Source: Candidatus Aenigmatarchaeota archaeon (GTDB lineage Archaea; Aenigmatarchaeota; Aenigmatarchaeia; QMZP01). From it: a stretch of 45,530 nt of DNA. The stretch is taken from assembly GCA_016783545.1 (NCBI GenBank), contig JADHWJ010000001.1, positions 74,369-119,898 of the forward strand. Direction: 5' to 3'. Every line of letters begins with the position of its first letter. Position 1 is the first letter of the stretch. Under the pieces are notes generated by a model. It ran no database searches. It was not told the origin of the DNA and saw nothing but the letters and a program-made list of their open reading frames with translations. Below are positions 1-45,530 of the stretch, piece after piece. The position numbers were made by a program, and so were the translations under genes.

Positions 1-678
1 CAAATCCTTGTTGGTGTCGTTCCAAGAAATGTTTATTGTGATTCCTCTTGCATTGTAAATTTCGCTTACATTGAAATAGAATGAATGATAGGCTGATGCA
101 TTGACAGGCATTGTGCCTTTGAATGCGCCTATGCCTGTTGTTGTATTCAATTCGTTGTTGGTTGTTATAAGAACATCTATTGTGGTTGTTATATTTACAT
201 GATCGCTTGTATTGGATGTATTAGCGACCCGAATATATCCATAATATTTTCCAGGCGGGCAGCTTGAATTGAAAACTATTGTGAATGTTTCATTTGTTCC
301 ATTTGGAAGCGTGGTTGTATTTGTAAGTATGCTTGTATTGCTGGCATTGATAACTTTTAGCGGAATATATTGATTGCTCTGGAAGCAATTTGAATAATTA
401 TTTAAGTACTGACTAACCTGAGAATAATTGCTTGTTATACCTGTTACGTTATATAAATCAAGAGTTATATTGAATGCGGAATCATTCTGGCTCTGGTTTG
501 CTATAAGTGTTATGTTTGCGGTATAATTGTTGGTCCAATTAAGAACCAATGTATTAGGTGTTACATTGAAGAGACCTGATATGCTATTTACACTAAGTAC
601 AGGAACAACATAGTGGAGAAATGCGAATGATACGAATAGAAAACATATGAGACCAAATTTTTTATTAAACTTCCCCAT
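1..678 (-). CDS. Secreted, sequon-rich surface protein (5' part, runs off left edge)
   Basis: Open reading frame of 226 codons on the minus strand without a stop, cut by the window start, so only the N-terminal part is present. The start ATG (678-676) has AGGTG five bases upstream. The protein begins MGKFNKKF, followed by a hydrophobic stretch at about residues 9-29, a signal peptide or membrane anchor. The rest is beta-rich, Asn/Thr/Ser-rich and contains 24 N-x-S/T sequons by direct count, with only two cysteines after the signal region (in FNSSCPP and NCFQ). This pattern fits an extracytoplasmic, heavily N-glycosylated archaeal surface or adhesion protein. No named family is recognised. The glycan locus further right is a plausible source of its glycans, which is inference only. 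Confidence 0.75.
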   Translation of the reverse strand, partial: MGKFNKKFGLICFLFVSFAFLHYVVPVLSVNSISGLFNVTPNTLVLNWTNNYTANITLIANQSQNDSAFNITLDLYNVTGITSNYSQVSQYLNNYSNCFQSNQYIPLKVINASNTSILTNTTTLPNGTNETFTIVFNSSCPPGKYYGYIRVANTSNTSDHVNITTTIDVLITTNNELNTTTGIGAFKGTMPVNASAYHSFYFNVSEIYNARGITINISWNDTNKDL

Positions 679-756
679 AGAACACCTATGATATTATATT
701 AATATACGCATTTATAACTTTTATGGTTTTTATATATGTTCAATGAATATTAATTT
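679..756. promoter_or_regulatory. Divergent promoter region
   Basis: AT-rich 78-base spacer between the minus-strand surface protein and the plus-strand membrane protein. On the plus strand a TATA-like TATATATG lies at 731-738, about 23 bases before the ATG at 757, with no ribosome-binding sequence between, which suggests a leaderless transcript. The minus-strand gene instead has an AGGTG ribosome site. Confidence 0.45.
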
Positions 757-1188
757 ATGATAGATTTTTTAACTTCTGAGATTGCTTATATAATGTTACC
801 CTTTATTTTTATATTAGTAATAATCTTTGGCGGGCTTAAAGTAGGAAGTCCATTTGACAGGAAAATAAATCTTGTTTTAGCGTTTATTGTAGCAGCTTTT
901 TCAGTAACATCACCGGTTCTTATTGAATTCATACACACGGTTCTTCCATACGCTGCAATATTCTTTGTAGTTATTTTCATACTAAGTTTCTTTAAGAAAT
1001 CCATGGGGGGAGGAGATAAAGATTATACACTTCCTGCGATAATATTGGCTATAGTCATGATTTTTGTTGTTAGTCAAGCCCAGAAAGACACAATAATAGA
1101 TTTAGGGGACACTAACTTATTGGCAACATTTGTATTGGTATTCATAATATTGATACTATATCTTGCATATAAACGCGGCGAAAAATAG
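757..1188 (+). CDS. Small four-helix membrane protein of unknown function
   Basis: 143-residue, very hydrophobic protein with four probable membrane segments (about residues 10-25, 37-57, 62-80 and 92-107, plus a C-terminal helix at about 120-137 that may be a fifth). Two Gly-rich polar patches (GGLKVGSP and SMGGGDKD) separate the helices. It has no catalytic motif that I recognise. The start is the first ATG and lies at leaderless spacing from a TATA box. It ends 12 bases before the end of the convergent RpoL gene. Proteins of this type recur in small-genome archaea, but I cannot give a function. Confidence 0.7.
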   Translation: MIDFLTSEIAYIMLPFIFILVIIFGGLKVGSPFDRKINLVLAFIVAAFSVTSPVLIEFIHTVLPYAAIFFVVIFILSFFKKSMGGGDKDYTLPAIILAIVMIFVVSQAQKDTIIDLGDTNLLATFVLVFIILILYLAYKRGEK

Positions 1189-1200
1189 TTAGTAATTGAA

Positions 1201-1467
1201 TTATTTCATTGCCCTACTAAACTGCTTTTGAAATGTTTCAACATCGTTTATTAGAAGTTGTGCTGCATCTTTCAAGACTTTTTTTGGGCTGTCTGCCCTA
1301 ATAATAATTTCAGGACTGGAAAGATAGGGATGCTTTACTGCATATGCCACTTGCTTTGCCCCGCTTTTCCATGAATTGATTCTTAATGTATTTAGAAGAG
1401 TCTGATCTTCACCTTCAATTTCCAATGTTAATTTTCCTTTTTTCTTTTCTAGGACTGTCATTTTCAT
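1201..1467 (-). CDS. rpoL: DNA-directed RNA polymerase subunit L (Rpb11-like)
   Basis: Small subunit that dimerises with subunit D in archaeal RNA polymerase assembly. The 88-residue product has the family's core: a beta-strand LTLEIEGED, the signature TLLNTLR helix start at about residues 25-31, then VKHPYLSSPEIIIRADSP and the C-terminal helix with DAAQLLINDVETF. Length is normal for archaeal RpoL (about 85-95). I chose ATG at 1467, preceded by AGGTTTTG, over a TTG two codons upstream. It is the last gene of a minus-strand series after the inositol-monophosphatase-like gene (gap of 59 bases), and the AT-rich gap may hold its own promoter. Confidence 0.88.
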   Translation of the reverse strand: MKMTVLEKKKGKLTLEIEGEDQTLLNTLRINSWKSGAKQVAYAVKHPYLSSPEIIIRADSPKKVLKDAAQLLINDVETFQKQFSRAMK

Positions 1468-1526
1468 AATCAAAACCTATAATCATTGTTGATATTTTTA
1501 TTCTAATTACTTATTTTAATACTTAT

Positions 1527-2306
1527 TTAAGCTTTTAATGCTTTAAATACATCTTCATTCACGCTGTTGTTAGTGATTAACAGGTGTCTTTTTTCGTTGT
1601 TTATTGGGTTCTTTTCAAAGCTTACAAAACCACCAGCTTCTTTTACTAGCACAATTGCTGCTGAAAAATCAGTTTCTTTGACTGTTCCATTGGGATCAAA
1701 ATAGGCCTCAAGGCCCCCTTCGGCAATAAAACATGCTGCCAGCATGGTCCCGTATGATCTTATTCTCCCGGATTCTTCAATAAACTTTTGTAAAATCCTA
1801 AGTTCAATTTCTTTCTCCTCATTTGGTATGTCCAGATCTGATATATCAATACAGACATATGATTCCTTAAGGTTGTTAATATCAGAAACTCTTATTGGAT
1901 TTCCATTGACAAATGCACCGTTGCCTTTACTTGCATGATACATTTTATCAGTATTTGGATCAAATATAACACCAACAATTGGTTCGTTTTTATATTTCAA
2001 TGATATTGATATACAGAAAAGAGGTATTTTTCTTTTAAAATTTTTTGTCCCATCAAGAGGATCAATCACCCATACAAAATCAGATTTAGTGTCAGACTCT
2101 CCTGATTCTTCTGCTAATATTGCATGTTCTGGAAACCTTTCCTTTATCTTACTGATTATCAGTTTTTCAGATTCAATGTCAGCAACAGTTGAAAAGTCTA
2201 TGCCTTTTTTCATTTCAACTATTTCAGACCCTGTGTTTTTTATCAATTCCCATGCTTCTTTAGCAGTCTCTATTGCAAATTTTTCATATTCCTTGAGATC
2301 TTTCAT
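1527..2306 (-). CDS. Inositol-monophosphatase / fructose-bisphosphatase family phosphatase
   Basis: Mg-dependent sugar-phosphate phosphatase of the IMPase/archaeal FBPase superfamily. The 259 residues carry all three metal-site blocks: AEESGE at about 65-70, the hallmark IDPLDGTKNF at 81-90 (D82, D85, G86, T87), and ETDFSAA at 211-217 with D213, where most members have a WD-x-A motif. Archaeal members commonly act on both inositol-1-phosphate and fructose-1,6-bisphosphate, and the sequence does not discriminate. I chose ATG 2306, which has GGTGAT five bases upstream inside the end of the preceding gene. A GTG at 2315 would overlap that ribosome site. It is translationally coupled to the YvcK-like gene, whose stop lies one base before this ATG. 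Confidence 0.88.
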   Translation of the reverse strand: MKDLKEYEKFAIETAKEAWELIKNTGSEIVEMKKGIDFSTVADIESEKLIISKIKERFPEHAILAEESGESDTKSDFVWVIDPLDGTKNFKRKIPLFCISISLKYKNEPIVGVIFDPNTDKMYHASKGNGAFVNGNPIRVSDINNLKESYVCIDISDLDIPNEEKEIELRILQKFIEESGRIRSYGTMLAACFIAEGGLEAYFDPNGTVKETDFSAAIVLVKEAGGFVSFEKNPINNEKRHLLITNNSVNEDVFKALKA

Positions 2307-2307
2307 A

Positions 2308-3279
2308 TCAATCACCCATGATACTTTTTATAGCTTCCATTATTTTGTCAACATCATGTCTTAGATAGTCAAGCCTATCCCACATATCAGCTCTTATATC
2401 CCTTGACAGAATATCAGCCTCTAAAACCCCTACACCTATTTTTTTAATTTCTTCAATATCATTCTCTATAAGAGCTGAACCTTGTTTTTCGTATTCTTCA
2501 ATCATGCCGCTTTCAGGAACACCAGTATTTAGGATAACAAAGTCAAGCTTCCCACCAAGATATTTTATAACTTCTTTTACATGATCAGATGCTTTGAATC
2601 CTATTGTTTGGTCAGGCATTTGCGTTATATTGCAAATGTAAATTTTCTTTCCTTTACTCTGATTTATTGCTTCAGAAACCCCTTTTACAAGTAGATTGGT
2701 TATTATGCTGGTATAAAGAGCACCAGGACCTATTATTATTGCATCTGCATTTTTAATCTCTTCTATGCAATCACTTAAAGCAAATGCATCTGGCTTCAAG
2801 AAAACCCTTTTTATAGAATTTTCCTTGTTTTTAATACCCCTGTTTATTATGTTTATTTCACCTTCAACTATATCTCCATTTTCAAGCTCAGCGCAGATAT
2901 GTATATCTTTTAATGTTGATGGAAGAACCTTACCTTTGAGCTTTAGAATCTTACTTGTCTCTTTTATTGCTTCCTCAAAACTTCCTGTTATTTTGGTCAA
3001 TGCAGCTAAGAAAAGATTTCCTATGCTATTGCCCTCAAGACTTTCATTTTGAAATCTATATCCAAACAATTCTTTCATCAATTCTTCTGAATTAGATAAT
3101 GCGACAAGGCAATTTCTTATATCCCCTGGGGGAAGAATACCAATCTCTTTTCTAAGCATGCCTGAATTTCTACCACAGTCAGTTACACAGACAATTGCTG
3201 TTATGTCCTCTGTATATTTTTTTAGAGCTTTTAATAGAACAGACTGTCCAGAACCACCGCCAATTGAAACCACTTTCAT
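2308..3279 (-). CDS. YvcK/CofD-superfamily protein (gluconeogenesis-factor-like)
   Basis: 323-residue member of the CofD/YvcK superfamily, which binds nucleotide-sugar or 2-phospholactate-type ligands. Visible blocks: SIGGGSGQSVLLKAL (N-terminal Rossmann loop, about 6-20), TDCGRNSGMLRKE (about 33-45), LPPGDIRNCLVAL, GNSIGNLF and IGPGALYTSI (about 179-188). The order and the LPPGDIRN and GPGALYTS blocks match YvcK (UPF0052) better than the F420 enzyme CofD, and no other F420 gene is nearby. YvcK proteins bind UDP-sugars and affect carbon flow or cell-wall synthesis in bacteria. In archaea the role is not clear. It has its own likely promoter, since TTTATAAAG lies about 28 bases upstream of ATG 3279 in the gap after HMG-CoA reductase. 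Confidence 0.8.
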   Translation of the reverse strand: MKVVSIGGGSGQSVLLKALKKYTEDITAIVCVTDCGRNSGMLRKEIGILPPGDIRNCLVALSNSEELMKELFGYRFQNESLEGNSIGNLFLAALTKITGSFEEAIKETSKILKLKGKVLPSTLKDIHICAELENGDIVEGEINIINRGIKNKENSIKRVFLKPDAFALSDCIEEIKNADAIIIGPGALYTSIITNLLVKGVSEAINQSKGKKIYICNITQMPDQTIGFKASDHVKEVIKYLGGKLDFVILNTGVPESGMIEEYEKQGSALIENDIEEIKKIGVGVLEADILSRDIRADMWDRLDYLRHDVDKIMEAIKSIMGD

Positions 3280-3322
3280 ATTATGAATTCGGAATATACT
3301 TTATAAATATTGACAATAGTGT

Positions 3323-4585
3323 TTACTTGCCTCTTGCTAGGCTTATATGGGAATCTGCCAGTTCATATCCATGAGCTTCTGCGCCCAATAAATTCAAATC
3401 TTGTGCTGTTGCAGCAGCAGCAATTATTTCAGCGAGCTTTCTTGCATTATCACCTGGATTTTTCCCAGGACCTGAACAGCCTAGAATTTCCAGACACTCT
3501 TTTGCTGTCTTGAATCCAGCTCCGCCACCAACTGTTGCAACCTCTAAACATGGAAATGTACATCCAAAAATCAATTTATCATCTTTTATCTCAGCCCTTG
3601 TAAAAGCTGAAGCGCTTTCAGTTATCTGCGCAGCATCTTGACCAGTTGCTATGAAAACAGCAGCAATTGTATTTGCAACATTTGCATTAAACCCTGAAAT
3701 CGTTCCTGCTAATGCAGAACCTTGATTATTTTTCAGTTGATTTAGTTCAACAAGATCTTCTATCTTAATTCCATAAGTCTTCTCTATAATTTCCCTTGGT
3801 ATTATAACTTCTGTTTCTATTGATTTTCCTCTACCAAGTAAGACATTGATATGTGTATTTTTCTTATCTGAACAGAGATTTGCTGTCAGTGATTTTAGTT
3901 TTACCTCTGGATATTTTGTTATTAAAAACTTTATTGCATTTGCAGCATATCTTGTTGCAGAATTCATTCCCATTGAATCTCCTGTCTGGAAAACAAATCT
4001 AAGATGAACAAATCTTCCAAGTTGGAATGGTTGTATTTCAATAAGTTTTGTTACCCTGCTTTCTTTCTCTGCTTCCACTTTCATTGATTGAAACAATTCC
4101 CCTTTTGCTTTAATTTCATCTGAAACATTTTTTGCATATTCGATATCAGGTGTTTCTATCAGAGGAGCTCTTGCCATACCATCGTGTTTCAGAACAGTTT
4201 TTATGCCGCCTGATTTGTTTACTGTACTTATGCCCCTTGAAAGACCTGCTATTAGAGCGGCCTCGTTTGTTGCAACCGGTATATAGAACTCACCTTTTAC
4301 ATAATCACCATTTATTTTTAATGGTCCTGCGAAACCTAGCGGTACAACAGCGCCACCAATCTGTTGTTCAATACCTGTCGTATTCTTCTCAGAATCAGAG
4401 GTATCTGTGTAATGACTTTTAATTGCTTCAAATTTTTTACCTGTTTTTTCTTCTAAGAATCTAAGCCTTAATTTAGCTGCCTTTGTGTTTGCCTCTTCCC
4501 AATTCCCTGTTTTTTCGAATATGATTGTCTCTAAATTATATGATTTTATTTTCCCATTTTTGAGGTCATTATAGATAGCATCCAT
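3323..4585 (-). CDS. hmgA: Hydroxymethylglutaryl-CoA reductase (class I, NADPH-type)
   Basis: Makes mevalonate from HMG-CoA, the committed step to archaeal isoprenoid lipids. The 420-residue soluble enzyme has the length of archaeal class I forms without a membrane domain. Catalytic and binding elements are all visible: ATNEAAL with E108, the nucleotide-binding GDSMGMN at 202-208 (Ser where many have Ala), SDKKN at 239-243 with catalytic K241, GQDAAQ with D317, and H413 near the C-terminus in DSHISLARG. The start is at 4585, with a TATA-like element at 4603-4612 about 23 bases upstream and no ribosome site, so it is probably leaderless. It is divergent from Dph2. The C-terminal AHG and HISL blocks confirm an intact 3' end. 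Confidence 0.95.
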   Translation of the reverse strand: MDAIYNDLKNGKIKSYNLETIIFEKTGNWEEANTKAAKLRLRFLEEKTGKKFEAIKSHYTDTSDSEKNTTGIEQQIGGAVVPLGFAGPLKINGDYVKGEFYIPVATNEAALIAGLSRGISTVNKSGGIKTVLKHDGMARAPLIETPDIEYAKNVSDEIKAKGELFQSMKVEAEKESRVTKLIEIQPFQLGRFVHLRFVFQTGDSMGMNSATRYAANAIKFLITKYPEVKLKSLTANLCSDKKNTHINVLLGRGKSIETEVIIPREIIEKTYGIKIEDLVELNQLKNNQGSALAGTISGFNANVANTIAAVFIATGQDAAQITESASAFTRAEIKDDKLIFGCTFPCLEVATVGGGAGFKTAKECLEILGCSGPGKNPGDNARKLAEIIAAAATAQDLNLLGAEAHGYELADSHISLARGK

Positions 4586-4668
4586 AAAGAAAATCTGAAT
4601 TTAATATATAAATACATATCTACATTATACAGTCAGGTGTCGAAGCATTTACTGCTTTAGGCAGGCAG
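4586..4668. promoter_or_regulatory. Divergent promoter between hmgA and dph2
   Basis: The AT-rich block at 4600-4615 supplies a TATA element for the minus-strand hmgA (leaderless spacing). The plus-strand dph2 seems to have a longer leader, with a possible TATA at about 4602-4612 and a short CTGC/GCAG stem (4652-4655 with 4661-4664) just before its ATG. The stem is too short to call a riboswitch. Confidence 0.35.
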
Positions 4669-5580
4669 ATGACTATGTTATCCGATGAAACAATCAAGAA
4701 AATAAAGGAATCTGGTGCGAAAAAAATATTCGTGCAAATACCAGAAGGGTTGAAAATGACAGCCATTAGTATAGCAAAAAGACTAGAAAACAGTGGCTTG
4801 AATGTGTTAGTCTCAGCAGAACCCTGTTATGGTGCTTGTGATTTGAAAGATTCAGAGGCAAAGCGCCTTAAATGCGATCTGCTTCTCCATATAGGGCACT
4901 CTAATTTTGGTCTGAAAACAGAGGTTCCTGTGATTTATGAAGAATATAAGATAAAATACGATCTGGAAAAACTCCTGAAAAAACATCTGAAACAGTTGGA
5001 AGAATACAAGAATATCTCACTTCTAACAACAATTCAATTCCTAGACTCTTTGGAAGGTGCAAAGATGTTTCTAGAAAATCATGGGAAGAAGATTGTTTCA
5101 TCTGGCCAGATCTTGGGATGCAAGCAGGAAGCGGCTATTAAATCCGATAAAGAGACAGACTGTCACCTTTTCATTGGATCAGGATTGTTTCACCCAATTG
5201 GCATACTGGAAAAAACAAAAAAACCAGTGCTTTTTTTGGATATAGAAACTGAAACAATCAAAGATCTCACTTCGGAAAGGAATAAAATGTTAATAAAAAG
5301 ACAGCTAAGGATAGAAAAGGCAAAGGACTGCAAAATCTTTGGCATTCTGGTTTCAACAAAACCAGGACAGTCAAATCCAAGACTCGCTGAAACAATCAAA
5401 AAGAAACTTGAGAGAAAGGGAAAGGAAGCCTATATTCTGGTAATGGATGAAATCACACCAGAAAAGATTCTGGGAATCAAAGTGGAGTGTCTTGTCAATA
5501 CAGCATGTCCAAGAATATCAGGTGATTCAAAAAGATTTGGAAAAGTTATTCTGAGTTCAGAGGATGTTGATTTTGTATAA
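4669..5580 (+). CDS. dph2: 2-(3-amino-3-carboxypropyl)histidine synthase (diphthamide, Dph2)
   Basis: First step of diphthamide synthesis on elongation factor 2. The [4Fe-4S] enzyme cleaves S-adenosylmethionine to an aminocarboxypropyl radical. In 303 residues the three cluster cysteines are in their family contexts: C57 in EPCYGACD, C151 in GQILGC and C280 in NTACPRI. The N-terminal IPEGLKMTA block is also typical. Archaea use a Dph2 homodimer, so no Dph1 partner is expected. The start is ATG 4669. A second in-frame ATG two codons later is equally possible. It ends 16 bases before the end of the convergent RimK-like gene. Confidence 0.93.
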   Translation: MTMLSDETIKKIKESGAKKIFVQIPEGLKMTAISIAKRLENSGLNVLVSAEPCYGACDLKDSEAKRLKCDLLLHIGHSNFGLKTEVPVIYEEYKIKYDLEKLLKKHLKQLEEYKNISLLTTIQFLDSLEGAKMFLENHGKKIVSSGQILGCKQEAAIKSDKETDCHLFIGSGLFHPIGILEKTKKPVLFLDIETETIKDLTSERNKMLIKRQLRIEKAKDCKIFGILVSTKPGQSNPRLAETIKKKLERKGKEAYILVMDEITPEKILGIKVECLVNTACPRISGDSKRFGKVILSSEDVDFV

Positions 5581-5596
5581 AATCTATTCTCGGAAA

Positions 5597-6475
5597 TCAT
5601 TTTTTCATATCATTCTTGCAGAACTCTATTATTCTTCCAGCAACATTCAGATTGGTAGCCTTTTCCATACCCTCTATACCAGGATTAAGATTTGCCTCGA
5701 TGACATAGAGCCCTTTCTTACCGTCTATAAGATCAACTGCGCATACCTTTGATTTCAATGCCTCTGCACATCTAAAAACAATATCTTCCATCTGTTCTGT
5801 AAGCTTGAAAGGAACAGCCTTTCCACCAACCTTAACATTTGCCCTGGACTCTCCTGGCTTTGCAACCCTTTTGAAGCTTGCTATTATATCGTCACCAGCG
5901 ACTATACCTCTTATATCCTCTCCTGGGTTTTCTATAAATTCTTCTATAAGAATTTCCTGTTTCATTGTTTTCATTGTCTCTATTATATTCTGAGCAGTCT
6001 CTTTATTTTTTGTAACAACAACACCCTGCCCGCCAAAACTTGAAAGTAGTTTTATTACAATAGGATACTTTTGTTTTTTCAGAATGTTTTTTGCAACATT
6101 TTTCGAGCTGATTAAAAGAGTTTTTGGAACCGGAACACCTTTCTTTGCAAACTCTTCCAGACTCAAAAATTTATTGTGGGCGATAAGTATAGATTCAGCA
6201 GGATATGGTTTCTTGATATCAATATCGTCAAGAAATCTTATGATAGGATAACCGATTTCTGCTCTTGAAGAATCTATTCTCGGAAGTATATAGTCAAATT
6301 TGGCTAATTTTTCACCATCATATATTACATCTAGGCCTTTCTCTATTTTCAACTGGACGTCTATTAAGGGAACAAGCTTACACCCTTTAAACACTTTTTT
6401 ACCCTCTTCAATGAGCCTTTTTGTACTATATCCAATTTTATTTTTACTCGGACCAAGTATTGCAAGCTTTGACAT
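5597..6475 (-). CDS. RimK-family ATP-grasp ligase
   Basis: Carboxylate-amine ligase of the ATP-grasp fold, the RimK/LysX/MptN/CofF group that adds glutamate or related amino acids to proteins or cofactors. The 292 residues show the N-terminal preATP-grasp domain, the ATP-binding region KYPIVIKLLSSFGGQGV (Gly-rich loop at about 147-151), the EEFIE hinge, VCAVDLIDG and the metal-binding YVIEANLNPGIEG near 259-271. The substrate cannot be assigned. Archaeal relatives include tetrahydromethanopterin- and F420-modifying enzymes, but no such pathway is visible here. The ATG at 6475 has a strong GAGGTGAT site. A paralogue call of RimK proper is equally possible. Confidence 0.85.
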   Translation of the reverse strand: MSKLAILGPSKNKIGYSTKRLIEEGKKVFKGCKLVPLIDVQLKIEKGLDVIYDGEKLAKFDYILPRIDSSRAEIGYPIIRFLDDIDIKKPYPAESILIAHNKFLSLEEFAKKGVPVPKTLLISSKNVAKNILKKQKYPIVIKLLSSFGGQGVVVTKNKETAQNIIETMKTMKQEILIEEFIENPGEDIRGIVAGDDIIASFKRVAKPGESRANVKVGGKAVPFKLTEQMEDIVFRCAEALKSKVCAVDLIDGKKGLYVIEANLNPGIEGMEKATNLNVAGRIIEFCKNDMKK

Positions 6476-6540
6476 ATATCACCTCAAACCAAATATTTGA
6501 ACACTATATTAAGAATTATTTAGCTTATATAAAACCCTTT
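6476..6540 (-). promoter_or_regulatory. rimK-like promoter with leader, ribosome site and 10-bp palindrome
   Basis: A TATA-like TTTATATA at about 6525-6533 would place the transcript start near 6502 and give a leader of about 27 nt, unlike the leaderless genes nearby. The leader contains the perfect palindrome CAAATATTTG (6490-6499) and GAGGTGAT just before the ATG. The palindrome could be an operator, but it is AT-rich and may be chance. Confidence 0.4.
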
Positions 6541-6579
6541 CATTTCGTTAATACATTGATATAATTAATTACTTTTACG

Positions 6580-6861
6580 TCATATTCCAACCAGGTTTTT
6601 TACTATCTCCTCATTACCTTTCATCTTTTCCTTCACAACCTTAAGTTCTTTTTCAGTCTCCTTCATTAACCTGACTCTATCTTGTCTTGTAAGGTTCTCC
6701 TCTTCCAACGCCCTTATGCTTTGTTCGATAGTATCAAGCTCTTTTAATAATTCGCCTCTCATTGGCTGACCTTTTTTAAGAGTACCTTCCCTTAATCTAT
6801 CCCATCTTTTTCTAAGTTTCCTTACCTTCCATTTCCAGCCAAAAAGAAATCCAAGTACCAT
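6580..6861 (-). CDS. Small basic coiled-coil protein of unknown function
   Basis: 93 residues from ATG 6861 (101 if the upstream TTG at 6885 is used). A short hydrophobic aromatic N-terminus (MVLGFLFGWKWK) is followed by basic residues and then two long charged heptad-like helices, about residues 30-55 (LLKELDTIEQSIRALEEE) and 58-85 (RQDRVRLMKETEKELKVV). It looks like a small membrane-tethered coiled coil. No family is recognised. It lies downstream of the epimerase in the same direction, with 34 bases from that stop to ATG 6861. A TTTTTATT element about 25 bases before this ATG supports a leaderless start there. Confidence 0.6.
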   Translation of the reverse strand: MVLGFLFGWKWKVRKLRKRWDRLREGTLKKGQPMRGELLKELDTIEQSIRALEEENLTRQDRVRLMKETEKELKVVKEKMKGNEEIVKNLVGI

Positions 6862-6895
6862 ATTAAGTTTTAGTGCTGCAAACAATAAAAAGATA

Positions 6896-7933
6896 TTAGA
6901 AAAGACTTTTATTTTTCTCTACCCAATTGACCAGTCTTTTTACACCCTCTTCTGGACTAATCTCAGGTTTCCATCCCAGTGCTTCTCTTATTTTAGACGT
7001 ATCTGATATATAGACCTTCTGATCAGATGGTCTCCAATCACTAAAAGAAATCTCACTTTTTTTACCAGTTAGCTTTTGTAACAGATCTAAAAGTTCTAGC
7101 AGGGAAAGTGTATTTTCTGGTCCACCTCCAGTATTGAAAAGCCCTTGCTTTATGTTACTTTTTATGAAAAGATCATAAGCTCTTACGAGATCGTCTGAAT
7201 ACAAAACATCTCTCACCTGCTTACCATCACCATATATTGTCAGTGGCTTTCCAAGTATTGTTGCAATTGTAAACCATGCTACCCACCCCTGGTCTTCCAC
7301 GCCAAATTGCCTTGTTCCAAATTGACATGACATTCTAAACACACCTGTCCTAAGACCATAAAGATGTCCATAATCCTGTACATATATGTCTCCTGTTAAT
7401 TTGCTGCAGCCATATGGTGTGTGTTCACACCTATCTATGGAAAAGCTTTCAGGTATGCCATTCTTGAATTTATCTTCAAAAACATATTTTGTCTCTTTCT
7501 CCTCCACACCGACATTGTTTACATTCTCGCCATATACTTTATTCGTAGAACAATAGACAATTGTGGGATTATTGCCAGATAACCTTGCTGCTTCCAAAAC
7601 ATTGAAAGTCCCAATCCCGTTTATCTCAAAATCAGTTCTTGGGTCTGTTACAGATGTTGTAACAGCTGTCTGGGCAGCTGTATGAATTATTACGTCTGCA
7701 TCCTTTGCAGCTTCCTTTATTTTCTCAAAATCTCTTATATCCGCATCAATAAACCCTATATTAGGAAAACTATTTTTCAGAAAATCTAGATTGTATGTAC
7801 TATTTATATCCTTTCCTAAGAGTTTGCTCCTGGAAAGATTATCCAAAACAGTTACATCATTTCCGTTTTTTGCATAATATTCAGCAACATGACTTCCTAT
7901 GAAGCCTGCACCACCTGTTACCAAAACTTTCAT
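6896..7933 (-). CDS. NAD-dependent nucleotide-sugar epimerase, CDP-paratose 2-epimerase-like
   Basis: Extended short-chain dehydrogenase acting on a nucleotide sugar. 345 residues: NAD-binding TGGAGFIG at 6-13, STNKVYG at 129-135, catalytic Y174-x3-K178 in TPYGCSKLTG, and RDVLYSDD. The STNK segment and the SCQFGTRQFGVEDQGW block are hallmarks I associate with CDP-paratose/CDP-tyvelose 2-epimerases rather than GalE or RmlB. A CDP-sugar role fits the CDP-glucose genes at 18,561-20,245, although those lie more than 10 kb away. I chose ATG 7933, preceded by GGTGAGT, over in-frame GTG codons at 7942 and 7939. It shares a short divergent promoter with the aCPSF2 gene. Confidence 0.8.
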   Translation of the reverse strand: MKVLVTGGAGFIGSHVAEYYAKNGNDVTVLDNLSRSKLLGKDINSTYNLDFLKNSFPNIGFIDADIRDFEKIKEAAKDADVIIHTAAQTAVTTSVTDPRTDFEINGIGTFNVLEAARLSGNNPTIVYCSTNKVYGENVNNVGVEEKETKYVFEDKFKNGIPESFSIDRCEHTPYGCSKLTGDIYVQDYGHLYGLRTGVFRMSCQFGTRQFGVEDQGWVAWFTIATILGKPLTIYGDGKQVRDVLYSDDLVRAYDLFIKSNIKQGLFNTGGGPENTLSLLELLDLLQKLTGKKSEISFSDWRPSDQKVYISDTSKIREALGWKPEISPEEGVKRLVNWVEKNKSLF

Positions 7934-7977
7934 ACTCACCACTTAATAAGATATAAAAATAACATTTAAAAGTCTTT
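7934..7977. promoter_or_regulatory. Compact bidirectional promoter
   Basis: 44-base spacer between two divergent start codons. The block GATATAAAAAT at 7951-7961 sits about 20-25 bases from both ATGs. It reads TATAAAAAT on the plus strand and TTTTTATAT on the minus strand, so one AT box could serve leaderless transcripts in both directions. Confidence 0.45.
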
Positions 7978-9222
7978 ATGGAAGTAAAAATACTAGGATC
8001 TGGCAACGAAGTCGGAAGAGCTTCAATCATGTTGACCTCTGAGAAAAAGAGATTTCTTTTTGATCACGGAGTGAATGTAAAGGCAATGGATTATCCAATT
8101 GAGCCTAAAATGCCTATAGACGCTGTATTCCTGTCACATGCGCATTTAGATCATTCAGGAAATCTTCCACATCTCTATAAAAGAGGATATAATGGAAAGA
8201 TTTTCGCAACACCAACAACATTTGATCTGACGAATATGCTCTTAAGAGATTCTCTTAAAGTTCAGAAACTAAAGGGACTGACACCTCAGTATATGCCTGA
8301 TCACATGAATCAAATGGGAAGAAGAGAAAGAGGGATGAGATATAGAGAAAAAATCAAAATAGGCCAGGCAGTTGCTGAGCTTAGAGGTGCTGGTCATACA
8401 CCAGGTTCTTCAACAACCCTTTTGGAAGTGGATGGGAAGAGAATTTTATATACAGGGGATATAAATTTCATAGAAACCGAACTTCTCAGGCCAGCTGATA
8501 CTAAATTCAAAGACATAGACATGCTGATAACAGAGGCTACATATACATACAAGGATCATCCGGATAGGAAGAAATTAGGAGAAGAATTAAGAAAAAAAGC
8601 TGCTGATATAATAAATTCCGGCGGAACGCTGATAATGCCAAGTTTCGCTGTTGGCAGGACACAGGAAATGTTACTTATACTTTCTAAATTAGACTTTCCA
8701 ATTTACATGGATGGAATGGGAATAGATGCGACAAGAAGGGCAATGCTTCATACAGATTCTGTAAGAAATATAAAGAAATTAAGAAATGCTTTCAGCAAAG
8801 CGCAAAAAATAAGCAGGCCGAATCAAAGAAAAAAAGCAATAGAAAAACCAAGTATTGTAATAACAACTTCAGGCATGCTTTCTGGGGGCCCTGTCAATTG
8901 GTACATAAAAAATCTGCATAAAAGAGAGGACTGTTCTTTGATACTTTCAGGTTTCCAGTGTGAAAATACCACTGGAAGAACATTACTAGATACTGGTAGA
9001 TATATAAACGAGGGACTTGATATTAAACCAAAATTCAATATAGAATTCATGGATTTTTCTTCTCATTGTGGTAGAAGTGATCTAATTAATTTTATTAAAA
9101 ATGTAAATGCAAAGAAAACTATTTTAGTTCATACAGAAAGCGGACCTAAGTTTGCAAATGAGCTTAAAGATATGAATATTGATGCTGTCGCACCAAAGAA
9201 TGGAGAAATAATTGGTATATGA
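7978..9222 (+). CDS. aCPSF2-type beta-CASP ribonuclease
   Basis: Metallo-beta-lactamase/beta-CASP RNase related to eukaryotic CPSF73. 414 residues with motif 2 HAHLDH at 54-59, H140 (GAGHTPGSS), D161 (YTGDINF), then the beta-CASP domain with LIMPSFAVGRTQE, the ITTSGMLSGGP block and the C-terminal DFSSHCGRSD and LVHTESG (HxE-like) metal motifs. It has no N-terminal KH domains, so it corresponds to aCPSF2 rather than the terminator nuclease aCPSF1. The final ATGA overlaps the start of RtcA by four bases, so the two are co-translated, a sensible RNA-processing pair. Confidence 0.92.
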   Translation: MEVKILGSGNEVGRASIMLTSEKKRFLFDHGVNVKAMDYPIEPKMPIDAVFLSHAHLDHSGNLPHLYKRGYNGKIFATPTTFDLTNMLLRDSLKVQKLKGLTPQYMPDHMNQMGRRERGMRYREKIKIGQAVAELRGAGHTPGSSTTLLEVDGKRILYTGDINFIETELLRPADTKFKDIDMLITEATYTYKDHPDRKKLGEELRKKAADIINSGGTLIMPSFAVGRTQEMLLILSKLDFPIYMDGMGIDATRRAMLHTDSVRNIKKLRNAFSKAQKISRPNQRKKAIEKPSIVITTSGMLSGGPVNWYIKNLHKREDCSLILSGFQCENTTGRTLLDTGRYINEGLDIKPKFNIEFMDFSSHCGRSDLINFIKNVNAKKTILVHTESGPKFANELKDMNIDAVAPKNGEIIGI

Positions 9223-10226
9223 TAGAAATAGATGGTTCCTATAAAGAAGCCGGGGGGCAGATAATACGAACTGCTATAGGCCTTTCAGCGGTTACAGGAA
9301 AGCCATGCAGAATTTTTAATATTCGAAAGGGCAGGTCGCAGCCAGGTCTTAAAGCACAGCACCTGAGTGGAATAAATGCTGTTGCAAAGCTTTGCAACGC
9401 AAAGACAGATGGTTTTAAAATTGGTTCTGAAAAGATTGAATTCCATCCAGGAAATCTTTCTCATAAGCCATTGAAAATAGATATCGGAACTGCTGGCTCA
9501 GTTACACTGGTGTTACAATCCCTAATAATACCTGCTATACATACTGACAAAGAATTGGTTTTTAAAGTAATAGGTGGTACAAATGTTGCCTGGTCACCAA
9601 CAGTGGAATATTTTCAGCATATATTCTGCGACTTTCTTAAGAAAATGGGAATTGATATTCATATAGATACAAAAAGATATGGATTTTATCCAAAGGGTGG
9701 TGGGATTGTCAATGTCACTGTTCATCCAGGAGATATAGTACCACTAAGGCTTGAAGAAAGAGGAAAAATGATCAGGGCAGATGCCTGGTCTGTCGCATCC
9801 AAAACCCTTGAAAAGCCAAGGGTCGCAGAAAGGCAGATTGAAGGCGTTAAACAGATAGAAATAGAAAAAAAGAACGTGCAGTATGTTGATTCAAATTCTA
9901 CAGGCTCTTCTTTACATATGCACGCACACTACGAAAACTGCAAACTTGGTGCATCAGTTCTTGGTGAAAGAGGAAAATTAGCTGAAAATGTTGGTGAGGA
10001 AGCGGCCTCACTTTTGAAAAAACAAATGGAATCTAATGCCTGTCTGGATGAATGGATGGGCGACCAGATTCTGCCGTATAATGCATTGGCAGGAAAATCC
10101 AGAGTAACAGTCTCGAAAATCACAAATCACCTGCTGACAAATATCTGGGCAATAGAAAAATTTCTGCCTGTGAAATTCCAGATTGAAAGGGGAGTGCCAA
10201 GCACAGTATCGATAAAGATGCAATGA
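9219..10226 (+). CDS. rtcA: RNA 3'-terminal phosphate cyclase
   Basis: ATP-dependent enzyme that converts RNA 3'-phosphates into 2',3'-cyclic phosphates. The 335-residue protein begins IEIDGSYKEAGGQIIRTA and contains IRKGRSQPGLKAQHL, IDIGTAGSV, the FYPKGGG block and the C-terminal ITNHLLTN with the probable nucleotidylated histidine H304. Length is typical. It starts inside the end of the aCPSF2 gene (ATGA). The partner RtcB ligase is not in this window. A weak AGTTA/TAACT stem (10227-10231 with 10238-10242) follows the stop. Confidence 0.94.
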   Translation: MIEIDGSYKEAGGQIIRTAIGLSAVTGKPCRIFNIRKGRSQPGLKAQHLSGINAVAKLCNAKTDGFKIGSEKIEFHPGNLSHKPLKIDIGTAGSVTLVLQSLIIPAIHTDKELVFKVIGGTNVAWSPTVEYFQHIFCDFLKKMGIDIHIDTKRYGFYPKGGGIVNVTVHPGDIVPLRLEERGKMIRADAWSVASKTLEKPRVAERQIEGVKQIEIEKKNVQYVDSNSTGSSLHMHAHYENCKLGASVLGERGKLAENVGEEAASLLKKQMESNACLDEWMGDQILPYNALAGKSRVTVSKITNHLLTNIWAIEKFLPVKFQIERGVPSTVSIKMQ

Positions 10227-10258
10227 AGTTAAATATCTAACTCATTAATTAGTATCTG

Positions 10259-10996
10259 ATGGGGATGAAACTTTCCATAATAATGCCGGTGTATAATGGA
10301 TCTTCTTTTATAGAAAAAAATGTCTTAAAAGTAAAGGATGTTCTTGATACGATTAACATTGATTATGAGATCATTGTTGTCAATGATGGCTCAACCGACA
10401 ATACAAAAGAAGAGCTAATGAAAATAAACAAAGGAAATATAAAAACACTAAGCTATGAAAAAAATCAGGGAAAGGGCCATGCAATAAAACATGGTTTTAA
10501 ATCATCAGAAGGAGAGCTTGTAGGATTTCTGGATTCTGATCTTGACCTGAACCCAGGTCAGATTAAAAATTTCGTTAAATTTATGGAAAGTACAGGTGCG
10601 GATATAGTTATAGGTTCAAAAAGGCATCCGCTTTCAAATGTCAGTTATCCAATGAAGAGACGGGTTCTAAGTGCAGGCTATCAGTTCATAAACAAGATTC
10701 TGTTCAATCTCAATGTCAGAGACACACAGGTCGGCTTGAAATTATTCAAACATGATGCTTTGGAAGATATATTACCAAGGATTATGGTCAAGCAATATGC
10801 TTTTGATCTTGAGGTTCTTGTGAATGCAAATATGCTGGGATATAAGATAATAGAGGCTCCTATAGATCTTGATTTTAAATTCAATGGCTCATTTGTAAAA
10901 ATGGGCGCTATCTGGAATATAATCCTGGACACCTGTTCAATTTTTTATAGAAAAAATATTTTACATTCCTATAGTAAGAAGAGATGCTCAGAATAA
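10259..10996 (+). CDS. GT2 glycosyltransferase, dolichyl-phosphate sugar synthase-like
   Basis: Transfers a hexose from a nucleotide sugar, probably to a polyprenyl/dolichyl phosphate. 245 residues with the DPM1-like pattern: IIMPVYNG, NDGSTDNT (D43), FLDSDLDL with DSD at 92-94, and DTQVGLKLFKHDA. It has no C-terminal membrane domain, as in soluble DPM1-like synthases. The start ATG (10259) is followed by another two codons later. It is leaderless-looking, and an AT-rich element lies about 25 bases upstream. It marks the left end of the glycan locus and ends 8 bases before the convergent oxidoreductase gene. Confidence 0.87.
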   Translation: MGMKLSIIMPVYNGSSFIEKNVLKVKDVLDTINIDYEIIVVNDGSTDNTKEELMKINKGNIKTLSYEKNQGKGHAIKHGFKSSEGELVGFLDSDLDLNPGQIKNFVKFMESTGADIVIGSKRHPLSNVSYPMKRRVLSAGYQFINKILFNLNVRDTQVGLKLFKHDALEDILPRIMVKQYAFDLEVLVNANMLGYKIIEAPIDLDFKFNGSFVKMGAIWNIILDTCSIFYRKNILHSYSKKRCSE

Positions 10997-11004
10997 TATA
11001 AATA

Positions 11005-12027
11005 CTATTCATCATTTTTAAACATAATATTCTTTCCACCATTCTTCAATGATTCTTGTGCGGTTTCAAGTATCTTAATAACTCTTAGCCCATCTTTGGC
11101 ATCAGTTAACGGATTTTTATTCTGAGAGATGCACTCCAAAAAATGTTCAGCTTGATTCTTTAGCGGTTCAGACTGTTTTACTTTCAGGACATGGACGTCT
11201 CCTATGCTGATGATGGATTGGTAGTCACTATATTCAGATAGGTTTTCTGATATACTATCATCTATGCTTCTTTCAAAAAATTTTATCATCTCATTTTTAT
11301 TGACATCATCAAAAGTTACCATGCCTTTGGAACCAACTATTGTTATCTTTCTTATTTTTTCAGGAGCTATCCAATTAGCATGTATATTACATATTATACC
11401 ATTTGGGAATTTCAGATTTACAAAAACTAAATCCTCTACATCATTTTGTATATAGGACCCGCCTTCTGCAATTATTTTTTCTGGTAGAGCATCCAGCAAA
11501 AAGAGCACTATGGAAATATCATGCGTTGCTAAATCCCAAAGAGCATTGGCATGTTTCCTTATAGGACCCAGTCCTAATCTTTCTGCATTTATGTAATAGA
11601 TATCCCCTAATTTCTCCTTTATGATTTCTTTCAGTTTTCTGATACCAGTATTATACATGTAAACATGCCCTACCATTAACACTAGATTATTTTCATTGGC
11701 AATTTTCATTAATTCCTTTCCTTGTTCAATATTAGAAACAAATGGTTTTTCTATGAGTACGTGTTTACCTTTCTCTAAGCAGTACTTTGCAATTTCATAA
11801 TGTGTATCCATGGGGGTTGTTATTACCATTGCATCTACATCAGGATTTTCTGCCAGTTCTTTGTAATCTTCAAAGATTTTTACGTCAGGGTATAAAGATT
11901 TTATTTTTTCCAGGTTAGTCCTATGTAAATCGCAGCAGCAAACAATCTTGCTTTCTTGTAGTTCATTGAAAATTCTAATATAATTCGGACCCCAGTATCC
12001 ACAGCCAATTACAGCAACATTTATCAT
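11005..12027 (-). CDS. Gfo/Idh/MocA-family sugar oxidoreductase
   Basis: NAD(P)-dependent dehydrogenase that typically oxidises C3 of a nucleotide sugar. 340 residues: Rossmann loop VIGCGYWG at 6-13, signature EKPF at 93-96 (K94), GHVYMYN at 120-126, and D165/H169 in LWDLATHD, as in WlbA-like UDP-GlcNAc(A) 3-dehydrogenases. The aminotransferase and acetyltransferase that normally follow in that pathway are not in this window, so the exact substrate is open. The start ATG 12027 has GGTG four bases upstream. It is divergent from the next GT2 gene. Confidence 0.85.
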   Translation of the reverse strand: MINVAVIGCGYWGPNYIRIFNELQESKIVCCCDLHRTNLEKIKSLYPDVKIFEDYKELAENPDVDAMVITTPMDTHYEIAKYCLEKGKHVLIEKPFVSNIEQGKELMKIANENNLVLMVGHVYMYNTGIRKLKEIIKEKLGDIYYINAERLGLGPIRKHANALWDLATHDISIVLFLLDALPEKIIAEGGSYIQNDVEDLVFVNLKFPNGIICNIHANWIAPEKIRKITIVGSKGMVTFDDVNKNEMIKFFERSIDDSISENLSEYSDYQSIISIGDVHVLKVKQSEPLKNQAEHFLECISQNKNPLTDAKDGLRVIKILETAQESLKNGGKNIMFKNDE

Positions 12028-12140
12028 TTAACACCAGTTCAATTTTGTATGTTAGAAATTAATTTGTAAGTGTGGTATCAGAGAAAAGGTGTGTCACAAT
12101 GCTTTTAAACAATTTATTTATAAAATTTAAGGGAGTGATA
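12028..12140. promoter_or_regulatory. Divergent intergenic region; ribosome site fixes the GT2 start
   Basis: 113-base spacer. On the plus strand GGGAGTGAT (12131-12139) lies directly before ATG 12141 and decides this start over longer alternatives. TTTTAAAC at 12103-12110 is a possible TATA box. On the minus strand GGTG precedes the oxidoreductase ATG. Confidence 0.45.
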
Positions 12141-13067
12141 ATGAAAACATTTTCTATAATAATCGCAGTGAAGGAATTCAATAAAAATCTTGAAAAATGT
12201 TTAGAGGGATGTCTGAACCTGGACCATAAGAATTATGAGATAATAGTTCTGCCTGATCTTGGTTTCAAAAGAGATTCCAGAATCAAGCAGATAGTCACAG
12301 GTAATGTCAGCCCAGCTGAAAAAAGAGATATTGGAGCAGAATATTCTGATTCTGAAATACTTGCGTTTATAGATGATGATGCATTTCCCAGAGAGGACTG
12401 GCTAAAAAAAGCAGAAAAATATTTTCAAAGGCCAGATACAGTGGCTGTTGGCGGTCCTGGAGTAGAGCACCCAAATGATAGCAAACGGCAGAAAGCTTCT
12501 GATTTGGTTCTATCATCATTTATAGGTTCAGGTAGCATGAGGCGGAGATACAAACCAGGCAAAGAGGCAGAGATAATTGACCACCCAACATGTAATCTTT
12601 TCATAAGGAAAAAAGCATTTGAAAGTATTGGCGGATTTGATACAAAGTATTGGCCAGGAGAAGATACAAAGCTTTGCAATTCTCTTGTGAAATCAGGAAG
12701 AAAGATAGTATATGCGCCAGATATTGTTGTCTATCATCATAGAAGAAATCTTTTCAAACCTCATCTAAAACAGATATGGAGATATGGATTTTACAGAGGG
12801 GTGTTTGCAAAGAGATTCCCAGAAACTTCAAGAAAGGTTTCGTTTTTCCTTCCAAGTGTTCTGGTCCTATTGATGCTTTTTGGATGGCTATCTGTTTTTA
12901 TAAATAATTTGGTTTTCTATGTTTACGCTTCTTTTATTTCAATCTATCTTTTGGCATCATTTTTAACTGCCATAAGAAATGTAAAATTCTTCTATCTGAC
13001 ATTTCCTGGTATCATATCAACTCATATAGTGTATGGAATAGCTTTTATCCACGGAATTTTCAAATAA
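12141..13067 (+). CDS. GT2 glycosyltransferase with C-terminal membrane helices
   Basis: 308-residue inverting glycosyltransferase: FSIIIAVKEFN, FIDDDAFPREDW (DDD metal site), the acceptor-side PTCNLFIRKKAFESIGGFD and the GED segment WPGEDTKLC, then two or three hydrophobic segments in the last 80 residues that anchor it to the membrane. A longer frame open upstream to 12072 is rejected because its first 23 residues are not family-like and a strong ribosome site precedes ATG 12141. It leads the plus-strand run that continues to 24,307 but is separated from the next gene by a 137-base spacer holding two inverted repeats. Confidence 0.85.
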   Translation: MKTFSIIIAVKEFNKNLEKCLEGCLNLDHKNYEIIVLPDLGFKRDSRIKQIVTGNVSPAEKRDIGAEYSDSEILAFIDDDAFPREDWLKKAEKYFQRPDTVAVGGPGVEHPNDSKRQKASDLVLSSFIGSGSMRRRYKPGKEAEIIDHPTCNLFIRKKAFESIGGFDTKYWPGEDTKLCNSLVKSGRKIVYAPDIVVYHHRRNLFKPHLKQIWRYGFYRGVFAKRFPETSRKVSFFLPSVLVLLMLFGWLSVFINNLVFYVYASFISIYLLASFLTAIRNVKFFYLTFPGIISTHIVYGIAFIHGIFK

Positions 13068-13068
13068 A

Positions 13069-13117
13069 GTACCCACAGTTAAAATAATCGGTATGTTGAA
13101 TCTTGGTTAGTGGGTAC
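13069..13117. repeat. Inverted repeat 1 (8-bp arms, 33-base loop)
   Basis: Perfect arms GTACCCAC (13069-13076) and GTGGGTAC (13110-13117), starting one base after the stop codon of the GT2 gene. The overall span of 49 bases equals that of the second inverted repeat immediately downstream. The loop has no recognisable box C/D or tRNA element. It could be an RNA hairpin or a paired operator. Confidence 0.6.
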
Positions 13118-13120
13118 AAC

Positions 13121-13169
13121 TAGCAAACTTTCTGTTACATCAATGGTATTCTAGTTCAAAAGTTTGCTA
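13121..13169. repeat. Inverted repeat 2 (11-bp arms, 27-base loop)
   Basis: Perfect arms TAGCAAACTTT (13121-13131) and AAAGTTTGCTA (13159-13169), span 49 bases, three bases after inverted repeat 1. An alternative pairing exists between AACTAG (13118-13123) and CTAGTT (13151-13156). The right arm abuts TATAAAG (13168-13174), a candidate TATA box for the intein-bearing radical SAM gene, so a protein or RNA structure here could affect its transcription. Confidence 0.65.
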
Positions 13170-13204
13170 TAAAGTAATAATAAGCTTAAAAACAATTTAT
13201 TTCC
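13164..13204 (+). promoter_or_regulatory. Candidate promoter of the intein-bearing radical SAM gene
   Basis: TATAAAG at 13168-13174 overlaps the end of inverted repeat 2 and is 31-37 bases before ATG 13205, which would give a leader of only a few bases. A second AT box (TTAAAAAC) lies around 13186-13193. No ribosome site is visible before the ATG, consistent with a (near-)leaderless transcript. Confidence 0.35.
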
Positions 13205-16078
13205 ATGAAAATTTCAATCTCCTATCCACCGATTTCCGATGCAAGAGGAACTCCCTTACTCTCGCAGAATAGGCAATTTCAATATTTTTCAGAACCATGC
13301 TTTATCTACCCAATGGTTCCTTCATCTGCTGCAACACTTCTGAAACAGTCAGGGCACCATGTAATATGGGATGATTCCATAGCTGAAAGAAAGAAAGAAG
13401 ATAATTGGTTTAGAGATATTGAAAACCAAAATCCAGACTTAGTAGCCATAGAAACAAAGACACCGGTCATAAAGCAGCACTGGAGAATAATAAACAAATT
13501 GAAGGAAAAAATTCCGAAAATGAAAATTGTTTTGTTTGGGGATCATGTTACTGCTCTGCCAAAAGAAAGCTTTCTAAATTCCAAAGTGGATTTTGTTCTG
13601 ACGGGTGGTGATTATGATTTTCTGCTTCTTAATTTAGTTAACTATTTAGAAGGCAAAGAAAAGCTAGAACCTGGTATATGGCTTAGAGATGGCACTCAGA
13701 TAAAAAACACTGGAAAATTCGAGCTAAAGCATGACCTTAATGGCCTGCCTTTTATAGATAGGGATTTAACCAAATGGAAACGCTATGCATATGATAATGG
13801 AAATTACAAGAAACTTCCTGGTACATACACAATGGCCGGAAGGGACTGCTGGCACGCGAAATGCACATTCTGTTTGCATCCAGAAACAAAAATTTTGACA
13901 AATTTAGGAATGATGAACATTAAAGATATTGTTGAAGATAATGGAGATATAAAAGTTCTGACTCATAAATGCAGATTCAAGAACATTTCAAAAAGAATGA
14001 AAAGATCATATAATAAAAATATTATTGAAATTTGCAGTTTATATCTTCCTTATGGCATCAAATTAACGCCAAATCATAAACTATTTTCTTTAAAAAGAGA
14101 TAATATGAAAAGATGTTCGCATAGAAGTTGTTGGTCGTATTTTTGCAAACCTTATTTAAAATCAAAATTTCTTCGATGCAAAGATTGTAATCATAAGTAT
14201 TATAAAAATTATCAGTTAAATTTTACAAGGGCCGATGAATTAAGAAAAGGGGACTATTTGGCTGTTCCTATTATAAGAGAGATCAAAGATATTAAAAAAA
14301 TCAGAATAGAAAACTTATTAAATGAAAATCCAATGAAAGTTAAAACAACTAAGGTAATTTCTGAAAAGAAAATTGAAGAAATTTTTGAATTACACGATAT
14401 TGGTGTTTCTCAGAGAGAAATAGCAAGAAAATTGGATTTGAATAGAGAAACAATTAAAAGATATTTGCATTTAAGAACTAAAAAGTCTTTGGATTTTGAA
14501 GAGAAATGTATAAATCTAAAAGATGGGTTAATATGGCAAAGAGGTAATAAAAATAAAATTAAAAATGAAATATTAATTTCTGAAGATTTTCTCAGGCTTG
14601 TTGGATACTATCTTTCGGAAGGGCATGTACATAAATTGAAAAGTCGGCCAAATTCATGGATGGTTGGGTTTACATTCTCCCAAAAGGAAGAGAGATACAT
14701 AAATGACGTAAAGGTGATCTTTAAGAAAATTTTTGGCATAGAACTCAATGAAATCTATAATCAAAAAAATCACACAGTTCAATTATACACAGGATCTTCA
14801 ATTCTAGGCAGATTCTTTAAAACACTGTTTGGTAAGGATTGTTATAAAAAAATAATACCAAACAATTTTATGTATTTGCCACTAAAAAAACAAAGAGAAC
14901 TTCTTTCGGGACTCTTCAGGGGCGATGGGCATTTAAGAATAAGGAATAGATGTGGAATAGAATACATTTTTGGGACAGTATCTGAAAAATTAGCAACTCA
15001 GGTATTTCTTTTGCTTCTAAGGCAAAATGTAATACCAAGTTTTCATGTACTTAAAAGGAGAGGGAAAGCGACGGCACAACAATTCTCTATAAGTCTTTCC
15101 CATTTAGATATTAATAAAGTCTTTCCTGAGATAAAATTGCCATTAAGAAGAAATAATTATAAACACGGTTTCATATTCAAAAATTATGCAATGATACCTG
15201 TTAAGAGCATAAAAGAAGAAAAATATAATGGATATGTTTATAATTTGACAATAGAAGATGATCATAGTTATACCGCGAATTTAGTTAATGCAAAGAACTG
15301 CTCATGGACTACAACATACCCTTCTTACAGATCATCCAGACCAGAAAAACTTCTGGAAGAGATTGAAATGCTTATAGAAAAATATGGAATTAAAGAGATA
15401 ATGGATGATTCTGGTTCGTTTCCAATCGGTAGCTGGCTGAAGAAATTCTGCAACGGTATGATAGAAAATGGATATAATAAGCAATTGAATCTGGATTGCA
15501 ACATGAGATTTGGCGCTCTGAGTTTTGAGGAATATAAGCTGATGAAGAAGGCTGGATTCAGGCTACTCTTGTTTGGACTGGAATCTGCAAACCAGGTGAC
15601 TCTGGACAGAATAAACAAAAAACTAAAAGTAGAGGAAATAGTAAGGTCTTGCAGAAAAGCAAAGAAGGCTGGTTTAGAACCGCATATAACAATAATGTTT
15701 GGCTATCCCTGGGAAACAAAAAAACATGCGCAGAAAACATTGGATTTGGGAAAATATCTTATGAAAAAAGGATATGCAGATACTTTACAGTCAACTGTTG
15801 TTATACCTTATCCAGGAACACCGTTATTCGAAGAGGCAAAGAAAAACAATTGGCTGAAAACAATGGACTGGAACAGGTATGATATGGATATGCCAATATT
15901 GAAAACGCCAATGTCTGATTCAGAAATAAATGAGATGGTGCAAGGCCTTTACAGGGTTGCATTTAATCCAGAGTTTGTTCTGAGAAAAATTCTAGGAACA
16001 AGAAGTCCAGACGATATCAAATTCTTCTTAAGGGCTGGAAAAAAGGTCCTCGGGCATGTGAATGATTTTTCACATTAA
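13205..16078 (+). CDS. B12-binding-type radical SAM enzyme interrupted by an intein
   Basis: 957-residue precursor. Removing the intein (residues 223-698) leaves a 481-residue enzyme. N-terminal residues 1 to about 170 resemble a cobalamin-binding domain (ATLLKQSGHHVIWDD, VLFGDHVTALP) without the DxHxxG cobalt-ligand motif. The radical SAM motif is spaced C-x4-C-x2-C after splicing: C215 and C220 in GRDCWHAKCTF, then C699 in CSWTTTYP. I recall this GRDCW-x3-CTFCSWT form from B12-type radical SAM proteins of uncertain function. The C-terminal half has FGLESANQ, HITIMFGYPWET and IPYPGTPLFEEA, normal for this family. It probably modifies (for example C-methylates) a glycan or lipid, which is inferred from the flanking glycosyltransferases. 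A flippase gene follows after 25 bases. Confidence 0.85.
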   Translation: MKISISYPPISDARGTPLLSQNRQFQYFSEPCFIYPMVPSSAATLLKQSGHHVIWDDSIAERKKEDNWFRDIENQNPDLVAIETKTPVIKQHWRIINKLKEKIPKMKIVLFGDHVTALPKESFLNSKVDFVLTGGDYDFLLLNLVNYLEGKEKLEPGIWLRDGTQIKNTGKFELKHDLNGLPFIDRDLTKWKRYAYDNGNYKKLPGTYTMAGRDCWHAKCTFCLHPETKILTNLGMMNIKDIVEDNGDIKVLTHKCRFKNISKRMKRSYNKNIIEICSLYLPYGIKLTPNHKLFSLKRDNMKRCSHRSCWSYFCKPYLKSKFLRCKDCNHKYYKNYQLNFTRADELRKGDYLAVPIIREIKDIKKIRIENLLNENPMKVKTTKVISEKKIEEIFELHDIGVSQREIARKLDLNRETIKRYLHLRTKKSLDFEEKCINLKDGLIWQRGNKNKIKNEILISEDFLRLVGYYLSEGHVHKLKSRPNSWMVGFTFSQKEERYINDVKVIFKKIFGIELNEIYNQKNHTVQLYTGSSILGRFFKTLFGKDCYKKIIPNNFMYLPLKKQRELLSGLFRGDGHLRIRNRCGIEYIFGTVSEKLATQVFLLLLRQNVIPSFHVLKRRGKATAQQFSISLSHLDINKVFPEIKLPLRRNNYKHGFIFKNYAMIPVKSIKEEKYNGYVYNLTIEDDHSYTANLVNAKNCSWTTTYPSYRSSRPEKLLEEIEMLIEKYGIKEIMDDSGSFPIGSWLKKFCNGMIENGYNKQLNLDCNMRFGALSFEEYKLMKKAGFRLLLFGLESANQVTLDRINKKLKVEEIVRSCRKAKKAGLEPHITIMFGYPWETKKHAQKTLDLGKYLMKKGYADTLQSTVVIPYPGTPLFEEAKKNNWLKTMDWNRYDMDMPILKTPMSDSEINEMVQGLYRVAFNPEFVLRKILGTRSPDDIKFFLRAGKKVLGHVNDFSH
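13871..15298 (+). mobile_element. Intein with LAGLIDADG endonuclease in the radical SAM cluster motif
   Basis: 476-residue in-frame intein (precursor residues 223-698). Block A is C223 LHPETKILTN. Block B is LTPNHKLFSL (TxxH). The two endonuclease motifs are LVGYYLSEG at 465-473 and LLSGLFRGDG at 566-575. Block F is VYNLTIEDDHSYTANLV. The C-terminal residues are A-K-N, followed by Cys699 as the +1 nucleophile. The penultimate residue is Lys instead of the usual His. Insertions include a Cys cluster (C304, C309, C314, C325, C328) and a helix-turn-helix (about 397-421). The segment is visibly more AT-rich than the extein, which suggests recent arrival. The C220 of the extein is exactly at position -3. 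Confidence 0.92.
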
Positions 16079-16103
16079 TTAAACCAATAACACAATATGT
16101 TTT

Positions 16104-17372
16104 ATGGTGAAACTCAACATATCTTTGCTAAAAGCAAGCAGCATGGTTTTCATCGCCTTTATAGTTTCAAGTCTGTTCAATTATCTTTTTCAGATCTACA
16201 TGGGAAGGGTCCTGGGACCAGCTGATTATGGGATACTGGGTTCCTTGCTTTCACTTTTGTATATAATATCTGTTCCTTCTGAAACAATAAGAACAACAGT
16301 GATGAAATTCGCATCTGAATTCAAAACAATGGGTCAGTTCGGAGAGATGAAGTCATTAATACTCAAAGCAATGAGAAAGATATCCTTATACGGCTTTGTT
16401 GCCATTGTTATAATATATTTTATTTCTGCACCAATTGCAGAATTCTTGCACATACCTTCAACATTTTCAATTATTATTCTGGGCTTTATTTTCTTGGTTG
16501 GTATCATATATCCAGTCACTCTCGGCATGTTGCAGGGTCTTCAGAAATTCGGGCATTATGGAATAAACATTTCCTTAAGTTCCATGTTTAAGCTGGGTTT
16601 TGGATTCCTGTTTGTTGGTGTCTTTGGGTTTGCTGTCAATGGTGCGCTGGGGGCCATACTCTTATCAAGTCTGTTCGCGCTCGTAATATCTATTATACCT
16701 TTGAAAAAGATACTTCGTACAGAAAGAGTTAGCATAATAAGCTCAAAAATATACAGGTATTCATTGCCTGTATTTACAGCAATTCTTTTCCTCACAATAA
16801 TCTCAAATATAGATGTCATATTGGTAAAGCATTTTTTCACCCCAACAGAAGCAGGTTACTATGCAGCAGCATCTTTGATGGCAAAGATGATTTACTTTAT
16901 ATCACATGCCTTTTCCAATGCAATGTTCCCAAAGGCATCAGAACTCCATGTGGATAGCAGGCATTCAGGAAGAATACTTAAAGAAAGCCTTTTCTACACA
17001 TCCATATTTGCAGTACTGGGTATTGTCTTATATTTCCTGATCCCACATTTCATAGTTGATTTGTTATTCGGGGCTCAATATTCGCCAGTTGCAGAGCTTA
17101 TAGGGTTATTTGCTATCGCAATAACCTTCCTTTCACTATCCAATGTTATCATGATGTATGACCTTGCAATAAAGAAAACAAAATTCATATACCCGTTGGT
17201 CTTTTCAGTTATACTGGAAATAGTTCTAATATACCTGTTCCATTATGATCTGCTTGTAATAATTAAAACATTGATAGGTGTAACAATCATACTCTTTTCC
17301 TCACTGATGATAGTGAATAAGAACGAATTTGTGAGTAATGATTTAAATTTAAGCGTTAATGAAATAAAATGA
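16104..17372 (+). CDS. Wzx-like polysaccharide flippase
   Basis: 422-residue multi-pass membrane protein of the MOP/MATE exporter superfamily (RfbX/Wzx type), which flips lipid-linked oligosaccharides across the membrane. It begins with an amphipathic stretch and the family signature FQIYMGRVLGPADYGILGSL at about residues 29-48, and has roughly 12 predicted helices. LGMLQGLQKFGHYG and EAGYYAAASLMAKM are typical of the family. No ribosome site is clear before ATG 16104. The last four bases (ATGA) overlap the next glycosyltransferase. It presumably exports the glycan assembled by the neighbours. Confidence 0.9.
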   Translation: MVKLNISLLKASSMVFIAFIVSSLFNYLFQIYMGRVLGPADYGILGSLLSLLYIISVPSETIRTTVMKFASEFKTMGQFGEMKSLILKAMRKISLYGFVAIVIIYFISAPIAEFLHIPSTFSIIILGFIFLVGIIYPVTLGMLQGLQKFGHYGINISLSSMFKLGFGFLFVGVFGFAVNGALGAILLSSLFALVISIIPLKKILRTERVSIISSKIYRYSLPVFTAILFLTIISNIDVILVKHFFTPTEAGYYAAASLMAKMIYFISHAFSNAMFPKASELHVDSRHSGRILKESLFYTSIFAVLGIVLYFLIPHFIVDLLFGAQYSPVAELIGLFAIAITFLSLSNVIMMYDLAIKKTKFIYPLVFSVILEIVLIYLFHYDLLVIIKTLIGVTIILFSSLMIVNKNEFVSNDLNLSVNEIK

Positions 17373-18535
17373 AAATCTGTATATTGCACAGATATCCGAT
17401 AAGTGATGTTATTCTTACAAACCCGTCTATGCCATATTTTCTGGAAGAACTAAAATCCAGAGGGCATGAAACAATTTACATGAGCTTCAGGGATAAAGCG
17501 ATGAAAAAAATCAATGGCATAAAATTCAGTTACATTCCCTTCACATTTGACAGAGGAAAAAGCTTTGACAAACATCTTAAAAGCTTAATTTTCATATTAA
17601 TTGCTCCATATATAGCATATAGAATAAGAAAGCTAAAGCCAGATGCTATCTATTGTGATGACTCGCTTCTTTTTTACGGTTATCTGATAAAAAAATTCAC
17701 AAGGCTTCCAGTAATAATAAGATTGGGCGATCTCCAGACAGGGTACCTTTTTCTGAAAAAGAGCAGAATACATAGACTCTTGTTCAGATTGTTTCATGGC
17801 TTTGAAGTTCATTCATGGAAAAGACTTGATGGTCTTATACCAATAAGCAAACCTTTTGAAAGATATCTTGTTTCAAAGGGAATAAAGGAAAGTAAGCTAA
17901 GCACGGTTCTTGAATCAGTTGATTTAAAATCCTTTGGGAACAAATCAAGGGACATCAGAAAAGAATATGGCCTGAATAAAGATGATATTATTTTGATGTA
18001 TCATGGAGTGATAGAACCATTGAAGGGATTGGATATTCTGATAAACCTAATCACTCCTATTCTAAAAAACAATTCAAAGTTGAAACTATTCATAATCGGC
18101 AGCGGAACATCTCTCCCAAAACTAAAAGCACTTGCAAGGAAAAGATCCATTGAAAATTCTATAATATGGGCTGGTTGGGTACCTTTCTCTGAAATTAAAG
18201 ATTATATAAATTCCTGTGATATTGGCATTCCAATACGAAGCGACAATTTTGCAAACAATTTCGTTGTCACTTCAGCTTTATTACAATACTGGGCATGTAG
18301 TAAAGCAGTGATAACACCAAAGCTAGAATCTTTCAAAGAAATAATACAGGAAGGTGAGAATGGCTTTATGTTCGATTTCAATACCAGGGAGCTCTCTGAA
18401 AAACTGGAAAATATTATTGCTGACAAGAATCTAAGGTTGAAATTAGGCAGAAACGGGAATAGCACAATGAAAAAGAAATTCAGTGCATCTGTCATAGGAA
18501 AGAACCTGGCAGACGCGATTGAAAAATGTCTATAA
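17369..18535 (+). CDS. GT4-family glycosyltransferase
   Basis: Retaining GT-B fold glycosyltransferase, 388 residues. The N-terminal half has YFLEELKSRGHE. The C-terminal donor-binding half shows ILMYHGVIEPLKGLDILI, LFIIGSGTSLPKLK, IIWAGWVPFSEIKDY and the E-x7-E-like ESFKEIIQEGENGFMFD. There are no membrane helices, so it acts at the cytoplasmic face on a lipid-linked acceptor. The start overlaps the flippase stop by ATGA. The nucleotidyltransferase follows 25 bases later. Confidence 0.9.
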   Translation: MKICILHRYPISDVILTNPSMPYFLEELKSRGHETIYMSFRDKAMKKINGIKFSYIPFTFDRGKSFDKHLKSLIFILIAPYIAYRIRKLKPDAIYCDDSLLFYGYLIKKFTRLPVIIRLGDLQTGYLFLKKSRIHRLLFRLFHGFEVHSWKRLDGLIPISKPFERYLVSKGIKESKLSTVLESVDLKSFGNKSRDIRKEYGLNKDDIILMYHGVIEPLKGLDILINLITPILKNNSKLKLFIIGSGTSLPKLKALARKRSIENSIIWAGWVPFSEIKDYINSCDIGIPIRSDNFANNFVVTSALLQYWACSKAVITPKLESFKEIIQEGENGFMFDFNTRELSEKLENIIADKNLRLKLGRNGNSTMKKKFSASVIGKNLADAIEKCL

Positions 18536-18560
18536 GAATCTTAGCATTAAAAAATAAGAC

Positions 18561-19259
18561 ATGAAAGTTGTTATTCTTTGCGGTGGGAAAGGCACAAGAA
18601 TGGGAGACGCCACAAAAGAGATGCCCAAACCTCTTGCAAAAATTGGCGATAAGCCGGTTCTTTGGCATATAATGAAGATATTCTCCTCTCATGGATTCAA
18701 TGATTTTATTCTTTGTCTTGGATTTAAGGGTGAAATGATTAAGGAATACTTTGAGAAAAACAAAGAGGACTGGAATATAGAGTTTGCTGACACTGGTCTA
18801 GAGAGCACAAAATCAGAAAGGCTGAATCAGGTAAAAGATCTGATTGATGGTGAAAATTTCTTCCTTGCATATGGAGATGATGTTTCTGATGTCGATATAA
18901 GTAGATTATTGAAGTTCCATGAATACATGGGAATGACTGTAACAATTACTGGTGTCAAGCTTAAATCCCAGTTTGGGGTTGTTGAAATGGACGAAGAAAA
19001 CGTTATCACAGAATTCAAGGAAAAACCTATTCTGGAACACTGGATGAACGGAGGTTTCATGGTTATAAACAAGGAGATATTCAAGCATTTGCATGAAGGT
19101 GAGCTGGAAAATGAGGTTTTTGCAAAACTTGCTGAATTAAAGAAAATATGCGCATACAAGCACAAAGGCGCTTGGAAGGCAATGAGTACATTAAAAGATA
19201 ACAACGAATTAAATGAAATGTGGAGGGCCGGAAAGGCTTTTTGGAATACATGGGAATAG
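18561..19259 (+). CDS. rfbF: Glucose-1-phosphate cytidylyltransferase
   Basis: Makes CDP-glucose from CTP and glucose-1-phosphate. 232 residues: the nucleotidyltransferase loop GGKGTRM at 8-14, the RfbF-type LWHIMKIFSSHGFNDFILCL segment at about 34-53, the metal-site YGDDVSDVD (about 114-122), QFGVVEMDEENVITEFKEKP, NGGFMV and a C-terminal MSTLKDNNELNEMW that matches RfbF rather than RmlA. It is slightly shorter than bacterial forms (about 255). The next gene is the matching dehydratase, whose start overlaps this gene's end by about 10 bases, supporting the CDP-glucose assignment. Confidence 0.88.
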   Translation: MKVVILCGGKGTRMGDATKEMPKPLAKIGDKPVLWHIMKIFSSHGFNDFILCLGFKGEMIKEYFEKNKEDWNIEFADTGLESTKSERLNQVKDLIDGENFFLAYGDDVSDVDISRLLKFHEYMGMTVTITGVKLKSQFGVVEMDEENVITEFKEKPILEHWMNGGFMVINKEIFKHLHEGELENEVFAKLAELKKICAYKHKGAWKAMSTLKDNNELNEMWRAGKAFWNTWE

Positions 19260-20245
19260 ATAAAGACTCTTGGGAAGGGAAGAATGTTTTTTTAACAGGT
19301 GCAAATGGATTTCTAGGAAGCAATATAGCAAAGACTCTTGTTGAGAACAAAGCAAATGTAATAGTTCTTTTAAGAGATAATCTACCGCAGTCTGTTCTGA
19401 ATTATACAGGTACATATAACAAACTAAGGGCTGTTCTATGGGGTGATATAACAAATTATAAGCTTGTTGAAAGGATTCTAAATGAATATGAGATAGATAC
19501 ATGTATACATGTTGCTGCTCAGGCAATAGTCACAACTGCAAACACCAATCCAACTTCAACATTTGAATCAAATATAAAGGGAACATGGACAATACTCGAG
19601 GCATGTAGAAATGCAAAAAATATAGAAAGCGTGGTTGTTGCTTCAAGTGATAAGACATACGGTGATCAGGAAAAGCTTCCTTACACCGAAGAAAGCACAT
19701 TGAATGCGTGCTATCCATATGATGCATCAAAAGCATGCACAGACATACTTTGCAGAACATATTTCAAAACATATGAATTGCCTGTTGCTGTTACACGTTG
19801 TGCCAACATATACGGTGGCGGAGACCTAAATTTCTCAAGAATAGTTCCAGATACAATAAGATTAGTGCTTCAAGGGAAGCCACCTGTCATAAGGAGTGAC
19901 GGAACACCTGTAAGGGATTTTGTTTATGTGGGAGACATTGTGAATGCATATCTAACCCTGGCCCAGAGCATTGGGAAAGAAGGTGTTAATGGAGAAGCAT
20001 TCAATTTTGGAAGCAATTCACCAATAAGCGTATTGGACTTGGCGAAGAAAATAATAGATATTTCAGGCAAGGAGATAGTGCCTGATGTCCAGGGAAAATC
20101 AAAGCCAAATGCTGAAATAGATAAACAGTACCTTTCAATTGAGAAGGCAAAAAAGATTCTGGGATGGGAGCCTAAGTTCTCTCTAGAAGAAGGTTTAAAG
20201 AAAACAATAGCCTGGTATGACGAATTCTTCAATAAACAAGAATAA
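19250..20245 (+). CDS. rfbG: CDP-glucose 4,6-dehydratase-like SDR enzyme
   Basis: Extended SDR that converts CDP-glucose to CDP-4-keto-6-deoxyglucose. 331 residues: NAD loop TGANGFLGS at 16-24, the ASSDKTYG block at 131-138 (Asp-Lys pair typical of RfbG, where RmlB has Asp-Glu), Y157-x3-K161 in YPYDASKAC, ARCANIYGGGD-like TRCANIYGGGDLNF, and RDFVYVGDIVNAY. I chose ATG 19250. A GTG at 19220 would add ten residues that are not family-like. It directly follows the cytidylyltransferase. The downstream CDP-sugar enzymes (RfbH-type dehydrase, reductases) are not in this window. Confidence 0.83.
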   Translation: MGIDKDSWEGKNVFLTGANGFLGSNIAKTLVENKANVIVLLRDNLPQSVLNYTGTYNKLRAVLWGDITNYKLVERILNEYEIDTCIHVAAQAIVTTANTNPTSTFESNIKGTWTILEACRNAKNIESVVVASSDKTYGDQEKLPYTEESTLNACYPYDASKACTDILCRTYFKTYELPVAVTRCANIYGGGDLNFSRIVPDTIRLVLQGKPPVIRSDGTPVRDFVYVGDIVNAYLTLAQSIGKEGVNGEAFNFGSNSPISVLDLAKKIIDISGKEIVPDVQGKSKPNAEIDKQYLSIEKAKKILGWEPKFSLEEGLKKTIAWYDEFFNKQE

Positions 20246-20269
20246 AAAATTTCAATATAAAATAATAAG

Positions 20270-21172
20270 ATGTTACCATTAGTATCTATAGTTATATCAA
20301 CATACAACAAAAAAGAAAAGCTTGCTAGGTGTTTGGAATCCTTGAAAAAATTAACCTATCCCAGATATGAGATAATAGTAATTGATAATGGATGTGATGA
20401 CAATACCTCAGAGATGGTTGGGAAGAAATTCCCACACGCAAGGCTTAATAGAATCGAAAAGAACAGCGGTCCTGCTGTTGGGAGAAATGTTGGAATAAGA
20501 CTGTCTAAAGGGGAGTTTGTATTTATTTTGGACGATGATAACGTTGTGGATAAGGCTATTCTGACAAATCTTGTTGATGGAATCCAGAGCGACAGGAGAA
20601 TAGGCATAGTTGGGCCTAAAATGTATTACCTTGGAAATCCTAACAAAATATGGGTAGCAGGGGGCGACATAAATCCAATGAATAGTAGGACAAGTTACTT
20701 AGGTAATGTAATGGATAATGGGCAGTTCGAAGAAAAAAGAGAGGTGGGGCATTTCCCAAACGCATTCTTGGTTAGAAAATCTATTGCCGAAGAGGTAGGT
20801 GGTTTTGACGAGAGTTATTTTTTCATATATGAGGAATCGGATTTCTCTGAGCAGGTAAGAAGAGCTGGTTATAAAATAGTTCTGATACCTTCTGCAAAGA
20901 CCTGGCATGATATAGATCCACCTGAGAACATAGAAACAATAAGGAAATATAGTCTTCATACTTCTGAAAGAGCATATTATATGTCAAGGAACAGAGCGCT
21001 GTATATGAAAAAGAATTCGAGTCTTGTTCAATACCTGATTTTTCTAATGGGTTTCTTTCCACTGATAAACCTGCAATACATCTTAATAATATTGCTGCAT
21101 GGAAATCTGGATTCATTGAAGAACTACGCAAAGGGCATTGTTGATGGGCTGTGTGGTAGAGGTAGAATATGA
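20270..21172 (+). CDS. GT2 glycosyltransferase, rhamnosyltransferase-like
   Basis: 300-residue inverting GT-A enzyme: LVSIVISTYNKKEKLARCL, IVIDNGCDDNT, a DDDN metal motif in FVFILDDDNVVD, GGFDESYFFIYEESDF (acceptor or catalytic Glu/Asp region) and a C-terminal hydrophobic stretch (about residues 255-275) that anchors it to the membrane. It is spaced 24 bases after the dehydratase. Its last four bases (ATGA) start the following radical SAM gene, so the two are translationally coupled. Confidence 0.88.
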   Translation: MLPLVSIVISTYNKKEKLARCLESLKKLTYPRYEIIVIDNGCDDNTSEMVGKKFPHARLNRIEKNSGPAVGRNVGIRLSKGEFVFILDDDNVVDKAILTNLVDGIQSDRRIGIVGPKMYYLGNPNKIWVAGGDINPMNSRTSYLGNVMDNGQFEEKREVGHFPNAFLVRKSIAEEVGGFDESYFFIYEESDFSEQVRRAGYKIVLIPSAKTWHDIDPPENIETIRKYSLHTSERAYYMSRNRALYMKKNSSLVQYLIFLMGFFPLINLQYILIILLHGNLDSLKNYAKGIVDGLCGRGRI

Positions 21173-22611
21173 AAATACTTTTTATTATACCAAAAATAAG
21201 GTCCATGCTTGGAGATGAGAAAGGTATTCCAGGTCACCCAAACGTGGGTATTGCATACCTGTCTGCTTTTCTGAAACAGCATGGAATCGAAGTCAGTGTT
21301 TATGATGAGGGTCTGGAGCAAAAAAGAGAAAAGATCTTTGATATTATACAATCATTCAATCCTGATATAATAGGAGTGAACTCTTTCAATTATTGCTATC
21401 ATTATGCATATGAGTTGATATCTGAGCTGAAAAAAAGAACAGACATACCAGTTGTTTTTGGCGGACCGCATTTATCTGCAATGGGTAAGAATGTGATAGA
21501 AGAGACAGAGGCTGATTTTGGAATAAATGGAGAGGCTGAATTTACATTAATAGAGCTTTTAAAAAACCTGAAAAACAGGGATTTTTCAAAAATAGATGGG
21601 CTCATATGGAAAGAGAATGGAGTTGTGGTTGAAAACCCAAACAGGGAGCTTATAAAAAACCTGGATTCCCTACCATTCCCTGATTATAGTGAATTTGACA
21701 TTGAAAGATATTCATATACGCATGAGAAAAAGATGCCTATAATAACAAGCAGGGGCTGCCCATACAAGTGCAATTTCTGTTCGGTCAGGCTTTCAATGGG
21801 GGATGGTTTTAGGGCAAGGTCTGCTGAAAATGTTGTTGACGAAATCGAACATTGGTGCAAAAAAGGATATATGGTATTTGAGATAAACGATGACTGCTTT
21901 AGCTTTGATTTGGAAAGGGCAATGAAAATATGTGATTTGATAATTGAAAGAGGCCTTAAAATAAAATACAGCCTTTACAATGGCATACGGGTTGACAGGA
22001 TAACAAAAGAGCTTCTGGAGAAAATGAAACAGTCTGGCTGTGTATTTTTGTCATATGGATGCGAAGCAGGGGATGATGAGATTCTAAGAAACATAAGAAA
22101 GGGCATAAAACTCGAGCAGGTAATGAAAGCAAGCCAGTGGGCTAAGGAAGTCGGAATAAAGCACTCTGTCAATTTCATAATAGGTCATCCAGGGGAAACA
22201 CATGAAAAGGCAATGAAGTCAATAAAATTTGCAAAGTCTTTGCCATGCGATTTTGTTAATTTTTATAATCTTGTCCCTTATCCAGGGACAGACCTCTTTA
22301 AATGGATAAAGGAAAATGGAAGATTCCTTAAGCCGCCAGAGGTCTATCTGAGAGAGCTCTCTTACAGGGACACATCACCTGTATTTGAGACAGATGATTT
22401 CACAAAAGAAGAGAGGGAAGATGTTATTAAGAAAGGGCTTGAACTTTATGAGAAAACCGCGCTTCAATACAGGTTCGGAAATAAAAGAGGAAACATTGTT
22501 TTTAATATCTCAAAAATAGAACCATTAAAAAACTTTGGGATTAATTTCGCTTTGAGTAATAAAATAGGGAGAAGGGTGTTTCACAAGTTTACATCCAAAT
22601 CCAGGGAATAG
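21169..22611 (+). CDS. B12-binding-domain radical SAM enzyme
   Basis: 480 residues. N-terminal cobalamin-binding-like domain (about 1-150: GIAYLSAFLKQHGIEVSVYD, PVVFGGPHLSAM), then radical SAM motif C197-x3-C201-x2-C204 in SRGCPYKCNFC, FEINDDCFSF, SYGCEAGDDEIL, NFIIGHPGETHEKA and YPGTDLF. The order matches class B radical SAM methylases and related B12-type enzymes. Acceptor unknown. Its position between two glycosyltransferases, coupled by ATGA to the upstream one, points to a sugar or lipid carrier as substrate (inference). Confidence 0.88.
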   Translation: MKILFIIPKIRSMLGDEKGIPGHPNVGIAYLSAFLKQHGIEVSVYDEGLEQKREKIFDIIQSFNPDIIGVNSFNYCYHYAYELISELKKRTDIPVVFGGPHLSAMGKNVIEETEADFGINGEAEFTLIELLKNLKNRDFSKIDGLIWKENGVVVENPNRELIKNLDSLPFPDYSEFDIERYSYTHEKKMPIITSRGCPYKCNFCSVRLSMGDGFRARSAENVVDEIEHWCKKGYMVFEINDDCFSFDLERAMKICDLIIERGLKIKYSLYNGIRVDRITKELLEKMKQSGCVFLSYGCEAGDDEILRNIRKGIKLEQVMKASQWAKEVGIKHSVNFIIGHPGETHEKAMKSIKFAKSLPCDFVNFYNLVPYPGTDLFKWIKENGRFLKPPEVYLRELSYRDTSPVFETDDFTKEEREDVIKKGLELYEKTALQYRFGNKRGNIVFNISKIEPLKNFGINFALSNKIGRRVFHKFTSKSRE

Positions 22612-22616
22612 ATTTT

Positions 22617-23627
22617 ATGAAACCAAGAATATCAGTTTTGCTACCAACAAAGAACAGGTGCAAACCAATGAAGGAATGCCTGGACTCTTTGGTAAAACAA
22701 ACTTTCAAAAACTTTGAAGTTGTCATAGTGGATGGTGGATCAACAGACGGAACAAAGGAGCTTGTTGAAAAATATTCGAAGAAGCTTAAAATAAAGTTTG
22801 ATTTTCAGAGCGGCGGTCTCATAAAGCAGGAAAATAAGGGGTGGAAGATTGCTGAAGGTGATATTGTTATAAGAACTGATGATGATGTCATAACAGAGCC
22901 CGGTTGGTTAGAGGCTGTTGACAAAACTTTCAGGCTTTCTGATAAAATCGGAGGTGTCACAGGACCGACACTGATGCCAGAAGAAAGGCAGAAATATAGG
23001 GATCTGTTCTTTTTTCAGGAAAGGCTAAATAATGGCGGTTTCTTCTGGAAAATTATAGGAAAAGTATATTTTGATTATTTTCTAGAGGGCGAAGCAATGC
23101 GCGCAACTAAATGGTTCAGGTCAGGTGCTTTTTCTCTGGGATCCAATTACCCAGACTGCTTGAAAATCAAAGAGCCTTTTGAGGTCAGCCATCAAGAGGC
23201 ATGCAACATGGCAACAAGAAGAGACCTGCTTGAGAAAACAGGCGGATTTGACGAGACCTATGTTGGCATAGGGGAATATAATGAGCCAGACGTTTCTTTC
23301 AATGTGAGGAAACTTGGCTACAAGATAATGTTTAATCCCAGGGCAGTTGTTCATCATTTACCGAGCAAAGCGGGATTTTTCAATGAAAGGCCTAATGCAT
23401 ATGGGAGGATAATGAACTTCATAAACTTTTACTTTAAGCACATTAAGCCCAACAGCGTGGACAAATTTCTGAGGTTCAATGCATATCTTCTTTTTCTAAA
23501 TCTATTTTTCATTCACCAGTTCATGGTCAAGAGAGAGGTTAGCCAGCTTGGATGTATACCAGCAACATTTGCAGGGCTGTTGAAGAATATATTCAAGCCA
23601 GAGAGCTGGAGAGGCGGTATCTTATGA
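22617..23627 (+). CDS. GT2 glycosyltransferase
   Basis: 336-residue GT-A enzyme: ISVLLPTKNRCKPMKECLDS, IVDGGSTDGT, RTDDDV metal site, then a long acceptor region with NMATRRDLLEKTGGFDET and GEYNEPDVSF, and a hydrophobic segment at about 290-305. It begins five bases after the radical SAM stop and its last ATGA starts the methyltransferase. The relation to rhamnosyltransferases is only general, and the donor is unknown. Confidence 0.88.
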   Translation: MKPRISVLLPTKNRCKPMKECLDSLVKQTFKNFEVVIVDGGSTDGTKELVEKYSKKLKIKFDFQSGGLIKQENKGWKIAEGDIVIRTDDDVITEPGWLEAVDKTFRLSDKIGGVTGPTLMPEERQKYRDLFFFQERLNNGGFFWKIIGKVYFDYFLEGEAMRATKWFRSGAFSLGSNYPDCLKIKEPFEVSHQEACNMATRRDLLEKTGGFDETYVGIGEYNEPDVSFNVRKLGYKIMFNPRAVVHHLPSKAGFFNERPNAYGRIMNFINFYFKHIKPNSVDKFLRFNAYLLFLNLFFIHQFMVKREVSQLGCIPATFAGLLKNIFKPESWRGGIL

Positions 23628-24307
23628 AAGAGATGATGTACGGGGATATGTATAAAGAGGATAGGTATGTCAGAAAGAGGTATTCTTTATACAGAGACCT
23701 TCTACTTCCTCATCTAAAAGATAACACTAAGATTCTGGATATTGGCGGGTATATGGGAAACCTTCTTGATGCATTACCAAAGGACAGAAAGTTGGTGTAT
23801 TATGATCTTGATTTTGACCAAAAGGCACTGGACATAGCAAAGGCAAAAGGCGCTAAAACAATAAAAGTGGAGGACCTGGATTCTGAAAGAATGCCAGTGA
23901 ATGAAAAATTTGACATAATAGTTGCAACAGAGCTTTTTGAGCATCTGAAGAATCCGGAGTTTGCAGTAAACCAAATAAAGGGCCTGATAAAAAGCGATGG
24001 TGTGATTCTAATTTCCCTGCCAAATGAATGCACAATTTTCCACAGGCTTATGTGCCTTATTGGCAAGGGTATAGACGGAACAGGATTTGATCCTTATTAT
24101 CATTTGCATTTCCCAACAATAAGACAGAGCAGGGAGTTTGTTGGAAAGCATTTCAATATAATAGAAAAAAGATATTGGGTCCATGGCGGCGAGGGTGGCC
24201 TTGCTAAAATGAATCTTATGCCGGATTCTCTTCTTGAGAAAACAGCGAATTGGTTTCCAGGCCTGTTTTCAAGAGGTACTGTTTTTTTGTGCAGGAGGAA
24301 GCAGTGA
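23624..24307 (+). CDS. Class I SAM-dependent methyltransferase
   Basis: 227 residues from ATG 23624, which overlaps the GT2 stop by ATGA and is preceded by GAGAGGCGGT. A longer frame starting at 23552 would add residues read from inside the GT2 gene and is rejected. Motif I is ILDIGGYMGNLL (about 37-48), the acidic residue for ribose binding is in YYDLDFD, and motif IV/post-I ATELFEHLKNPE is seen at about 103-114. Similar genes close many glycan operons and O-methylate a terminal sugar. The substrate is not identifiable here. Confidence 0.85.
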   Translation: MKEMMYGDMYKEDRYVRKRYSLYRDLLLPHLKDNTKILDIGGYMGNLLDALPKDRKLVYYDLDFDQKALDIAKAKGAKTIKVEDLDSERMPVNEKFDIIVATELFEHLKNPEFAVNQIKGLIKSDGVILISLPNECTIFHRLMCLIGKGIDGTGFDPYYHLHFPTIRQSREFVGKHFNIIEKRYWVHGGEGGLAKMNLMPDSLLEKTANWFPGLFSRGTVFLCRRKQ

Positions 24308-24386
24308 AATTAACATATTTAAAAGTAAAATTCACATTGTATATGATAAACGTGCTTGATAAAGGAGAAATTTAGGACGATTTTTT
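24308..24386 (+). promoter_or_regulatory. Leader of the second methyltransferase with a possible 10-codon upstream ORF
   Basis: TATTTAAAAG at about 24316-24325 lies 25 bases before an ATG at 24343 that opens a 10-codon frame (MINVLDKGEI, stop at 24373-24375). GGAG at 24364-24367 and the start ATG 24387 follow. The mini-frame may be a leader peptide or chance. Confidence 0.3.
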
Positions 24387-25172
24387 ATGAAGAGAGAAGA
24401 CAATCAAAATGTATGGGACAATCTTTGGGAAGGGAAAAACGTCAGTTTTTTGCAGGAGCTAAAAGGCAAGCGAAATTATTCTAAAAATCAATACATGAAG
24501 GAATTCTTAGAAAAAATAAAGTTAGATCCCCATTATAAATTTATAGAAAAAGAATTAACAGTGTCCAAGAATGCTATTTTTCTGGAAGCCGGCTGCGGCA
24601 CAGGCCACTGGGTTTTTTATGCAAAAGAAAAAGGCAACAGAGCATTCGGTATTGACATTTCAACTGAAGCTCTGAAAATAGCAAAAACCCATGAGAAAAG
24701 TGATTCACAGTTCATTTGTGGCGATGTTAAAAAACTTCCAATCGCTCAAGGTTCATTTGATATTATAGTAAGTCTTGGTGTAATTGAGCATATTGACAGG
24801 CCGGATAAAATAATAAATGAATTTTACCGCGTCTTGAAAAAAGGCGGAAAGTGTTTTATAACAGTACCAAATGCTCTTTCAACTCATCCAATAACATCTT
24901 TATTATCCAAAATGATTGGGAAATGGGATCTTGGCCGCGAAGATATTTATTCACAAAGAAGGCTAAAAACTTTAATGGGTTCTGCTGGGTTTGAAGATGT
25001 AAAAACTGGGATTGTTCCAACTGGTCATATGCTTGGAAGCTTTCCGCTATATATACCATTAATTGGAAGGAAAATATTTAATTTTTTATACAGAATCAGC
25101 TATATGATTGAATGCAAACAATCAAAATTAGGGTTTTTTTGTTTTGCTATTGGGGAAAAAATGAAGCATTGA
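24387..25172 (+). CDS. Class I SAM-dependent methyltransferase
   Basis: 261 residues with a 60-residue N-terminal extension, then motif I FLEAGCGTGHWVFYA at about 69-83, GIDISTEAL, GDVKKLPI, and VIEHIDRPD with VLKKGGK, the Methyltransf_11/UbiE-like pattern. The last quarter is hydrophobic (IPLIGRKIFNFLYRISYMIE), so it may sit at the membrane on a lipid-linked glycan. Its 3' end overlaps the 3' end of the convergent 755-residue membrane protein by 45 bases, which is unusual for this compact but otherwise little-overlapping window. Confidence 0.85.
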   Translation: MKREDNQNVWDNLWEGKNVSFLQELKGKRNYSKNQYMKEFLEKIKLDPHYKFIEKELTVSKNAIFLEAGCGTGHWVFYAKEKGNRAFGIDISTEALKIAKTHEKSDSQFICGDVKKLPIAQGSFDIIVSLGVIEHIDRPDKIINEFYRVLKKGGKCFITVPNALSTHPITSLLSKMIGKWDLGREDIYSQRRLKTLMGSAGFEDVKTGIVPTGHMLGSFPLYIPLIGRKIFNFLYRISYMIECKQSKLGFFCFAIGEKMKH

Positions 25173-27395
25173 GTAAAAAATAAATATTATTATTGCAATT
25201 ATGTTTAGTGTCAGACCAAGTAGAAGTATGGACTGTGGCCAGAAATATATTGTCATTTCATAATTACCGAGCTTGTCAATATACCAGACGTTTGCATATC
25301 CGTTTCCAATAAAGTGCATATCCCTTGGCTTCTGGAAAAGCATCAATAACCATTGAGCTATTCTATCATCATACAGCCCCCATTTATTGTCGTAGGTCTC
25401 TGAAAAAACAAGGAAATAGGGTCCTGTCGCATTTTTCACAACCACTCTGTATTTTGTTGGATTGATTTTTTCTGTGAATATTTTTGGTGTTGAATTTCCA
25501 AGAGGAAGCTCTGATATAACTCTTTCTTCATGTCTTTCCAGTTGATTCTTCATAAAGAAAATCTTTTTATCAATTGTTTCATTTTCCAAATCAAGGAACA
25601 GTTCATCAATATTCTCCATAATAGAGAAATCATTGGTAATATATATATGCTCAAGATAATCCTGATTTTCATAAAGATCTATATAGACATATTCCTCCAA
25701 TGGTTTCCATGCACCAACTGTTTTTAGACTGTCCTCAACTTTTATCAGATTCCATTTGTCTCTGCAATACCCAAAGTTGGGAACAACATCTTTTCTCAGG
25801 ATAATATACTTCACATTGAGAATGGCAAGTATTTTGTTGATTTTGGTATAATTCCCCAAATCGCAGATATTCTTTTCCAAAAGTCTTAGAAATTTCCCAC
25901 TATTTGATGATATTACAATGTCTGCAAAAAGCGGAGGTTTGGGCGAAGCAAAAATAAACGGGTCGCTTCCCTGACCGTCCAACTGATATTCATTCTTTAG
26001 GAAATACGGCGAGCCTGACATTGGGAGAAACAAAACCCTTGAATCAGTTTTATCCGCTTCAATTGTTTCTGCAACTTTATTATATCCAGGCGAGAGCCTG
26101 TAATTATCTAAATGACTTCCTCCTCCACCAGATTCCAGCTTGGATATGCTAAAATCTCCGGCAAAAAATGGATGAAGCCAGAAAATAATAATAATGAAAA
26201 TAATTACATAGAATATATAAAAATTCTTGAATTCTATTTTCCTAAGCCTTTTCATCCATACTGAAAGGGATATGCCCATTGAAACAGCGAGGCAAAAACT
26301 TAGAAAATTAATTATATGTTGCGGAGACCTGAAAAAATTCATTAGGCTGATATTCTGATACATCCAAACAACAAGCGCTCCGAATGGCTCTTTCCCGCCG
26401 GTTGCGAATATGGCTGAAATTAAAAAAAGTCCTCCCCAGAATATAATTTCTTTATCTCTTTTAAGCAAAAATGTCAGAAATATCATGAATGGTATTACAA
26501 GAGAAACAAGAAGCCATGGTGCATATATCTGACTGTCAATGGAAAGCTTGAAGAAATCTTTGAAATATCCTATTCCAATAAGCGCTTCATAAATCGAAGG
26601 GACATTGACCTGGATGCTATTTAAGTTAGCTGTTCCCATTTCGCCAATGAAAGAACTTCCGACGTTCAGATATGAAAATATTGTTGGCAAAATCCAATAG
26701 ATATTAAAAAAGAAAACCACAGCATAGACTGAAACAATTTCTTTGATACCTGAAAAGCCCTTTTCTTTCAGACTATATAATAAAATGAGAAGCATGCTGA
26801 ACGCCAATCCGTGGAGAGACATTGCCATCATTGCCATGGAAGACGCTGTCAAGAATAAATAAACGTTTCTGTGTTTCCCGGCTAGGAATCTTATGTGAAA
26901 AAAAAGTGTTAATGGTAGAATCGAATATGAGATGAACTGAGTGTTCGCGCCTCCTATGAATTCATTGAACAACAAAGGGGAAAACGCATAGAAAAAACCT
27001 GCAATAAAGGAAGGAAAAAGATATTTACCGTATCGTTTTTTCAGAATTTCCCTTGTAAGAAAAAACATTGACATGCCAGCAGTCAGCATCACAACAAACA
27101 GCATAAGTTTTGAAACAAAGTCGCCTGTGAGACCAATATATCCAAAACCACCGATAATGGTAAATGCCAAGAAATTTGAGCGCATATAAACAGGAAACCC
27201 GAGAGCAGGACTGTCCCACATGTAAAAGGAATTCTCAGTTAGGTGTATAAGATAACTCTCTCTTACAGGTATTAACCAATCCCAATTATGTCCAAGTGTT
27301 CCAGGTCCGAGAACGCCCCTCAGGGATATCAGGGCAAATGCTATGTAAATGAATAAAACAATTAAAAATATGATAGTTTCTGATTGCTTTTTCAT
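25128..27395 (-). CDS. Large polytopic GT-C-like membrane glycosyltransferase
   Basis: 755 residues with about 12-13 membrane helices in the first 430 residues, an extracytoplasmic domain (about 435-715), and a last helix near 725-745 followed by a basic tail. The first outer loop contains GHNWDWLIP, with acidic and tryptophan residues where GT-C enzymes have their catalytic aspartate. The overall plan resembles YfhO/DUF2079-type or arabinofuranosyltransferase-like GT-C proteins that use polyprenyl-phosphate sugars. It is not AglB, because no WWDYG block was seen. A TTTTAATA element about 25 bases before ATG 27395 suggests a leaderless start. It is downstream of the GT39 gene in the same direction. 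Confidence 0.75.
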   Translation of the reverse strand: MKKQSETIIFLIVLFIYIAFALISLRGVLGPGTLGHNWDWLIPVRESYLIHLTENSFYMWDSPALGFPVYMRSNFLAFTIIGGFGYIGLTGDFVSKLMLFVVMLTAGMSMFFLTREILKKRYGKYLFPSFIAGFFYAFSPLLFNEFIGGANTQFISYSILPLTLFFHIRFLAGKHRNVYLFLTASSMAMMAMSLHGLAFSMLLILLYSLKEKGFSGIKEIVSVYAVVFFFNIYWILPTIFSYLNVGSSFIGEMGTANLNSIQVNVPSIYEALIGIGYFKDFFKLSIDSQIYAPWLLVSLVIPFMIFLTFLLKRDKEIIFWGGLFLISAIFATGGKEPFGALVVWMYQNISLMNFFRSPQHIINFLSFCLAVSMGISLSVWMKRLRKIEFKNFYIFYVIIFIIIIFWLHPFFAGDFSISKLESGGGGSHLDNYRLSPGYNKVAETIEADKTDSRVLFLPMSGSPYFLKNEYQLDGQGSDPFIFASPKPPLFADIVISSNSGKFLRLLEKNICDLGNYTKINKILAILNVKYIILRKDVVPNFGYCRDKWNLIKVEDSLKTVGAWKPLEEYVYIDLYENQDYLEHIYITNDFSIMENIDELFLDLENETIDKKIFFMKNQLERHEERVISELPLGNSTPKIFTEKINPTKYRVVVKNATGPYFLVFSETYDNKWGLYDDRIAQWLLMLFQKPRDMHFIGNGYANVWYIDKLGNYEMTIYFWPQSILLLGLTLNIIAIIIFIFYSMLHFFPNSKTKKP

Positions 27396-27449
27396 TTAAT
27401 ATTCTTATAATCCCTTATTAAAATATCATTTGGATATACAAAAACAATA

Positions 27450-27728
27450 TTATTTCATTATAAACTGCAGTTTTCCTAATCTAGAATCTGTGAATCTATC
27501 TGAATTTACAAAGAGCTCGAATTTGATATAGACCATGGAGTTCTGGTCTAAATGTTCTGTTATATCAATACTATCTTCAAACTTGCCTGAGTTAATTGTT
27601 TTCAAAAGTTCATACCTTTCCCCATCTTTGCTTACATATATCTTGAAGTAATTTTCCTTTGAACCACCAACACCGATAACAGGTTTCATTTCAACTGTTT
27701 CATATCCTAAACTGGAGCTTATAGACAA
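27450..27728 (-). CDS. Detached C-terminal beta-domain of the upstream GT39 protein (frameshifted tail)
   Basis: A 92-codon frame beginning at a TTG, overlapping the end of the 1024-residue GT39 gene by 29 bases in another frame. It has no convincing start codon or ribosome site of its own. Its sequence (SLGYETVEMKPVIGVG, YFKIYVSKDGERYELLK, DSIDITEHLDQ) reads like the second half of a sugar-binding beta-sandwich whose first half (GEMVAEFTYPDTESLE) ends the GT39 protein. A one-base shift near 27,708 would join them as VYKL-SLGYETVE. So this is more likely a gene tail displaced by a frameshift than an independent gene. Confidence 0.55.
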   Translation of the reverse strand: MSISSSLGYETVEMKPVIGVGGSKENYFKIYVSKDGERYELLKTINSGKFEDSIDITEHLDQNSMVYIKFELFVNSDRFTDSRLGKLQFIMK

Positions 27729-30700
27729 TCTTTCCTATGGTATTTACAAGCGCCGGTGCTAAAAGATTATACGAAGCATCACGTCTTATATTCTCTAATT
27801 CATGTATTGTTTCAAGACTTTCTGTGTCAGGGTATGTGAATTCAGCTACCATCTCACCGTTTATATCTTTAGATGCTGAGGATATTGCATCGGTTGGTGA
27901 TATGTAAAAATAATAGAGATTCTGCTCGCCTTCAGTATTTTTGAATGTGATTGTATGTTTCCCTTTGCTGAGACTTTGACTGGCAACATAAATAGGATTG
28001 GTCATTCCTTTAATAGGTCTCACTGGTTTTGAGAATTCCCCACCATCTATACCAAAGCTGAGCTTCCCTCTTCCATCACCGGTCTTTGCAAAAACAAAGA
28101 CACTATATTTACCATCTTCCGTTATATTAAATTCGTAGTTTATTTTCGCATCAGATCTTGCATATATGTTCTTTATGTTAACACCATGATAATTCTTTAT
28201 CCTTTCATCCAAAACCCAGTTAGAATTACCTGTGAAACTCTCCATATCGGAATGGAAGATCACGTTTTCCCTTAGCTTTAATTTGTATAAATTGACAGGC
28301 AGAGCCCTTCTCTTAAACGTCCTCTCTTCAACAAGTTTTATTGTGTCCCAGAATGCCTTGTTCTTTTCTATTCTTATGCTGTCACCGGGTTCTGTGACAA
28401 GCCATCCGAAACTATCATTGCTGCCAAGCATGCCCATGGGTTTGTAGTATGTGTCAGGGTTCCATATAATCTTAGCGTCTTTGTAGGAACCATAACCTCC
28501 GAATGTTCCGTTTAGGAAGTAAAGTAATTGTGATGTGGTTTTAGAATTGGCTGCAAACACTACATCACCAGGCCTCAGGTTATCTTTCAGATATTCTGTA
28601 ACACCCTCCCAGTCATTCATTTCATTATATGAATTATACCATTTCCATTCATACCATTGGCCTAGCGGAGCTGCTGTTATGGAAATGAAAACAGCTGCTG
28701 TAATCAAAACAGCAGTCAAAAGTTGCTTGTTTTCCAACTTAGTGCTTATCTTTTTCCTCTTAGGTAGCTTAATCATAATGTTTGTGAGAAGAATAGCTCC
28801 ATTGGCTATCACTATAAGATAAGAGAAGAGAATCAAGAAAAGATGTCTTTGACTGAAAAGCTGGATCTTTATGAAGAATATTAAAATCAGTGGCAAGAAT
28901 ATCCATGTAACAAGCAAAATGAATTTCTCTTTGTCATGTTCGTATATTCTAAATAATCCCAATACGAAGAACAGTATGAATACAAGCAATGCAATACCAG
29001 TGCCTGCACCAAGCCATCCAAACATGTCTGTAAAGAAATATGGTGTGAATTCAACTGAGCGTGTCTTTGCAATGCCGATGCTCTTTATCTGCTCTCCACC
29101 AATTCCTGATTGAGATATCCCATATATTGGAGAAAGTATCAGCAGGATACCAACCACAATAAGTATATTTCTTTTGATGTGCTTAGTTTCTAAATTCTTC
29201 AACCATTTCCCTGAATTGAATCTGAACTTTTTATTTCCCAGTAAAACACCTCTTTCCCTGTAAAGAGTTAGGAAAACAAGATATGCAATATGAACAATGA
29301 GCACGATAATGGCGCTGTAATGCGTAAACAGTGCAAATGTCATTACAACCGCATAACCAAAGAACCATTTCCCCTTTTCTTTTTCATTCTTCATTCTCCA
29401 GAAAAGATAGAATGAGAGAACTATTAGAAATGTCAGGATTGAATAATATCTCATCTTTTGTGCATAATGTATATGCGCTATTGATATGGAAAGCAAAAGC
29501 GCGGCAATAACGCCTATGTTCTTGCCGAATAATCCCTTGCCAAGCTTATACATGACAAAGATTCCAAGCAGGCCGAATATCAGGGATATGAATCTCAGGC
29601 TGAATGGATCCTGCATGCCGCTGTAAAATGCAATGTGGAATATAATATAATGAACCTGGTTTGGGTACCATTTTGTCCATATGGTTGGAATATCGTCTGT
29701 GATTCTGCCGTTGGTTACTATTTCATCTTCGTCAAATGCATCAACACCCAGATCATAAAACCTTAATCCAAATCCAAGAATAATTATAAGCAAAAGAAGA
29801 ACTGCTGCATAATTTCTTCCTTTCTTCAGATTCTTTATACCATTTCTTATGAACTTAAGCACATCTTTCCTGAAAAGGAGAAGAAGGATGAGCAATGCTA
29901 TGAAAATATATGTGTATTTGGCATTACTGTCAATTGCATACATGTCTCCTAAATATACATCAATTGGTTTGTCAATCCTGTCAACATGAAAGCCAATGGA
30001 ATTGATGTTAGATAGGTCTATGCCAGAATCTAAAACCGCTGGAGATCCAAGGTCCAGATTTTGCACTGTCCATGAATTAGTGGTTTTAATATAATTCCAG
30101 ATAACTGATTTTCCACCACCATCAGATATTATGAATCTTGGATTTCCTATGGCACCTTCTGCCTTCAGAGAAAAGACAAGCCTCTTTAATCCACTCCAGT
30201 CAGTAGTATGGGGCCTGCAGTTTATACCGCTATAGCTTGCTTCATTGCCTATGACCAATCCATGTGTCTGTCCGAATTCAACTTTTCCATTCGAGGGACT
30301 GCAGTCAGCTCCAATGCCAAATAATAGCACTGGTTTTGTGCTAAGGCCTTCTGACTGAATAACAATCAAAAGTACAACAACCAATATAACAATTTTTATG
30401 AACTTTCTGGTTTTCATGAAAGCTGGTATTTTCATTGCAGGTTTTTTCCTGCCCTTCACCTTTCTCTTCTTTCCCCTTGGTTTAATCAGGTTCAGATGTA
30501 CTACAACATGGCCTATTATACCAATGAGAAGAAGGTAGTACGCAATGGATGCAATCTGTTCAGAAAGAGAGGATGCGTTTATGTTCATTCCAAGAAGCGA
30601 ATCTTTGAAAAGGAAAATTGTCGGGCTGAAAACTAGGAACAATAGGCCAAGTACTATGTATGTGTTTGGATTATATAAAAAGAATTTTTGGGGTGCATTT

Positions 30701-30774
30701 CTACGAGATTTATTTTCCCTTTTCTTTCTAGAAACCCTCTTTCTTCTACTTTTAGAAGATTTTTTCTTTGTCAT
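27700..30774 (-). CDS. GT39-type membrane glycosyltransferase with basic tail and outer sugar-binding domains
   Basis: 1024 residues. Residues 1-30 hold 16 Lys/Arg (cytoplasmic tail). Three membrane helices follow (about 38-55, 78-95, 125-140). Residues about 150-285 form an outer domain with carbohydrate-binding character (DWSGLKRLVFSLKAEG, SWTVQNLDLGSP). From about 290 to 700 comes the polytopic PMT/ArnT-like core, with the catalytic acidic motif VDAFDEDEI (D345-E351) after LRFYDLG and HIHYAQKMRYYS. Residues about 730-1020 form a second outer region with CBM6/35-like DGKYSVFVFAKTGDGRG and GKHTITFKNT. It transfers a sugar from a lipid phosphate to an outer acceptor. It probably continues into the frame at 27450-27728 (see that entry). 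Confidence 0.82.
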   Translation of the reverse strand: MTKKKSSKSRRKRVSRKKRENKSRRNAPQKFFLYNPNTYIVLGLLFLVFSPTIFLFKDSLLGMNINASSLSEQIASIAYYLLLIGIIGHVVVHLNLIKPRGKKRKVKGRKKPAMKIPAFMKTRKFIKIVILVVVLLIVIQSEGLSTKPVLLFGIGADCSPSNGKVEFGQTHGLVIGNEASYSGINCRPHTTDWSGLKRLVFSLKAEGAIGNPRFIISDGGGKSVIWNYIKTTNSWTVQNLDLGSPAVLDSGIDLSNINSIGFHVDRIDKPIDVYLGDMYAIDSNAKYTYIFIALLILLLLFRKDVLKFIRNGIKNLKKGRNYAAVLLLLIIILGFGLRFYDLGVDAFDEDEIVTNGRITDDIPTIWTKWYPNQVHYIIFHIAFYSGMQDPFSLRFISLIFGLLGIFVMYKLGKGLFGKNIGVIAALLLSISIAHIHYAQKMRYYSILTFLIVLSFYLFWRMKNEKEKGKWFFGYAVVMTFALFTHYSAIIVLIVHIAYLVFLTLYRERGVLLGNKKFRFNSGKWLKNLETKHIKRNILIVVGILLILSPIYGISQSGIGGEQIKSIGIAKTRSVEFTPYFFTDMFGWLGAGTGIALLVFILFFVLGLFRIYEHDKEKFILLVTWIFLPLILIFFIKIQLFSQRHLFLILFSYLIVIANGAILLTNIMIKLPKRKKISTKLENKQLLTAVLITAAVFISITAAPLGQWYEWKWYNSYNEMNDWEGVTEYLKDNLRPGDVVFAANSKTTSQLLYFLNGTFGGYGSYKDAKIIWNPDTYYKPMGMLGSNDSFGWLVTEPGDSIRIEKNKAFWDTIKLVEERTFKRRALPVNLYKLKLRENVIFHSDMESFTGNSNWVLDERIKNYHGVNIKNIYARSDAKINYEFNITEDGKYSVFVFAKTGDGRGKLSFGIDGGEFSKPVRPIKGMTNPIYVASQSLSKGKHTITFKNTEGEQNLYYFYISPTDAISSASKDINGEMVAEFTYPDTESLETIHELENIRRDASYNLLAPALVNTIGKIVYKLQFRI

Positions 30775-30868
30775 TATTTAATTATATATAGGAATTTATC
30801 AATATAAAGTTTGAAAATTTCTTAATTAAAGTATATTATTGTGAAACCATAAACTATTAATTGATTTT
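30775..30868. promoter_or_regulatory. Divergent promoter between two GT39 genes
   Basis: 94 bases, nearly all A/T, between the starts of two basic-tailed GT39 genes. On the plus strand ATAAACTAT lies about 20 bases before ATG 30869. On the minus strand TATATATAAT lies close to ATG 30774. No ribosome site is seen for either gene. The shared spacer suggests the pair is expressed together. Confidence 0.4.
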
Positions 30869-32788
30869 ATGGCAAGTTCCAAAACTAAAAAAACAAAACC
30901 CAGGAAACCAAGATCTAGGAAAAAGACAATTTCTAAAAACCCCAGCAAGCAAAAAAACAGAAAACCACAGAAACGAAAACCTGTAAAAAGAAAACAGAAT
31001 TCTGTGAAACAATCTTCCAGAAGATCAAAATCCAGGAAAATAAAAGTTCCTAGAAAAATAAAAAACAGAAAAACAAAACCCAGAAAAAGAAAAGAGAGCT
31101 CAGTTGATCTGGTAAAATCGATTTCCAAAAGACTGGATAAGATGTTTCCTCCAGAGCAAACTAAAAGTGGAAAAAAACCAGTTGAGTTAAACAATGCAAT
31201 TATTTTTCTCAGTGCAATAATAATTCTGAGCCTATTACTTAACATGACAGGAATTACATGGGGCCTGCCCAATGGACTGCATCCTGACGGTGAGCACATA
31301 ACCAATATTCTTTTGAAGATGAAAAATAATATGGACCTAAATCCGCATAATTTTCAATATCCCTCATTGCACTATTATGTATTGCTTCTTATTGTAACTC
31401 TGTTCGAGCTTACCATTGGAAATCTCATCCCGCTTGGATATAATCAGTTTGGAAACACCCTTCTTATAATGAGATCAGTATCTGCTCTCATGGGTACAGC
31501 AGTTGTGTTTCTGACATATTTCATTTCCAAAAGAGTGTATAATGAAAGAGTTGGGTTGTTTTCATCTTTGTTTGTTGCACTGTCAATGGGATTTGTAACA
31601 TTAACGCACCTGACAACTTTTGATGTGGCCCTGACATTCTGGGTTATGCTGACATTCTTATGCTGCGTCTTTATAATGGAGACAAAGGAATGGAAATATT
31701 ATGCGCTTGCTGCGTTGTTCGCAGGATTTGCCGCATCAACAAAATACACGCTTTTCATATTGTTTGTTCCAATAATAATTTCTCATCTTCTGGCCCAGAA
31801 ATATGACAAAAGGAAGATCCTGCAGATTTTCAGATTTCTTTTCGATAAAAAAATATTGATGGTTCTTGCCCTGGTGGCTATAGGCTTCTTAATAGGAACA
31901 CCATATTCTGTTCTAGATAATGAAACATTCAAGACAGATCTGGCAAAGGTTTCCACTGTAATGACCAGTTGGGAAGGCTATAAATCTCTCCATATAGGAT
32001 GGATAGAGCATATCTACAACCTGATAAATATTGTTGGATATCCGCTTTTCATATTGATAATTATTAGCGTTTTTTATGGAATCTATACTGTCAAGAAAAA
32101 ACCACGGGACAGATATGACATATTGTTTTTGTCATGGATAGTTCTTTTCTACGGTATTATAGGCTCCTGGGGAACAGCACCTGGAAGATACCTGATGCCA
32201 ATACTGCCGTTCCTTATGATATTCTCTGGAAAATTCACTGAGAAGTTCATATTCAAGAAGAAAGGAATATCTTTCCGGCGTCTGCTTGTGATTGCAATAA
32301 TTATAATCTACTCACTTGCGTATGTCTTGATTGCAAATTCATTTTTCATGTACGAATCCAGAAATGCTGCCTCAGAATGGATAGTTGAAAATATACCAGA
32401 GAATTCAACAATAGATGTTTACATCAGGGGCAAATATCTCCCGCAGGTCTCATCATGTTTTGGTAATTCTGTGGGATGTTCTTTGTATAAAGTTACGTAT
32501 ATTGGAGAGATAGAAAACAAGGCCATAGCTCATGATAATTTCCGTAATTTTTATAAAGACTATATGAAAAATAATGCATCTGAGTACATAATTACAACAA
32601 GTTTCTATTATAGAAGATATTTTTTGGGAGCTTTTGAGGAAAGGAAAGAATTCTATACCGAATTATTTAATGGCGAATTTGAACATTTCCTGATTGCAAA
32701 GTTTCCAGGGGAATCAATAATAACAGTGCTGTTCAACCCCCAGTTAGAGGGACTTAATCCAACAGTGCAAATATTCAAAAAGATCTAA
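30869..32788 (+). CDS. GT39-type membrane glycosyltransferase with a histone-like basic tail
   Basis: 639 residues. The first 75 contain 38 Lys/Arg and no acidic residue, in SPKK/KPRK-like repeats, resembling a histone H1 tail. From about residue 110 the protein is a polytopic PMT_2-type enzyme: first helix 110-127, outer loop with the catalytic acidic pair in GLHPDGEH (D140, E142), FQYPSLHYY, TTFDVALTFW, and about 11 further helices to 490, then a C-terminal outer domain of about 150 residues. Expected function is transfer of a sugar from a polyprenyl phosphate on the outer face. The basic tail is cytoplasmic if the N-terminus is inside. It is divergent from the other GT39 gene. Confidence 0.82.
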   Translation: MASSKTKKTKPRKPRSRKKTISKNPSKQKNRKPQKRKPVKRKQNSVKQSSRRSKSRKIKVPRKIKNRKTKPRKRKESSVDLVKSISKRLDKMFPPEQTKSGKKPVELNNAIIFLSAIIILSLLLNMTGITWGLPNGLHPDGEHITNILLKMKNNMDLNPHNFQYPSLHYYVLLLIVTLFELTIGNLIPLGYNQFGNTLLIMRSVSALMGTAVVFLTYFISKRVYNERVGLFSSLFVALSMGFVTLTHLTTFDVALTFWVMLTFLCCVFIMETKEWKYYALAALFAGFAASTKYTLFILFVPIIISHLLAQKYDKRKILQIFRFLFDKKILMVLALVAIGFLIGTPYSVLDNETFKTDLAKVSTVMTSWEGYKSLHIGWIEHIYNLINIVGYPLFILIIISVFYGIYTVKKKPRDRYDILFLSWIVLFYGIIGSWGTAPGRYLMPILPFLMIFSGKFTEKFIFKKKGISFRRLLVIAIIIIYSLAYVLIANSFFMYESRNAASEWIVENIPENSTIDVYIRGKYLPQVSSCFGNSVGCSLYKVTYIGEIENKAIAHDNFRNFYKDYMKNNASEYIITTSFYYRRYFLGAFEERKEFYTELFNGEFEHFLIAKFPGESIITVLFNPQLEGLNPTVQIFKKI

Positions 32789-32806
32789 TAATCCAAATAA
32801 CAATAA

Positions 32807-33490
32807 TTAGTCAACAAACCTATATTTGATCAGATAAAATAATGCCCTGAATCCGTCAAATATGGTGATCTTTTTGCCTTCTTCAAAGTTTCTTGCCTTG
32901 AATTTTATTGGAACATTGTGAATCTTAAATCCTTTTTTCAAAAACTTTGCTGTGATCTCTGGTTCAAAATCAAAACGCCTTGCTTTTAGTTTTATATCTT
33001 TCAGGACATTCTTTTTGAAAACCTTGTAACAGGTTTCCATGTCATGAACATTTGAATTAAAAATAATGTTTGTCAGAAATGTGAGTGCTCTGTTTCCTAT
33101 ATGATGCATTCTATAAACTCCGCTGTACCCGTCCATAATTCTTGAACCGTATACAATATCGGATTCGCCCTCCAAGACAGGTTTTATAAGTTTTGGATAT
33201 TCTTCTGGATCATATTCCAGGTCAGCGTCCTGTATTATTATAAGATCTCCTGTTGCTTCTTTGAGACCAGAACGTATGGCAGAACCCTTTCCTAGATTTT
33301 CAGGATGAAACAATTTTTTATGGCTGTTCAACCCCTTTATCATTTCTCTTGTACCGTCCACAGAAAAATCATCAACAATGATTATTTCCTTTGAAACATT
33401 TTCAGGTAGTTTCACATTCTCAACCTTTTTCAATAAAGGTAATAGTGTATCCTTTTCATTGAAAACCGGTATTATTACAGATAACTTCAT
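32807..33490 (-). CDS. GT2 glycosyltransferase, dolichyl-phosphate sugar synthase-like
   Basis: 227 residues from ATG 33490, with GGAGTGAT just upstream inside the end of the preceding gene. A start at 33508 would overlap that gene and is rejected. DPM1-like blocks: [38 protein letters not shown] (DAD metal site) and [11 protein letters not shown] with [11 protein letters not shown]. It would supply polyprenyl-phosphate sugar to the GT39/GT-C enzymes nearby. It is the last gene of the four-gene minus-strand operon from 36,989. Confidence 0.88.
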
Positions 33491-33494
33491 CCCA

Positions 33495-34853
33495 TCACTC
33501 CAAGACATCTAATAGAACCCTTCCCTGCACGTTTTCTGTATATCTCTTGCCAAGAAGATAAGATATAGTGGGATTCAGGTCTAATATGTTTACTTTTTCA
33601 TCAATCACATTGCTTCCAATTCCCTTTCCAGAAAATATCAGTGGTATGTGTTTCTCAGATTCCATTATTGCAAAACCATGGTCCATGCCTGATTGGCCAT
33701 GGTCTGCCATGATAATTATGGTTGTGCCATTTCTTAGCCCACTCTCATCGAGTTGATCCAAAATCATTCCAAACAAAATGTCTGTCTTTTCCCATGCTTT
33801 CAGATATTCAATAGAGTCGCTTCCCCACGTATGCCCAACAAGGTCAACAAAACTAAAGTCAATAATATAGAGCTCAAACCTGTCCTCTTTCAAATCCATC
33901 ATTACCAATTTCATTAGTTCTTCATCAAAATCATAATAGTGTTCCAGATTTGAAACAGTTTTTACATTCCAATCTGGTTTTGCTATATCCTTGAAATGAA
34001 CAGTTCCGTACATTCCTGTATCTATAAAGTCTGGAAGCGCATCGATTTTTAACCCACCCACATACAGATTGTTCTTCACGCCATGTATTTTAGGGATTGC
34101 CCCCGAAAGCAAGGAGCTAAAAGCAGGCTCTGTTTTTGTTCTGTAAATTGTTTCAGCGCTGTCGAATAGAACTCCTTCATATGTTAGCATGTCTATGTTC
34201 GGGGTATCTGCCTCCAGCATCTTGTCATATCTTCCGCCATCCACTGCCAATATTATAATCCTCGAGGTTTTTGGTGACGAAATATCTGGGTTAGTGATAT
34301 TGCTAATTAAATTCGAATTCAGATCATTGACATATGCATTTGAAGCAAAAGCTCCGATCAATAGGATTAAGAATGCTATGGAAAGAGTCTTTCCAGCTTC
34401 TTTCCCCTTTTGGTTCAAGTTTAGGAATAGAAGAATAAAAAATATGTATATTATGCACACTATTGCATTTGCGCTGGTATCAGAGAATGTAATCAGTGAA
34501 TTAATGAGATAGTTGTGGAAAATAAAGGATTTTGACATGAACGTGTATGCAGCGCCATATGTGGCAAAGAAAAAGAAATAATAAAGGAAAGAACTAAAAA
34601 GCAGAACTATCAATGTCTGTTTCAAGCCAGTTTTTCTAATTAAGAATATGAGACTAATCGCGATAGGTATCAGGAAAATAGGATAAAAATCAGCCATAAA
34701 AAAGAAAAGCAACAATATGCCCATGAGAACAATATCCGTATACTTTTTGTTTCTCTTGAAAATAACATACCCGATTATAGCTACGATTGGAACAAACCCA
34801 TTGATATTTATGAAGTAATAGAAAACCCAGCTCAATAAAAGCAAAACATCCAT
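33495..34853 (-). CDS. Membrane-anchored alkaline-phosphatase-superfamily phosphodiesterase/phosphotransferase
   Basis: 452 residues: five or six membrane helices in residues 1-175, then an extracytoplasmic type I phosphodiesterase/nucleotide-pyrophosphatase domain. Metal and nucleophile motifs are visible: LAVDGGRYD (D205), [14 protein letters not shown] with probable nucleophile T241, [17 protein letters not shown] and [13 protein letters not shown]. The plan recalls enzymes that add or remove phospho-groups on lipid-linked glycans, including ethanolamine-phosphate transferases, but the substrate is unknown. GGGAG precedes ATG 34853 inside the SDR gene's 3' end. Coupled to GT2 downstream (4-base gap). 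Confidence 0.82.
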
Positions 34854-34854
34854 T

Positions 34855-35694
34855 TTATTCTCCCATTAACCTTATCCCTTGCCTGAACGAAATTGGCGAA
34901 TATCCAATATCCTTTGCAGCCATGTTTATGTCAGCTGTCTTATCATTTGTTATATTCTGAATTTGTTCCAGCGGCAGTTTTGTATTTCTGAACATTGTTT
35001 TGTATATTTTGGTAATAAAATTTATTAATGTAAATGGTATGTGTATCCTTAGAAACCTTATTTTAAACTCTTCGGAGATTATATCCAACATCTTATTATA
35101 TGACAGTGCATGTGGGCCAGCAATGTTATATGTCTTGTTTTTTACATCCTTTTCCAGAACCTTTATGATTGCATTGACAACATCTTTTATGTAAACAGGC
35201 TGATTTTTATATCTGCCGTTTCCTATCACAGGCATTACCCTTGCTCGGATTATCCTGGTTATGAAGAAGTCATTTTTTCCATAAATCAGCGAAGGTCTGA
35301 GAATAACCCAATTATTGAGTTTTGCTTTCACAGCTTCCTCTCCTTTTCTTTTTGTATATCCGTACGCGCTGTTTTCGATTCCAGCATATATACTACTTAT
35401 GAAAATGAATTTCGTATTTTTGTCTACTGAATTGACAAGATTTTTAGTTCCCTTAATATTTACATCGATAAGCTCTTCTTTAGAACCAAGAATAAGTGCT
35501 CCAAGATGTATTACAGTATCCACACCCTTAACAGCATCCTCGATAGATTTCTTATCCCTTAAATCACCATAAACCACCTCAGTATTGATGTCTTTTTTCT
35601 TTCTCAAAAGGCAGCGAACTCTCTTCTTTCTTTTTACCAGTTCTTTGACTAATTCAGATCCAACAAACCCAGAAGCACCTGTTATTAGAATCAT
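34855..35694 (-). CDS. NAD(P)-dependent SDR / epimerase
   Basis: 279-residue extended or atypical SDR: TGASGFVGS at 5-13, ISSIYAG at 99-105, Y111-x3-K115 in AYGYTKRKGEE, ILRPSLIYG and NIAGPHALSY. It is shorter than GalE-type epimerases and similar to the NDUFA9-like/atypical SDRs that act on sugars or lipids; the specific reaction is open. The start shares one base with the upstream radical SAM stop (TAATG). The stop is one base before the phosphodiesterase ATG. Confidence 0.82.
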   Translation of the reverse strand: MILITGASGFVGSELVKELVKRKKRVRCLLRKKKDINTEVVYGDLRDKKSIEDAVKGVDTVIHLGALILGSKEELIDVNIKGTKNLVNSVDKNTKFIFISSIYAGIENSAYGYTKRKGEEAVKAKLNNWVILRPSLIYGKNDFFITRIIRARVMPVIGNGRYKNQPVYIKDVVNAIIKVLEKDVKNKTYNIAGPHALSYNKMLDIISEEFKIRFLRIHIPFTLINFITKIYKTMFRNTKLPLEQIQNITNDKTADINMAAKDIGYSPISFRQGIRLMGE

Positions 35695-36989
35695 TACCTA
35701 AGTTTTGAAGATAAAAATTTAAATAAGTAAGAAGGCCTGAAATAATAGCTTACGAATGCCTTTTCCTTTAATTTCAGGAGCTGTTCGCATGAGAGATTTT
35801 TGTGCTTGAAAACAGGTGTAAAGGAATTGAACTGTTCCCAGTCGTCTGTGAAAACATCTTTTTTCATTTTTTCATAAAATTCTGTTCCTGGAAAAGGAGT
35901 TGAAATAAAAAATTGCGCAACAGTTGTGTTTAGTTTTTTTGCATATTCTATTGTCTTGTTGATAGAGTCTTCTGTATCATTTGGCAGGCCTAAAATGTAG
36001 AATGCAGCAACCCTTATCCCCTTTTTATTACAATATTCTATCATCTCTTCCTGATGCTTTATCGTGGATGTTATTCTTGTTGCATTCTTCAGTATCTTTG
36101 GATTGGATGATTCTATCCCAACATTTATAGAACGCATACCAGCATCGTAAAGAACATCTATGAGATCCTTGTCCAGAAAATTAAAATGTGTTTCACATCC
36201 CCATTGAACATCCAGTTTCTTTTCTATCATTGACAGAGCTATGTCCCTTGACCTATTCTTGTTGAATGTAAAGAGCGGATCCCTGAACTGGATGCCTTTT
36301 ATCCCAAAATTTCCAACAAGATGCTCTATCTCTTTTATTATGTTTTCAATACTTCTTTGTCTGTAGTTTCCGTAATGGGCCTTGTATGGACAGTAGTTGC
36401 AAACATAAGGGCAGCCCCTGCTGGAAAGCACTGGTAGGAATGGCTTCCTTTTTACGAGAGGCTTATAACTATATTCGCTTATTGGAAATATCTCCCATTT
36501 CGGATATGGGAGCGAATCCAGATCTTTGATTTTTTCAGATTCTATAATCCCCTCTGGAATTTTCTCATTTATCTTCATTGCGGCTTGCTCTGGCTCCCCT
36601 TTAATTATAAAATCAGAATGCTTTCTGTAAATCTCTGGTTTTACAGATGCAAAGGGACCTACAAATCCAACCTTAGAGCCGTTTGCTCTGATAGAATCAG
36701 CGGTTTCTATCTCATTCCTGTAATCCACTATTGATGAATGGATTATTACAATGTCTGAATCAGGGGTAGTGTTTGTTGTAAAGTCAACTTCATGTCCGTT
36801 CTGGCTGAATATGGCTGCCATATAAGCCAAAGATAATAGAGGTAGGTTTGTGCCTGCTTTTTTCTTTTTTTCAATTAATTTAGCCAGAAAAGAATCTCCT
36901 ATCTTTGTAACTTCACCATACCCGCCCATTACATCTTTGTTTATGTATTCTCTCCTGTCCGATAAAAGATTCAGAATAGTTATTCTCAT
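35694..36989 (-). CDS. B12-binding-domain radical SAM enzyme
   Basis: 431 residues. A short cobalamin-binding-like N-terminal domain (LLSLAYMAAIFSQNGHEVDF, KVGFVGPFA) and radical SAM motif C193-x3-C197-x2-C200 in SRGCPYVCNYC, RDPLFTFNK, NVGIESSNPKIL, AFYILGLPNDT and STPFPGTEFY. First gene of the operon radical SAM - SDR - phosphodiesterase - GT2, divergent from the carbamoyltransferase. This gene context suggests modification of a lipid-linked sugar or its lipid. The N-terminal domain is reduced relative to the other B12-type members in the window. Confidence 0.86.
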   Translation of the reverse strand: MRITILNLLSDRREYINKDVMGGYGEVTKIGDSFLAKLIEKKKKAGTNLPLLSLAYMAAIFSQNGHEVDFTTNTTPDSDIVIIHSSIVDYRNEIETADSIRANGSKVGFVGPFASVKPEIYRKHSDFIIKGEPEQAAMKINEKIPEGIIESEKIKDLDSLPYPKWEIFPISEYSYKPLVKRKPFLPVLSSRGCPYVCNYCPYKAHYGNYRQRSIENIIKEIEHLVGNFGIKGIQFRDPLFTFNKNRSRDIALSMIEKKLDVQWGCETHFNFLDKDLIDVLYDAGMRSINVGIESSNPKILKNATRITSTIKHQEEMIEYCNKKGIRVAAFYILGLPNDTEDSINKTIEYAKKLNTTVAQFFISTPFPGTEFYEKMKKDVFTDDWEQFNSFTPVFKHKNLSCEQLLKLKEKAFVSYYFRPSYLFKFLSSKLR

Positions 36990-37046
36990 GCTAATTAAAA
37001 CCTTTTATTATTTATTAATAAAACTATAGATAATCTTGGTGGTTAA
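36990..37046. promoter_or_regulatory. Divergent promoter with a perfect TTTATTAATAAA palindrome
   Basis: 57-base spacer between a radical SAM operon (minus) and the carbamoyltransferase gene (plus). The 12-bp palindrome TTTATTAATAAA at 37011-37022 reads as a TATA-like box in both directions. GGTGG at about 37037-37041 is the ribosome site for ATG 37047. Confidence 0.45.
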
Positions 37047-39761
37047 ATGATTATTCTTGGTATTGCTATACAGCATGATTCAGGGGCAGCAATAGTCAAA
37101 GATGGTAAGATAATTGTTGCTGTTAATGAAGAGAGATTGTGCAGAAATAAGCTTTTTTGGGGATTGCCAAAGCTATCAATAAAAGAAGTTATCAGGATAG
37201 CTGGAATAGATGTATTAGATATTGACTATGTGGCTGTTTCAAATATAGCCCATGGAAGGCCTGTGACTGTTACAGGAGGAAAAAAAGAGTTTGGTGGAAT
37301 GAGGAATATGCTGTCAGTTCTATCCAAATCACCAATTGGAAAACTAATTACAGGAACAAACGTTGGAATATCTTTCTACAGATTTTTGTTTAAGAGGATG
37401 ATGCCTCAGAGAAGAAAAGAGCTTATGGATTATGTAAATTCTCTAGGAGTAGCTGCTCCTTTTGAGTTCATAGATCACCATGATGCTCATAATGCTTCTG
37501 CGTACTTTACCTCTGGCTGGGATAGTGCTCTTGCAATATCATTGGATGCCATGGGTGATGGCTATTGTTCAAAAATAAGTGTTTGTAAAAATGGGAAAAT
37601 GAAAACAATACATAAAATACCGTTTTTCCATTCACCTGGGTACTATTATTCGTATGTCACAGAACTGATGGGATACAAGGCAGACAAGCACGAAGGAAAG
37701 GTAACAGGCCTGGCTGCTCACGGAGATCCTGAGAAAACACTGGATATTTTTAGAAAGAGAGTAAGCTATAGTAAATCCAAGTTTAGTTTTGTAAACCATG
37801 GGAAATGGGGAATGCTTGAAAAAGACCTGTTGGGACAAAAACTAAAGAATCATTCAAGAGAGGATATTGCTGCTGGAATACAAAAACATTTTGAGGACAT
37901 GATTACTGAATATGTCAAAGATGCTATTAAAAAAACAGGAATGAATAAATTGGTTCTGTCTGGCGGGGTTTTTGCAAATGTAAAAGTTAATCAGGCTGTT
38001 AGAGAGGGGTGTGGCATAAAGGATATTTTCATACATCCTCACATGGGCGACGGTGGTGTTGGTGCCGGCGCAGCGCTTTTCCTTTGGGCAAAACTTCTCA
38101 GTAAGCAGGTTCCAAAAACAAAAAGATTGGATAATGTGTATTTTGGGCCGGAATTTACTGATGAAGAGATTGAAAAAGAGCTGAAAAAGAATAAGGTCAG
38201 TTATAAAAAATACAATAATGTTGAAAAGGAAATAGCAAAGCTTCTGGCAGATGGCAAGGTTGTTGCAAGGTTTAATGGAAGAATGGAATATGGCCCAAGA
38301 GCACTGGGAAATAGAAGCATTTTGTATCAGCCAACAGACCCTTCTGTAAATGATTGGCTGAATAAAAAATTGCATAGATGCTATGACAAAGAAACAGAAA
38401 TTTTAACTAAAAGTGGGTGGAAATTTATGAAAGACATCTCTCCTGATGAAGTGGTCGCAACCTTAAACAAAGAAAACAATTGCTTGGAGTATCAAAAAAT
38501 ACAAAGCAAAACATCATATAAATTCAAAGGTAATATGCATTCTATTAAAAATAACAGAATTAATTTATTGGTTACACCAGGACATAATTTCTGGGTCAAA
38601 AGAAAGCATAGTAATTATTTTGAGTTTAAAAAGATAGAAGAACTCCATGGTATAAAAACATACCACTATCAGAAAGTTGGTGGTGTTCATTGGAAATCAG
38701 GAAAATCAAATAAATGTTTCATTCTTTCCAGGGTTAAACATGGAAATAAAATAAAAAAAACAGATGAAATAAGAATTCCAATCAAGCTCTGGTTAGAATT
38801 TTTAGGTTATTATCTTTCCGAAGGCTGGGTTTACAATGATGGCCATGGCCATTATAAGGTCTGTGTAGCCCAGCTTAAGAATTCTAAAAATTACGAACCT
38901 ATTAAAAATTGTGTAAAAAAAATACCTTTTAATTCATTTTATGATAAAAACACTTTTACATTTTATAACAAACAACTATATACTTATCTTAAAAGATTTG
39001 GTAAAGCTAAAAATAAGTTTATACCACTTGAATTTCTAGAGATGCCAAAATGTAAATTAAGAATATTATTTGATGCTTTAATTAGGGGTGATGGAAATAT
39101 TCGCGGTTCTGGTTACAGGTATGCAACAATAAGCAAACAGTTGGCTGATGATATGCAAATATTAGCAACCAAACTAGGATTCAGTGCAAGGATATCTGTT
39201 CAAAAACCCAAGAAAAAAGAACACAATGATTTGTATATGGTCAGAATAGGGAGAAGTTCTGTATCTACTGTAAGGAGCTACCAAATCACTAAAGAAACAT
39301 ATAACGGGCCTGTTTATTGTGTTACAGTTCCAAATCATATAATACTTGTGAGAAGAGGTGGTAAATCAGTTTTTTGTGGAAATACAGAGTTCATGCCTTT
39401 CGCTCCAGTGATACTGGAAGAGAGAGCAAAAGACTATTTTAAAAAGTATCCAGACTCCTCTTATGCTGCTGAATTCATGACAATCACATATGATGTTACA
39501 GATCGATGCAAAAAGGAAGCTCCTGCTGTTGTTCATGTTGATGGAACAGCAAGGCCGCAGACAACAAGTGAAAAGATCAACCCATCTTATTATAAAATAG
39601 TGAAAGAGTATGACAAAATAACAGGAACCCCTATCGTAATAAATACTAGTTTTAACATGCATGAGGAGCCGATTGTATGCACTCCTTATGATGCTATAAG
39701 AGCATTCAAGCTCGGGCATTTGGATGTTCTGGCAATTGGAAATTTCATAGCTAAAAACTAA
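37047..39761 (+). CDS. NodU/TobZ-type O-carbamoyltransferase interrupted by an intein
   Basis: 904-residue precursor. Without the intein (residues 445-779) it is 569 residues, normal for the family. It carbamoylates hydroxyls of sugars or related molecules via carbamoyl-adenylate. N-terminal Kae1-like domain: ILGIAIQHDSGAA, FIDHHDAHNASAYF with metal ligands H144/H145/H148, LSLDAMGDG-like SLDAMGDGY, HEGKVTGLAAHG, and LSGGVFANVKVN. C-terminal domain: EYGPRALGNRS at 414-424, then after the splice site TEFMPFAP and TGTPIVINTSFN. GGTGG precedes ATG 37047. Its stop overlaps the convergent radical SAM stop by four bases. Glycan carbamoylation is the likely role given the locus. Confidence 0.92.
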   Translation: MIILGIAIQHDSGAAIVKDGKIIVAVNEERLCRNKLFWGLPKLSIKEVIRIAGIDVLDIDYVAVSNIAHGRPVTVTGGKKEFGGMRNMLSVLSKSPIGKLITGTNVGISFYRFLFKRMMPQRRKELMDYVNSLGVAAPFEFIDHHDAHNASAYFTSGWDSALAISLDAMGDGYCSKISVCKNGKMKTIHKIPFFHSPGYYYSYVTELMGYKADKHEGKVTGLAAHGDPEKTLDIFRKRVSYSKSKFSFVNHGKWGMLEKDLLGQKLKNHSREDIAAGIQKHFEDMITEYVKDAIKKTGMNKLVLSGGVFANVKVNQAVREGCGIKDIFIHPHMGDGGVGAGAALFLWAKLLSKQVPKTKRLDNVYFGPEFTDEEIEKELKKNKVSYKKYNNVEKEIAKLLADGKVVARFNGRMEYGPRALGNRSILYQPTDPSVNDWLNKKLHRCYDKETEILTKSGWKFMKDISPDEVVATLNKENNCLEYQKIQSKTSYKFKGNMHSIKNNRINLLVTPGHNFWVKRKHSNYFEFKKIEELHGIKTYHYQKVGGVHWKSGKSNKCFILSRVKHGNKIKKTDEIRIPIKLWLEFLGYYLSEGWVYNDGHGHYKVCVAQLKNSKNYEPIKNCVKKIPFNSFYDKNTFTFYNKQLYTYLKRFGKAKNKFIPLEFLEMPKCKLRILFDALIRGDGNIRGSGYRYATISKQLADDMQILATKLGFSARISVQKPKKKEHNDLYMVRIGRSSVSTVRSYQITKETYNGPVYCVTVPNHIILVRRGGKSVFCGNTEFMPFAPVILEERAKDYFKKYPDSSYAAEFMTITYDVTDRCKKEAPAVVHVDGTARPQTTSEKINPSYYKIVKEYDKITGTPIVINTSFNMHEEPIVCTPYDAIRAFKLGHLDVLAIGNFIAKN
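38379..39383 (+). mobile_element. Intein with LAGLIDADG endonuclease in the carbamoyltransferase
   Basis: 335-residue in-frame intein (precursor residues 445-779). Block A is C445 YDKETEILTKSGW. Block B is LLVTPGHNFWV (TxxH). Endonuclease motifs are FLGYYLSEG at 585-593 and FDALIRGDG at about 675-683. Block F is YCVTVPNHIILV. The last residues are V-F-C-G-N and the +1 residue is Thr780. The penultimate residue is Gly rather than His. It splits the extein between NKKLHR and TEFMPFAP. It is more AT-rich than the host gene. Its YYLSEG and RGDG blocks are close to those of the radical SAM intein, but the rest differs and the +1 nucleophile is Thr rather than Cys. Confidence 0.92.
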
Positions 39762-41272
39762 ACTGACTTCAACCCGGCTTTAATTAATTTATTTGAGATC
39801 ATGTTTCTGAAAAGAAGATTGAATGTAAAGAGCGTGTCTATTGCACGTCCTATCAATATCCTGTTCAAAAGCTTTAGAAATACAATAGTTGGTAATGGTA
39901 TTCTGAAAGACGGTGATCGATACCAACCTTTTCTGATTACAAGCTTCATAATATTTTTTGATAGTAAGGGAAGAACAGCCATCCAGAATTGGAAATTATG
40001 TTTTCTTATCTTACCAAAGCTATAGTCTCCGCCAACACCCACATACATTGAAGTTGACGACTTCCCTTGTCTGATAGCATGGAGATCCTCTTCTTTCAAA
40101 ACACCTGCTTTTATCGCATGCTGAATTATTTCAGTTTTTGGAAAGAACGTAAGCCAGAAAGTATTGATAACCGATGGTCTGATTTCATTGTAGAGTTCTA
40201 ATGATTTCAGGTAATCATCTTCTTTTTCAAATGGGATATTGAATATATGGTCAATTGAAAAGGTAAGTTTTGCTTTGTGGAGAGCTTTTGCAGCAGAGAC
40301 TATCTGTTTATTTGAAGTGAATCTGTTTAAAACATTCTCTCTGAGAGGCTCTGAGCCTGTCTGAATGCCCATGCCAATGATAACACACCCCATTCTTTTT
40401 AGAAGAACTGCCTTTTCTTCGTTCATGCTGTTTGGATGAGTATAGCAAAAGAATGGCAGGTTGATTTCAGCTCTATATCTCTTGGAAAATTCCCTTAGCC
40501 AGTTAATATCAGATGTGAATACATCATCCATAAATATAATATCCTTTGGCTTGAACTGTTTTTTTGCCAGCTTTAGTTCTTCGATAACATTTTCAACACT
40601 CCGTCTTCTGCAATACTTGTGTTTTTTCTTGCATGTGTTCTTAAGCGCGCTTGTTGCGCAGTATGTACAAGAAAACGGACAGCCTCTCCCAACAACAGTT
40701 GAATAAGTTCTTTTTATAAGAGGTATTTTTTTATAAAAAGGTGCTTTGTCAGGAAAGGGCAATGAATCCAGGTCTTCTAATGGTTTTCTGACCTCATTCT
40801 TAATGACTTTCCCTTTTTTCTTAAACCAGATATTATCTATATCAGTTCTTTTTGGGCTGTTCGCAAGCTCTAGAAAAGCATGTTCGCCTTCGCCCACGCA
40901 GACCATATCCACGCAGTCATTTTTTATAACTTCTTCAGGAACCAATGTTGGATGCACCCCTCCAAATATTATGGGAACATCAACTCTTTTTTTAACCAGC
41001 CTTGAAAAACTTAATGCCCACTGGTAGTTATATGTAAAGACTGAGAATCCAACAAGATCAGGCTTTATTTCAATAATCTTGTCAATAAGTTGTTTCTTTA
41101 TGTCAAATGCCCTGCTCAAAAAAGAGCTTTTGATTTCTGTGCTGTCAAATACCCTTGGATCAAAAATCAAATGAACTTCATGCCCGTTTGCCTTTAGTAT
41201 GCTTGATAATAACTCTATTCCAAAGCTCTCGCATTCTGACTGAATAAAAACCATTTTCATAACAATTTTCAT
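39758..41272 (-). CDS. B12-binding-domain radical SAM enzyme
   Basis: 504 residues. Cobalamin-binding-like domain at 1-155 (GIELLSSILKANGHEVHLIFD, PIIFGGVHPTLVPEEV), radical SAM motif C198-x3-C202-x2-C205 in GRGCPFSCTYC, followed by an extra Cys pair (C214 in KNTCKKKH, C221) just after the motif, FMDDVFTSD, GMGIQTGSE, and DHIFNIPFEKE. The last 100 residues are basic and hydrophobic and may contact the membrane. Start ATG 41272; an in-frame ATG follows four codons later. Divergent from a methyltransferase. The acceptor is unknown. Confidence 0.87.
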   Translation of the reverse strand: MKIVMKMVFIQSECESFGIELLSSILKANGHEVHLIFDPRVFDSTEIKSSFLSRAFDIKKQLIDKIIEIKPDLVGFSVFTYNYQWALSFSRLVKKRVDVPIIFGGVHPTLVPEEVIKNDCVDMVCVGEGEHAFLELANSPKRTDIDNIWFKKKGKVIKNEVRKPLEDLDSLPFPDKAPFYKKIPLIKRTYSTVVGRGCPFSCTYCATSALKNTCKKKHKYCRRRSVENVIEELKLAKKQFKPKDIIFMDDVFTSDINWLREFSKRYRAEINLPFFCYTHPNSMNEEKAVLLKRMGCVIIGMGIQTGSEPLRENVLNRFTSNKQIVSAAKALHKAKLTFSIDHIFNIPFEKEDDYLKSLELYNEIRPSVINTFWLTFFPKTEIIQHAIKAGVLKEEDLHAIRQGKSSTSMYVGVGGDYSFGKIRKHNFQFWMAVLPLLSKNIMKLVIRKGWYRSPSFRIPLPTIVFLKLLNRILIGRAIDTLFTFNLLFRNMISNKLIKAGLKSV

Positions 41273-41352
41273 TTATCTGAATGTTTTATAAACTGATTTT
41301 ACCATATCTTTTGCGTAAATAATATAAAATATAATAGAAATAATGGTTATAT
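41273..41352. promoter_or_regulatory. Divergent promoter region
   Basis: 80 AT-rich bases between the B12-type radical SAM gene (minus) and a methyltransferase (plus). An AT box near 41319-41330 (ATATAAAATATA) lies about 25-30 bases before ATG 41353, with no clear ribosome site. Nothing else is seen. Confidence 0.3.
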
Positions 41353-42165
41353 ATGAAATTATCTAAAAAGGAGCAGAGAACGGCTAGCTTGTATGGTGAG
41401 ATACATATAATCGGAGAACAAGATTATTTCGAGTCTGCATCTAATAATGTTCTTACAGCAGAAAATCTAGAAGTTCCAAAAGATTTTCTAAATGGTAAAA
41501 GATGTCTGGATGCAGGTACTGGCGGCAAGGGCGTTGCTCTGAGAGGACTTTTCAGATTAGGTAGCCGAGATATTACAGCTATCGACCTATCTGAAGATAA
41601 TATAAGAAATGCCCAGAGAACAAATGAAAAAATAGCTAAAAGTATTAAATTTGAAACAAAAAATATATTGGAAATGGATTATCCTGACAAGTCATTTGAT
41701 TTTATTTACTGTAATGGTGTCATACATCATACCGAGAGCCCGGATACTGCTGTTAAGCAATTCTATCGATGCCTTTCACCAGGTGGTCATATATGTGTTG
41801 GGTTATATGGTAAGGGCGGGATCTTATACAGCACTGCAAAAATTCTAAGGTCCATTGCCAAAATAATACCTTATAAAATAGCGTTCCGGCTGGTTAAATT
41901 GCTTTTCAATAAGAATGCTTCTGTTCTATTATTGGATTATCTGTATGTACCGTATCAATTTCACTATAAGGAATGTGAAGCCAAAGAACTTCTTTCTAAG
42001 CATGGTTTTGAGAATATACAAAGATTGAAACAGCCACCGCCACTATTAAAATCTGTCTGGTGTTCACTTCTCAAACCAAGCTATTATGACCCAAGTACAA
42101 TGCTAGGAAAGATAATGGTAGGGTCTGGCTGGATTATACTCATGGCCCAAAGGCCTGATTCTTAA
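41353..42165 (+). CDS. Class I SAM-dependent methyltransferase
   Basis: 270 residues: motif I CLDAGTGGKGVALRG at about 50-64, AIDLSEDNI, a post-motif DFIYCNGVIHHTESPD and LSPGGH, the Methyltransf_11/UbiE-like set with a double His (HH) after motif IV. The C-terminal third is long and basic or hydrophobic, as in enzymes acting on membrane lipids or lipid-linked sugars. It is followed after 34 bases by the PF03706-type membrane protein and may be co-transcribed with it. Confidence 0.85.
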   Translation: MKLSKKEQRTASLYGEIHIIGEQDYFESASNNVLTAENLEVPKDFLNGKRCLDAGTGGKGVALRGLFRLGSRDITAIDLSEDNIRNAQRTNEKIAKSIKFETKNILEMDYPDKSFDFIYCNGVIHHTESPDTAVKQFYRCLSPGGHICVGLYGKGGILYSTAKILRSIAKIIPYKIAFRLVKLLFNKNASVLLLDYLYVPYQFHYKECEAKELLSKHGFENIQRLKQPPPLLKSVWCSLLKPSYYDPSTMLGKIMVGSGWIILMAQRPDS

Positions 42166-42199
42166 AACCAATTTTAAACAAAAACCACAATATAATGTA

Positions 42200-43144
42200 A
42201 TGAGAGCCAAAAAAATAATCCCAATGCTGATTCTGACTATTGCAATAACAGGGGTTTTGCTGCTTCAGGTAAGCGTCGGAGATATAGTTTCAACAATATC
42301 CGGAATACCAGCGCATTATGTTATAATAGGATTTTTTATATATGCGCTTAGCTATGTTTTCAGGGCATTGAGGTTCAGGGTATTGCTTAGAGGAGAGCTT
42401 GGACTCAAAGATATTTTCCCGATTGTATGTATTCACAACTTGGTGAACATCATATTGCCTGCAAGGACAGGTGAGCTATCGTATGTCTATCTCATAAGAA
42501 AAAAAGGAATAAGTAGTGCTGATGGAATAGCCACGCTGATAACAGCAAGAATATTTGACTTGATTGCAATCCTTTTGGTGCTTTTGCTCTCTGTGCTGAA
42601 CCTCTCAATAATAATACCTGGCTTAACAGTTATTATTATCGCATGTATTCTGGCTGTTTTTGGATTCTTCATATTCCTAATATATTTCAATAGGAGATTT
42701 GTAAATACAGTATATGGCATTTTCAATCGTTTCAGCCTGACACGATTCAAATTAATGAGATTTCTTTTGAGAAAGTTAGAAGAAACTTCTGAGAGTTTGA
42801 TGGATATTAAATCAAAAAGAATAATATTTTTCAATTTCATTTTTTCAATCGCAATATGGCTTCTGGTTTATGCCTCTTCATATATTCTTATTCTGGGCAT
42901 GCCCATAGAGCTGGGCTTCTGGGGTATTGTATTCATATCAGCTGCAATAACGCTGGCGTATGTATTGCCAATACACAGTTTTGCAGGTTTTGGAACAATA
43001 GAAGCATTCTGGACAGCTGCTGCAATAGCTATTGGCATCACAATGGAAGTTGCCATAGTCTCATCATTCACATTGCATATAGTTAGCCTTGTTTATTTTT
43101 TCATAATAGGAATGTTCGGCCTGTTAATTAGGCATGTTTCATAA
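42200..43144 (+). CDS. Flippase-like membrane protein (LPG synthase TM region family)
   Basis: 314 residues with about eight membrane helices. It belongs to the lysylphosphatidylglycerol-synthase transmembrane/UPF0104 family (PF03706), recognised from FRALRFRVLLRGE, HNLVNIILPARTGELSYVYLIRKK (about 75-98) and the C-terminal HSFAGFGTIEAFWTAA. Relatives in archaea sit in glycan loci and include AglD-associated domains. A lipid or lipid-sugar translocation role is proposed but not proven. Its 3' end overlaps the convergent radical SAM/SPASM gene by 17 bases. Confidence 0.82.
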   Translation: MRAKKIIPMLILTIAITGVLLLQVSVGDIVSTISGIPAHYVIIGFFIYALSYVFRALRFRVLLRGELGLKDIFPIVCIHNLVNIILPARTGELSYVYLIRKKGISSADGIATLITARIFDLIAILLVLLLSVLNLSIIIPGLTVIIIACILAVFGFFIFLIYFNRRFVNTVYGIFNRFSLTRFKLMRFLLRKLEETSESLMDIKSKRIIFFNFIFSIAIWLLVYASSYILILGMPIELGFWGIVFISAAITLAYVLPIHSFAGFGTIEAFWTAAAIAIGITMEVAIVSSFTLHIVSLVYFFIIGMFGLLIRHVS

Positions 43145-44153
43145 AATCAGACATCTTTTGCGGAACGCATCTCCTGCAGGAAAGGCATGGCCTGCCGCCC
43201 TTTTTGAAAATTCTGCGCATTGCTCTGTATTTTTCTCCGTTCCATATTTCAGAAAAATCTTGCTCAAATATGTTGCCCATAGTGCCTTCGTCTGAAACAA
43301 GAGAACAGCATAATTTCACATCACCATCAACAGTCACATATGTGGAAATCCATGGGAAGAGGCACTTCCTCCCTGACACATCTCCTTCTTCATATATCTT
43401 CCAATAAAGAGGAAAATCAACAATCACCTTGGAAAGGTTTGTGTTCATATCTTCTGCATACCCCTCTGCTTCTTTTAGTTCCTTAAACAGCTCATCTTTT
43501 GTTATCCCAGAAACCAATTTTTCTTTTCTATCAACTATAAAGTGGAATGCAATCGGCTGAAAGAAAATGTTCCTTATCCCAAGGGATTTTGCAAAGTCAA
43601 TGAATTGTTTCATCTCTCTGAAATTATCTTTCTGAATAACAAAGCTTGTCCTGAGAATAGGAACTTCTGAGTTTTTGGATTTTTTCAAATCCTGCAATAA
43701 TAAAATATTTTCTTTGACTTTTTCCAGGCTTTTTTTATCCCTTACTTTGTCATATGTTTCTTGAGTGGCTGCATCCAGAGATATGTTTATTATATCCACA
43801 TTCAGGTCAATGAGCCTTTCAGAGTTCTTTTCATTCAATATCGAACCATTGGTTGTCAGCCTTACAGAAATCTCCCTATCTTTCAGATACTTAATCATTT
43901 TAAAACAATCTGGGTGTATGAGAGGCTCCCCTAAACCACTAAATGTCACTTTCTTGGGTTTTATCTGGTCTATAATCTTGCAGAAATCATCATAATTCAT
44001 ATTTTTGAAATCCTTCAGAACGCCAAACCTTGGACAGGCCTGGCAATTATAATTGCAATTGGTTGTTGGCTCTATCTGTAGATGGACAGGGCTAGAAGAA
44101 ACCTTTTCAGGTTTGGTAATCATGTGCAATCCAGATCTTGCATATTTTAACAT
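43128..44153 (-). CDS. Radical SAM/SPASM-domain enzyme
   Basis: 341 residues from ATG 44153, preceded by GTGGTTAAT (a GTG at 44162 is an alternative). Motif C33-x3-C37-x2-C40 in TTNCNYNCQAC, GLGEPLIHPD, LTTNGS, ISLDAATQETYDKVR. The C-terminal auxiliary-cluster (SPASM) region has KCLFPWISTYVTVDGDVKLCC, GNIFEQDFSEIWNGEKY and PCLSCRRC. SPASM proteins often modify peptides or sugars, and several live in glycan clusters. It lies 12 bases after the next gene's stop and belongs to a three-gene minus-strand run of paralogues. Confidence 0.87.
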   Translation of the reverse strand: MLKYARSGLHMITKPEKVSSSPVHLQIEPTTNCNYNCQACPRFGVLKDFKNMNYDDFCKIIDQIKPKKVTFSGLGEPLIHPDCFKMIKYLKDREISVRLTTNGSILNEKNSERLIDLNVDIINISLDAATQETYDKVRDKKSLEKVKENILLLQDLKKSKNSEVPILRTSFVIQKDNFREMKQFIDFAKSLGIRNIFFQPIAFHFIVDRKEKLVSGITKDELFKELKEAEGYAEDMNTNLSKVIVDFPLYWKIYEEGDVSGRKCLFPWISTYVTVDGDVKLCCSLVSDEGTMGNIFEQDFSEIWNGEKYRAMRRIFKKGGRPCLSCRRCVPQKMSDFMKHA

Positions 44154-44165
44154 ATTAACCACACT

Positions 44166-45140
44166 CTATCTTGACCAGTCTGCCCACCAGTTTGGATAGA
44201 CAGAGCATCCTTTGCATATGTCAACTTTTCCTTTCTCACCATTTAAATGAAGCTCCCTCATCTTGTTAATCTTCTCTCCATTCCAGATATCACTAAGCGA
44301 TTGCCTCCCAACATTGCCCAATACAATCTTTGAATCAAAATCAAAACAACAGAGAGAGACATCACCATCCCATCTTATCATAAGGTTCCACCAAAGATAT
44401 GGACAGGGCCACTTATTTATTTTCATTCCAGATGACGAACTTCCAAGCTCATTTTGTTTTCCTGTCCAGTTATGTGAGAACTGGACCAATATATAATCAA
44501 CTATTTTATCAAATTTTCTATAAACATTTTTTATCCTTTTAAAATCCCTGTCGATAAGGACAGACGTTATTGAAACAATCGGTTTTTTTGATTTCCGCGT
44601 TTTTATTAAATCCATTAGATTTTTTTCCACAACATCATAGTTTAGATTCCTTCTTATATGCTCAAAGAAAGCTTTATTCACACTGTCAATGGAAAATGAT
44701 ATCTCATCCACTCCGGAATTTACTATTTTTTCTACACCAACTTTCCCAATCAAAGAACCATTGGTTATTATAACCACATTCAGATCATGCTTTTTTGCAA
44801 TGTCTATTTTCTCGAATATTTTGGGGTCCATAAAAGGTTCGCCAAAACCTGTCAGCGTTATGCTTTTAACACCCATATCTACAGCATCTTTAACTATCTT
44901 TTCATAAACACCCATTGGCATGAACCCTATCTCTCTTTTCATATCAGCCCTGCAGCAGGTTCTGCAATTTGCATTGCAGGCGTTTGTAGGTTCAATCAAT
45001 AGTACAGGCATTCTGCTTTTGGTTTTTTTCTTGATATTTCTCTTGTAAAAGAAAGAGTATAATGGATTCTCTATAAGTCTGCGTGTTGTCAATAGTTGTA
45101 TGCCTAACTTGCGAAAGGTATATTTTTTTCTAAGGCCCAT
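44166..45140 (-). CDS. Radical SAM/SPASM-domain enzyme
   Basis: 324 residues. A basic amphipathic N-terminal extension of about 45 residues precedes motif C55-x3-C59-x2-C62 in PTNACNANCRTCC. GFGEPFMDPKIFEK, ITNGSLIGK, SFSIDSV and a SPASM-like end (PCPYLWWNLMIRWDGDVSLCC, GNVGRQSLSDIWNGEK, CKGCSVYP) follow. The last blocks mirror those of both neighbours, so the three genes are paralogues. The start ATG 45140 follows the upstream stop directly, with GGTGATTAG as combined ribosome site and stop. Confidence 0.87.
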   Translation of the reverse strand: MGLRKKYTFRKLGIQLLTTRRLIENPLYSFFYKRNIKKKTKSRMPVLLIEPTNACNANCRTCCRADMKREIGFMPMGVYEKIVKDAVDMGVKSITLTGFGEPFMDPKIFEKIDIAKKHDLNVVIITNGSLIGKVGVEKIVNSGVDEISFSIDSVNKAFFEHIRRNLNYDVVEKNLMDLIKTRKSKKPIVSITSVLIDRDFKRIKNVYRKFDKIVDYILVQFSHNWTGKQNELGSSSSGMKINKWPCPYLWWNLMIRWDGDVSLCCFDFDSKIVLGNVGRQSLSDIWNGEKINKMRELHLNGEKGKVDICKGCSVYPNWWADWSR

Positions 45141-45530
45141 CTAATCACCATATGCCCCTTTAATGTATTTGATGGTTGGCATCAAATCCTTCCTATGAGA
45201 GATCAATGTTCTTAAATTGTAGAGATGGTTTTTCTGTGCCTGGAGATGAAAACATCCACCACATTCCAAGCACTTTATCTTCTTTCTCACATCTTTTGCC
45301 TGCTGGGAATTCCAGATCTCAGAGAATGGTCTCTCTCTTACATTTCCCATTGGCTTGGTATATGCTGTGCATGGAAAAACATCCCCATTTGTTTCAATGA
45401 ATCCTAGACCATAGCCGCCAATATAGCATTTGAATTTTCTAAGAATAGCAGGATTTCTATAGTATTCAAGCGCGACATTCAGTGATAAGAATAATGTCTG
45501 TATCGGTATCTTGCTTTTGCAGTAAACAGC
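45141..45530 (-). CDS. Radical SAM/SPASM protein, C-terminal part (runs off right edge)
   Basis: Open frame continuing past the window end: 129 residues plus stop, no start in the window. It holds only the C-terminal auxiliary-cluster domain: KCYIGGYGLGFIETNGDVFPCTA, GNVRERPFSEIWNSQQ and IKCLECGGCFHLQAQKNHLY. The GNV-x5-SEIWN block matches the two following genes, supporting the family call although the N-terminal cluster motif lies outside. The stop is directly before the ATG of the next gene, so the three are probably co-transcribed. Confidence 0.85.
   Translation of the reverse strand, partial: AVYCKSKIPIQTLFLSLNVALEYYRNPAILRKFKCYIGGYGLGFIETNGDVFPCTAYTKPMGNVRERPFSEIWNSQQAKDVRKKIKCLECGGCFHLQAQKNHLYNLRTLISHRKDLMPTIKYIKGAYGD

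Follow-up and report, generated by a model that had tools for sequence, protein, structure and literature searches.

The window analysed here is a 45,530-nucleotide stretch of DNA from a Candidatus Aenigmatarchaeota archaeon, in which a single open reading frame encodes a radical-SAM protein whose [4Fe-4S] cluster motif is interrupted by an intein. The features of this gene, given in window coordinates, are as follows.

13205 to 16078, plus strand: open reading frame of 957 residues, a B12-binding radical-SAM protein split by a LAGLIDADG intein
13205 to 13870, plus strand: N-extein (residues 1-222), a B12-binding-like domain and the start of the radical-SAM domain, ending in GRDCWHAKCTF
13847 to 13870, plus strand: first half of the [4Fe-4S] motif, with C215 (nt 13847) and C220 (nt 13862), the latter at position -3
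13871 to 15298, plus strand: intein of 476 aa (C223-N698), matching PF14890, PF14528, TIGR01445 and TIGR01443, and missing in the orthologues L009 and L011
13871 to 13900, plus strand: block A with Cys1 (CLHPETKILT); the TIGR01445 match begins at residue 223
14060 to 14086, plus strand: block B (KLTPNHKLF, residues 286-294) with the catalytic TxxH (TPNH)
14114 to 14194, plus strand: Cys-rich insert, C-x4-C-x4-C-x10-C-x2-C-N-H, located after block B and ahead of the next splicing block
14402 to 14467, plus strand: helix-turn-helix within the intein (PF02796, 24.6 bits, above the cut-off), likely the DNA-recognition region of the homing endonuclease
14591 to 14629, plus strand: LAGLIDADG motif 1 (LVGYYLSEGHV), acidic residue retained
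14900 to 14935, plus strand: LAGLIDADG motif 2 (LLSGLFRGDGHL), acidic residue retained
15224 to 15298, plus strand: blocks F and G (YVYNLTIEDDHSYTANLVNAKN; TIGR01443), with Asn at F:4, Lys697 as the penultimate and Asn698 as the terminal residue
15299 to 16078, plus strand: C-extein (residues 699-957) and stop codon, with C699 (nt 15299) as the +1 residue and the remainder of the radical-SAM domain

The C-extein matched the Pfam Radical_SAM model (PF04055) over residues 704-848 (6.3e-15, 56.2 bits against a cut-off of 29.5), and the Pfam B12-binding match in the N-extein (residues 42-132, 4.6e-5) was weak and below the cut-off. The curated models nearest to the exteins were HpnJ and BchE, with scores far under both cut-offs; at 149.2 bits to HpnJ (TIGR03471) against an equivalog cut-off of 577.6, the protein is not an HpnJ member. 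Since the gene is set among polysaccharide-type genes, including glycosyltransferases, a flippase-like polysaccharide protein, a nucleotidyltransferase and a sugar epimerase/dehydratase, the host enzyme likely functions in surface glycan or lipid modification. The same polysaccharide region holds three more B12-binding radical-SAM proteins, all intein-free (21169-22611, 35694-36989 and 39758-41272). The window also contains two large open reading frames of 755 and 1024 aa (25128-27395 and 27700-30774 (minus strand)) for which NCBIfam gave no match.

The intein was recognised by Pfam Intein_splicing (2.1e-13), LAGLIDADG_3 (PF14528; 8.6e-12, 45.6 bits against a cut-off of 22.5), NCBIfam intein_Nterm (TIGR01445, residues 223-294; 28.9 bits against 24.5) and intein_Cterm (TIGR01443, residues 677-699; 18.8 bits against 15.6), and its G+C content is 28% versus 37-38% in the exteins. 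It has the features of a class 1 intein, with C223 as Cys1, the block B TxxH, which is kept in every radical-SAM intein aligned, and N698 followed by C699; the penultimate His, which is usual and not obligatory, has no match, Lys697 standing in its place. A LAGLIDADG homing endonuclease domain with both acidic motifs is also present. Judging from what is known of the family, this intein would be active in splicing and homing. The best solved relative of the radical-SAM intein profile was PI-PkoII (PDB 2cw7, 1.6e-40), which has the LAGLIDADG intein architecture in common with the window intein and differs from it in host protein and insertion site. The genome to which the window belongs (0.89 Mb, 70% complete) is intein-rich, with 28 intein-domain matches (L001-L008; contigs C7, C15 and C16), several of them in one 1702-aa frame resembling MCM helicase.

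The first-pass annotation had placed the junctions at CTF/C223 and N698/C699, and both proved exact in residues and coordinates, so that the intein is flanked by MAGRDCWHAKCTF and CSWTTTYP. The cluster motif thus reads GRDC(215)WHAKC(220)TF followed by a cysteine that is residue 223 in the precursor and residue 699 once spliced. Intein-free orthologues, the check suggested in that annotation, were found in related genomes: L009 and L011, with 55% and 54% identity to the spliced sequence, align with it from end to end and ungapped at the junction (GRDCPYHKCTFCAWPVLFP and GRDCPWHKCKFCAWPTLFP), where they read GRDCPYHKCTF/CAWPVLFP. Both the residues and this alignment agree with the earlier placement of C220 at position -3 and of Cys1 at the position of the third cluster cysteine, which C699 takes after splicing. 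The intein is hence present in one of the three orthologues. Moreover, the motif spacing is CX4CX2C, one residue more than the canonical CX3CX2C found in most paralogues within the order; because both intein-free orthologues have it as well, this spacing is a property of the enzyme family and no artefact of the intein. The first-pass annotation had mentioned neither this spacing nor the penultimate Lys, the Cys-rich insert or the recurrence of the site described below.

These features fit a mobile class 1 intein with a LAGLIDADG homing endonuclease that would have inserted at the third [4Fe-4S] cysteine of a B12-binding radical-SAM enzyme, a site probably used because it lies in an invariant, indispensable stretch. 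In the precursor, Cys1 occupies the position of the third ligand; Cys1, the TxxH, Asn698 and Cys699 would then carry out splicing, and C699 would become the real third ligand. Because C699 would supply this ligand, the activity of the enzyme would be strictly splicing-dependent. Under oxidation, a C220-C223 disulfide could stop the first splicing step in the way reported for Pyrococcus abyssi, and such trapping is plausible.

The arrangement seen in the window is not unique; it recurs, and the window intein adds a new case to it. Inteins at the third cluster cysteine, 16 complete and one truncated, were found in four radical-SAM families of several archaeal lineages, and all 16 complete ones have Cys1, Cys+1 and a Cys at -3. 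In Aenigmatarchaeota genomes they occur in the B12-binding radical-SAM proteins L029/L035 (GCPYRCAF/C...VSN/CNIP) and L038 (GCPYSCTY/C...VNN/CNVP), in L050, another protein of this type with the truncated intein, and in L045, an activating-enzyme-like protein (GCNFRCPF/C...VSN/CHNKD). Other archaeal lineages have them in the activating-enzyme-like L230-L232, the AmrS-like L070 and L071, and the tetraether lipid synthases (Tes) L102-L106. Two further Tes proteins carrying them are L107 (genome G107) and L108 (G000:C12:69008-71944), the latter in the window's own genome, G000, which thus holds a second radical-SAM intein at this site. Among the 12 Tes genes of family f36, the P. abyssi family, 3 have the intein and 9 do not. 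The inteins of L029/L035, L038, L045, L070, L071 and L230-L232 share the site of the window intein and, as both profile and tree indicate, its intein family, but their identity to the window intein is 27-34% and their hosts differ. Likewise, the NCBIfam model of intein-containing Tes (NF045703) has its insertion point at the same position of the motif, whereas its match to the window intein (residues 333-700) reached 57.7 bits, far under the curated cut-off of 1700, and its host family is another one.

A scan of the genome contigs with a profile of two inteins yielded L035, on the contig of L029, as the sole locus. A degenerate DNA pattern combining CX3CX2C with block A was rejected after its three matches in 156 genomes all proved false; this pattern is blind to the window intein because the spacing there is CX4. 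Viral contigs contained related inteins, none of them in a radical-SAM motif, and a Cys at -3 was present in 2 of 54 viral inteins, the register being approximate. Inteins also split another Fe-S-type CxxC motif in the 2-oxoacid:ferredoxin oxidoreductase beta-like proteins L053 and L054 (SWCPA/C...HN/CGDF). These inteins, too, have Cys at -3, but their penultimate residue is the usual His; the C-terminal junction HN/CGD is common to these two and to L046 and L048.

A maximum-likelihood tree of 28 inteins, which covered archaeal sequences other than L230-L232 and had long branches, placed the radical-SAM inteins of the third-Cys site in two groups, one of Tes inteins and one of the rest including the window intein. 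A single clade of all of them was rejected (AU test, p = 0.00074), with moderate support for the non-Tes group (84/94). The tree therefore suggests at least two lineages, a careful wording chosen because the branches are long and the sampling archaeal only.

Callahan et al. are said to have described the P. abyssi 'MoaA' intein in 2011. In that intein, according to reviews, Cys1 forms a disulfide with the N-extein Cys at -3, and oxidation blocks splicing (PMC10663303 section 3.2; PMC3922620). We examined the corresponding genes in G201. This genome is that of P. abyssi GE5, since 3400 bases compared of its 3444-base second contig are 100% identical to the plasmid record NC_001773.1. The genuine archaeal MoaA of this genome (L133; TIGR02668, 414.5 bits) is a 329-aa open reading frame with no room for an intein, and the only intein-bearing frame among its ten TIGR02668 matches is a Tes of 1052 aa (L102; G201:C1:657857-660976), which scored 2148.9 bits to the intein-containing Tes model and also matched 7TOL, a solved tetraether synthase (9.8e-131). 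The stretch NRCNLNCWY/C...VSN/CFFY of this frame lines up with the CX3CX2C cluster motif in 7TOL; this alignment and PMC9433317 confirm the motif, with the insertion at its third Cys. The 1052-aa frame is the one intein-bearing radical-SAM frame found in P. abyssi, and its site is the same as that in the window. Since the genuine MoaA is intein-free and the sole intein-bearing TIGR02668 match is Tes, the host of the published 'MoaA' intein is, by gene content, most likely Tes. Hence, the likeness to P. abyssi drawn in the first-pass annotation held for the third-Cys site with a Cys at -3. The two inteins further share Cys1, Cys+1, an endonuclease and a penultimate residue other than His. In contrast, the P. 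abyssi intein has the canonical CX3CX2C, a penultimate Ser, no Cys-rich insert and Tes as its host, where the window intein has CX4CX2C, Lys, the insert and a B12-binding radical-SAM host, and the AU test places the two in different intein lineages.

The residue preceding the terminal Asn of inteins is normally His. Only 1 of the 16 complete radical-SAM inteins at the third Cys has it; the rest of the 16 have mostly Ser, Lys in the window, and also Asn or Cys. By comparison, His was present in all of the 15 other archaeal inteins examined and in 33 of 41 viral inteins used as a control. Because these inteins fall into about two lineages, the loss amounts to two independent contrasts and no significant association (sign test, p = 0.5), and the claim of significance across lineages was dropped. 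A coupling of the -3 Cys with loss of this His at all Fe-S sites was likewise dropped, as L053 has both the -3 Cys and HN. One possible effect of the loss is a slower final step of splicing; another is the removal of a metal ligand beside three cysteines. The Cys-rich insert is a putative metal-binding knuckle. It is absent from all four other radical-SAM inteins aligned with the window intein, and similar Cys-rich stretches occur in a PHP-protein intein (L052), at the same place, and in a dCMP-deaminase-like intein (L080); the idea that it is a feature of radical-SAM sites was therefore rejected.

Taken together, we consider it probable that the locus carries a mobile intein at a strictly splicing-dependent site, and that any disulfide trap would be a by-product of the chemistry of this site rather than an evolved switch. 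This explanation draws on the exact junction, the recognition of both termini and of the endonuclease, the low G+C content, the recurrence of the site, the two lineages and the patchy presence; Lys697 in place of His and Asn at F:4 count against it and make the speed of splicing uncertain. The intein is dispensable, because it is missing in both orthologues and in 9 of the 12 f36 Tes genes, and it is most likely a selfish element, probably still mobile, at an indispensable motif.

The first-pass annotation had suggested that redox state or Fe-S occupancy may gate splicing. An adaptive redox switch, in which the C220-C223 disulfide would prevent the precursor from splicing as long as conditions are oxidising and an oxygen-labile enzyme would be freed only in reducing ones, is unlikely in our view. 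Radical-SAM enzymes are indeed oxygen-labile, the cysteine geometry is that of the oxidation-blocked P. abyssi intein, and the pair of Cys-3 and Cys1 is invariant among the complete third-Cys inteins. However, a Cys at -3 alone is no evidence for evolved regulation, because the CX(3/4)CX2C motif forces a Cys there with or without regulated splicing, and most orthologues are intein-free. Nor do the data point to a benefit of the intein to the host, because C220 is needed as a cluster ligand and the orthologues and most f36 Tes genes do without the intein. Moreover, AlphaFold2 modelling of the whole precursor from five sequences (mean pLDDT 53.9, below 50 at residues 215-271) yielded no Cys-Cys geometry. 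If redox control were real and selected, the by-product explanation would be wrong.

Gating by a metal or an Fe-S cluster seems improbable. Here C215, C220 and C223, already present in the precursor with Cys1 as a surrogate third ligand, would bind a cluster or a Zn/Fe ion that sequesters Cys1 and blocks splicing until the metal is absent. Divalent cations do inhibit inteins (PMC4031507), and escape from metal poisoning could explain why 15 of the 16 inteins have lost the penultimate His, but the L053 intein, which lies in another Fe-S motif and has a -3 Cys, retains this His. Very improbable is a degenerate intein whose penultimate Lys and Asn at F:4, two assisting residues unlike the commonest ones, abolish splicing and leave the gene effectively broken, since the frame stays open and conserved through the intein and the two extein halves (957 aa), inteins lacking the penultimate His have reportedly been documented to splice (Chen, Benner and Perler, 2000, listed in PMC4031507), and other radical-SAM inteins, that of P. 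abyssi included, have Ser at this position.

A broader and doubtful proposition is that the third Cys is a convergent intein site coupling splicing, cluster assembly and oxygen sensitivity, where independent lineages would repeatedly have lost the penultimate His, tuning the last splicing steps or avoiding metal poisoning, and where radical-SAM enzymes would be set free only when the cell is both reducing and iron-replete. With Tes as the P. abyssi host, the regulated role would be membrane lipid synthesis and not molybdopterin synthesis. The redox-responsive intein, until now a single textbook natural case, becomes part of a testable set that comprises at least 16 inteins from two lineages, spread over four enzyme families, and whether the arrangement is an adaptive switch or a by-product of the site can now be tested across independent cases that share both the site and the Cys at -3.
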